A stretch of DNA of 64,000 nt from Pomacea canaliculata (Eukaryota > Mollusca > Gastropoda > Architaenioglossa > Ampullariidae): the NCBI RefSeq assembly GCF_003073045.1, contig NC_037597.1:8304717-8368716 (forward strand), in the 5' to 3' direction. This document shows, piece by piece, positions 1-64,000 of the stretch. The translations under genes and the position numbers were made by a program. Under the pieces are notes generated by a model. It had not been told where the DNA came from, ran no database searches, and worked only from the letters and a program-made list of their open reading frames with translations. Position 1 is the stretch's first letter. Every line of letters begins with the position of its first letter.

Positions 1-600
1 CACACTTGCAGCCAACAGCTAATCATGCAATGAACAGGTGTTGACGCTGGACACCAGTCTTGTCTTTTCTCCCGCTGACAACATGGGACAGGCTGCTTAC
101 CCACGGACCACTATGGCCTCCAGTCTGGCTTCCACTAGCCGAGAGATCGCCCAGAAATAGCTGGAGTGCTCCACAAGGGCTCAAGAAGGTGGACAATTTG
201 CGGCCCCGGACCCACTCCGACAGGAGGGCACATCCACGCTCTTGCAATCGATGTCAAAGAGATGTTTTGCTACAACTACCGTGGAAGTCGAGAGACAACA
301 CACGGAAGCCACGCCAAGCAGCTCGTTTCCAGGGAAATATTGAGATCCGTGTCATCGCCGGAAATCCTCGAGCAAAGAGAATTACGACAAAAGCGACTCG
401 ATGCCATCTGGCTGGTGTTTGGCGACGCCGGCTAGCCTCTCCTTCAAATGCACTGCACTCCGTGACTGCCACAGCTGCTTTGATGGGCTGCCTCTTAGCA
501 CCTGGGTCTTTGCACGACATGAAATAACTCACTTTCATCATCGTCGTCAATTTATCGTCAACATTGTTAGCAGCAGCATAGTTCTCTTAGTTTTAGGATC

Positions 601-663
601 TTCATCATTTTCATCGTCACCATCATCATCGTCGCTCTCCTCCTCCTCATTATCATCATCACC
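601..663. repeat. Imperfect TCA/TCC trinucleotide repeat
   Basis: Imperfect run of TCA, TCG and TCC triplets, followed by pyrimidine-rich sequence to about 740. It is a simple repeat that keeps a serine-rich frame open by composition only. Confidence 0.8.
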
Positions 664-1060
664 TTTTCTTCCCAGTCTTTTACTGTTTTTGTGTTTATGT
701 TCCATTTTTTTCTATTCTCTCTTTCTCTCTCTCCCTCCCTTGATCATTTTATATATACAGAATTTTTGTTTCGGACTATGCCGTGTACAGACAACAAAGT
801 TTGACTTGATTTGATTAATATCTTACTTATGAACGTTCGAGTTACGAACTTCGGTACATACGATTAAAGTTGTCCTCAAGCTCAAATGTAGTTAGTAAGT
901 ATTGTCTTCAAATTTAAAGTTAGAGTGGAAGGATAGTTTGTTTCTATTTGTAAATTATTATAAATTTTATTTCATGTACTTGAAGGTTGTTCAAGCACAT
1001 GAAAAACAACCGAAGACTATTTTTGATATCGATACGTCTCCTTTTCACATCTCTCTGTCT

Positions 1061-1074
1061 CACACACACACACA
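1061..1074. repeat. CA microsatellite
   Basis: Short CA dinucleotide run. Similar short CA runs occur at about 5640-5652, 7820-7834 and 10757-10772. Confidence 0.8.
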
Positions 1075-4000
1075 TAAGTGCAGGTACAATTGTAGTGGCA
1101 GCTTCATGGCAGCCACACTAGCACGCACCACCGTCCTACTCAAGTACTTACAAGTAATTGTAGCAGGGACTTTCAATTTTTCCTCCCACGCTGTTTACTC
1201 AAGGAGTGTCCAGTCTCAGAGTGTCTCGGCCATTTCGGAAGACATAATTCCCGTCTCCTGTCGGGTTTTAGAGGGATCGGAACTGCCCTGCCTCATCACC
1301 TGGCCATTAGTGTTGCAACACGTCCTGTCTTTGCCCAAAGTTCTCTATCCTTCTATCGTGGGAAGATAATCCGGGGTTAAAACCAGAGTCGCTGATTGCA
1401 AGTAGTTCATGTGACACTACCCCATTGTATTTTCCTTTTCAACGACCGTAAATTTTACCAGACTGGGAGATAATGCAAGGAAAGAGCTATCTTCGACGAG
1501 GACTATGTCCTTCCACAACGAAGAATCTTCTTGTCCAACCATCTACGTTCATGGTCCAACGAAGGTAGGAAGTGGGATATTAAAAAAATGTAACTTCATT
1601 ATCTCTTGCTGCAAGGGTTCGAGGTCTTTGAGACTATATCTTGTAATTTTCACATTAGTTATTTGACTTAAAATAGAACAAATTAGTGATTACCTGACTG
1701 TGTACAGTGAAGTGCTTTTGCTTTTCTTTTCATAGAACATTTGTACTTGTCTATATTTTATGCTACCTTGCTGAGCCACATCCTTTGCGATGTAACTGCT
1801 TAGACTGTCCTCAACACAGTTTCAGAACCTTCCAGAATATTAGTGGATGCAAGAGTGCATTGTGTGTGTGTGCTTGTCAATAATATGACGACCACAACAC
1901 CTTGGATCCATTATGTACGGTTACATTAAGTACAGGACATGTAAAGCCTCCCGGTCATTGTTTCTCGCAGAATACCTTCTCGGGATGAGGCTGCCCACAC
2001 GCGTCTGTGATTGAAGACATTTTCCGCGTCTTCAGATTAATCTTCTCCAGTGTTTCCCGGTTCTTCTCCGATAATGCTTCCTCTTTCAATAAAAGGCATG
2101 CCATTCTCCACCCATACCTTCCTTCTTTGTCTCCTGATCTAGTGAGCAGTGTGTATCGATTGTGTGGTTCAAGATCGGTGCAAACTCTCCCTCCAGCCCA
2201 CCGGGAAATTCTCAGACCGCGAAAACTGCGAAACTTAATAGTTCCCTGTACGTGTTCAGAAACCCTGGCGAATCTATACTACACTAAAATTCAAAAACCC
2301 AAAGCAGGTAAGGATGAAAGATTTGGAAAGCTTTTCCTGTTGTTGATTCGTTGGATACTCATGTGAACTGTTTACTTTACTTTGTATCTTTGTACACATG
2401 GAGCGACGTACTGGAATAGAAATATAAAAAAAAATAAATAAAATAAAAAATTACACCAATTCAAATTTATCAGTTTCAAACTTTTTGGCCAACTTCTCAA
2501 TTCCTCATCTTTGTCCAAGAACTTTGTTCTTGATGGATACGGCGTTATTTGCTTGAAGTTGCAGAAGTGGATTATTTTAGTCGAGATTAAAAAATTTTTA
2601 TTCTGTTTTTCTACTTTTCTTTCTTCTGCAATCAACATTCTACTATCTAGAAACATATTTGCGAGCCCCTTTGGCTATACAATCTATCAGCTATGCTAAT
2701 ACAGGGGGACTGTTGAAAACCAGACTTGGAGAGCGGACGTTCGCTTCCTGTTGTTCGGCGCTGCTTACTGCACCGTAGACTGTTTCTGTGTCTGGACCTT
2801 GGATGCCATCTCAGCAAGCACTTCTTTCTTTCGAGAAAGAACCACCGTATAAAATGCAAACACACTGCTAGAAAATGAAGTCTTACCGCAAGGGGAAATG
2901 GGTTTATTATTCGCAAACACATACTTACCATGCGTGAATAATGTGCTTCCTCTTCATAAATTCATGTTTTGAGCCAGTTCAGTGAGCAGGGAACTGAAGG
3001 GTATGGTCAAGGGCTGCTCAGTTTTGGATCCACTAGAAAAATATTTTGACACTGTAGCTTAAGGTCTCTTAACTTCATCCTTGGAGCTTTCAAACTGACA
3101 TTCGCCTTCATCTTCTCTCTTTTTCTTTCCCTCTCTTCCCAAGCATTGAACTTGTAACTTTTTTTTCATGTTGAAAATTCCTTTTCAAAATAGAACTCCT
3201 ATTTTATTCCGCTTTCTTTAATTCTCCAATTTTCTTTCCTAATACTTTACTTCCGTTTCTTCGTTCTTTCGCTTTAAGACTTTTTCAGATAGCTTTGTTT
3301 TCTTTTAAGAATTCCTACGCCAACATATTTTGAAAGAAAGCTTTTATGCCTCAGATGATTTGAAAGAACAACAGCAAATCCTAGATGAGATAATTTCCTA
3401 TAGGAACCCTGACGTGAATCGTTTACAACATTCAACATCATCATTAGTGTGACAGACCGGCAGGAAGAGAAGGAGACAAACAAATCGACGATATTGCATT
3501 AAGTCAAATCCACTTCTAATTCTAAACGCTTTGGTAAAATGTCAATCAAAATTGTACAGAAAACAGTTTTTTCCTCCTCCTCTACCGTCTGAAAAATGGT
3601 GTGTCGCGCGTGCACTAACACATTGGCAAAGGATTGAAGAGGATGTGCTTCCCTCCTCCACGACTGAGGGTATTCTCCTGTTTCTTCAACATTCCTGATT
3701 TAGGCTTTTCAATCTACCAAGCGTTGTGTCCAGAAATGCCTATGCATATTCATGGATGTCCACCCCAATCCTCAGTAACGGCTACTGTTTGCTCTGCAAA
3801 AAAGGTGTACGGGTAACGCACACCGGAAGTGTGGGTTGACTCAGGTCATGGAGCTGTCCTCGGGAAGAGCTTGCTGCATCAGGCCAGCACGAAACACTAA
3901 CCCACAACCCAGTGTCAGCTCACAGCCATTGTTGTCTCTCTGTCCACAAGTCAGAAAACAGACAGCGATAAAAAGAATGGTTGTTGGACGAGTTAAATGT

Positions 4001-7000
4001 GTTTTTTAAATATTCTACTCCATGTTCTCTTTCAACATGAGTGGTCGCAGCGCCAGACGGTACTTTTCTTCAATTAAGGAATCTTACATTAGAGTTACTT
4101 TCCCTTTAATAGACGCTTTCTGGCATTTTTTTTTTGCCATACGCAGTCTACCCAGACAGGGTGTCAGTCCCTCCCTTCGGATTGGTTATCCCAGAAAAAG
4201 AACCCTCAAACATCATCATTATCCCACGAATACAAGAAAAAGTTTCGAAACACGAACATCGCAAGAACCAAGCTCAGCAACTGAGTAAAAATGGCGGACT
4301 GGAGTATCTGAGTTCTACTTCTGTGACGTACTTCCGTAACCGACCCAGCTGTGGATGGAGACATGACTCCGCTGAGGGTTTGGGAAGATCAGGCAGATAA
4401 CAAAAGAAGTGAGGAAGCTAACAACTTTGGACAGTCCAGGGACTGTTTTTACCCTTTTTACACGAAAAAACATTGCGTAACTTCTGGTTGTTTTACTTAA
4501 GAGATAAAGTGTTTCCACCGAGCATCATGGGAACCAAAGATGAAGATACGTCAACTCAGGACCTACGATGTAACTGCACTGCTGAACTCGTTTCATCGTT
4601 GTGCTGTCTGACTGGCCATCAACGTGGGCGTAAAGACCTTATAGACATAAAGGTCTCTGGTGGGCTTGCTGTCTGATGAATACAGTAGAAGTAGGGGACA
4701 AAAATCTTTTGTACTCAAGAAAGGAAGGAAGGAAACAGAAAAAGAAATAATTAAACAAAGGATGGAAATAAAAGAAAGTAAATTACAGAAAGGAAAATAG
4801 AGCCACAAGAATAGGTATGCTACCACCAAGACAGCCCAATACGGAGGATGGATAATGGCAGGTTGGAGCTGCCATCACCCAGTCAAGCACCAAGATGGTG
4901 GGAATGAAATAACTGCCTCAAACTGATGTTATGGGTAAACACAGAGGACGCCTGATGAACCACTTACAACACGAGAACATTGCTGTTGCTAAGATATGTA
5001 GACGGAAACTTCGCGAAGTTTCGACATGCTACGCCTTGGGTGGCCCTACTAACGCTCACTATTCATCCGGCGGCAGGGCTCTTCTTGCGGCAGATGCAGA
5101 GACAGACAAAAGTTTAAAAAGTGAGGCTAATGAAGAAAAGGGAGGAATCAGGATAAGGTTAACTGCGACAATAAATTTGGGATTCATTCTGGAACCGCAG
5201 CAGAAGCGTGGGTGTAACGTGAATGGCAGAGCTAAGGAGGAGGAGGAGGTGGTTGCAGGGTGGGCATGGAGGGTTGAACGAGGGTGGGAGAGAGGGAAAG
5301 GGGAAGAGAACGCTGGAGCAAGGAGAAGGGAATGAGGGATTGAAGCCTGTAACGACGTTCTCGAGCTATTTGATCATCTTCTCTTGAACCACTCAGTGCT
5401 GTCGATTCTGATGCTCAAACTGCACCATAAGTGCATAATGCCTATACTCAAGCGTACTTACAACATCGAATAATTTTTTATGTCACGTTTTCATGAAAAT
5501 TGTACTTAGTATTATTTGAAGTTATTCATATAGACTAGCAACAAGTCTCACCTGTCTGCTGGTTACACAAAGTTGTATTACCGGAAAGAGGAAACTCGAG
5601 AACTAATTATTTTATTTTGCGGGCGTGCGCGCACATGTACACACACACACAAACGCACCTATATCACCACATTATGCTTAATTATACAAAATACATTTGT
5701 TACTTTCTTATAAAACACCGTTATGAATATCAGTACTCATGTCTAGATAGTTCCTTCAAGAAATAACACAAAAAAAGTGTAAGGCAAAGGAAGAAATGAA
5801 GGCCTACGAAGACAATACAATAGAGGTAACAAACAAAAAGGAAGATTTTTTTTTAAAAAGTAAGCTGTCGGAGAATGAGAGAGAATAATGAAATCACAAG
5901 CATTTTTAACAGGCAAGGTAAGGACCACATAGTCGCTCTGCTAGAATGTTATCTCACTGTGGGCATGGTATCTGTGCCACAGCAAATCTCAGTCCAGTCA
6001 CAACAATCTCCTACCTCGAAAGCAGAGGACATACAAAATTCCTGGAGGTCTTCACCCCAACACTCGCCATACGAACGTCAACCATGTCACGGTCTGATTT
6101 TTACTTTTTTTCTCACGTTGAGCATTAACAATTCATGCATTTTCTGCAAAGATCTGACACGAAAGGAAATTGTTCCTTCTTTTATTTCCTTCCAATTCTG
6201 CAGCACTTTCACGGCTGCCAAAGAGTCCGGCAATTCAAAGTTCTCTTTTTATCTTCCCTGATCCCCACCCCCATCTTTTCTTTCCTTCCTATTTTGCGTT
6301 GAGTGTTCATCATCTTCCATTTTTGTTTTGCAATATCTGAGGAGCTCTACCCGATAGGTGCAAATTTTCTCAAAAGTTCATCAATACCAACCCATCACGG
6401 CGACTCGCATCGGACAGAACTCGCGAAGGGACTTGTGGATAGATGGTATGAAAAGAAGTAGATTTCAGCAAGAACTGAAATTACCTGAAAGCGCTGCGGG
6501 TTACAGGATACGTTAACCACCCACTGTCACTTGTGATTAACAAGAAAACTTGCAAACAGCGATGAAGTCGACCTCGATCCCAGTGATACACGAAGTGTGC
6601 AACACACACAATGTCATTATTTTTTTCTTCTAAATGGAATGCTTTGAATTACGGCCCTCATTGTTAAAGGTTGGGCCGTGCGTTTTTGTGTGATAACAAG
6701 AGATTATAAGTACAAGGAAGCACAGAGCATGTCATTGAAGTCATTAGGAATAAAGGAAGTCGCCCGTAAAAATGTTTCAGAGTCTCGATCACACACCCAC
6801 ACAGACTTCCCCGTGTTGGCAAGCGCGTGAAGTCTGCGTGTCTTAACGCATAACCTCCTAACACTCGAGATGATAAAAGCACAAATTATGTCAGTTATTG
6901 AGTTATTCGGCAACTCTATCATAATTATCAAGGCCTACGCCCCGAGTTTCATTTTGTTCGTGAAATACCTCCTGTTTTCTCTCTCTCTCTTGACACCTCA

Positions 7001-7900
7001 ATGTTGTTAGACAATGTGCGTAGCTATGTTGGATTCTAAATTTTGATACAACAGTAATCACTTCAGTTTATTAAAAATGCTACGTAACCCTATTCAAAGT
7101 ATTAACTAGCTAAGACACGACATCTGAAGGTTGAGAGATGTTAAGGTATCCGTGTATTGACAGTGACCCTATCGGGTGTTTCTGACCACTTCTAAAGATT
7201 CATACTAAGGGAAATAAAACTGGTTCCCCACCCTCCCGATTCCTTGAGGACTTGAGGTTAGTTTTGTGGGATTTTTTGTTTCTTTAACACTACAGAACAG
7301 CGACCAGTTTTCTTTACAAAATATTTATATCAAACAAACGATCGAGACCAAGAAAAACTTCATAATTGACACGTCTGCATAAAACATTGAAATATTGTCT
7401 CATTTATAAAAATATCCTGATATTCCAACTGATTTTTTCGTACATAGCACTCATCCAAAAATACAAGCTGTCCATGTTAAGAATGCGTTTTAGCAGCTCA
7501 GAACACAAACTGAAACCAAAATTTGACAAAATATCGAGTTCTTTAAAACTACAACCACGATGCTTCTGTCACGTGATCAACCAACTGGCAGATGATCGAG
7601 CATGTTATTCATAGACCAAGAAGTTCATTGCTAGGTCGTCTAGGAAGTTTTTATCTTGTCTCTTTGCTGTCCAACTGTCACCTAAGTGCTCCGGTTGTCT
7701 AGGAAGATAGAGCTGCGGTGTTGTATGAATTCAGTTAGCTGTCCAGACCACACAAAATGGCGGCAAGACATCCGGACCAGGAGGTGGGTTTTTTTTAGAT
7801 CAGCTCGTGCATGATATCGCACACACACACACACGAAGGCACGCGCGCACATAGCACGAACTTTGAACACAGCTCTGAAGCCCTGACTTGGCAATTGCAA

Positions 7901-10900
7901 GAAGCAAATAAAGTTTTAATACTGGAGGTGGCAGGATAAAGGTAGACAACCTGCCAAACATCCGCCGTACGTTGGTGCTCGAGCTGCTGCTGTCTCAGGG
8001 TTTCAGCCCTGGGTGAGGGGTCGAGCTAATGACAGACGTAACCACGGCAGCAGTGTGAAGCTGACAGAACATCCTTGACATCCCCCATCACCACAACCAC
8101 ACAACGCACAGCGTGAATATCATTGCAAGACAAAATGATGATAAGAAAAAAGTGACCAGAAACTGCCTGGAAGTGTGAACTTCAATAAAACCCACTTTGC
8201 TAACAAGGGAAAAGGCTGTTGCTTTTTGGAAATGTTTGCTCTCTCTCTCACACACACACGACAATGCTTCAGAGAGGAAACCAAACAGAAAATAAGGACA
8301 ACCTGTGGAGAAACTTACAGGATATAGTGAATATTACATCCTTTTAATCTCAAATGTCAGCAATTAAGTTACACCACTCTGAGAAAGCACATCAAAAACT
8401 GTATACTGGAGAGGAATATTTATGAGGCACTGGCTGTTTGTCATGACTCTGACAATGAAAGTATAAACAAAGATTTTACAAAGCGGCTAAAAAAATTAAA
8501 CGCATCCACCCAGTAAGCAATTCATGTACATCAATTCCACCCTTACGTATGTGAGAAGAAAAGTGATTAATCATCTGACAGTTGCACATCTAAACTTATA
8601 TCTCACTCGCCCCTCTTATCCTACCCTGTGATAAAAAAAAAACATTTTAAAATGTTGTTAAAGAAAAGTTCTGATAATACTTATGCAGGAGACAGAAGCA
8701 TTATTGCTCCAAAGTTTTCTCAGTTTCTACACTCTTCAAAAATATTTTTAAAATGTCATCCTCATCATGCTCACTTTGCTCCACCTGCACAATAGTTTTT
8801 GAGTTCTCTGCACGACTTATTTTGCTAATGCAGTGAAAGTGGTGAAATAAAAAGGAAGATGACAGTCTGCTTCATTCCCCATTCTCTGGGATTCTCGCTG
8901 AGGGGAAATGCACTGAACACGTGACCATGTTCAGAATACATATATCATCACTTCAGAAAGCTTAAATAAGAAAGTTTACATCAGGTACAACACTGGGTGA
9001 TCGACCTTTTAAAGTATATAAATAAAACACTGCCAATATAAGGTCAATACCCATTAGAACTGGTAATAAGCAGCAATAGTCGTGAGTAAATTTTCAGCAA
9101 ATAATGCACACCTCTGCTGACTTTCAGCAACTATATGGAGACATGATACACACATTTAAAGGGCTGTTCACATACATTTCATGCTGCAACTAACCATTAC
9201 CCTTAATACGAGTCCCCCTGCTTTATAGATGAGACCAAATAGAAGGCAAAAAGGTGAAATATAACAAGGATGAATTTAGTACAACCTGGAACCTTCTTAT
9301 CTGTGGACAGCATTAAGTTCAGCACTGAAAATTCCTTGTTCAAATCCTGAGATACAGACGGTTAAGCAGAAACCTTACTAGCTGGGGCCATCTTAAAGTT
9401 AGCCCAAAGCATGTTCTGTGTCAAACAAGTTGCAGCATGAGAAACAATGGAAGATGCTCCGGAAGTTGTTATAAGCTATTAAAATATTTTGTTCAAAAAA
9501 CAGCATATTTCATTTCTTACTTTTAATTCTCAAAATTGGCACACACACACCAAAAAAAACCCAAAAAAAACCATCAAACAAACCACGCACAAAATCCCTG
9601 GTCAGAACTAATTGGCTGATGGAAAGCTGATACATAATAATGCTGAATACTGCTGTAATCTGCAAGCTAATTGACCCAATCTGAACAGATTCTTGGTTTG
9701 CGTGGGCAGATGACGGAAAACCATTACTGGGAAGAATCTCAAGACAGCTTACTGCTGCCTTAAAGAAATCACTGTAACAAACCATAAATGTCAGCAGATA
9801 TCTTACTAATGGGGAATGTAACTGACAACAGCATGTTCAAAACAAGTAAATACATTTTACAAACTCTTGACAACAGGGTGCTAAACAAAATACACCGAAC
9901 AAAGACACTTGCACAGTACAAAGCAAGAAAAGTTGTGCTGAAAGCCATTCAATGGTTTATTTCAGACTGTCTTTATTTAAAGCATTCATCTCTTTTATGC
10001 AGATTCAACTCCAGTACATTCAGCAAATCCACCAATCTGTACATATTTAAGTCTGTACAATTACTATTCAAAGACAATGTACATGACTGCATATTGCTAC
10101 AACAAGCAAAACACAATTACTACATTTCTATCATACACTTCATAAAATAATTTCACAGATCACTGTAAAATGCAGAGAACTCTGTCATCTGCCTCTTAGC
10201 CCAGCTTGTGATCATTATTAAATATATTTACATACATTCAGATTGCACCCTGTATTTAATCTTTATTTCATTATTGAACTTTTTACATGCTAAAATATCC
10301 TAAATCAACATTACTTGTGGTTTAAAAAAGAATCAGTTTGGTATCTTTACTATGATTGTATTTTATGATGAGTACACATGTAGCAAACACATGATCAATT
10401 AATGCCCTCATTTACAGATATGAGAGGAGGTAAAAGACTGCACTCATGTTCACATGAAAACTCATATCTACAGTTAATAAATTTAACAAACCTGTTCCTG
10501 CTTTATTTCTGTGATATATTTCTTAATTCGACAATGACGATGACCAACTTTATTTGTCCTATTGGGCAATTTGAACATGGGAAGGTGCTCTAGTTACAAA
10601 GTAAAAGTTAGAAATAAAAATAAGAAATGAAGTTTGTTGCAAGGTGCAGCGTTAAAGGATGTCAGCATGAAAAACGAAGGCAAGTGACAATTATATATAT
10701 AATAAATAAACAACAAACTTAGATTAAGAATAATCATGTGTTCACCTATTGCATCGCACACACACACACACAACCCCCACTGACACTTCATCTGAGGTTG
10801 AGCAGCTCGACTGCAGATGACACAAACGATTTCAGGTGTCTATTACTTTTACATATAGGCACAGCATAGTGTTTACCTGAGCTTAATAATACAAATTCTC

Positions 10901-11585
10901 TTGTTAGTACATGTTCAGGTAATGAGTAAATGCAAGAAGCTTTCCTTACTATTTGTTGGTCACAGAAAGAAGCCAAATCTCTCTGTTTGATAAAAATTAT
11001 CTTAGAACAGATGTGGACACGACTGTTCAGACTATTCCTATCATGGACCGAGAGATCACGAAACCAGCACACAAATTCCAAAACCTCACATTCCTAGCTT
11101 GCCTCAGTTCATGCATGATTCACTCTTACTGTAAATAAAATATTAGACCTCCCAACTCCCTTTGTATTAACTTTTTACAATTTTTTTTTAGCTTAGCAAA
11201 GAAATATATGTGGCTTCTTGACTATGCATCATCAATTAAGCTACAACAGACTAGAGCAGGTTTCTCTGTTTGTTCCCTATAACTGAACGTTCAATATACT
11301 TTAAAAAGAAAACAACAACAAACAAAAAAAAAATACCTTAAATTTTCACGCCACAATTTTTGGTAGCTACCTTCTATGAAGACTACAACAAATGTAGATT
11401 TAATTTGTAACTTATTTACAAAATGTACAACATTTTGCTACAAAGCCATGGATCTAGGGGCTGCCTCTCAACATCTTCCCTGAGACCAGCAAAAGAATAT
11501 TTTACAGAATTGAAAAAGCATGTGATAAGTTTTTGAAAACATCTTCTACAGTATCCATATGGTTTAAACGTTGATCACCTTCTTA
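7901..11585. other. Presumed BRF1 3' flank / 3' UTR, no coding sequence seen
   Basis: AT-rich sequence downstream of the BRF1 stop codon. Several minus-strand AATAAA motifs occur, for example the complement of 10262-10267, so part of this is probably BRF1 3' UTR, but no cleavage site stands out. A 120-codon plus-strand frame at 9788-10150 has no recognisable similarity and biased composition. A short piece at about 11855-11905, ending in GAA triplets, looks like a SINE or LINE tail. Confidence 0.4.
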
Positions 11586-14500
11586 TTAATAATCATCTTC
11601 ATAGCCCTCTTCATCATATGTCGTTTCTAAAAGAAAACAGAAAGATGGATGTATCATTTTCACTTTGCACTCAAAGCTTCCAGCAACTCAGTGGTAAAAA
11701 AGTCAGTCTAATGAAATTATCTAATAAAGTAATAAAACGAAACAGAAAAACTTCCTCACAAAGGTGTCTAGGCAGTTTTTCGATTAGCTCTGCTAACGAT
11801 AACTTTTTTTAATATTGTCAGATTCATGCTAGAACTTATTTCCTAGGCTTAAGGTATTTTTTTGGCCCTATGCTCCACTGGGGGCGAATAGGAATAAGAA
11901 GAAGAAGAAGGTATTTTTTGAAAGTGTTTTTGCCAAGGTATGCCTTAAGTGCGGTGGAAAGGAATTTTTAAATGTGGGTCCAAATACTTCAAACGATTGT
12001 TGTTACAACAATATTTAATCTTTATGTATATTTATATCCAAGCTACACACACATGAATTTCTATGTAACTGCTTTTCTGTTCAATATGAAGTTTCTAAAA
12101 ACTCTACATAGTTGATTATAGCAAAAATTATGTGCTTAAAATGATCTTAATGTTTTTCCGTTTTACACAAAATTAAGAAAGGATATAAAAAAAATTTTAA
12201 ATAGCATCATTAAACAGAACTACTTTGTAACTTATTTTATACAGATATGATTCCTCTCCCACCTTTATTCGAATTCCCCCATAAATGCATTTATTTGTAG
12301 GCATTTGAATTATATCCATAAATCACCTAGGAAAGGCAACTCAAGTACTTAGTAAATGTGACCATTATATGAACAAGTATTACCTGGGATAGCAAAGTAA
12401 TCTCGTGCACTGAGTTCAGCCTCCTCTTCCTCTTCATCCTCTTCAGCTAATTCCTCCTCTTCTGCAAATAAAGTAAGGTAAAGGCATGCAAGCAATCAAA
12501 AAGGAAACTCAAATATTAAAAGGCATCCAAACCAGGGCTATAATCAATAAATACTGTAAATAAGTTACAAATATGCAGTCTCAAATGATGTAAACTATGT
12601 TATTACTTCTACTGCTATCAACATATGAAAAGCAAATCACTAAATCTTTAAAAAAAAAAGACAAAAACAGGTGTTACATGTATTTCAAGGGCAAATTTAT
12701 ACCTCTAAGGCTCTTCAGCAGTGCTGATGTTAAATTAAAAAAAGATTTTTAAAAATGAATCTGTTTCATTCCTTTTTGTTCCACATAATCTTGATTAACT
12801 TGTTTACTAATGGCAGAAGCAAATGTTGTATCTTTGTAATGCATCTTGTCTATGGTATTCTGCTCAATATGTTGCCAATGTCTAATCTTGCTTCTTGAGG
12901 CAAGCTCCCCATTAACATGCAGACATGCACAAACACAGACACAGCACACCACATACACCTGCTCATACGCTTACACTTTCCCACTCAACCCATAAATTGC
13001 AAATATCATTAGATATTTGTTTGTGTGTTTATGAGACACAGAGTTGCATAAAAATGCAAAAATAGACAATCACTTTTATACTCCCTCCCAGCCCCTCTTT
13101 TCCATCCTACCTCTGCACTTTCTCACGTGCATGCATTTCAACAAAATGGGGTACTTTAAAGAGAATGGAGAGCTTAAAAAAAATCCATCATTGTAAAACA
13201 GTAAAGATTTATATAAAAATTTATATAAAGATTTATAGTAATGATATTAAAGTTCAGTAGAAGAAGGTTATTCACTCAGTGTTGGTGAATTAGTATTTTG
13301 TACCAATCTCAGGTCAGAAGAGAGAAGGAGGGGGCTCAAAAAAACTTCCTCTAAAGTGGAACAATCTTAACTCTACCTATACTGTTTACACTACCGAATG
13401 CATAGCTACAGCTCAATTGTGTCAATATGTCTGTATTGAACGAGTTAAGACTCAAACCTACCTGGCTCCTCATACTGAACTGGGCCACTTTCAACCACAA
13501 CTACTGAAGCCACATCATCACTTCCTTTTATCTTCTGCTTCTCCTCGATGGGTTCTTGAATTTTGATTTTCTTGTGCACTGACTACAACAAAAGCAACAG
13601 GATCAATAAAAGATATATCATCTAAAGATTTGCATCAGTAACTAAAAGCCACAAGACATACATAAATGGTTTTGTGTGCATCAATACTTCCAGCAAACTA
13701 ATACATATTGCGTCAAGGCAAATAATAGCCTACAGCCTAAGGGAAAGAAACATAATAAGCAATGGGTGGGGGTGGGGGGAACTGGTGTTTTACTCCGATC
13801 CAGCAACTAAAACTATATCATGGCAAAGGCTGTAAACAGATGCCACATGCAGAGAAAGAACAGCATGCCCAAGACGAGAGCTGAACCCAGGACAGCCAAC
13901 CTTTACTGCTTCGGTGACAGGCATTGTGCCACAGGACTGCCCTAACATAATAAGCAGACCTGACTCAAAAGGCAATGTTTGTGCTTTATGTCATGGCAGC
14001 AACTAGGGCTATATCACGGACTCAAAAGGCAATATTAAATTAGAATAAAATAATATTCTATCTTTAAAATTGTTTTAAAATTGTGCACCTGGAACAAAGA
14101 AATAAATCTTTGTACAAGCTACTAGCTAAATATAGTTCTTTCGTGGTCACACGTTCTCACCTCAACTTTAATATCTGTGAATAGGCTGGGACGTTTGAAT
14201 CTGAAAAAATTACAGTAGTTAATGAACTTAGCATGGTATTACATCCAATTTTTGTCATCTACAGTTTCATTACATGAGCGAGCCAATAGAGAGGCTAAAC
14301 CAAATTACAATTTGTACTATGCTTGATGCCTTTCATTTGGCCAACAGGACTTTATCTGCAATTAGCAAAGACGATAATAACACATTATACTAAATGGTAC
14401 TCAATCAATTTTTTTTTAATCAGTCAAACATACCTATTTAATGTTGGCTCCTTTTTCTGATTTTTTTCATTATCAGCAGGACTTCCACCTAAACCATGAA

Positions 14501-17500
14501 TTTTTTCTTTGTCTGTCTGTGCTGCCTGAATGTTGAGGTCATGCAGCACCTCATAATTAATTTTATTTGACAACTTTCTTTCCTGTATTATCATGGCTAG
14601 TGCCTCTCTGGCTGAAGAAGCCTCTGTCAGTTGATTCCTCTTTTTGTGCTTTCTTTTCTAAAGAAATAAAAATACAAAAGCCAGTATTGAAAAAAAAAAG
14701 ATAAAATACCAATATTTATATACAATTAAAAGATTATAAATCCCTTCAGCATAAAAAAATCCAAACAAATTGAGGCACTATAAAGAAGGATCTTTGCTTT
14801 TCAATAATTTTATGTGGACAAAATGATTTTCAACATACATTATTTTTTTTATTATCAACTAAGTGGTCTCCAAAATGATAATACATGTACACCATACTTT
14901 TTCAATAATGTAATCAAAACATTTATTAGCAGCATACCTTTTTTTCTAATTTTTGTCCTGCTTCTTCTTGTTCTTTCTGTTTTTTCTCTTCTTTTTCTGA
15001 CATAAAGAGAAACATATTTATAACAAAACTCTGCTGTACACATGAACGAAATGGCTACACAAACATTTTGTCATGATAATGTATGTATAAATAAACTAAA
15101 ACCTAAAGTACCTGCTTTACCAAGAGATACTTTTTTCAAACTGGAAGTTGAAAAGGCATAATGTTCAAAACCAAAGCTAATGAAGTTTTTTTTTAATTTT
15201 AGAAGTATTTCCTAAATGCTGATTTTTAAAGTATACACAACTTCTAAAAGGTTTTCAGACACGTCTAAAGGGTATGTGTATAAATATATATATAAAATGA
15301 ATCAAAATTTCTACTTATACATGACGAAGAACAGATAAAAATTATACCTGTACATATGAAGACACATGCAATCAGCTACACACATGCATACTCACACATA
15401 CCCTTTTCACTAAATCTATTCAAGGTATCAGAAACAACCTTTTTGTGCTTTCAAGTAGTCTTCATTTTCTCTCATCCATATCTTTGTCTTGACACGCACC
15501 TCTTCCTCGCTTAGTAAAAACTGCAAAGATGGTTATAGTTATGATAGACATCAAAGCCTTTCCTTAAACACTGCATCAAAGAAATTTTCAATAGATTCTG
15601 ATAGAGAGAATATAAATAAATTCTGTAAATTTCAGCGCCTGAAACACTGCAGTCTAATTTCAAAGCTTGCTATCTGCACCTACAGTCCTGCAAAATCTTG
15701 CTCCCGCACACGAATAACATGTGACATTACAGCTGCTGTCTCTGTAAGCATATAATGGAAGGAAGTTGATCCTTTGTCATCTCAACAATGAGAACATGTG
15801 AAAACTTATTCCATCACTCCCTTTTCCTAAGCACTCAACATAACATAACAATTTCCTTATCGGTGCTCGGAGCTTTTAATATTCAGTACTTTCTGGGCAA
15901 TTTGTATTAGCCATACTGTGGTCGGCTGTGATGCCACCAGTACTGATACCACACACGGCTTCAGGCCCAAATGGCAATTTGAACAGGCAAGGAAAATGTA
16001 TCTTTTAAATTTTTTTAGATTTGTGTTTCTTCTTGCAATCTTATGTTCAAGACATTAATAAGTGATATGAAAGGAATCTTTTGAACTGATATGTCACCAA
16101 TCGGGTAGGTCTTCAAGATATAACACACTTTTGCTTCTACAGAATTTTGAATACTAATGGAGTCTCTGCTGCATACACATATCTGCATAGCCTATAGTCT
16201 TAAGTCCAGCTATATCCAAATGAGAGATTACAAAGCTACATATAACCAAATTTATATAAAACAGAAATTACCATAACCTCAAAGACTATTACTGCCTACT
16301 ATCTACAACTGAATACATTTGTTTCATAATCAGGGCAGCAAGATATACCAAAAGTCTCCAATTCAGGCATAAATTAAAAAACTGTAAAGTTATCATTTAA
16401 TAAAGCATATAGCTATGCATGAAAGATTTAATACACAATTCAAATTAAAAGATAAATAAATTTTTGACCAATATCTTTTTATTAGTTTTCTGAAACTTTT
16501 GCCTGCACTATATACTATACAGTCTACACATTTGTTTTCACAAACAAACAAAAAAATAGATAAAATAAAAATTCACTGCTCACCTTATCAAGTTCACTGT
16601 CATCAATACCATCTAGATCAAGTTCACCTCCAACTACTGACTCTCCAGCTTTGGATGAAAAATATTTCCATGCATTGATTTCTTACATCAAATCAAATAC
16701 TGCTGTTAAACCCAAAACTGACCAACATTTATACTTTGCATTTAATTCTTCCAAAAAGCTCACTTGGAAAAGAATATGAAAAAGAATCACCCTTAATGCT
16801 AAAAAGTGTTGTGCATCACCACTTTTACTGAAATACTGAGCAGGTGATTTAAAGTTACCCTAGTCAAACATCAATTAGAAAAATAACTTATTCTGTTACA
16901 TCTGGTTATGAAATATGAAATTATGTGGATTCACAGCAAGAATCCAAGTGGTAAAGAAAGAAATTGGGGGAAAATCACAGCAAACCTTTGTTTTCTTTTG
17001 ATGTTATGCACTCCTCAACCATTTCTTTTATGCCAAGACTGGCTGCTGTTGGGGCAAGGTTTGAGACTCGCAGACTCCTGTTAAAATCCCCTCCATCAAG
17101 AGCACTTTCTGCTAGTTGGGAGATCTCAGGTTTGTTTTCACTGACTTCAATCAATGGCTGATTAGCCAGATCAATGCCGTCAACGAATCTCAATGTTTCT
17201 TCCTCGATAAATTTTGTGACCTCATCAATGTCATTATTAGGACTGTCATCTACCATTTCTGCAGAATGACAAACAATGATTCAATAGATTACATCTAAAT
17301 GAGAAAAGAAACAATAATTACTCCTTTACTGGGTTCTTTCTATCTAGATATTTAACCTGTTTATCTTCTGTAACTAGATATTAAAAACCAATGGCTGAGT
17401 TAAAAGTCAATAGTTCTAGAGGCAGACTAGTAAGACTTGCAAGAACAGCGACAAAAATTCAAGGTTGTTTTAATTCAAAGCCTCTCATTTTATTCATAAT

Positions 17501-20500
17501 TACAAAAGATATAAATGTAGCATTTGTTCTTGTTCAAAACAGAGAGAAAGAGAGTGAGATGATTCTGAAAGAAACACTGAATCACAAATCCTGATGAATG
17601 AATCATGCAACTTTTATGTACTGCTTACTTGCATATGCTGCAAAGATACCCCGTGGTTTTTTGGGCTCAAGTGATTTCTCAATCTCTTGTTGGAGGTTGC
17701 TAACTTCATTGGCTAGCTGATTTGTCAATTGAGGATTTTGTTCTTCAAGCTAAGACAATAAAAGTAAGATTAAACACTCTGAGCTTCAGATGGCTTAAAT
17801 GTGATGGCTAACTTTTTACACTTTCTTAAACATGTTAAAATTGGAAAATCACATCCACTCAGGTGAGCAAGTGACACTGAAATGTAAAAAATTAAAAAAT
17901 ATCACATGCATGAGAAATGCTACCTGTGCCAGTTTTGATCTCATTTTTCCCTCTGTGAAACATGGTGGATCCTGCTCTTCTTCGAGGTCAATGTTGTGAA
18001 ACTCTTCAATAGTCAGCTGAGATGATGGAGTATCATGAAACTCCATAAGCCTACAACACAAAGCAAGACAAAAGCATGCACATGTATATCTAAATGATTC
18101 ACAGGTGTTGCAATAAATGCACTCATTAAAAATCTCATTAAGTGGGATTTAACTTTCATTAGAATTATAACAGTTATGCAATAAGAAGCATATCCTAATA
18201 CTATACTGACACAAGCAAGGACAATAAATGAACAGAAACCTCATGTGCCACTTTCTCTCTCACACAAAATTGCATAATTATACCTCCCTTGAAAACACAA
18301 AAATAAAAGGATCTATTGTATTTATCACCCTGTTCCCATTTTTTTTAAATTACAGAATGTGAACAGAATAGTTCCATATTCACTATTCTCAGATAAACTG
18401 CAATGTCTAGAAAAGTTTTAAACTCTATCCTCTTTTAGCGTAAAATCTTGTAACTCAGAAATTTGTCTTTTTAAATTCAAATGCTTTAATAAGAAAATTG
18501 AAATGACAAATAATTGAGTAGTAAATGTGAACAGAAATTTTTTTAAGTACCTTTTACGGATAGTAGCTTCACAAACTTTGACCACTTTTATTATTTCCTT
18601 GACAGATCTGGCAAAGTCATGCATTCGTGCAGCCACCAAGAGAGCTGCACACATACACACAAAAGTTTACCATCACTCTTGATAAATAATAATTCTAGCA
18701 AATATGAAGTGCTGTTTATGATTCTGAGTGAGCAAGCATGAAAGAGATTGTATCCAAACATAATGATAATGAATATACAAGACCATGCCTCATACTTTGC
18801 TGTATTATAATTTAAACTATTATTTTTAAATGGCGCTATTTACCATGTTGTTTTCGATGTACTATAAAAATAACAGATGTCTTTAAGTATCTATGCCATT
18901 TTATGCATCAAAGTAGCTTTTACAAAGCCACACATGATCAATCACCAGAATATTATATTCATCTCAAATTTTTTTCTGAAAAACAAGAAACAGTTCAAAC
19001 CTGCACCACATAAACCTGAGGGCCTGCGCCCTGTATGCATCCAGTCACGCTTCATTCTGGCCACCAAGCGCAGAGCTGTCATAGAGACTTCATGGGTCTT
19101 TTCTCCAAACTGAAGCTTGTGAGCGAATCTAGGCACATACAGGCATGGATCTGGGAAAATATTCGAAACAAAATTTGTGAAATTTTGCATGTATTATTTT
19201 GAATGCCAGCTTGAGTGAAACATTCTTTCAGTGATGATCTTAAGCCTCATCCTTTTACCTATTATTCTATTATGTAATTATTTTAATAATAATCATAATA
19301 GTATTTGTATAGCACATTTCCCCACATAGAAGCAATCTCGATGCGCTTCACAAGAGACCAGGAGCAGTGGCGAAAGACGCCGTGTGATGTAGGTGTCACA
19401 ATCGAGTACAAGCAAGCACGTAAACAACAAACATACATGAACATGCACCGGTTTGCAATACAAGAACATGAAGGAACGCAGAGATAGGTGTGGGGGAGAA
19501 AGAGATATGTTTTAAATTCAGATCAGAAAGTATGTACTAACTCTGCTATGCAGAAAGACGGAGGCAGGCCATTCAAAATACTGGGGCCAGAGGAGAAAGA
19601 GCGACAGATGAACATCTATAGTCTGATATGTGGAATAGGGGGGGGGGAAGGGTAAGATACCAGAAGCTGAGTATCGTCAGCGTACATGTGATACTGCAAG
19701 CCAAAGTGGTGGATCACAGGGCCTGAGGCACTCCATGAAACACCCCAGCAGGTTCTGATGCAGAGCAGTGGATATACTGGGTGCAGACAGGTAGGAGTAG
19801 AACCAACAGGACGGTACCAGAGAGGTAGCTTGAAGCTGACAGAGGAGAATATGGTGGTCTGAAGCGTCAGGCAGATCGAGCCTAGACAGGACTGATATTT
19901 GACCGCAGTTGTAAGTTGACACATTGGACAAGAGCAGTCTCAATGGAGTGGTAGGCTGACGGAAATAGTTCCAGGAAACTTATACACTAAAAGAAACAAT
20001 TAAAACTTAGTTCCATTGTTCTTCTTGCATGTCCGTTTGTTTTTTTTTTGTTGTTGGTAATATAGGGGAAATGTTCTTTTTCAAAACAAGCAAATCCAAC
20101 ATGACAGCAGTTACGCTACACAGTTGTCGTCTGCAGTGTAAGGGAGATAAGCCATCCCTGCCTAAAGAGTAGCAACTCTTACTCGTTCGCAAGAGGGCGC
20201 ACCTGCTACAAAACTTTGGTAAACAAAAAACCTATTATCACAAGTGCTCGTTTTCGTACGATATGTGGTGACTTTCAAGTGGTACCACGTAAGCACTCAT
20301 TTCAAACGTTACTTTGCATTTAGAGACAATAAAGCCGAACACTAAGTTGTATCATTCATATGATGCTGATGCTTAAATTGAAGGCAATCTCCCTCGGCGT
20401 ATACATTATTGTACAGTCCTATCTGCATCCATGATCAGTTATTCCTATTAAGTAGTCTTTGCACTATAAATATATATATCGATGTATTTCCATATCAGTT

Positions 20501-23500
20501 ACTTTTGTTGTGTATACGTTTTCATTTATTTAACAAGTTATTTGCTAATAGCTATTTTGAAAACTAGTGTAACGGACACACACACACCCCCCATTTTGTC
20601 AACTAGGTCACTTAACGTTACATTTTCGAAATCAACAGAAATATGGATAGTGACTTATAAGTTTACTTCTAGTTTTGTTACAGATCCAATATCGTTCGCG
20701 TAATTTTCACTCGAATGGTGTTGATTTAAAGTTTTACTTTTGAACATTTAATTGCAATATTTTTCTATGCGTAATTCGTGCCATAGTGGAGTTCAAGGGT
20801 TACAAGGTCCAACAACTTTTTTCCCCGTCTTAGCAGCTGGGTATCCAATTTATCAGGAATATAACGAGCAGAGAATCTGAGGATTAGGCTTTGCCTTTCA
20901 CAAGCTTCTTTCTAAACATGAGCCGCTTACATCTCGCTGGCAATATTGCACAGTAGATTTCTGATTTTGATAATCTTATAAACAAAGCAGAACGTGACGA
21001 GGTGTGTGCGCGAGCACATTTCGCCGGCCGGCAAGCTTTATTTCCCACCCGATAATGCCAGTGTAAATTCAATTTGCACATCTATGACAATTTAAAAACA
21101 ATTACTACATATCAATTTAAAACAATTATATGGGAATCCTTAAAATTTTTAAAACATTTCCTTCCGCATAAAATTTTTTTATGTTAATAAGTCACTTAAA
21201 TGATATAGCTATAATTTCTTTAATGAAACTTGTTCCAGAGCTGCAGATTCAATAATGATTGCCGCCATAGCCAAGTCTTCCTTCCCTGCCCGTCTAAAGG
21301 ATGATGATGATATTAACCAAGAGGTGCCACAAAATTATGTGGTTCCTGTCAATTCGTTCTCTACATCATTTCCATCAATTAGCAGGCACCATCCTCATGA
21401 AACTGGTGAACCAAATTACTGCGATTCCTCTGTTTGCCCATCTCAGTCGATGTCAGACACTGCAGAGAGACAGAATTCCGAAAACTCTACCTTAGTTTCA
21501 AATCCTACAGCAGTGGATGAACATAACTGGCAAGGTGGCCAGACATCCCTGAGGGAAAGAAATGCTGTCATGTTTAATAATACTCTCATGTCAGATGTCA
21601 CTTTCATAGTGGGGACCACAAGCAGCCCTAGGAGCATCCCAGCACACAAGTATGTTCTGGCTACAGGAAGCTCTGTCTTCTTCGCCATGTTTTATGGAGG
21701 ACTGGCAGAAGATGTTAGAGAAGTTACTATTCCTGATGTGGAGCCTGTAGCATTCCTGAACCTCCTTAGGTATGTCTTTGGCTCATGACATTTTAAGTAT
21801 CATTATTTCAATACTGAATGGGTTGTAGTGATATGCTTAAGCATTCTTGCTTCCTTTATATATCATTTGAATCACTGAAACAAAACTTTTATCAGAGACT
21901 AGAGATTGAGAAATTAAGAATTATGTGTTAGCAGGAATGAGTATGGTTATAGCGTGTAAAATGCCTGGCTCTGTTCTTTTATTAAGAATTTTTAGGACGA
22001 AATCCTCATAGGCATGGTTTACTTTCTGCTTATCAAAACCATTTCTGTTTTTTAGGAGTGAAAAAAATTGAAATATATAAAAATCTAACACTGCCTCCTT
22101 TAGATATTTATGATTGCACCCACTATATTTTTTTTTAAATTCTTTTGAAAAATATTGCAGATACTTGTATACAGATGAAATTCAAGTGGAAGCTGATAAT
22201 GTTCTTGCCACATTGTATGCAGCCAAGAAATACATGGTGTCACATCTGGCCCAAGCTTGTGTTCATTTTCTGGAGACCAGTCTTAGTGCCCGTAATGCTT
22301 GCATCTTGCTCAGCCAAGGTAGGCTCTTTGAAGAGCAGCGTCTGATGCAGCGTTGTTGGGAGGTCATTGATGCTCAGGCTGAAGAAGCACTGCATTCAGA
22401 AGGGTTTGCTGAGGTTGACCATAAGACTCTAGAATCCATCCTGAGCAGAGAGACTCTAAATGCCCAAGAAGCATCCATATTTACTGCTGTGATGAAGTGG
22501 TCTGAAGCAGAGTGCTGTCGCCAGGGCCTGCAAATGACAGCAGAAAACAAACGCCATGTACTGGGGCCTTGTCTACACCTTGTTCGCATGCCTGCTATGA
22601 TGCTGGAAGAATTTGCAAATGGTCCAGCACAGTCTGGGATCCTTACTCTCCAGGAGACCACTGACATCTTTTTGCACTTCACAGCACAGATCAAACCAGA
22701 GCTAAGTTTTGACTGCAGGCAGCGGAAAGGCCTGGCACAGTATCGTGTCCACCGATTTCAATCTTCTGCCTACCGAAGCAACCAGTGGCGTTACAGAGGC
22801 CGCTGTGATAGCATCCAGTTTGCAGTGGACAAACGCATTTTCATTGCAGGGTTTGGGTTGTATGGATCCAGCAATGGGTCTGCAGAGTACCACATAAAAA
22901 TAGAGCTGAAAAAAAATGGGTTTGTCCAGGGGCAGAAAATCACCAAGTTCAAGTCTGATGGATCCAGCAACACCTTTCCTGTGTTGTTTGACATACCTGT
23001 GCAGATTGATCCAGATGTCTTTTACACTGCAAGTGCCATTCTTGAAGGTTCAGAACTCAGTTACTTTGGCCAAGAAGGTTTAGCTGAGGTTCAGTGTGGC
23101 AAAGTTACCTTTCAGTTCCAGTGTTCTTCTGATAGTACAAATGGCACTGGCGTTCAAGGTGGGCAAATTCCTGAACTTCTGTTTTTTTGCTGAATATGAA
23201 GTGCAAAACATACTGTATTTATTCTGTAAACTTGATACAGAAAATTTAAATTAAAAATTTCTGTTAATGGCATTTTACAACTGAAGCAATCTTGAATCCC
23301 AAGTGGCCTGTAGATCTGTATCCTCTCTTCTAGTCATATTTGTGTTATGATTGATATGTTATGACTGATTAATAAGTTTAAGATTAGCTTGAGATTTGTT
23401 CATTTGGCTTAGCAGTTCATAGAATCAACTATCAAAATAATCATGCATGTTGACAACACATAATTTAAAATCTAGTCACCAATACTCCCTTTATCTGTCT

Positions 23501-26500
23501 TTTTGATTGTTTTATTAAATTGAAAATTGGGAAAATAAAAATAACTTGTGGCTATTTTTTTTTATCATTGACCACAGAATGTCATTAAAATGTGTTTAAA
23601 CAAGAGTGAGTTGGGATGGTGAAGGTATGGAGATGAACGTGGATATGTCATAAAGAAATGCATAAATAAGAAAATGATGTAAGCAACATAGATGTCTAAT
23701 GAACAAAATAAACCTTGGACTGAGACTGTGCAATACACAGGCACATCTGTGCAGACACCAGATTCTATCATTACAATGCAAGACATCAGAATGACAAAAA
23801 GAACTATGCTAAATTAAAGAGGAGCATTTTAACTCCAAACTGGGAAGAACAAAACACAATGACACATCTGGAAAATGCTTGGATCTGAACATAATATACC
23901 ACATAAATTTCACTTCATTCTACATATTAATGTAGAAAAATTAGTACATTTCTTACTGGCAATTTATTTTTGAAGGTGAGGGGAATGGGCCTGGAAAGAA
24001 AATAGTGTTAACCAAGTATGCATACCGGTATAAACACAAAAATGTGCTCCAGAACTTGCATGAACAATGTCTTTAAGGTGGCTTTATAGTAACGATTTCC
24101 TACACATCCTGAAAAACTAAGTGTGTTTTGATACACACGGACAATTTCTCTCTTTCTCCTATACACAAAATGCAGGTATAAATAAAATGCACAATCTAGA
24201 CAAACACCAACACCAGGCTTGAGAGTGATGTCCTTCCACCTAACTGGCTGGAGGGGACCAGCTCTCTGTTGTTTTGTCTCGTCTGTGGATCTACATCAAG
24301 TTTTGGTTTCTCCTACTCATCTGTGATGCTTGTTGCACCATTCACCTCTGTTATGGATTTTTCTTCTGTGCTTGTGTTGTGTCATTACTTACAATAGACA
24401 TCTTCCACTGACGCCTTCTGTCTTCTCATTTTCTTCCATCTTGCTTTGGAGTTTTGACTGCACTGTGCCTTCTTTACTGACGACACTTCTAGTTGTTCTG
24501 GCATTGTGGACCATGCCATTTTCCATTTATTATTTACAAACCACGTAGGTTGCTGCATGTTGTGTAGATTAGATTCTGGATTTATGCGCTTCACCAATGT
24601 CGTCTGGTTGTGAGATGTGTTTGTGTCATCCTGCATCTTGTTCCCTGCATGACACTTCGTTTGTTCAGAGCCAGGACTGTGCTCTGCTCTCAACTGTGTT
24701 GCCATTTTCATAGTGATCTGCCGGAGCTAGAATTCATACATATCTTGCAGGGTGCACTGCATGCTCTGAAATGCTTCCATAGCAAAGGTATCCTACATAG
24801 GAGTGTGAAGGCTAGTCATGATTTAATACCAGATAGACAACAAGTATGTCTCACTAGCCTCCGCAATCTCTTTCTCTCCACAGTTGTAGGAGGCCGGCGC
24901 TTGTGAACAGTCTGACTACCCCAACTTGCTGACGGTTGCCTCCAGTATTTTAGTCCAGAAATTCTTGAATAGAATCTGGCTATTTCTCCGTAATAGTAAA
25001 ACTAAACTGATGATCTTACTGCTAGAATAAGGCTATTTTTCAGTGATTGTTTTTGAGAACAGCATTAATTATTATTACGTTTGTGTGCTTTTCTTTTCAG
25101 TAAAGCGTTTTGAGCCTACCTTTAATGGTAGGGGAAAGCGCTATATAAACAAACATATTATTATTAGGCCATCTATACACTTTTGTGTTATATCTGGTGA
25201 TAAGCTTTTAGAAACGCTTAAAAAAAATTCTTTTTGCTGACTAACTGAAAAGCTAAAAGTATTTCAAAGAGAAAATCCACAATTTAGATCACATCTCAAA
25301 TGTGAGACCCCTTAATTCTCAGCACAAACATTTTTAACAGTGGTCACCCTTATATGCATTGAAAAATCTATTTCAGTCTTAAAATGGTGCTGATAAAGTG
25401 TTTTCCTTGCAAAATGTTTGAAGCTTACTTACCTATGGCAGGAATATTCAAGCAGAGTTCCTTAGAGATGTGTAAAAATGTCTTCCCAAGCATATAAACA
25501 TTCACCTGAAATGTTTAAAAAGAATTTTTATCACGTTTTAAAATTAAAGCTTTATGATCATCCTTTTAACTAACATATACATTTTGATATTGAGATTTAC
25601 TCTTTTACTAGGATCAAAAAAGACAATTTTAGTAATAAACACTAAGTTAGCTATTTTTGCAAAAGTTTGCTATGGTATAACCTTTAGATCAAGAATTTTT
25701 TGCATTGCTCCTTGAGAGTAATTCATAGGGTAAATCTGGGGTTGTTTTTTTTTTAATTACTCGTTAGACCAATAAAACTGCTAGTGGCTGACAGACAATC
25801 GTAGGATTTTATCATCATTTGTCATTTAGTTATAGATACTCATTGAGAGAAAACTTCAAGAAGAAGAAGAGAAAGGATATATACAAACCTGTAGCACATC
25901 ACTGAAGTCCAGAAGCATATGTTGAACCCTCAGTTAAGGATAAGACAAAAGATTTGAAAAGGTTGTAGGTAGCAGGGCATCACACCCATCGAGAATGTGA
26001 CTTCAAAAGCCTTCCTCAATTTCGGACATACAACAATGCATGCTGTCTAGAAGCTTTATTTATATCAGATTCTGCAATAAATGGTTTTGTTCTATGCATT
26101 TGACCACAACAGAATGTGCTTTGTAAAATAAAGGCAAGCTGATGGATAGTTGTCATGCTCTCTGGCTTGAACCAGAACATCTAAACAAAAGGATATGAGG
26201 TGTTCCTTCTGTTCTGCAAACAAGATAAAGACATGTAGCAATTACATGTGTTATCTTCCGACCACGAGTTAGCCGTTTGGTCACTGCCATTTTGTAGAAG
26301 TTAAATGCAGTATCCATGCAGTGTTGGTTTAGTCGAAGCTGTGCTCCAATTTCTTGAATCTTTCGCTTTCCTAACAACAGAGAAAAGACTCCAACTGATG
26401 AATGACAACAACTTTTTATACCTAGAAAGCAAAAAATAATGTATGGGATGACATGTTTTGCAGCAAGCATTTTGATTAAAAATATTCTGATAAAGCTATT

Positions 26501-27648
26501 TTATAGGATGCTTCGAATGCTTTTAGAAACTAAATTCGTCTGTTTGAGCTTTCACTGAAATTTCAAAAAATGAAAATAATCGCAGTTTTATTTTGGTTTC
26601 CAAGATTTATTTTAAAGATTTTTCTTTGAATTTCCTCCCACATGAGATTTCAACTAATTGTACACCTGTAGATATTTTTTAGATGGATTTACCATTCTGC
26701 AGTGTGACTGCTCTGGACTCTCTTCCGATTCCATGAGAGAAAGTTCCTCCAAATGAATGAGACTTTGTTCCTGAAATGAAAATATTCCTCTTTGCATCTT
26801 AAAAAGCCATCTTTATTGTCTTATAAAAATGAGTCACACAACATTTATCTACAATTTAGGGATCGGTAAAGTGACTGAACACACAACACACACGTTATGC
26901 AAAGCCAGTTGCATGACAACCCAGCTGTTTACAAAAAAGTGCGATAAGAAATGCCCATATTAATGTTACTATAGTTGTCATTTCCTCATATAAAAAAATG
27001 AACATCAACACTTTAAAACAGCAAAGGCAATCTTGTCAAAAGAGAAACATGATATCTCATGAAGCTCAGCCCAGGACTATTAAAAGGGTTAAAGTTAAAG
27101 AACTTGGTATCAAAACAACTTTTTGTTCCTAATCACCCCAGTGGATCAAAACAACTGCTTCATATTTATTGTAATGATATTAAAACCTGTTAAAAGAAAC
27201 TGCCCGTCCAGAGTCAAATCAAATTATTGAAGTTTATAGGTGGTATTTTAACCATTAAATATCCTTTTTATTGTAAGGTTAAATTGAATGCTTCCCAAAA
27301 CATTTAACAAATGATGAAAGAATTATATGAATTATGCACCCCATTCTCTGAATACAACACTGACATCAAGAATTACCCAGGAGGACCACTCCAGCAACTT
27401 CACAAACTGACAAATCTTAAATCTCCATCTTGCTTACAACTATGATATTTAAAAAGAAACTTACCATCATTGGAAACAAACTGTCCAATGACAGAAGCAC
27501 CACCAGCTGCATTCTCCTGAAACTGTACTTCTGAGACAATAATCTGATCCTCTAAAACTGACCCACAGCTCGTACAGACTGCATCCCCTCTGCTTGGATC
27601 AATGTCAATTTCATTGCAGCCACAATGCTGACATACTTTTTCTGACAT
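11586..27648 (-). CDS. BRF1: BRF1, TFIIIB 90-kDa subunit (18 coding exons, 671 aa)
   Basis: TFIIB-related subunit of TFIIIB; in the nucleus it bridges TFIIIC, TBP and RNA polymerase III at tRNA and 5S genes. Exons: 27648-27465, 26770-26693, 26370-26197, 25920-25889, 25505-25433, 19150-19001, 18644-18551, 18050-17924, 17749-17629, 17258-16986, 16648-16584, 15520-15439, 14996-14938, 14657-14434, 14200-14161, 13582-13462, 12461-12384, 11626-11586. All junctions keep phase. Residues 6-28 form the zinc ribbon (C6, C9, C25, C28). The two cyclin folds span about 88-262, including LTRGRK and [11 protein letters not shown]. The TBP-binding homology block is about 436-550, with [10 protein letters not shown] and KINYEVL. 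The tail (633-671) is acidic and ends YEDDY. Length matches human (about 677, from memory). Intron 3 is AT-AC; intron 5 (6.3 kb) contains BTBD6. A 5' UTR intron ends just upstream of the ATG. Confidence 0.97.
13778..13945 (-). repeat. tRNA-derived SINE, family A, copy 1 (BRF1 intron)
   Basis: On the minus strand this matches the plus-strand copy at 48047-48225 over about 170 bases. Shared blocks include GTGCCTGTCACC in diverged form, GGGTTCAG (B-box-like) and GGCATGCTGTTCTTTCTCTG. A fragment of the same 3' tail recurs at about 13984-14025. The A-box/B-box-like head suggests a tRNA-derived SINE. The longest frame across it is chance. Confidence 0.75.
19285..19945 (-). mobile_element. Degenerate L2/CR1-like LINE fragment (reverse transcriptase + 3' tail)
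   Basis: Minus-strand translation between about 19945 and 19640 gives pieces of a non-LTR reverse transcriptase. They include a remnant of the DHxILLxxLQAT block, a W-SYLS block and the catalytic YADDTQLL box after GLQYHM, spread over two frames. About 300 bases downstream, at 19375-19285, lies a typical 3' tail (AAGCGCATCGAGAT, then GTGCTATACAAATAC and ATT-like repeats). YADDTQL suits the L2/CR1 group. The element is 5' truncated and appears internally deleted between the RT box and the tail. It lies in BRF1 intron 5. Confidence 0.8.
21255..23193 (+). CDS. BTBD6: BTB-BACK-PHR protein, BTBD6/BTBD3 family (2 coding exons, 515 aa)
   Basis: Probable substrate adaptor for cullin-3 ubiquitin ligases; vertebrate BTBD6 acts in neurogenesis and Drosophila Lute is a relative (family knowledge). 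Exons 21255-21769 and 22161-23193 join in phase through an Arg codon. The BTB domain is about residues 105-212 ([25 protein letters not shown]), followed by BACK ([27 protein letters not shown]) to about 335. The PHR domain is about 361-515 ([31 protein letters not shown]). The first 90 residues are low-complexity. A splice acceptor ends at 21238, so at least one 5' UTR exon lies upstream. A poly(A) signal is at 23534. The whole gene lies antisense in BRF1 intron 5. BTBD3 and BTBD6 probably have a single pro-orthologue in invertebrates, so the symbol is approximate. Confidence 0.95.
23534..23539 (+). promoter_or_regulatory. Poly(A) signal, probable end of BTBD6
   Basis: AATAAA about 340 bases after the BTBD6 stop codon; this would give a short 3' UTR. 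No transcript evidence is available. Confidence 0.45.
24676..24985 (+). pseudogene. Broken STRAD (STE20-related adaptor pseudokinase) copy
   Basis: Translation gives [14 protein letters not shown], then [14 protein letters not shown] and, further on, FSPEILE. This is the middle of the STRAD pseudokinase domain. HRSVKASH is the STRAD-specific replacement of the HRD catalytic motif. In-frame stops follow GGRRL (TGA at 24904) and occur again beyond it, and nothing upstream or downstream continues the kinase domain. No intron interrupts it, so a retrocopy is likely, though a fragment of a duplicated exon is possible. STRAD normally activates LKB1 with MO25; this copy cannot encode a working protein. 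It lies inside BRF1 intron 5, downstream of BTBD6. Confidence 0.8.
25085..25170 (+). repeat. 3' tail of a LINE/SINE (AGCG...CGCTATATAAA then TTATTATTA)
   Basis: The segment AAGCGTTTTGAGCC, a small hairpin-like part, GCGCTATATAAAC and an ATT repeat match the widely conserved tail shared by L2/CR1-type LINEs and their dependent SINEs. It resembles, in the opposite orientation, the tail at 19285-19375. The body upstream is not recognisable. Confidence 0.65.
25921..26196 (-). other. BRF1: U12-type AT-AC intron (BRF1 intron 3)
   Basis: On the minus strand exon 3 stops at 26197, and the intron begins ATATCCTTTT, the minor-spliceosome 5' splice site consensus. It ends TTCAAC at 25921. A TCCTTAAC branch-site match lies at 25940-25933, about 13 bases from the acceptor. 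Joining the exons here gives T-P-H-M-L-L-D, exactly the family sequence. No GT or GC donor nearby restores the frame. Confidence 0.93.
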
Positions 27649-28807
27649 GATTACTGTCAGCTATATGGACTAATCATGCCAGCTGAGCTGTAGTTGTGAT
27701 CTGCCTATTTATAAAAAAACAAATCTAAAAATTAAAGTAGTCAAATAAATGTAAATGCATTACATGTTTGCATAACACTTCTTTTTAATTTAATGCTTTG
27801 GAAAATAAGATGCAAACTGAAATGTAATACCTGTAATCTTATTAATCATTCATAACACATTGTAGTCTTAGTACTTACGCACAGTTTAATAGTAACATAA
27901 TGGCACACAAGATGGAAAGTTTTAAAACCTTAAGTTCTGAAGACATTCGAATGAGGTATGGGATGAAGTGGTTACATTTCTTGGCCTTACTACTTTTGGA
28001 GTTCAACATCTCACCCACACTTTTATACCTTATTAGCATAAGGTTTAAAAATAATTTTAATTGGTGTAATTTATCGTCGGGCTTTGAAAATCTTCTAAAA
28101 AAATATTCTTCTTTACCAAAGAGAAATACATTAAGAATAAACACTCATACCTAAAACACACACACACTGGCACACAACAACACGCAACAGCCTGAAAAAG
28201 TCGCATGCTCGCTGGGTTGAACTGGAACTGTGCTCCTGTGCACTGCTTACATCTTATATAGTGCGTTTCTTTTGATTAGTTCTTCTTCCAATAAACTGCT
28301 TCCTCGTCAATTTCTATCTTTCTTATAAAATAGGATTTAACCACCCTTACCGAAATCATATCGATGCCAGCACTAGTCATGAGTGTATGACCACTAGCTA
28401 ACCCACGAAGTATTTTATAATTTCAGTTGTGTTTCTATTCTAAAATGATTCAGTATGTCCAAAATTACTATTTTAAAATCCCACCTATTAAAAACTGTTA
28501 TCAAACCTTATTTGGCCAGCTTCTTTTCCAACATATTCTGAAAGAATATTATCCTAAAATCCAGATTACACCATATGTACATCAACTACAAAACCTTGAA
28601 TAGTTTGATTCGAATATGGTTCATTATGAGAAACATTTTCACGCAGGCGCATTAAGTGCAGGGTCAGATCTTCCGGTCGTCGGAATGTTTAGTTTGTCCA
28701 ATACAGGTAGGGGATTAGGGTAAATTTACTGACTCATATGTTTCAAAAATAGTCTTCGTCATCAGGAGGACGGTCCAAGCGCAGGGCAGTTGCTGTATCT
28801 CTCACTG
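27649..28807. promoter_or_regulatory. Divergent promoter region between BRF1 (-) and kelch-like gene (+)
   Basis: Upstream of the BRF1 ATG the minus strand shows a 3' splice site (AAATAGGCAG at about 27712) and good donors near 27880 and 28151, so BRF1 has untranslated 5' exon(s). On plus, CACTG then GTAAGT at 28807/28808 is a strong donor. It could pair with the acceptor ending at 31336, just before the kelch-like start. The two transcripts would then begin within about 1 kb of each other. An ETS-like CTTCCGG is at about 28670. Confidence 0.45.
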
Positions 28808-29295
28808 GTAAGTAATATTTTATGGACAAAAAGCCTAATTATCGGTGTTTTAATGGGACCGTTCATACGTCTCAACATCGCTACAGTGACTGCAGTACCT
28901 TTTATCTGCGTGCGATTCTTTTTATCCAGTTTGTGATTATTTCGCAGTTCTTTTATTTGTAAATTCAGAAATCATTGTAAATGTATTCTTTTTAACATGT
29001 TGTAGTTGTTTGGTTCTAAAGTATTAATCGCAGTGCTAGTTTTTGTGTTCATGTTGTTCGCCAGCCGAGACAAGGACCCGTCGGATGGACACCGGATTTG
29101 AAATGTACCCAACACTGCATTTGTTAATATTTCATCCTTTTAACACATTTCCAGTTGCTGCAGTACGTATACTGATACTTAATGATTCAAGCTGTTAGTA
29201 TAAGTTGAATTTTAAATTTCGTATTTTTCCTATCTGTATCACTTTTTTTTAAATGGAAAGTAACCAGAAGTAACATCAGTTTTGCACCATCAGGG

Positions 29296-29835
29296 CTAGG
29301 ACAGTCACTGGTCAATTCGACCAAGTTGATTCTACCATGCACAGATTGATTTGACCACAGACCGTAGTCAGTTTGACTACTGTTTAGAGTTATAGTTATA
29401 AGTTGATTCTACCACTGTTTACAAAAGCTTGCTATTTCAATCGGTCATCACGATGTGACATATTGATTGGTCAGGTATTGTACCTAAACAGCTACATTTT
29501 TTTCAGTATGAATTTCTCATGTGTGATGTATTATGTGTAACCACACTACAATTATATATAAAATCCTGAGCATATTGCGCTACTTAAATGAAAGAGACGT
29601 AGACATTTTATTAAAAAAATATAATCATAAACCAATCCCCCTACCCATCCACACAAACATTGCATGCAAACGATGAAAGAGTAGCATGCAGGGGTCAACC
29701 AATGATGATAGAGGAGACAACATCAAAATTCATTTATTTTGTGGTTGAATCATTGTGGGGATGAGGAAGTAGTCAAATTGACTATTGGTAGTGGTTTAAA
29801 AAGTATATGGTTGAATTGACTGGTCCTTGGACATA
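29296..29835. mobile_element. Probable MITE with motif-rich inverted ends
   Basis: The left end carries GGTCAATTCGACCA and further copies of a 12-bp motif of the type TSRATTYGACCA (about 29311, 29328, 29348, 29377, 29403). The right end has the complementary set (about 29743, 29772, 29811), ending GGTTGAATTGACTGGTCC. TAGTCA-TTTGACTACT occurs inverted on both sides. There is no coding sequence. The right half matches 63393-63510. The exact termini and target duplication are not clear. Confidence 0.6.
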
Positions 29836-31387
29836 TTTTCATTTCTAAGTATTTCTCCATTTTTCTTTGTGAATATTTTGGTTGATTTGAGTGTGCATGC
29901 TCATGTGTATGAACTGGACACAGGATTGCTTGTCTGACAGTATTTATTATTGTCTCATTCATATGATTTAAAATATTTCAGTGTGTTTTTTGTGTTCAGG
30001 GTGTTATTGCGTTCTTGTTTTAAAAAAATATTTGAGAAAGATCTTATCGAAAACTATGATATTTTTACATGTGGTGGTTGTCTTGATCAGTACAAGGATT
30101 CTAATCAATGATTCTGGCTTAAAGTGTTTCTCACCAGGGAGATATCCATCCCAAGTGATTGTCTCTTACTACTCACTTGAGCAGTATCACAGTTTCACCA
30201 TTCTTTGTAGTCATTATTCGGACTAGCTCTGCTTATCAAGCATGTGTTATTCATGCCACTGATCTGCAAAAGCTACTGTTTGGCTTCTCTCTTTTGAATT
30301 TATTTCCTGTTGATTTATTATTCAAGGAATCAGTTCCTGGTGTACAAATTTGTTATCAACAAAAATTTTAATGAAATAATTCAATAATTGCAAGCAAACT
30401 AGCATGTCGTTTAGTTTATTGGCCTACATCATACATATTGTAGGTCTTTGGGTGCCATATGGAAGTCTACTGATAGCCTATAATCTCAGTGGAATTGTGT
30501 TATGTATTTTTATAATTTGCATGTTTGTGTGCATGTATGCTATTGCCCAACAATCCATCAGAGTAGTGACATGCTTTTCTTAAGTTTGTTATTATTAAAC
30601 CTTGTCAAACAACTTCTGATACAATTTGAAACATGTTTGAAGAGAAATGCACTTGATAATATGTTAAAAACATTTGCTGTTGCTTTTAGGGTGCAAATAA
30701 CATTCTTGATAGATGGTAATGGCAGTGCATTATTATTATTAACAGGCTGCAAATATATTTTTGGTCATTGTTTTAAATATAATTAATTTGGCAAGAACAC
30801 ATTAACTTTTTAAGGTTGCAACTGTTTTTAGCAGAAGCATCAAAGTCCATATGCTATGGAAATGTTTAAGTGTCTGTTTTGTCTCACAATTGTTCTCTAT
30901 TTAACTGCTATTTCAGAATGCTTCACGTTTTTTTTATTTCAGCTCCAATTTTGATCCATGGAGGTTTTCTTAATAAAAAAAAAGTAGTTAATAGCAGTTA
31001 TTAGGAAATGTGAGCAAATAGACTTTAATGGGAAACATGCCCATTGGCAAGTTCTTTTTCATGATGTTCTTCACTTAGTAATGCACAAGACTGGACTTCC
31101 GTTTGAACAAGAATTAATATTATTAGTATATCAAATTGATATGTAATAATAGAATCATTCAAGAAAACTTATTCAGAAAAAGCACTGTACTGACAGTTTT
31201 ATGGGTTTTTTTTTTAAATCATGGAGTAGCCATCAGAATAGAAAGAAACTGCTGCAGTTGAGCTAAACAGTATTCTTAATATATCTTCAGAATTTTGGAG
31301 ACAAATATTTTCAGTTCTGCAGTATTGTTGTTGCAGGCCAGATGATGTTAGATGCGTAGAGGTCGAAAGGTGAGAGTGCTGAGTAAG

Positions 31388-33672
31388 ATGGCAGAGGGGC
31401 AGGAGAACAGCTGTGTCAATGGAGACCTGTTCCGGATGGATGAACGCCCAGAGCATGGCATGAAAATTCTACAGGGCTTAAACAAACTCAAGACAGACCA
31501 TGTGCTCTGTGATGTGACCCTGATAGCCGAAGGTGTGTTTGTTTGCTAATTGCCTTTCTCTGACATGAATTCTGTCCAGTTCTTTTGAAACTCCATTTGA
31601 GATACTTGGTTAATATTACAACATGTAAATAATGATGCACTGACTAAAAAATTGTTTCTTGGTCAATTGTATTACAAACAATGCCATTTAAATTTGGCAG
31701 GATATGTTACAATTCATTATCATTAATGAGTAAAAGATGACAATTTGTAGATTAAGTATACTAATGGTAGTACTGGATCACATGCTTTAATTGTAAATCT
31801 GTTACACAGTCAGGATGTGCAGTGTGTAATCAATACACAATATATAATTGAATAGATTTTGTAAACAATAGGAAATATAATTATCACTCCTATCCTTAGC
31901 TTTGGTGAATATTTGTCATTAAACCACCTGTGCATTCAACTCATGCTTTATCTTATACAGTCTAGCCCATAAAAAATTGCAGATGTCTTTTATTTACTGC
32001 ACTCTTTTTTAAATTTTACACAGGAAACTGCTTTGCCTCTCATCGTGTGATCCTTGCCTCCTGCTCAGACTACTTTCGCTCCATGTTCACCAGTGGCATG
32101 CGCGAAAGCAACCAAAAGGAGATTGAACTGAAGGGCATAACTGCCAAGGGCCTGGAGAAGACGCTAGAGGTTATCTATACATCCACCACCACCTTGGAAG
32201 GAGACGATATCTTTGATGTCATCGCTGCTGCAACACATCTTCAGGTCACACCTGTGATTGAATTTTGTGAGCGCAACTTCCTGAGTGGGATGACAACATC
32301 AAACTTCTATGACTTCATCAACACAGCAAAGCTGTACAGCATGAACAACGCCCTGAAGCAGATAGACGTGTTCATTGCAAAGAACCTTATGCAAATTGCA
32401 AAGGAAGGTACCCTGCACTTGCTGACCTACGATCAGATGTGGAACTGTCTGAATAGTGAGAAGCTGTGCCTGAGGGAGATTGACATTTTTCACATCACTT
32501 GGGAGTGGCTGCGGCAGGACCCCAACATGACAGACCATGCGCCAGCTCTCATGCGCCTCATTCGCTTCCCACTCATCAGCCCAGCTGATCTCGTGCATCA
32601 TGTCCAGAGAGTGGACATGATGATGTCCAATCCTGAGCTTCGGCAGATGGTTCTTGCTGCACTGAACTACCATGTAGTTCCCCATTCTCAGCCCCTTGTT
32701 TCTACCCCCAACACCCGTCTCCGCTCATACGTGACTCGTCTTGTCAGTGTGGGTGGGAGAGAGATACACCCATACCCTTGCCTCCATGACGAGATTCTGG
32801 TCTTTGATGCCAAGATCACCTCCAACAGTCTGCTAAACAGACAGGAAATAGCAGCTCTGCCATCTGCCCTCAGCCACATGCAAGTGTTGGTGTTCAACAA
32901 TTTCCTTTATGTTCTGGGTGGCTGCACTACTCAGTGCGCCCATGGAGAGTCAGCTGTCAACTCAGTCTTGCGCTATGACCCACGCTTTGATAGTTGGTTC
33001 CAGGTGTGCCCCATGCTGAACAAGAGAGCTTATTTCTTTGCTGGGGCTCTTAGTCAGAAGATCTATGCTGTGGGTGGAAAATTCAAGGATGGAAGCTTGG
33101 CAACAGCAGAATGCTATGATCCTGCTACTAACTCATGGGAGCTGATTGCATCGATGCCCATGAGCTACCATGCCCACGCTGGAGCTGTGTATGGAAACTT
33201 CATCTACATCTCAGGGGGTTACAGTGGCAATCACTTCACACCCGACATGCAGCGGTACGATCCAGTAACCAATCAATGGGAGGATATGGCTGCTATGCTA
33301 ACACCAAGGGGCTGGCATGTGATGTGTGCCACGCATGATAAACTCTTTGTGTTTGGAGGCTGCAACCTCAACGTGAATCAGCAGGCACAGCCAGAGATGC
33401 AGTCAGAATGCTACGACCCTGCCACAGACCAGTGGACCATCATCGCGCCACTGTCGGTCTCACACAAAGAAGCCTCGTGCGTGGTGTATAATGACAACAT
33501 CTATGTCCTTGGTGGCTACAATGTGCAGACCAAAACTGGCCAGAAGCTTGTCTCAAAGTATGACATTTACACTGGAATCTGGGAAACAGTTGGTGCACTG
33601 CCGCGTAGTCTGACTGGGGTTGGCTACTGCACTTTTAAGCTTCCTTGCTACAACCCAGATGAGAAAGATTGA
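31388..33672 (+). CDS. Kelch-like (BTB-BACK-Kelch) protein, KLHL9/13/14/26/36-like group (597 aa)
   Basis: Probable substrate receptor of a cullin-3 ubiquitin ligase. Exons 31388-31532 and 32024-33672 join in phase through a Gly codon. The BTB domain is about residues 25-140 (LCDVTLIAEG, SCSDYFRSMFTSGMRE). BACK is about 145-255 (SEKLCLREIDIF, IRFPLISPADL). Six kelch repeats follow (VLGG, AVGG, ISGG, VFGG, VLGG with YDP and W). The start is taken at the ATG in AAGATGG (31388). An in-frame ATG at 31352 would add 12 residues, and a short upstream ORF starts at 31343. I cannot settle which KLHL paralogue this is. The poly(A) signal at 35074 suggests a 1.4-kb 3' UTR. Confidence 0.93.
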
Positions 33673-35095
33673 TCTTGGCTTTGGGTCAGGGAATGAAACA
33701 TCGCTGCAGAGTAGTAGTCTCAAAGTTGCTTGTGCTCCTTTAATCCCTGTGTGATCCACATCCTCTTCAGTGGTATGATCACATCTGCTGGTCAGAGCCA
33801 GGCAGGGGAGAGCACCCACTGGTTAGGGGAGGCGGCATCTTTGCCTGATTTATTTCTTGTGCAGAATCATTTCCTTGTGGTCAGGACCTGAATGGGGCAT
33901 AGCTACAGCACAATGTTAGACACTCAGTTATTTCCCCATATTTGTGTCAAAGGATGCATCCCAGTGCTGCTGAAGGTGAGTGAGGGAAATCTGTGAATTT
34001 TTGCTTGTGGACATTCTCAAACATAGGGCTGCTTTTACTGCCATGTGGTAAGGATTGAACGACGCCTCTCAGCTTGTAGTTGGTAAGGGAAAGGTGCCCT
34101 CCTTTTAATTTTTGAAAAAAGAGGTTGCAGTACTTCTCTTCCCAGCTCACCTTCCCCACTCAAAAGAAAGACATGTATGTTATACTTGCTGTGGTAATTT
34201 TACTTCATCTTATTTAACAAGGAAACTCATAGTAGTGGCTACCTCTTTGGTAGTTTATAAAATAGATTATACACTGGCAATAATGCTCTGGTTCATGTAG
34301 TGTTTAGTTGTACCAGTAGCTCCCTATTCTCTTTCTCTGATACGGTTGTGATGCTTAAAATGTCAAGCAGCTTGGCCTTACAGGGAATGAAAAGTGAACT
34401 TGTATATTTAAAACATTACTAGAATTGGACAAAGTAGCAGATACCTTTTTCCCCCACTCTTTGAAAACTAAAGGGTAATCATTTTTAAACATACATGCAA
34501 AGCTAGCACAAGGCTTATCTATTGATACTTAGATGTTAGTGTGAGAGTGCTGCACAAAAGAAAGGCAGAAGATGTATAATGACATTCAGATAGCAGTAAG
34601 CCCTTTGTTCCCTCCAACTGAGCTGAAATAGCTATGTATGAGGATGGATCATGTACCATAAAATGCTTCAGACTCTTATAAGCAAATTATCTGTACCATT
34701 TTTTTTAAAACAGGTCATATATACATTTCCCATACTTTCATTAACATCAAAACAGAGACCAAATTGGCATCTAACATTGCACAGAACCTACACAAGACAT
34801 AGGGTGTGTGTTTATTTCTGTGCAAAATGAATTGCTGATTTGTGTGTTGAAATTCAGGCATCAGCATTTGTGCAAACATACATTTGCAGCGTCATTCTGC
34901 TTTCAGTGTGACTTCTTAAGCACTTGTGTAATTTTTCTTTTCCATTTCCGTCTCTCTCCTTTTGTCTCTGTCTTGTCAGATTGTTACTTGTTATGGGAAA
35001 ATGTCAAGGCGTCTTTCTGTTTTTACAAGTAGACATTTTAAGATTTTTTTAAGCACTTAGACCGCTCTCACTCAATAAAGATATTGATTGGAGTG
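33673..35095 (+). other. Likely 3' UTR of the kelch-like gene
   Basis: No coding potential. The stretch ends with AATAAA at 35074-35079, about 1.4 kb past the stop codon. I see no repeats in it. Confidence 0.5.
35074..35079 (+). promoter_or_regulatory. Poly(A) signal, kelch-like gene
   Basis: AATAAAG followed by GT-rich sequence (GGAGTGTCTCC, TGGTTTGTAAC), a typical downstream element. Confidence 0.55.
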
Positions 35096-35435
35096 TCTCC
35101 ATATCCTGGTTTGTAACATTTTTGCTTGTGTGGAGTGTAATATCTTTAAGCCTTTGCAACTGTTTTAGTATCTATGCAGGAGGTTCACCTGCACCTGTCT
35201 TCTCTCCCTTTATTACAGATGCTAAAACTTCAGCAGTGAAAATACACAAGGTCTATAGCCTGTGTAAATGCTCCCATACTTCTCCCCTCCAGTCATGTAA
35301 AGGACCTTGCACTTAGGGTGGAGAGAAGCAGTTCTAGTTACCAGCATGTTCTATAAAAGCGCGTGTGCATTTTCACACACAGCAACGCCTAACTTAAGAC
35401 AAATTTTATCCTGTACAGAATTATCAAATATCCTC

Positions 35436-35441
35436 TTTATT
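35436..35441 (-). promoter_or_regulatory. Poly(A) signal, ABCB10
   Basis: AATAAA on the minus strand about 600 bases past the ABCB10 stop. With the plus-strand signal at 35074 it would leave a tail-to-tail gap of roughly 330 bases between the two genes. Confidence 0.45.
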
Positions 35442-36047
35442 ACAGGCAAATAAAACACCAGTTTTAATTACAGTTCTATTCACATTAAAATCAATAACAG
35501 CAGATACATAACATCTATACGAAGCATTTGCAAGGAGCTTCTCAGTAACATTCTACAGGTATGCTTTACAAACATTCTACCATCTAGGCATCTACTTTCT
35601 ATCAACCTTGTTTTTCTACCAAAATATATATTAATAATTCATAGCAGGAGACAAAATCTGCAAACCCATAAAAGTATTAACTACTACATTGAGTATTTCT
35701 GTAATAGAGGGTTATGTACTAATGCCCTTACGTGAATGCTCTTCAAGTATTTCATGATGGTCTTGCCCTCTAAACACTTTTAAATCATATAAGATTATTT
35801 GATTTGAAATTATGCATATTAGACCAGAAAAACTGCTTTAAAATTAAATATACAAAATAATTTCCCCAGGGAAAAGGAAAAGAAGGCTTGATGGATAAAC
35901 ATTTTTGGTCCAGCACAACTATACATTACACTGTCATAATATGTTGACAAGCAAATTACCAAATGCATCACACATAAATGCAAATTTATTCCTGTCTTGT
36001 GGTATTGTGAAAGCCCTCCATGGTTATGTATGTAAACTCTGGAACTA

Positions 36048-39000
36048 TCAAGAAAGTGAGATTGTCTGCCGTTCAACAAGCTTCTTGAAGAACCCTTCAT
36101 TAATGGACATCAACTCACTGTATGAGCCTATCTCTGCAATCTGTCCTTCGTTTATGACAGCAATTTGGCCAGCTGTTTTTATGGTGGACAAACGATGTGC
36201 AATAGTTAAAACTGTGCGGCCAGCCATCAGCTTGTCCAGAGCATCATGAACCAGGTACTCGCTTTCCGCATCCAAAGCACTAGAAATGGTTTAAGAGCAG
36301 TGAACATTCTCTGTATTTTAATTCATAACATGTATATCTTTAAATGCATAAAACATTTGGTAAAAGCAAGCTTTTGAAATGAATAATCTGAAACAGCTAA
36401 ATATATTACACTGCACATGCCTAAAACAATTCAATCTGGCATAGCAACATTAACTTTATTTAAAAGAAAAAAGCTGTGGATGGAAGCCATGAAGCTAGCT
36501 TTAAACAAAAAATTTTTTTTTATGATTTTCTCTACATACCTTGTAGCTTCATCAAGAAGCAGAATTTCTGGATTCTGAAAATGAAAATTGTATCGCTGAA
36601 AGATTTTCTTATAGTATTCTCACATGCAAGAAAAATGTTTATATAAACTTTACCCAATTTACAAAATTCACACTATATTTTGCATCACCAAGTTTGGTAT
36701 TACTGTAACGGAAGCTTTGCAGCCTGTCAGTTTTACAAAGTCTAGCATGATCTAACAATTCGTTTGTACTAAATGGCTGTACATTTTTCACATAGCTTTA
36801 CCTTTAGAATGGCTCTGGCAATAGCTATTCTTTGTCTCTGACCACCTGGAAACATTTTAATTGACTTCATTAATAGATTGACAGAATGCTTAAATTAATG
36901 ACTATAAAGATTAGCTTCTCTTTCTTAAAAAATGAGAAACAGCTTTCTTCAGTAAAATCAGAAATCTCTTTGATTAGTGGTGCTATTTCATTACATCAAA
37001 TTATTCAAAAATAATGACATTAAAGGCCTTCAGTAAATTCTTCTGTTTGCTTGGCATGACTACTTAAAAACACCTTTGAAATGTTATTTTAAAATGAACT
37101 CTACTGAACAACTGAATGCAAAGAACATTTTTAAAGCGTGTAAATTTTAAACAAGTCTATCTGTAAAAGGTAAGGCTGTAGCCTACAACTAATCAAGAAA
37201 ATGAGAAAATATTTGACACCTATTTACAACAAAATTGTTTCCAGTTTCTGATCGTTATTCCATTCAGCTTTACTAAGTCCAAAAGGAGACAAATCTAGAA
37301 ATACTATATGTATGCATCCAAAACATTTGTTCAGTATCTAAATAATACAAATAACTTGTGAATTAAAATAGTAATGCACACCAAATGAGGATTTTTGTGG
37401 TTTAAAATTTCTTGTGAAATCATGTATTTACATTTTTAAAATTTCCATGCTTTAATGTTGTGTTTCTCAATTTATGCTGATGGAAGTCCAAAGATATTTG
37501 ACTCTACCTGATAACATCAATCCCCTTTCTCCAACCAGTGTATCAAAGCCTTCTGGAAACCCTTTGACAAAGCTGTAAGCATTGGCCTTTCTAGCTGCCT
37601 CTTCAATCTGATGTAAAGTAACAGAGTCTGGATCGGTTGCTCCATATGCAATGTTTTCACCCACCGAGCAAGAAAATAAAATTGGTTCCTGAAATGCAAT
37701 AAGTACATTTAAAAAAAAAAAACTTGCTTGGATTCAAGATGTGGTAGGTTCTAAGATTTCCACATACAACATATACATGCACACACAGACCAATGAATTT
37801 TTTTTAAAATATAAGAAAGGGGGGAGAGGAACTCATATTTCAGCTACCTGGCTGACAGTTCCAATATGTGAACGCAGCCATGTTGGATCTAGTGTTTTGA
37901 TGTCATGGCCATCTAGTATGATGCTTCCTGGAAAACAAAAAGTTGTAACATGATTTAATAGATAAATATAGTGGATGCTCTTTAAAAAAAAAAGTAGAAA
38001 CTGAAAATCCCACAACAAAATGATCCATGATATTTTACACTATTTTATTCAAGACCTCTTCTTGCATAACGTTGAATATCAGTGTCTTGTGCAGATCGTA
38101 AGAAATAATTTTACATCATTATGCTTTAGTCTTATCAGCTAAGCAAACAAAGCTAAAACAATCCAAGTAATGTATGTGCTTTCAATCAAGGCTGTAAACC
38201 TAGGAGAATTAATAATTACCAGAAACTGGATCATACAATCTGAGAAGTAGACCAAACACAGTTGATTTGCCAGATCCACTTGGCCCAACCACAGCAGTCA
38301 CTTGTCCTGCAGATGCTCTGAGGTTAAAGTTGTTGAAGATAATTATATCAGGGCGTGATGGATAGCTGAACACAACATCGCAAAAACTGATGTTTCCCTG
38401 TACAGCTGGAAGTGTCCGCATAAACTCTGCAGGGAGCTCAAGTGCTGTGAAAAAATGTCAAAAATAATACTCAGCAGTTTTATTCAGAATCAATTATGAA
38501 AGTACTCAAAATGCCAATAATCACATTAAAAATAGCCGACAGCTTGGAAGTGAAAGTCATCCCGTAACCTTTTTCAGATTATCACTGCCTTACCTTCCCC
38601 AACCCTCTCAGGAGTCAGGTACCCATTTCCACCGGGTGGGTTGACGGGGGAAAGTGAGCTACGCTACTTGGAATTGAACCAGTACACCTCTCAATTCAGA
38701 CGCCAGCACTCTAACCACTCAACTGTTTGGTCTCCCAAGAATCTTGGAGACTAAATGGTAAATGACAGTTTATGATGTTCAATTATATACAACGATTAAT
38801 GATATATATCTCAATGGAAGATCTTGTTACAAGGAGTAAGCTCAGTTTATGAGAGATGCAAATACAAACTTGGAGTAATAAGATTATTCTTAGTTTTTCT
38901 GTAATGCTGCATGCTTTCAATATGGAGTGGTTCATAGGCATGACATTACTTGTGCATTCTTGACAAGTAATTACAAAAGTTAACTGTTGCAGGCGGAGGT

Positions 39001-42000
39001 AGAGCTTTCAGTTGTTAATAATGAAAATATGCAAAGAAGAATAGACAGATATATGTGTTTAACCTCAAACAATGAAGTCTAAATTATATCTGCTTCTACA
39101 TTACTTCTTATGGCACGAAAGCACAGTACTAGAAGGACTAGCATTTAACGACATTATACACCTTTTTTCAAAATTTTGTGACAAATCATACGTCTTTCTT
39201 TCAACCCATAGCTACCAAACCAATTTTTTTAAGACATAAAAGTCAGTGTTTTATACCTGAAACAGGAATTAAAGGCTTGCGATCTATTAATTCCCAGAGC
39301 CTATAGCTTGCTCCAAGCCCTCGATTCAACTCAGTGTAGAAAGAACTCAGACCTACACAGATGTAAATTCATGAAAAATAATTTTTAAGCAGGACAGCCT
39401 CTCATTGAAATTCTTAAACTAGAAAAATAAAAAAAGTAAACGCAGTTGTATGGTCAAAGAAATGTGAGGTTTACAGCCTTCGCTTATCTGAGGGCCCATT
39501 TCTTCTCCCTTATTGCCTTACCCTACCCAACTCTCTAGGAGTCAGGGACTCAATCTAAAGCTCAGTGAGCATCATTTTAGAAGACTAGGGTATCTGCTTC
39601 CCCAAGAAAATTAAACTGCCTGGTAAGAAGTATCATACATCAAATATTTGTGAAAGTATCACAAATTATTTATTCCTAAAAGTATGGTGTGTTTACAAAA
39701 CAGTAATCAAAATTGTCTGTGCATCAATAAAATGGAACAGAAACAATACCAAATTACAATGGATAGTATTTTCTTTAGGACACCTATTAATGTTATGTTT
39801 AATTAAAATAAATAAATGTAAAACCTCCAATTGAGATTCCAACATAAGCTGCATACAAAAGAAAAGCAGAGAGTTCTCCCACTGTTATCTGAGATTCTGT
39901 CATCATCATGCCTCCATAATAAAACACGGACAACACAATCAGATTGCCTGTCAACCCTGTCTGAAAAATACAGCACCAGGCCCAGAATTAAAACTCAAAT
40001 ATGCATTTAATTAAGCGTTTGATATTAGATATAATTTTATAGTATCCTTGTATACACAATACAGACCATAAGCAAAATGTTCTCACACTTGTGCAACCAT
40101 TGACATTTTAAACCTTGCCTGCATCTACTACACCAGGTGCTTGGTGAAATTAATGCTGTAGCAAAAATTCTATAAGTATTTCATTTAGACTCCTTTCTAA
40201 ATAAAATGAAAAACAGTGAATTAACCATTATATTTCTTGCTGCAATTTAACCTATTATTAGAGACATAATTTCTTTTATTTAATGACTGAGAAAATTGTC
40301 AAAGAACTTTACAAAGCCAAAGAAGATTCCTCGTGCCAATGACTCTTTATAGGAAAGCTTCAGAACATCTTGGATTTTCTGCTCATAGGTTTTACACTCC
40401 TTGTCTTCATGGGCAAAGGCTCTGACTGTACGAATGTTACTAAGCTTCTCTTCTGCCAGCTGGGATAAACAGTTGTTACTCAAATTTTTTTTAAAATTCA
40501 AAACATGTAATAAGTGACATGTCTATGTGTAAGAAGTATATTAATCTATGCAGCACAGGGCAATAAGCAATGCTAATACACAGAAAATATGTTGGCACAT
40601 TTCATTCAAACATTTTCTATTGTAATCCCTAAAAATGTGCAAAACTAGGAAAACTCCCCAAAAAATAAACATCCAGTTTTCCCTCAGTAAATAATCTTGC
40701 TTTACATGTTACATTATTGTTCACAAGAACAAGATCTTAAAGTTTCCTTTATGAAGTACTAACAAAATACTGCTCATTTTAAGAGTTGTATAAAATGCAA
40801 TGCATCAAATTCAAAAAAGAAAAAAATAATAAGTAAAATGGTTACCTCAGTAGCACTGGCAAGCGAGTCTTGAACCCGTCGTGTAATACCTCGCATGTAA
40901 CGCCCATAAATAATGGACATGGCTGCTACAGGTGGGACTACGGCAAGTGAGAAAAGAGCTAATTTTGTTGATACATACACCTTAAAAAAAAAAAAGTCAC
41001 TTTTAGTGGTCTTGACAAATCTCAAAATTAGTGGAATGTCAGAATCCTTTCAATAAACCTAGGTTACTGTTGCTATTGCCACCATCATCAGTATTGTAGA
41101 CAGTGTTACAAATGTTATTTAAAAAATATCAATAAGTAGAACAAAACAGACAATACCATTATTTGATGAAACAAATTAGACTTGCTGAGGCCTGTAGCAG
41201 AGAGCCATTCAACCCATATCATGAGAGATACAAATGGTCGAGTTATAGAAATTATGTGATATCATCTGTTTTGTCCAGCTGATACCCTAACCTAAACCTA
41301 TCCCTAACCCTGTCATTCATTATATATTACATTATTTGTATACCTTGACTGACTAGTATCTTCTGTCAGGCATCAATGCCCACATCCACCTTAGTTAAAT
41401 GACAAATCCCATTTGTTCCCATCATACAGCCAGTACACTTATATTCCCCATCCAATATACACATTAAATAATCTTCATTGTTTCAGACCTTCCATACATT
41501 CATAGAACTTTTAAAAAACACTTTGAGTCAGACTCTCTCCCTCAGATATTCATTTCCATAAACGCAAATACTAAAGTTTATATATACATACACTTATCCA
41601 CATGCGCACACATATACTAACGAAGATTACAGTAATAAAGCTTTAGTTATCATCTCATGCTGACATCAGGCTAAACTTACCATCATCCCTACTCCACCTA
41701 TTGCCTGTGCAAAAGCCCGCAAACCATCAGAAATGTTCATTGTTACAGAGTTGCCAACAAGACTTGTATCTGTTGACAAGCGATTTATGAGTTCTCCAGT
41801 CCTTGTTTTATCAAAAAAGCCAATCTCTTGCTTAATCAGAGAGCCAAACAGCTTCTCTCTCAATCTCTTGATGATGCGCTGGCCTGCAATCTGCATCAAG
41901 TAAATGCGACCAAAGTTAGCAGCACCTCCAATTATAAAAACACAGACCAGAATCTGACAGATGTTGTTAAGGCGACTAATAAACTGTTCATCCTGTGATG

Positions 42001-42795
42001 TGGTGTATATGACATCTATGACTTTCCCCATACAAAATGGCACAGACATTGTCACACCACTTGAAATCAACAGCAATCCCACAGCACCTGAAACCAGATG
42101 AGATTTTATTTAAATGTAAATTATCAAATGCAAAATTGCAACCACTGATACTTTTTTTTTGCCCATTCATCATCAGTTTCATCCCTTAAAAATTACCCTT
42201 TTCAAAACTCGGGCATAACATCTTCAATGCCACAATATTCTGTGATGACATTAAAGAAGAATAGTTTACATCAGACCACCAATTTCATTTGTATAAAAAC
42301 TCCACTCTTCTTCCATCGTTAGCATGATCTATTTATCATCATTTAACATAGGCACCAACTAGTACCTAATATTCTCCATTTCTCTGGGGCTGACAGATTA
42401 AGCAACCTCTTCACTTCTGAAGTCTTTGGAAGGGTGGATTGCTTGCTTTCCACTTTCACTGTTGGCTTTTTAACTCCCGGGTTCCTGGCTTCTGAGCTTT
42501 TGTATCGGCATTGAAAAGCGTTTGTACGGAAATTGGTTTTTGTTGCACTACACGAAATATTGCAATGAATATATTGTCTCCAAAAATGGTGGACGGAGTT
42601 CCCTCTATGCAGGCAATACTGCGCTGTGGTCTGCTTTTGCCATTTGTACAATTTGAAACATTCTGTTAAACTATTATGATGCCTAACGTGGGATTGACCT
42701 ATCAAGGGTCGAGTGTATGTGTTCAAAGACAGCACTCTAATCGAATTGTTGCACTTGAACACATACATTCTGTCGCACAATAGTTTCCAAGCCAT
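36048..42795 (-). CDS. ABCB10: ABCB10, mitochondrial ABC half-transporter (12 coding exons, 715 aa)
   Basis: Mitochondrial inner-membrane ABC half-transporter, linked in vertebrates to haem synthesis, biliverdin export and oxidative stress. Exons: 42795-42366, 42087-41681, 40980-40846, 40459-40313, 39960-39825, 39352-39257, 38444-38220, 37927-37848, 37688-37508, 36845-36802, 36574-36540, 36279-36048; all phases agree. Residues 1 to about 120 are basic with few acids, as expected of a mitochondrial presequence. The transmembrane domain spans about 143-400 ([30 protein letters not shown]). NBD: Walker [10 protein letters not shown] 504-512, Q-loop VSQEP, signature LSGGQ 611-615, Walker B ILLLDE 631-636, H-loop His 667. 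The match to human ABCB10 (about 738 aa, from memory) is closer than to ABCB7, ABCB8 or ABCB6. The start is 627 bp from the divergent death-domain gene. Confidence 0.97.
38565..38740 (-). repeat. tRNA-derived SINE, family B, copy 1 (ABCB10 intron)
   Basis: On the minus strand the head reads AGTTGAGTGGTTAGAGTGCTGG (A-box-like) and, about 40 bases on, TGGTTCAATTCC, a near-perfect B box, so it derives from a tRNA. The tail (CTGACTCCTGAGAGGGTTGG, GGTAAGGCA) recurs at about 39480-39600. It is not a tRNA gene: there is no intact cloverleaf 3' half. Confidence 0.75.
39480..39600 (-). repeat. SINE family B, copy 2, tail only (ABCB10 intron)
   Basis: On the minus strand it shares CCCTGACTCCTAGAGAGTTG and GGTAAGGCAATAAGGGAGAA-like tail sequence with the copy at 38565-38740, but lacks the tRNA-like head. 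It is 5' truncated or diverged. Confidence 0.65.
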
Positions 42796-43422
42796 TGTCA
42801 GTTAGTTATGTCGTTTATCATACGATAATTGTATTTCTAGATGAATTCTCGTTAACTTTCCGGTTTTCTTCTAACATATGCTTTTAAGTAGACATTTTGC
42901 CCTGTCAACCAACTCGACAAAAAGTGAGTTGTTCCCCTTTATTGTAACAAAAAATAGTGATACTCAACATACTATATACCATATGTTTAATAACAAACAG
43001 CATCAACAAAACAAGTAATGGAGAAGTTTTAATAAATATAAATACTATATAGTTTTAAATATTATTTCATATTGTTTCTCTCTTTTTTTCCGTCTGGTTA
43101 ATCACTGCTGGAATGTCAATGCTGGAGTTAGGGGAGTTTACCTACGATCCTTATCAGTTTAATTTATAAAGAATGATTGAAATGCACCTAGATGCGAACA
43201 TCATTGCTGTTGTTTTTTTTAGATGGTTTCAAGAATAATAGTGCTTTCTAATTAAAATAATAAATCGTTTTGTATCAAGAATAATTATAAAACCTATGCA
43301 ACGCACTTGATGACCACTTTACTCATCGTCATCACGCGATCGAGCAGTGTGAGATCGGGGATTCCCGATAGATCGTCTTCGCAACTATAAATCATTCGCG
43401 TGTTAATGAGAAAGATTTTCAA
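42796..43422. promoter_or_regulatory. Divergent promoter region, ABCB10 / death-domain gene
   Basis: 627 bp separate the two start codons. The span contains an ETS-like TTTCCGG (about 42858) and CG-bearing sequence near 43330-43380. No TATA box is placed convincingly. Confidence 0.45.
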
Positions 43423-46400
43423 ATGGCGGAAGGCGGAGATGAATTAGTTAATAATCTTGAGGGTAAGTTTGTGAAATAATTTCGCTTAATACATAACCTT
43501 TATGTTTGTATTAAATCGTAGTCGGATCACAACACGACGAGTAGACGAACATTTACGGCGTGGACTCAAAACACGATTAGTAATGTCCGTGCTCATAGGA
43601 ATTCGGTCGAACAAGTTATAATTGATTATTGAAGACAAACACGTTTCTTGTTGCTTCCATTTTATAGACATACATGGCTACGTTTTTCAATTTTGGCGAC
43701 GGTTGTTAACGAATCCTCTATAGTGTAGTTCGATTGTTATTGTTTTCTGGGTTGGGGAGTCTGATTTAATTCACCTTTTTAGCCATTGATCTTAAATTTG
43801 TTCATTTTATTAAAACTTCCTGGTTGAGTCCTGGCCATTTCAGAAATGCCATGTGCTTTGAATTGGAGTTATTTGTGTGTCATTGATCATTACTTGTATA
43901 GCTTTTGCCTCCTCCCAATTTAAGTATCTATATATAGGGAGGGTCATATCACGAACTTGTATATTGCCTATACACATCCATAGTCTTATGCAAGAGGGTA
44001 TGGGAGGTCAAGTGAACATGTACACAGAACACACACCCGTCTCCTGAAACTGCGCTGTAAACTATCACGAATAAAGATCAAGTTAAAAGCACAGATCGAA
44101 TAGGAGAGATTTAATACTTTTCTCACTTATCTTTAAGAACATTGAGTGTATGGTAATGTATATGTTTGCTGATAATTGGATGGATGTCTAGAGAACTATC
44201 TCAATCAAGCAAGTGTAGATATGTATATGCGTGACTTTGACTTGAAACAGTAGAACAGAAGTTAAAATGGAAGATGATCGTTTGCAAACATTTCAGATTT
44301 ATAATAATGGGCTATACAAGGCATGTCACTATAGCACCTATAAATAACTGGTACTTCAGATCTTTAGTAGAGTTTATAATAATATATCTACTCAGTGCTA
44401 AAGATTAGATTAAAATTAAGATCACAGAATAAAAAGGACCAAATGTTTGAGGACAAATCCATTACACTGATGGCACAAGACACAATTATTAATTGAGTCT
44501 TATCTGTCAGGCCTAATTTTAACTGATGCAAAAAATTTTTTTTAAAATATACCATCATCTGATTCATTAAAGGCACTTAATTAACAGCCCATTCTTCTGT
44601 CTTCAGTCTCCACAGTTTCTCTCTTTTCTGTTCAGTGGAATCATACCCTGATGCCTTGATTCAGGAATATTAAAGTGTCATGCCTACTGCCTTTGAGTAA
44701 CACATTTGTACAATAATATCCCTACTATTTTAGTGTGTGCTTCTAAATACTATTATTTTCCTAAAGCAATATTTGGATTCATTCTCTCTTAACATTTTGC
44801 TTGTAGAAAATCAAAATCTGAAGAACTCACAAGGGAAGATGCTGCATTGCTTGAATATGGGGTTGCCAGAACTACCTGTTGCCCACACATCAAGTTCAGG
44901 AAGTTATATCACATATAATATATACTCCGTGAAAAGTAGTACTGGTAAGGCCTTTTTTCTAGTTGCTTAAATGCTAGATGAGAGAAAAATACTGTCTGCA
45001 TGTAGTTTTGGGGAAACACCATGCAGATGATTGCTTAATCTTCAGAAAATTTTCATGGAAGTATCTTTACAGAATCAAAAGCATTTTGACAGAGTTGGAA
45101 ATAAAAGTACAAACATTTGTATGTCAAAAGACATCATGCTCAAGAAAAAAAAACAGAGCATGTGTAGATGTGAACACATGGGCATATTGTTCTCTAAGCA
45201 AGGATTCATGTATAGATCCATATATATGTCGACTGGGTATGCTCACCTAAGGCAATCACATTTTTCACTTTCTTATATCTGTTTCAATTTATACTTTGTC
45301 AGTTTAAGCTTCATTTCGTAATGACTGTGCAAGGTAACACTAGAGCATTTATTTTTTTTTCTTTTTTATTGTTTTTTTGAAGCTGCCATATTCTTTCTTC
45401 TCCCTTGTCTCCTTTTCTCCCATCAAAGTTGTTTCACCTGTATGTATGTTTTAGTGGGGACTTTTCTGTAATGTGGGTGTGCAATATGACAGTGATATGT
45501 TTCATTTGCATTTCGAAAGCCACTAGACTACTTTCATTTGTGTGAATTTGATATTCCTGGGACATCCATATTAATACAAACACCTATGGCAGTCACATTG
45601 CCTGGTTTTTTTTTCTGTTTGTATTTTGTCAGTATAAGCAAAGCATTTCTGAATCACTGTACAGGTTAACACTAGTACATTTCTTTGTTCCCTTGGCAGT
45701 ATAATTGCATATTATTGAATTTGTTTCTCAGATCTCAAGGGACCATTGCAGGATGCACCCCCACTTAGTCCTGTTCCTCAGGTTGCTCAGGATCCTCAGG
45801 TGACTTCCACGACAGAGAGAGATTTGGATTATTCAAAAGGTGAATGCACATGAAAAACATGTTTCCTTTCTAGAATTTAATGTGTTTCCAGAATGCATGA
45901 AGGTGAATATCGTTGTAAATTTCAGTCTTTTGAGCACACCTGTTAAGCTGCACCCACAACATTTTTTTAAATCTTAATTTTTTTTAACAAATAAGTTGCA
46001 CTGGTTTATAATATACAATTTCAAAGCTGCTTCATAGGCATTTTGTCCTGTTTTTGGCATGATGAGGGTATTTGCTTAGCAGCTGGTCTGAATGCTTCAG
46101 TTGTATGCTGCTTTGATTTAAAATTTGAACAGTTAACACTGTAACACTGTAACAATGTTAACAGTTAACAATTAACATGGAGCTCATTGAAAAATAAATC
46201 AGATGTGGACAAATCTGGAAAAGTCTGCAAACAAGCCACATCACTGTTTGAGCTGCAGGGTTTAAAGCAGAGGAAAAAAGTTGTGGCTTATATTCTGAAA
46301 TTGATTGTAAATAACTGAATGTCTTGACAATTTTTTTAAAAACTGTATAAAAGTGTTAAGCGAAGGTATCACAAAAAAAATCCAATTTAATGTTAGTATA

Positions 46401-48731
46401 TTTAGAGTTTTGTGACTAATCTTTTCTGTTACTTATTCCAGCATGTCATTTGCATAATTATAATTTTTCTTAAAACACATTCTAAATTAAAAGATGGACA
46501 AAGTGCAAAATGTTTTCACTGGCAGAAAACATTTGCTCAGAATGAAATTATTCATCAGTTAGTATATTGTAATAATCTTATCCCACACATTTGAAAGTAG
46601 TTTTACACTTGGGTTAGCATTAAATACATGTTTTGAGTGCAGCATGTTTAATATTTTAAGTACACTGGTAACCTTTCCTTTTTTTAATTACTTACACTTA
46701 CATTTGTAATGGAAGGGTCTGAAGAACACAAGTTAACAGGCCAGCGGTACCAATCAGCTCAACCTGACTCAACCTATTGTGAAAATGGAACTTACTCTGC
46801 ATCAAAAACATCATTAAGAAGCTGCAGCCCAGAAGATGTCTGTTCAGAATCACAACAATTCCTCCCCTCTTCCAGCAACTTGCAAGCTCAGACTTGCTTG
46901 AGCAGTCCTCATGAAAGCCTTCGCAGTCCATCCTGCTCGCAGCCAAATGATCTTAATGTAGTCAGCAGTCCCCAGCCCACACCGGGATCAGGGTCAAACA
47001 TGACTTTTCCAGCATTTTATTCACCTTTCATGCAGCCGGGAAGTGCTCCTGGAGTCTCCTGGTTACCTTATTGCGCACCTGTGTGGTTCCCCCCAACGAC
47101 TATGGTACCAGGGCCACAAGGGGTAAGCATAAATCCATATATGCCACCATTTGGAAGTGGTGGCATGCCAAGCTCTCCATATTTTTACCCTCCATGTGTT
47201 CCTCCTGCTGCTACACCAGGACCTTCCAGTGTCGGGAATGGCTCATCGTCGTCGTCTGAGAGTGAAAGTAAGCAAAATGTATTTTTTTTTTTAAATGTGT
47301 GCGATGTTTGGAGGGTGAGGGTAAAAAAGAAGGAACTCAAGTATTCAATTTAGAGCAGTCACATCCTTTTCATGTAAAAAATTTTTGATTGCCAAAATAC
47401 AACCACGTATCCAAAATGAGAGGAATCAAGATAAATAGTAATTTTTATGACTGCTAACATAAAATGTGGAACATCACCCACTTTGACATGTTTTGCTTGC
47501 TTCATCACAAAGGAATTTTGAAAAAGATTTGTGTCTGTGTGTGTATATATATATACTGTCATTTAATTTAAAAAGGAAAGGAAAGTAATGTGGAGAAAGG
47601 ACTTAGCTTTTAAACACAGTATTAATTTCCATTCGTGAATGAAAAGAAAAAAAGAAAACAACTGACAGATTTTCCAGTCTGACAAAACTAGGCATATCAC
47701 CAGCTCCTGTAAGCCAGTGCATCGGCATTGTTTACAAGACGTGCTTCTGTTACGACTGTATCAGCTATTGGGAAAGCGAAACTTTTACTCTTGCTGGTAT
47801 TCTGCATGCTGTCTAATCGTGTAGACATTTGTAATGAGAGATGTACAAGTATCATTCGAATCAGACTCATGCTTTAAGATAATATATTTTACGTCGAGTG
47901 CTCTCTCACAGACATGAGCTAAACATGCATGGAGATTAACTTGCATGGGTATCCATAATCCCACACATCTATAAAACACACACAAACATATTTTAATTAC
48001 CTAAAACATCTTGGCAACTGAGCATGATTGTCAGTTCTCGCATGCCAACGAGGTGGTTCAGTGGCGCTATGGTTAGTGCCTGTCACCAATACAGTGAGGA
48101 TTGGCTGCCTTGGGTTCAGATTTTGTTAAGGGCATGCTGTTCTTTCTCTGCATGTGGCATCTGTACACAGGGCTGGCTTTGCCGTGATATAGCAATAGTT
48201 GCTGGCCCAGCATAAAACACCTATTCCCCTACCTCCACCATGGCGAACAAAGCTAGAGGATTGCTGATCATGATGATTATTTGTATTGTCTGTTTTACTT
48301 AGTTTTTTTTTATCTTTTGTCCTCAAGCAAAATAGCAGAATTGTGGATATAAATGTTATATTTGCTTTGTTATGGTTTCTTTCACAGATGAACCAACCTC
48401 CCTTAAATATGGGATGAAAATTAATGATGAAACTCGAATAACAAGTCTTCCTTTTCCTATGATAAGATGGATTTCCATGAAAATGGACGATACATATGCA
48501 GAGAAAAACTGGCAAGATGTTGCTGATCGTCACGGCTGGATCTATGAAAAGATAAATGAGCACAAACAACAATGCTGTAACTTTCAAAGGAGTTTTTTTG
48601 AATGGATGCTTAAAAAAGATACATTTAGTACTTACACAGTTGGAAAGTTTAAGGCAGACATGAAGGCTATTCGACGGATGGATGTTTATGAAGATTTTGA
48701 TGGTGAACTGAACAAACATCTCATGAAATGA
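43423..48731 (+). CDS. Death-domain adaptor, EDARADD-like (5 exons, 393 aa)
   Basis: Exons 43423-43462, 44807-44944, 45732-45839, 46716-47267 and 48388-48731 all have GT-AG borders and agreeing phases. Residues 1-95 are polar. Residues 96-279 are low-complexity, first Ser/Gln-rich and then Pro/Tyr/Phe/Gly-rich (NPYMPPFGSGG, PYFYPPCVPP). Residues about 300-388 fit a six-helix death domain: KNWQDVADRHGW (helix 2 with the usual N-W), FQRSFFEWML (helix 4), TVGKFKADMKAIRRMDVYED (helices 5-6). The pattern K-N-W, T-V-G and R-x-D-V is closest to EDARADD, then to IRAK/Tube/MyD88 death domains. It has no TIR, kinase or membrane segment, so a cytoplasmic receptor adaptor is inferred. The role is unproven and vertebrate EDARADD is shorter. 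Confidence 0.82.
45243..45685 (+). repeat. Two diverged direct copies of a ~100-bp segment in an intron
   Basis: 45243-45350 and 45581-45685 align in the same direction. Both run CACCTA-GGCA-TCACAT, a T-rich part, then TT(A/G)TA(C/T)TTTGTCAGT-TAAGC, then a block ending AACACTAG. Both lie in intron 2 of the death-domain gene. Either a local duplication or two copies of a dispersed repeat would explain this. Confidence 0.6.
48047..48225 (+). repeat. tRNA-derived SINE, family A, copy 2
   Basis: Begins GAGGTGGTTCAGTGGCGC with an A-box-like GGTTAGTGCCTG, then a B-box-like GGGTTCAGA. The tail GGCATGCTGTTCTTTCTCTG is shared with 13778-13945. It lies in the last intron of the death-domain gene. Confidence 0.75.
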
Positions 48732-50225
48732 AGTGACATTTTGGATAAACCTTATGAACTGTACTTGCCTGTTAAATATTTTGGTGTGCTTTTCATTTTT
48801 TTTAAAGCTTCATGGCAGCTAGCCCACTATTTTTCTTTAGCAGCTTAAACTTTGTAAATGAAACAACAATTTATGAAATTTCTTTTTTTTTTAAAATCTA
48901 AAGAATTAACATGTATGCTCCTTTGTCAGTTACCCATCGCAAATTCGTTGGAAGTGTAGGGAACATCGTTGTGCTTTTACTGAATGAAGACAACTTTAGC
49001 TTTACTTTCCAACTAATGCTTATATTTTGTATATCACTGAGAAGACAGTAGTTGATATATCATGCCCAATACAATTGACACAATGCATCAGAGTGAAGTA
49101 AGAAAAGTGCTGTAGAAGAACCTTGTTTGACAAAGTATATGGGCTTTGTTTGCTATCTGACCCCTTCATCTTTCTCACCTCCCACTGTTGTTTTTGTTTT
49201 GTTTTTTTGCATGCTATGCAAATCCATTTGATACTAATCGAATGTTTTCTATAATTTACAGAAAGTTGCTTTAATTTAAATTCCGTATGGTCTTTAAAAT
49301 AATGTTACCTGTTGTTTGTGGAGGCTTCAAGTGAAGTCCACCAGTCATGCCAAGCAGCATTTTTAGCGATATTTTAACATTTAATGGGTTTGTTGTGCAA
49401 TATATAGGCCTCTGTACCAAATTGCAGCAGAAATAGCTTTATTTTCTTAATAGCAACAAAATGGAGAACTATTCAAAAGAAAAACAGAGAAAGACAATGA
49501 ATTGCTGGTTACCACTGAAGAAGTAGCATCACCTTTTAACTTTCTGTTTTATTTAATGCCTCTTGGATCCCAGTTAGAAATGCAGTTTTTAACAGTAGTC
49601 ACGTCCATGTTTGCATCCTAAATAGAATGGAGATGGTTATCGAGAAATACTAAGTATTAAGTATTGCTGCACAGTGTACAGTGAATATGAAAAAGTTTAC
49701 AAATAACACATTCTCTGCATTTCACTACTTATCTGTGTGAACTGTTTATGTGCTACACAATGGCCACAGTAATGGGGATGATTTAATGTGAGGACATGCA
49801 TGATACAAAATCACAAACAAGAGCATGCTGGAGACATCAAGTTAAATGGTTACAGCATACAGAAATAGTGTGTTCTATGTAGAAACAATTGTCAGAATTT
49901 GTCTTACCATTTGTTTCTGAATGTGCTAATCCTATCCAAAACGTGTGTGGATGTGGGCATGTTTGCATCTGAGGTGAAATGGTAGTGTGTGTGTGTGTGT
50001 GGGGGGTTACAGATGCATACATTTGGTGTATACTGAGATAAAAAAAACCTCAAGTACATGTGTGTATAAAATGTATGTTGTTTTTACATTGAAAAAAATT
50101 TTGCTGCTACATGTTAACATCTTTTTGATGGTTAAAAAAAAATCACAGAAATGTCTGTTTCTAAATACCTGATTGCTTTATCATTAAAATGCCCAAGCAT
50201 GAATAAACAATAATTATAAAAAACA
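48732..50225 (+). other. Likely 3' UTR of the death-domain gene
   Basis: No coding potential. It ends at AATAAA (50202-50207). A GT microsatellite lies at about 49985-50001. Confidence 0.45.
50202..50207 (+). promoter_or_regulatory. Poly(A) signal, death-domain gene
   Basis: Plus-strand AATAAA. The complementary-strand signal of ARMT1 lies only about 50 bases further on (50254-50259). Confidence 0.45.
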
Positions 50226-50253
50226 TCACAGATGTTACATGGTATTTCAAATC

Positions 50254-50259
50254 TTTATT
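50254..50259 (-). promoter_or_regulatory. Poly(A) signal, ARMT1
   Basis: Minus-strand AATAAA about 345 bases after the ARMT1 stop codon. Cleavage would fall at about 50235, almost touching the end of the convergent gene. A second minus-strand AATAAA occurs near 50414. Confidence 0.45.
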
Positions 50260-50602
50260 AAATAAATGCTAGTTTTCTGAACAAATTAGTTGTGCATTAT
50301 ATCAATCTTTGCACAGACATTTGCTGATGTGCACCACTTTGATGGTTAAGCATGAATAGCTCAATAAAATTTAAATCAGACAAAAAGAAAATTTTAAATT
50401 ACTGCAGCATATTTTATTTCTCATTATTCTGAAAACATTTAGTGTCAATGTGCAAAAAATCACCGATAGAAAACCAAAAAGACAGAAAAAGAACACCAAA
50501 AAAAAGTACTACAATTCTTGCAATACACTCACAAGTTGACCTGTGTGAGCAAGGTCTACAATTAACACGAAAGAAAACAGAACTGGAATTCTGGGGTAAG
50601 AG

Positions 50603-53600
50603 TCAGGAATGCCTCTCTCCACAAAAAAGAACAGTGGCCCAATTCCCATTAATCATCCACTTTTTATCCTTCTTGCTTATTTCTTCTGCCAGTCCCTCCT
50701 GCAAGCCTGTGACCACATCTGCTTTCAGAGCTCGGAGACTGCACAGAGGCGCTGGATTAAAACCGCGGAGACACACTGAAAAAGGTGTGGCAGGGTTCCA
50801 CTGCCTATCACCAGAAAGCTTACGAAAATTCAAATCTCCTTTGAAAAATATCAAATCAGCTTTTGCTAAGTCTGCATACAATTCTGGGCTATGTTTCTTC
50901 ATTTCACTAAAGTCATATGGCAGTGTCCAGAAGTGGTCACATTTTAGCACCCAAGAGCCATCTTGCAACCTTGACTTCCATCTGGATGCAAAGTGAGCTA
51001 TTGCATCATTACTAGAGGCACCCATGGTATTTAGAGTCCAAACAAAATCCTCTTTAGTGACATCGGATACAAACCATGGCATTGCCTTGCCATGAAAGCA
51101 GATAGATGATGCAAGGCCTAAAAGCAGCAGGAGCTCCGCAAAACAAAGATCAGTGACCAGTTCAAAGCCAGCATTATCCAAGACAATGTCCACCCGCCCA
51201 GACTGGCCATTCCTGCTAGAAACAGCACTGCTTAAGGCTGCCAAAATAGCAGGGGTTTCATCAGCAAGAATGTTAGGTTTTAGGTGGGTTAATTGTTCTA
51301 GAATACAGTGTTTCTGTGTGTTTTCCAATCCCTGAGTAATGGACAGGTCACACTTGTTTCCCCAAAGCGCAACCTGCAATGGTATATTTATTGTGATAAA
51401 TGATGCGTGCAAATATAAAACAAAGTTCACCAATTCAAGCTTTAAAAAAAATTCACAGATAATTATTCCTGATTCTGTCTCATACATGTACAACAATTAG
51501 TAGATTACACAAAAGTTATATCTAAATAGTGATTTTCATCATTTTGTAATTGCCTTAGGCTGCTTTTGAGATTATTAAAAAAACAAGTTATTTAATATTT
51601 CTACTGTGTATAGCAAACTTCCTGTAAAATAACTTTAGAGGCATTTTAAAATTTATAAAATTCATCACACACCCATGGGGTCAAGACTTACCGTTAGATC
51701 ATCATCACTACCACACAGCTCCTTTCTGAAGATCCACTCTTTTTTCAGATAGGCACACCAAAAGACTAACACCAAAACATAACTCAAGAGTGAGAACAGA
51801 ATATTGTCATACTTGCAAAAACTGAGCAAAAAGTTCAGCTGCACCATTTCCCTCTCCTTTCTCCAGACTGGTGCTCACTTCCTTCAGGTAAAGTAGCAGA
51901 GAGCCAATGGCAGCCTCAGAACTCAGGTATGCTGTCTGCTTCTGGTCAGCAAATAGATCATAAGTTTGAAGCTTTTTTCTGAAAAAGAGATTTTAGCAGC
52001 ATCTAGCAAAGTTGGTAAATAATGGTGGTGTTTTTAGAAGTTTTATGACACATTCTGTCAAGGCCATATTATGCAGTAGATGTGTATGTGTGCACCTGTG
52101 CTTACAGAGGCAATTGCATTCTAGCTCACATTTATTTAGCCCCACCTTAAAGGGTAACTCCAGTAAAAACTTATTTGAAAATAAGTAGGTTTAAATCACC
52201 AAAAGTCATATAAGACACTAAGTCTCAGTATATAAGTGAAAGCCTGTTAAATTCATAAGGTATAAGCCTTAATTTGTACATCACATTTTTCATTTGGATT
52301 TTTAAATGTAGCTAAATAAAATCATAAAAAATAAACTTGTCTGGAGAGCAAATTAAAATTTTTTAAAAGAAAGCAGAAATAAACTTCCTACTGCAGTCCA
52401 TTATGAAATAGAACTTTCTTGTAAGTCACTTTTTAAAGTAATTAGGCATATCCAATTGTTTTAAACACACCCACCCACCCACCCCCAAAAAAATATATAA
52501 GATTGGAAACTGTGTTAAATGAAATGTATGATCACTGCAATGACTATCCCTGTAGGAAATAGATTCTAATGGTCACATACCATGTAGAAATGAATAAACA
52601 TGATGAAAAACAAGTGCATAATACATGGCTCTAAAACAGTAGCTGTGTTGGTGTGCACCCATGTACCAGTGATTTAGAACAGAAAGGTACATCCAGAAAA
52701 ATTAAAATCTTCAAATTAATGTCTTCCTGCTTAATGCTAAAGGATGTAACTCCATCTAAAACTGGAGTGACCGGATTTCATCCCTTTTTCACTTTCTTTT
52801 TTTTAATATATATAATGCTAAGTGAGTTATTGGTGTATGCAGAACATTAAATTGTGTGCAGCTGCTGAAAGGGCTGTATATATTTGTACATTACACTGTA
52901 GTTAACTTGGATAACCAAGACACATTTATGCATAAAAAGCTACCATAAAAATAAGAAATACATACGATGTCTTCACATAGTCACAAAGGGCACGGTACAT
53001 GTAGCATTCAACATACAGCCATGGTGCACTATACCATGTTGGAGGTTCACCATTGTTAGCATCAGTCCTAGCATTAAGCTCGGCATTCCATATTACCACA
53101 TCAGGCGCATCTCCTTCAAGTGGCTGAATTGGTTTGTCTGTCTGCACTTCATATCTGAGTTTGGAAACTTTGCCAATAATGGTTTTAAGGTCGTCTGTGG
53201 CTTCCTAAATAACCAGATAATGTTGTACTCTTTCAGATTATGTATCCAAGCTAAAAAAAAGCATGTTGAAACTTAAGTGGAAACTTTAAATGGAATACCT
53301 CTTAAATTTAGCAACTGATTAGCCATAAGGTGTCAGAAGTAAATAAAATATTCTTCTCTATCAAACTACAACAATCAAAGAAAATTATGCTTGCATGCAA
53401 GCACCCATGCACATTACAGCTTAAATGCATACTATAGACCATTATGTGAAAAGAAATAAAAGCCTCTCTCTATGCATGCACATAGGTTATAAGCACCCAT
53501 GCATAATGTATGAGCAAGCATATCTTCATGAATGTACAAACATTCAAATAGCCATTAAGTTTTGACATATAACTGACCAACCTAGGTATGCAGTTTTGCC

Positions 53601-55007
53601 TTGGTTTAGTTTTGTTGCTAGCTTCTCCTGTTGTGATTTTATCTTCAACCTTTGATCTATCATTTCATTTATATCATACCAAACAGTGAAACACCTGCAC
53701 TCTTAATGGCCCTTAACTTGTGTTCGGAAATGGGTGCACAACATTTTGTGAGCTGTTCACTCTCTTACCATACTTGTTGCTTTTTTGTCTCTTTCTCTTG
53801 TCGTTGTGAATGATCGAGTGTGTGTGTGAGAGAGAGATTGGTGCTGTCTCAAATTATGATGTTATGCACTTTTGTTCTGTGTAAAAGAGGCATGTTGCAA
53901 TTTCTTTTGCATAAAACAGAACCTATGACATTTGCATAATCAAAACAAATATTCCAAATTTGACAAATGGTGTAAAAGTGAGTTTCAAACACATAAGCAC
54001 GCGGACATTTTCACACATCACCAAACTCAACTTCATTTATATTACATAATACTTCCAGTTACTTTGAATGAGATGTATTATTCATACTAAAATTTGTTTT
54101 CAATTATTTTTCCTTGTTTTATGCACAGTATTTGCAATATGGCAAGGTGTTAGTACTCACTTGTCCTAAGGTCTTGACACTATCCTTCTTCCGGTACAAG
54201 GAGTCAGCTATTTGTGATAGTGTGACAGGCAGTCGAGCATTTATGGTGTAATAGGCAAATGAGCTGTGCAAAATAGGATTAGTACTTAATAAATGTTTAG
54301 CTTAGGTAGTAAATGACCGTTTATGTTACACTGAGGATGGGAAAGTGTAAAATATGTGTGCGTGTGTGTGTGAAAGAGAGAGAGTTTTACTGGTTCAAAA
54401 TGTTATATGGTCAAGTTTTGTGAAATACCATACAGTCCTCTCACCTTCTAAATTATAAACCTTTTTTTTTTTCTTGTTATATTGTACGACACTTTACATC
54501 TTCTGATGAACATGTTTACTTCAAAAAGTTTGTTATACTTTTAAGTTACAGGATATACTTCCAAATATTGTATAAGGTTATTAAAATTAAAAACAATACT
54601 TATTACAGGTAGTGATATTATAAATAAAAGTTCGTCTTTATACTATATACCTAAAAATACTTTCGCTGCCTTCACCGTTATCTTATGGGGGGAGGGGGGG
54701 GCGGAGACTCACGTTCATCATTCAGTAACTATAAGGCAGAAACCATCCCCAAATGTTCATTTATATTATATCTTTGTAGGATATAAATGCAATGGACATG
54801 CTCACAACACGAATCATCGACACAATCTCGTTCCCCGGTGAAGAAAATATGCTGTACAGCAATTTCGATGGGACGCAAGCAGTCTAACGCTTACTAATTT
54901 TTCTAATGAATGGATAAAACGCACACGGTGATTAAATAATAAAATTGATTGGCCAGCTACCTTTCCACCTTCGCAGACAGAGGCTCTGGGGCACTGTCTG
55001 CTGTCAT
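50603..55007 (-). CDS. ARMT1: ARMT1, DUF89 metal-dependent damage-control phosphatase (5 exons, 441 aa)
   Basis: DUF89 family III enzyme. The family removes phosphate from fructose-1-phosphate and related reactive sugar phosphates with a divalent metal; human ARMT1 was also reported to methylate PCNA carboxyl groups, which is disputed. Exons 55007-54961, 54263-54161, 53204-52966, 51978-51813, 51373-50603; phases agree. It shares SFAYYTINARLP (N-terminal helix), WYSAPWLYVECYMYR, LWGNKCDLS, the metal ligands in VLDNAGFE (Asp about 251) and WFVSD (about 289), and FFKGDLNFRKLSGDR (about 363-376) with the human protein. At 441 residues it has the same length as I recall for human ARMT1. It starts 183 bp from NAA80. 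Confidence 0.97.
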
Positions 55008-55190
55008 GATGTGTGGTTGTGTTGCTGTTTTCGCTGCTCAAGTAAGGTGACAGACAGATGGCCAAGGGGTTTAACCCACCCTACTTTGTGTAAGAGTATT
55101 CTTCCTTGAAACGTAGTTACCCCTGTAAACAGGATTTACTTTCCAGAATGATTTAAATCCAGATAATAATTTTAAGTATTAAAGTCCGTA
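55008..55190. promoter_or_regulatory. Very short divergent promoter, ARMT1 / NAA80
   Basis: Only 183 bp separate the two start codons, so both 5' UTRs and the shared promoter must lie here unless untranslated exons exist elsewhere. There is no TATA box and no clear CpG cluster. Confidence 0.6.
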
Positions 55191-57371
55191 ATGGAATTTG
55201 AAGTAGTACCTCTGCATAAACATTCAGAGCATTTAGATGAATGCGCCAATATTCTTAATGCTGAGTGGCCAAGAAGCAAAGCGGCAAGGTTGAGAGAAGT
55301 GCAACCACAGTGTCTTTTTTTAGACGTTTTACATATTAGCTAAAACCTCTTTTTATCAGGAGGAATTGTGTGTTTAAGTTAATCAAAGTCGAAAAATGTC
55401 ATCGATAACAATGATTCTATTCTGACCTTTTGAGCTTAAATTCGCAGATAACTTCTATAGGTTTTTGTGTGTGTGTCGAACTGGCCCGAAATGCAAGCAC
55501 AACCTTAGTGAAATCTGCATTCATTTTCTTTGTATGATGCATTCATTACGAAAATGTTGGAGCCTGGTTAATACCAAATGATACAATAAGTGAACGTAAT
55601 TAAACTCCTTTTATCACTGTTTTTGCCTTGGCCACAGAGAATACAGCCTAAGCAAGTCATGCGATGGCATGCCGTGTTCATTAGTCTTTCGAAGAAAAGA
55701 AACTCATGAAGTTTTGGGATACAGTCGGATAGTAGCTGTTCAAGGGAAACATAAAGCATGTCTCTTTGAATCTGGTATGATGTCTTTGTTTAACTTTTAA
55801 ACCGAAAAATAAAGAGAATTTTATATTAGTACAATTGGAATTTTAGCACAGATCAGTCAAAAAAAAAAAAATAGTATTGAAAATAGGAGTCTTTCTTTTT
55901 GGAGTAGTATGATAACACAATTAAGGTACGTATAATGCTTGACTCTGGTTAAGAGTTTCACCTGTGGGGCAATATGTTTATTGCATCTATGCCACCTGAT
56001 GACAGGTCTGGCAGTAAGGGAAGATTAGGTGCACATATAAAGCAAAGCTTACAGGCTGTACATTCATGTTACTACAATGCATGTAAATGTGTGTTGGAGA
56101 ATAAGGTGAGATTGAGCAAAGTATATGAAAGCACATGACTGCATCAGTATAGTGTATATTTTATTACATTTTATTTGCCTCAGTTATAATACGAAATGAC
56201 ATGAGAGGAGTTGGCTTAGGAAAGAAACTGATGACTGCAACAGAGGAATATGCTAAAAGGTAACAACTTTCATAACTGGTCACATTCTGCTATGACTACC
56301 ATTGCTTGGCATCATGGCATCACCAACGTTGTTGTGACAGACATTTTGGGATACAGGTGTGGGACAAAATAATTGTCTTTATGGAACATAGCCTGTCACT
56401 GCAAAATTGGGCAATGTGTTGCTGGATAAGAAGACCCTTGATTGCATATCTTGTACTCTATTTTTTGATCTGTGATAAGCCAAACAATGCTTAGAACAAG
56501 TTATTGTCTCATTGTTTTAGGTATATAGAGATAGCCTATGCACCTTAATAAAAACATGTCTTTTTAGTACATCTAATAGATATGCCACACACATTTAAAA
56601 AAATTTATTGATGGTATATTTAGCCTTCTGCCAAAAAAATTACATTAAAATTTAAAATATGTTCTCTCTCTATATATATATAGTTCTAGTTGATTTTTGT
56701 TTCAGCCTTGGTTTCTTAAGAGCTTTCCTCAACACTATTGATAAAGAAGGATTTTATTCATATCTGGGCTATGATAAATGTGGACCAGTGACCAGCTTGG
56801 GAGCAAATGCTCACAGACTTCCAGATGATATGGTAATCATATACTAATTGTGCTTTATGACAAGAAAACTTTGTCTCGTGCTATGTTGTGAGATAATGTT
56901 ATGGTATATAAAGTCAGAACTTGAACAAAGTTTTTCTCTTGATTCCTTCTTTTCATTACATTTAGTGTTGTTTGTTTCATGAATCACTTTTGATCATTCA
57001 TGTTGGATTCACATTGTACTTATAATTTAATGTTTTAATTATGTGCTTAACTCTCAAGAACAAAATAAAGCTGCATCTTAACTACAGCCTAGAATCTTTC
57101 ATAGTATTCCAAAATTCATGCTCTTTATTTTGGACAGCTATTGAAAATACTGGGAGCCAGAGAAGAGGAACCAGAAAAGCAGAGGGAAACATCTACCAAT
57201 AATGTTTCATCTGTCTCTCAACTTCCAGCTCAACTGCAGCAACCTCCTCCACCTCCACCTCCTCCTCCACCACCACCAAAGTCATCAACATCTGCGGTCA
57301 CGCCACAAAGTCGTCATGCCATCCGGATGAATCCTAATTCTGTCATCTGGATGCAGAAGATTCTTGCATAG
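55191..57371 (+). CDS. NAA80: NAA80 (NAT6), actin N-terminal acetyltransferase (5 exons, 223 aa)
   Basis: GNAT-fold enzyme that acetylates the processed acidic N-terminus of actin in the cytosol. Exons 55191-55288, 55638-55774, 56184-56259, 56706-56832 and 57138-57371; phases agree. ILNAEWPRSKAAR matches the human IN-QWPRS-SR substrate region. ESVIIRNDMRGVGLGKKLM (residues 77-95) aligns with human ETVVVARALRGRGFGRRLM and includes the acetyl-CoA loop RGVGLG (86-91). FYSYLGY is the usual GNAT C-terminal strand. Twelve prolines (182-193) correspond to the polyproline stretch that binds profilin-actin in human NAA80. The C-terminus has IWMQK where human has FWMEK. It lacks the long N-terminal extension of the human long isoform. 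A poly(A) signal lies at 57388, just past the stop. Confidence 0.96.
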
Positions 57372-57387
57372 AGACAAGAATCACCAA

Positions 57388-57393
57388 AATAAA
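57388..57393 (+). promoter_or_regulatory. Poly(A) signal, NAA80
   Basis: AATAAA only 17 bases after the stop codon; if used, the 3' UTR would be unusually short. Later signals are possible. Confidence 0.4.
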
Positions 57394-60300
57394 TTTTTTT
57401 ATGCATTTAACCTATGGCACTCTTGTTCCTCTTTTGGAAGAAACTTAAAAGTGTAGTTTTGTTGCTGTTCTTTTGGTTTTACAAAACTGGATGTGTCAAG
57501 TTTAATGTTAATGTGTTTGTAGTGATGCATGATAAGACTATGGTGCCAGTGCTGAATTATTTTATCTAATACCTGTTATTTGGCAGAAAATTAAATGAGT
57601 TATCCATATAATTTTACTTCAAAATTAAATGGACCATAATCGTACATTACCATCAGTTATGTCTCTGTGATTTTGTAGCATGAAGTACAGATGAACTGTT
57701 GCAACTATCAAAGTCAGACATATCAGACTTACAAGGGAGAGATTTTGTTAAACATGTCATGCTGCTGAGCAGCTGAATATGGTCTGCCTATACAGTAACT
57801 GTGAATAATGTGCCAACCAGTTACACTGATGTTTATCATTTCACCACACAAAGTCGGGTGTTATTGTTTTTATTTGGTGTTGTGATGCTTGATCCTTCAA
57901 GTTTTTTGTTTAGAATCCGAATGCTTTTTTCACTAGTCCTAGACAAAGCAATCAGAGTTTGTTGGTTTGGTGGGTTTTTTTGTTTTTTTTTTAACTTTTC
58001 TGGTCAACATGCCACCACTTCAATTTTGCAAAAGCTTTGATAAAGATAAGATCTGCATGCAACAAATTTGTGTGATAAAAATAGTGAATTCAGAAAGCAT
58101 GTTCAGATTTTATCTGGCAAAAGGTATAACAAGTGCTTTTAAGAGTATCCTACAACTTTTAAAAGATTATTTATGATGTCTAAGCTAAGAGATTAGTTGT
58201 CCACGTGCCAAATTTTACAAATTTGTTGGATGTAGTAATTTTTGTGGGCTTTGTTTACAAATTACTAAAAATGTGTTATACAAAATATGTTCCTATATAA
58301 AATATATACATGATTTTCAACGAATTACAAAGTTTTGTTTTTTAAAAAATCAGTCAACTGTCTTCTTAATTATATTTGTGGCAGAATCACAGTTGCTACA
58401 AACTTTTTATATAATGTACTTTGATGTGTATTTATTTATAACGCGTGATATGTGTTTAGAAACCATTGTTCTGATAGTCATTAAATATCCTACTTGGAAA
58501 AGCATAAGGGCCAGATAGAAAATAACTCACCAACCTCAACAAGTGCAACTTTTCCAGTATTTTAATTTCATTGACATTCAGAAGAATTTTATTTGTAAAC
58601 CAGTACCATTTCAAGATGTGGGCAGTCAAAACACCTCACACCCAAATTAAAAAAGTCACAGGGACCTATCAGAACATTTCAACACAGAACATTTTGACAC
58701 AGTCAAAGATGTGTATGGAGACCATTTGCTTTCTCACCATACTAAACAAGTGTCACTACAGCTGCTTGAAGGATGGCCTCCTGTTGTAAGAACTGGAACA
58801 GCTGGGCCATGTTTGCTGCCCATTGGATGGCTGGCCTGAACACAATATCCTAGTATGTCCCTCATGTGCTCAGTGGAAGCAAAGTTAGGTGAAACATGGT
58901 CAGTCAGGCCCCTTAATTTGCTGCTGCTGTAAGCTGGTTACCAATGAATACGATGGAAATCGACGATCACCTGGATTCATGGTCTGTAAAGCTTTCATTT
59001 CTGTACCAGATGCCAGTAATGCATGCCATGAATGAGATAAATATAGATCCCATTCCAAACTACCAGAGAGCTGCTGCCTTGGTCGCTAATAGACGTTGAC
59101 AAATTATTCTCATGGGTACCACCACACTTATTGCCTACCATCAGTGTGGACAGAGCAAGCCTGGACTTATCAATAAAAAGCACTTTGAGCCACCACTGTC
59201 ATGTCCAGCAGTAATACTGTCTGCACCACTGCACACAAGCCTTGTGGAGTACCTATTTCAGTGGCACACAGATGGCAGTAGTTCTGCTATGCAGATTATG
59301 CTGGTGCAGGCAGATTGTGGATGATCTGCAGTCTTACATTGGCATTGCCATTCTCAGACATTCTGCAGTGATGGTTCTACTGCACAGAGCAGTTAACTTT
59401 ATGAGCTGGTCATGCGAGTGCCCTAGGGTGTTGGGCCATCCAGATCAAGGCCATTGTTCAGTGTTCAGTCATTTGAAATCAATCACTAAATGTCCCTAGC
59501 AATCGGGACACTTGCTGGATATGCCGTCTTTGTGCCATCCCATAGACTGGCCACAATCCACTGGTGTCTGACTCCTTCATGGCAGTTTCCAGTTCATTCC
59601 ATAGTGCACAGTGCTTTAGTACAGGCTTTTATTTATATTTTATACCCTAAAACTGCAACTAGCCCTTAACTTTTGATGAGTATATGTGAGAAATTTGTCT
59701 TGAAAACAAAAAACTTTAAAGTTAAATCCACATGCAATGTAGATGGTATTAAATTCAAAATAAAGATTTAGGATATTGTGCACATACTATTTTTGACAAT
59801 CACTTTAAAACTTCACACTACTTAACTCTTCTTCGGTGTAATAGGCTTCTTATGACAACTATTTTCAAATAACTGATGCTCATGGATTACTATTTGTGTG
59901 CAAGGACATCGATCTGTGCACAAATGACTGGCTTTTATGCAGATGTATGATTTCAGTGGATTCATATTTATGCCAAAATGTAAATGGCTTACAGTATGAG
60001 ACACATGCATTATATTTTCAGCTTTTAAAAGCCAGATGCCTCACATATTTTCTGTATCACAAATTGTTTAACTGCCAGATGATACACTTTTACTAATTCT
60101 TTGCAATGGTAGCAACTGCTTATAGGCAATATTATATCCAAGTATTAGAGAAGTGTTTGTTTGCTGTTGGTCTGCATTCATTTTGTGAGATGAACAGCCC
60201 ATTAAGTCTTTCTCCACATCAGCTTGTGGCTGTAGAGATCACATAGCGAGATGTTTGTGTTTTTGTCATTAGTTAGTTCTCCTACCTTCTTACTCATTTT

Positions 60301-61161
60301 AGCAAACATTTTGCAGACATTTTTGTGTGTAAAACACATTGGTGGTGAAAAAGCCCTATATGCTCTCAAAGTTTGAATTCTCTTTTTGATTACCAGGCAT
60401 TTCAAAGCACACACTTTGTAATAAAATTTATTTCAATATTGTTTCATACATTAAGTACACAGAGGAGAAAAGGATAAAGTGTACAAACCTTGGTTACTGA
60501 AATACATCTTTAATTGTCCTTTAGAAATTCAACACACTCTGATTGCACTCTGCAATAGAAATAAGGTAAAGAGAAGAAGAGTAGTTTGGAAGATTTGTTT
60601 GAAAGCAGCCTTCTAGCCAGGAATGTAACAAATAAGTAGTGATGCACAGATGCATACACACATATACAACAGATGTTAATTGCTGCTATAAATTTAATAT
60701 CTATAGTAGTACAAGAAGTAGAAGAAGGTCCTTAAATATAGGAATGGATTCACGTATGACAGTTTGTAAATTAAAAAAAGCAAAACTACCTGTGGAAGAA
60801 AGAAAGGATTTTCAATTATGAAATTTTTAGTCATATTATATTTTATATAGTTCTTGTTATGTTTATAATTAACCTAAGTTGTAAAAAGACATTTGAATAA
60901 CTGAACCAAAATACACCTGTAACAGATTTTTCTATAACCCTATTTTCTGACACCATTTAAAAAATTCAGAAGCTGTGAAGCACATACCAAGTGTTTTCTC
61001 ATCAGGTGTGATTCACTGTGCACAACATACATACAGAGAGTTAAGCCACCTACACCACTTATTTCGTTTGGTTCCAGACCTAACACAACGAACACTTTTA
61101 TCACAGATAGTAGCGGATATGCCCATAAAATTAAGTTATTTAGTTTTTTTTCTTCACATTT
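57394..61161. other. Intergenic stretch without recognised gene
   Basis: Mostly AT-rich. A more GC-balanced block at about 58560-59640 has cysteine-rich translations (for example CPSCAQ) interrupted by many stops in every frame; I cannot identify its source. The minus-strand AATAAA at 60427-60432 could end CHAC2. Nothing else is recognised. Confidence 0.5.
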
Positions 61162-62919
61162 TCAACGATCATGTTCATCATTCTGTGTGTGTTTTGCTGC
61201 AATGACTTTCACTTCCTCCTCCAGTGAAAATAAGTGCTGATCATATGCATGTGGTGATAAAGATCGCAATGCCTGCGCAAGATTCATCAGATAATCTATG
61301 TTCTTTCCACTAGGCCCAACTGAATGAAAGATCTGATGAGCGATGTCTGTAAGTGGGCCGGACCAAGGAAGAATGGATTGTTCTTGGTGCCAACATAGAC
61401 ATTCAGGAGGATGGGTCCCTCAGTAGAAGGGGGATCGGGTACAAATTTCACCTCATGAACTTCATAGCCGCCCTTTTCACGGTGATCAAGATGTGAGCGC
61501 ACCCTTTCCACATGTTCATCTGAGATCTTGTATGCCACTCCCCACACACATTCCTAGTACAGAGCAAAAGATTTGTCATTCCATACATCAGATACAAGAA
61601 AGTATCATAAATGACACATTAATGTATGACAATTCTTGAGGATTACCAAGGCCTTAGCTTTAGGACTGCAGAAAAAATGCAAATAACATTTTTATAAACT
61701 GTTCCTTCCAGTGTCATAATCTGCTGCCCAGACTGAACTGTTGAGTATAATACATAAAACTGCTGACAATTTTTATCACAAGCAATAAATAATTACCTGT
61801 ATTAGAAATATTTCTTAATGGAGCACACATTTAGGCATGTTAGCATACGTGTCTAAACATGGGCGTGCATGTTTGCAAATAATTTGTGTGGTTGGTGTAC
61901 TGTGTTTTTTTGTGAGAAGATGACAGGATAACACAATTACCTCTGGATTTTCTGTTGGAATAAGGGTTACAACTCTTCCTGGCTGTTGATACAGAAAAAA
62001 GGCAAACAATTCAGAGATGAGTTAATCTTTTGCATGAGCATTAAAATACCAGTTTTATAAAACAGTTCATATAACTAATTTATAATATTTATAAACAGCA
62101 TTAAAAAGGGGGTCAAAGAATATTGCCGAAATTTTAATATAAAACTAAAATACATTTATAAATGGCATTGATACAATCTGAAAACATAAGGCTACTGTAA
62201 ATCATTCTCCACCCCACCCTTTAACAATTGTTAAAGTAGGAGAAGCCCAGACTGCCATGACTCATTTTACACACCGCAGACTAGAATTTGGATTAGTTGC
62301 TTTCATGGCTTAGTGTCATGGTATCCATAACAACCTATGTCAATCCATGATGGACCCTTCCAAAGTAAAGTTGTTTCCTTTTTGTTAATTGTTAAGCACT
62401 CTTGGCTCCTTGACAGCCTCAATATAACTGTAAAAGTTTTCCTAAAATACAATTTTTAAAAAAAATGTCCAACACTGCAAATCCGACCAAACGTTACTTT
62501 ATTACCACATAATGGTAATGCATACATGAATATCTGCATGTTTTGTTTATATCTGCTGATCTGAAGAAACTTGTGGCCGTCTAAGCTTGGGTATCCTTTG
62601 ATATAAAAGGCCTTAAATGAAGGTTGGTCATGAGTGGCTTGGCTACCCCCATCCTTCCAAAGGCTCGCCTTGCACCAGATTATTGTATGACATGTAATCA
62701 TATGAAATTGACTAATGAATGACAGATCTTTATTACTATAATCAGAGGTACCCTGCTCCCCCCACCAGCAGTTCTAAAACTTGCCTTTCCCGGTACTCCG
62801 CGATGATCTTCGCTCCCTTGCCAAAACCTTCTACAATATCCTTTGACATACCCGACAAGCTTCCTTTCGTACGGAAAATCCACTTTCCAGATAAGAGATC
62901 CATACCCAAACACCCACAT
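61162..62919 (-). CDS. CHAC2: CHAC2, glutathione-specific gamma-glutamylcyclotransferase (3 exons, one frameshift)
   Basis: Cytosolic enzyme that cleaves glutathione to 5-oxoproline and Cys-Gly. Exons 62919-62785, 61982-61941, 61553-61162. [17 protein letters not shown] (substrate-binding GYGSL loop), [27 protein letters not shown] and HREKGGY (catalytic Glu) follow the family in order. After LGPA the family frame ([26 protein letters not shown]) continues one frame over, to a stop at 61162. Only one base is missing, in the GGG run at 61355-61357. Read literally, the protein ends early at 61296. With the shift allowed it would be about 189 residues (human CHAC2 about 184). Intron 1 is GC-AG. 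An in-frame ATG at 62926-62928 would add three residues. The GVPGK/REKGGY form and length favour CHAC2 over CHAC1. Confidence 0.93.
61983..62784 (-). other. CHAC2: GC-AG intron (CHAC2 intron 1)
   Basis: The donor on the minus strand is AAG then GCAAGT, the usual consensus for GC-AG introns, and the acceptor is ATCAACAG. The junction falls between GVPGK and PGRVVTL in phase 0, exactly where the family is continuous. No GT donor close by keeps the frame. Confidence 0.9.
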
Positions 62920-62928
62920 AGTTAACAA

Positions 62929-64000
62929 AATAAAAAAGAAAACAAAAGAGGGACAGAGCTACCCGTGTATTTCCACCTGAGCTCCCACACTAAGGGATGT
63001 CACTCTTAAGGACCCATAACCTTGCGTGTGTTGATCGTTCGATCAGGCTTTATAAAATAAAATCTTGACGTACTGTTCGTATCGATGGCGTAATTGATAT
63101 GTAGATTTTTATCTATGGAAAGAATCGCTGAGGGTTTTTGTCTTTGTTGCGTTTCGGCAAGCTTTCTATTCACCTTTCTCGCTGCTGAATCTCTCGATCT
63201 CTCTCACATGCGCGCGCACACACAAATTCGTTAAGATCGATCAAGGACGTGGATATTAGTTTGTGGATCGATCTATCACTTTATGCAATAGGGAATTCTC
63301 TCGCTCCTTTCTCCTCTCTATCTCTCGCACGCGCGTGCACACACATAACAACAAACAAAATAATGACGTGCACAATTAAGCAATTATAAATAAGAGATTA
63401 CATCAAAATTTTATATTTTTGTGGTCGAATCACCATTCATACAGATGATTTAGTCGAATTCTGTGTATGGGTTGTGCTCGAATTGACTGTCGACAGTTGT
63501 GGAATCAGCTCGTGCGCCGGTGTCGACGCGGAAATTGAATTGCCATCACCCCCCACACCCACCCCCATTTTCTGAAAAAATAATCAAACAGTCTGTGAGC
63601 CGCAAAAGGGTTAAATATTCTGAAGAAACACGGGAGGCACGGACTGTCCGTGACATCGTCCCTCTGAAGGTGTCACCTTGGGATGACATATAGTCTTACC
63701 TTGGACGAATTGAATTATAGGTTAATGACTGGGGCGAAATGACCTATATACGTGGCCGTTCATAATATCCTGAAGGTTTCTGCTTTGTTGTTGATGTTAC
63801 TGTAATTCTGACTTTGCTTTCGTCAGTGTGTCTTCATTCCATATACGTTCGCGCTGTCTTTCAGTCTGTTATTTTGTAAGGTCTTGCAGTTCCCGCAATC
63901 AGGTTAATTAATGATTAATCAGGTTAGTAATACTGCGCTCATTGAGCTCTTGTATTGCTCAATTCAGTGACTTGAAAGGGTTCGTTGATGCTTAATTTTC
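62929..64000. other. CHAC2 upstream region, no gene seen
   Basis: Contains the presumed CHAC2 promoter, two similar pyrimidine-rich blocks ending in CGCGCACACACA-like sequence (about 63186-63228 and 63306-63348), and the MITE-related piece at 63393-63510. No exon is recognised. Confidence 0.4.
63393..63510. mobile_element. Second copy (partial) of the MITE-like element
   Basis: Matches 29712-29835 in the same orientation: ACATCAAAATT, a T-rich part, TTTGTGGT(C/T)GAATCA, then a spaced AGTCGAATT and GCTCGAATTGACTG near the end. The 12-bp TSRATTYGACCA-type motif occurs three times on the complementary strand. The other end was not found with confidence. Confidence 0.5.

Follow-up and report, generated by a model that had tools for sequence, protein, structure and literature searches.

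In the snail Pomacea canaliculata, a complete BTBD3/6 gene lies on the opposite strand of BRF1 and wholly within one of its introns, and we consider it likely that this arrangement, an unusual one for two ordinary protein-coding genes, is very old. The pairing itself probably predates the divergence of the snail and human lineages. Positions given here are those of the window, that is, the whole stretch of 64,000 nucleotides that was analyzed, at 8304717-8368716 of contig C8 (Table 1).

BTBD3/6 occupies the longest intron of BRF1

The original prediction placed a complete BTBD6-type gene on the forward strand within intron 5 of the reverse-strand BRF1, and the structure of the locus agrees with it: the interval named is exactly intron 5, and both gene models are complete. 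The spliced BRF1 model agrees from end to end with P0121 (100% identity, 100% coverage in the protein database search), a Pomacea canaliculata protein named TFIIIB 90 kDa subunit-like, so that the exon chain does not depend on our own reading alone. Above the Pfam cut-offs, the protein holds PF08271 (Zn_Ribbon_TF), PF00382 (TFIIB) in two stretches, and PF07741 (BRF1), and it thus has the features by which we recognized a BRF1 orthologue, namely a zinc ribbon, a pair of TFIIB repeats, and a TBP-binding domain of the BRF1 type.

The host intron begins with the donor AG/gtaagtaa after exon 5 and ends with the acceptor ttttcccag/ before exon 6. It interrupts the codon of D181 after the first base, at NIPAI/DPCLY, a stretch that is gap-free across the 18 BRF1 proteins compared and in which D, P, and C are invariant. 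With 6282 bp, compared to a median of 383 bp, it is the longest of the 17 BRF1 introns and accounts for 45% of the intronic DNA of the gene. Elsewhere in the host gene, intron 3 (26196..25921) has the look of a U12-type AT-AC intron, since it begins with ATATCCTTTT and carries TCCTTAACT ahead of its AC end, as judged by what we take to be the U12-type consensus.

The inner gene encodes 515 amino acids in two coding exons, which are separated by a GT-AG intron. All of its coding sequence falls within the one BRF1 intron, on the opposite strand, and both reading frames are intact, so that the two genes form a nested antisense pair. An origin of the inner gene as a plain retrocopy was considered and is not favored, because the gene carries an intron.

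Table 1. Features of the BRF1-BTBD3/6 locus discussed in the text, in window positions
Feature	Position	Strand	Remarks
BRF1 (TFIIIB 90 kDa subunit), host gene	11586..27648	-	18 coding exons, 671 aa; spliced model, coding from 27648 down to 11586
BRF1 exon 6, flanks host intron	19001..19150	-	Spliced model; first Met is M204
BRF1 intron 5, host intron	19151..25432	-	6282 bp, GT-AG, phase 1, codon of D181
CpG-rich stretch upstream of BTBD3/6, in host intron	20001..21250	+	Putative promoter
BTBD3/6 coding exon a	21255..21769	+	Starts with ATG 21255; encodes N-terminus and larger part of BTB domain
BTBD3/6 coding exon b	22161..23193	+	Rest of BTB, BACK, PHR, stop
Seven candidate polyadenylation motifs past BTBD3/6 stop	23250..24186	+	Motif matches only
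STRAD-like pseudokinase fragment, same intron	24568..24906	+	PDB STRAD alpha 2wtk/3gni, E 3e-11
BRF1 exon 5, flanks host intron	25433..25505	-	Spliced model
CpG-rich stretch near BRF1 5' end	28251..29250	.	CpG observed/expected 0.93; putative promoter

The surroundings of the inner gene are consistent with a transcription unit of its own. In the 1.25 kb ahead of its ATG, the observed/expected ratio of CpG is 0.96, compared to 0.28 elsewhere in the BRF1 span, and this stretch ranks second among 51 equal tiles of the window. BTBD3/6 may thus be transcribed independently, from a promoter within the CpG-rich stretch at about 20 to 21.25 kb. On the 3' side, all polyadenylation motifs (at 23250, 23514, 23534, 23584, 23707, 23813, and 24181) are short of BRF1 exon 5, the last one by more than 1.2 kb, and therefore the mature RNAs of the two genes need not overlap. 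The intron also holds a STRAD-like fragment, apparently a pseudogene, whose match spans residues 41 to 109 of a frame that stops at 24906. Neither structured RNAs at the gathering score nor tRNAs were found within the window.

In the snail genome (440,159,624 bases in 24 contigs), neither BRF1 nor BTBD3/6 has a close second copy. PF07741 matched twice, both times in BRF1 exons of the window, and coding exon b matched seven times, namely itself and six weaker relatives, the strongest of which, on contig C13, shares 47% identity over 219 of 343 residues. When coding exon b was compared with the collections viral_contigs (2 stretches matched) and genome_contigs (17 stretches matched), none of the matches was a relative.

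The inner gene as a probable counterpart of both BTBD3 and BTBD6

The inner protein combines BTB (PF00651), BACK (PF07707), and PHR (PF08005) domains, each above its Pfam cut-off, in a single chain, which is the domain set expected of a BTBD3/BTBD6 orthologue. Among PDB structures, it matches the BTBD6 BTB domain best (2vkp, E 1.4e-43), and the database matches listed are called BTBD6, BTBD6-B, BTBD3, or BTBD3_6 where they are named. The N-terminus is similar to that of the database proteins P0001 and P0002 (from short contigs) and shows a looser likeness to proteins of Haliotis and Patella.

To place the gene within this family we used a tree of 30 rows and another of 23 rows including the C13 gene. 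The inner gene fell into a mollusc clade in both (support of 97/95 and 100/98, respectively), and vertebrate BTBD3 and BTBD6 together formed one clade without the snail gene (100/100 and 100/99), the invertebrate rows falling outside it. The one outgroup was the long-branched C13 snail gene of the 23-row tree, and neither tree contained a named BTBD1/2 row. Neither tree brings the inner gene nearer to the BTBD6 of vertebrates than to their BTBD3. Because the snail gene is placed outside the vertebrate clade, it is best read as co-orthologous to BTBD3 and BTBD6 and hence as the counterpart of both; the label BTBD6 under which it was first described needs amending where it is taken to mean BTBD6 alone. 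The 554-amino-acid frame of the C13 gene has BTB and BACK matches and no PHR match, and we take the gene to be probably BTBD1/2-like. The split between protostomes and deuterostomes was not recovered, with arthropods placed near chordates and Owenia basal in the 23-row tree, and the trees therefore say little about the deeper order.

Linkage of BTBD3/6 and BRF1 across bilaterians

BTBD3/6 and BRF1 were found on contigs of identical size in all 14 species common to the protein lists of both genes: Lineus, Tubulanus, Owenia, Argopecten, Ruditapes, Ptychodera, Branchiostoma, Lepisosteus, Pristis, Tachysurus, Anomaloglossus, Petaurus, Myotis, and Apodemus. We take these to span nemerteans, an annelid, bivalves, a hemichordate, amphioxus, and vertebrates. 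The size used is that of the longest contig encoding each protein, and equal sizes were taken to mean the same contig; as a control, equal contig sizes never occurred across species (0 of 10,692 comparisons). Both genes thus share one contig in protostomes as well as in deuterostomes, as expected of a linkage that was already present in the bilaterian ancestor. The original prediction proposed that, if the human genes are arranged alike, the pair is older than the split of these two lineages, and as regards linkage this agrees with every comparable species on either side. At the level of contigs, the same 14 of 14 contradict the opposite outcome, in which most animals would show no linkage between BTBD6 and BRF1.

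The lists comprise the best 120 hits of 1349, 2029, and 2100, respectively, from one BTBD3/6 and two BRF1 searches, and the query of the third search (BRF1) was picked beforehand to favor invertebrates over vertebrates in the ranking. Each row is a cluster at 90% identity, for which the first name was used, and rows that gave no species name or no contig size were excluded. Of 81 species named in the BTBD3/6 list and 126 in the BRF1 lists, the 14 in both include neither Pomacea canaliculata itself nor any arthropod, cnidarian, or sponge. The BTBD rows of Ruditapes and Ptychodera (2 of the 14) are named BTBD3-like, and Branchiostoma is represented by a hybrid, for which one of two BRF1 rows matches. 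Vertebrate BTBD3 offers no negative control, because the species of its rows are all absent from the BRF1 list. Gene lists in published tables point the same way for cattle, where BRF1 adjoins BTBD6 in the portion of PMC11108207 that covers them. In the corresponding part of PMC5774710, mouse Brf1 is apparently beside Btbd6 on chromosome 12, in a table whose layout is ambiguous and which was left uncounted.

The count of 14 measures linkage, and a shared contig is not the same as a shared intron; the nesting itself was read from DNA in the snail and is given by published coordinates in human. It could thus be that the linkage is ancestral and the nesting is not, the two genes having once been neighbors that became nested separately on the way to snail and human. 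The other invertebrates, which show linkage only, leave room for such a history, as does the fairly common occurrence of nesting events reported in a passage of PMC8467205. However, the same gene would then have had to become nested in the same host twice, independently, and in Ruditapes BTBD3/6 and BRF1 are confined to a contig of only 298,643 bp. Separate nestings are, in our view, unlikely.

The human locus

Human BTBD6 and BRF1 presumably lie on opposite strands, as in the snail. In hg19, a passage of PMC4079513 gives chr14:105695251-105707600 as a BRF1 intron, hence BRF1 exons lie on either side of it. Excerpts of two further studies assign 105715658-105715970 to both BRF1 and BTBD6 (PMC13115854) and 105751631-105751638 to BRF1 (PMC11896887), the latter in a kind of table that may name the nearest gene. 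Because its position falls between stretches assigned to BRF1, human BTBD6 appears to lie inside the BRF1 span, as had been supposed from the start, and published coordinates (PMC4079513, PMC13115854, PMC11896887), as far as these excerpts go, speak for this part of the prediction. The passages of PMC6460568, PMC9461104, and PMC8386283 that mention the locus contained no human BRF1 exon data.

These coordinates also bear on the idea that the nesting is a recent peculiarity of this snail lineage. Such an event might be suspected since the snail is the sole species whose DNA was read directly, and since a weak pair of repeats (27 nt, 70% alike, 19209-19235 and 25021-25047) lies on either side of the inner gene, in a scan for repeats of 20 nt and longer that short target-site duplications would escape. 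Yet the linkage in all 14 species, the hg19 position of BTBD6 within the BRF1 span in the excerpts above, and the intron of the inner gene all argue against a recent insertion, which we regard as highly improbable.

Persistence of the nesting

The most likely history is that the nesting goes back to the bilaterian ancestor and has persisted because it is hard to undo. BTBD3/6 would already have been within BRF1 in that ancestor, and it would have been kept there by lock-in, as the inner gene could leave its host only by an excision that damages neither the Pol III factor nor the conserved BTB-PHR protein. Once the genome had been duplicated in vertebrates, BTBD6 would have stayed with BRF1, while BTBD3 would have persisted at another site, perhaps one from which the host copy of BRF1 was lost. 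We take lock-in rather than selected co-regulation as the default, because nestings far outnumber unnestings since the human-mouse split, with 56 and 4 events counted, respectively, in a passage of PMC8467205.

Alternatively, BTBD3/6 and BRF1 might share enhancers or a link at the promoter level, so that selection opposes their separation. Several human data sets, as described in excerpts, would fit such regulatory coupling: in the pancreas, BTBD6 and BRF1 are both expressed more highly with the allele rs2975216-C (PMC8435735), in CD4 cells changes in the expression of either gene are paired with the same CpG, cg02201215 (PMC4351585), and a single differentially methylated region has been attributed to the two genes together (PMC13115854). 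However, shared signals are expected of any two overlapping genes, and one pancreatic tumor data set has BRF1 down and BTBD6 up in the part of PMC13205582 that reports it. Moreover, each of the two snail genes has a CpG-rich stretch of its own, and we consider it unlikely that coupling holds the pair together. The linked human expression signals fit co-regulation as well as lock-in.

A more specific form of coupling, to which we give somewhat less credence still, is that a functional link has kept BTBD3/6 in one and the same BRF1 intron from a time before bilaterians radiated, its CpG-rich promoter also firing toward BRF1 exon 6 and yielding a short BRF1 that starts at M204. This short protein would have neither the zinc ribbon nor the first cyclin fold. 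We believe that an annotated human BRF1 isoform starts at the matching methionine, M205. If this reading were true, the promoter of the inner gene would tune Pol III output via a truncated factor in animals generally.

Relation to known nested genes

The pair adds one more case to the known class of nested genes. The human locus at 14q32.33 resembles that of the snail in that the hg19 position of BTBD6, in the excerpts cited above, lies between BRF1-assigned stretches, and it differs in that vertebrates have BTBD3 as well. The LRRTM/alpha-catenin pairs of vertebrates, as presented in a passage of PMC3933685, likewise consist of a protein gene nested in another and traced over long times; they involve different genes, whereas the linkage of BRF1 and BTBD3/6 extends beyond vertebrates to lophotrochozoans, a hemichordate, and amphioxus. 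Similarly, 2mit of Drosophila is a protein gene in opposite orientation in an intron of its host, timeless2, according to a passage of PMC3786989, the genes again being different. Most nested genes are young duplicates inserted into introns, according to the part of one study available to us (PMC8467205). Among the matches listed in a search of the open-access literature, no paper was devoted to the conservation of the BRF1-BTBD3/6 pair, as judged by title and start of the abstract. A pair that has probably been nested since the bilaterian ancestor would be a clean case for weighing mechanical lock-in against selection, and vertebrates would provide the contrast, in which BTBD6 remained with BRF1 and its sister BTBD3 is, we assume, on another chromosome.

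Other features around BRF1 and BTBD3/6

Within host intron 5 of BRF1, which holds the BTB-BACK-PHR gene BTBD3/6, the STRAD-alpha-like fragment is likely a pseudogene, its open frame ending at 24906. A minus-strand stretch of the same intron reads like a degraded reverse-transcriptase piece, containing the reverse-transcriptase motif YADDTQL; a Pfam search of this stretch (E 0.1) returned zero matches. Judged against the U12 consensus, intron 3 of BRF1 appears to belong to the U12-type AT-AC class. Of the 1.25-kb tiles of the window, the one whose CpG observed/expected ratio is highest begins at 42501, just upstream of the ABC transporter exon. Since a KLHL-type gene lies upstream of BRF1, two BTB-BACK genes occur within ~13 kb.

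Additional features in the window
Feature	Position	Strand	Remarks
Worn reverse-transcriptase-like piece	19616-19979	-
STRAD-alpha-like pseudokinase fragment	24568-24906	+	Similarity E 3e-11
BRF1 intron 3, AT-AC	26196-25921	-	Strong U12-type signals
BTB-BACK-Kelch (KLHL-type) gene	31966-33672	+	Divergent from BRF1
ABC transporter membrane-domain exon	41666-42109	-
ARMT1-like (damage-control phosphatase) exon	50603-51496	-
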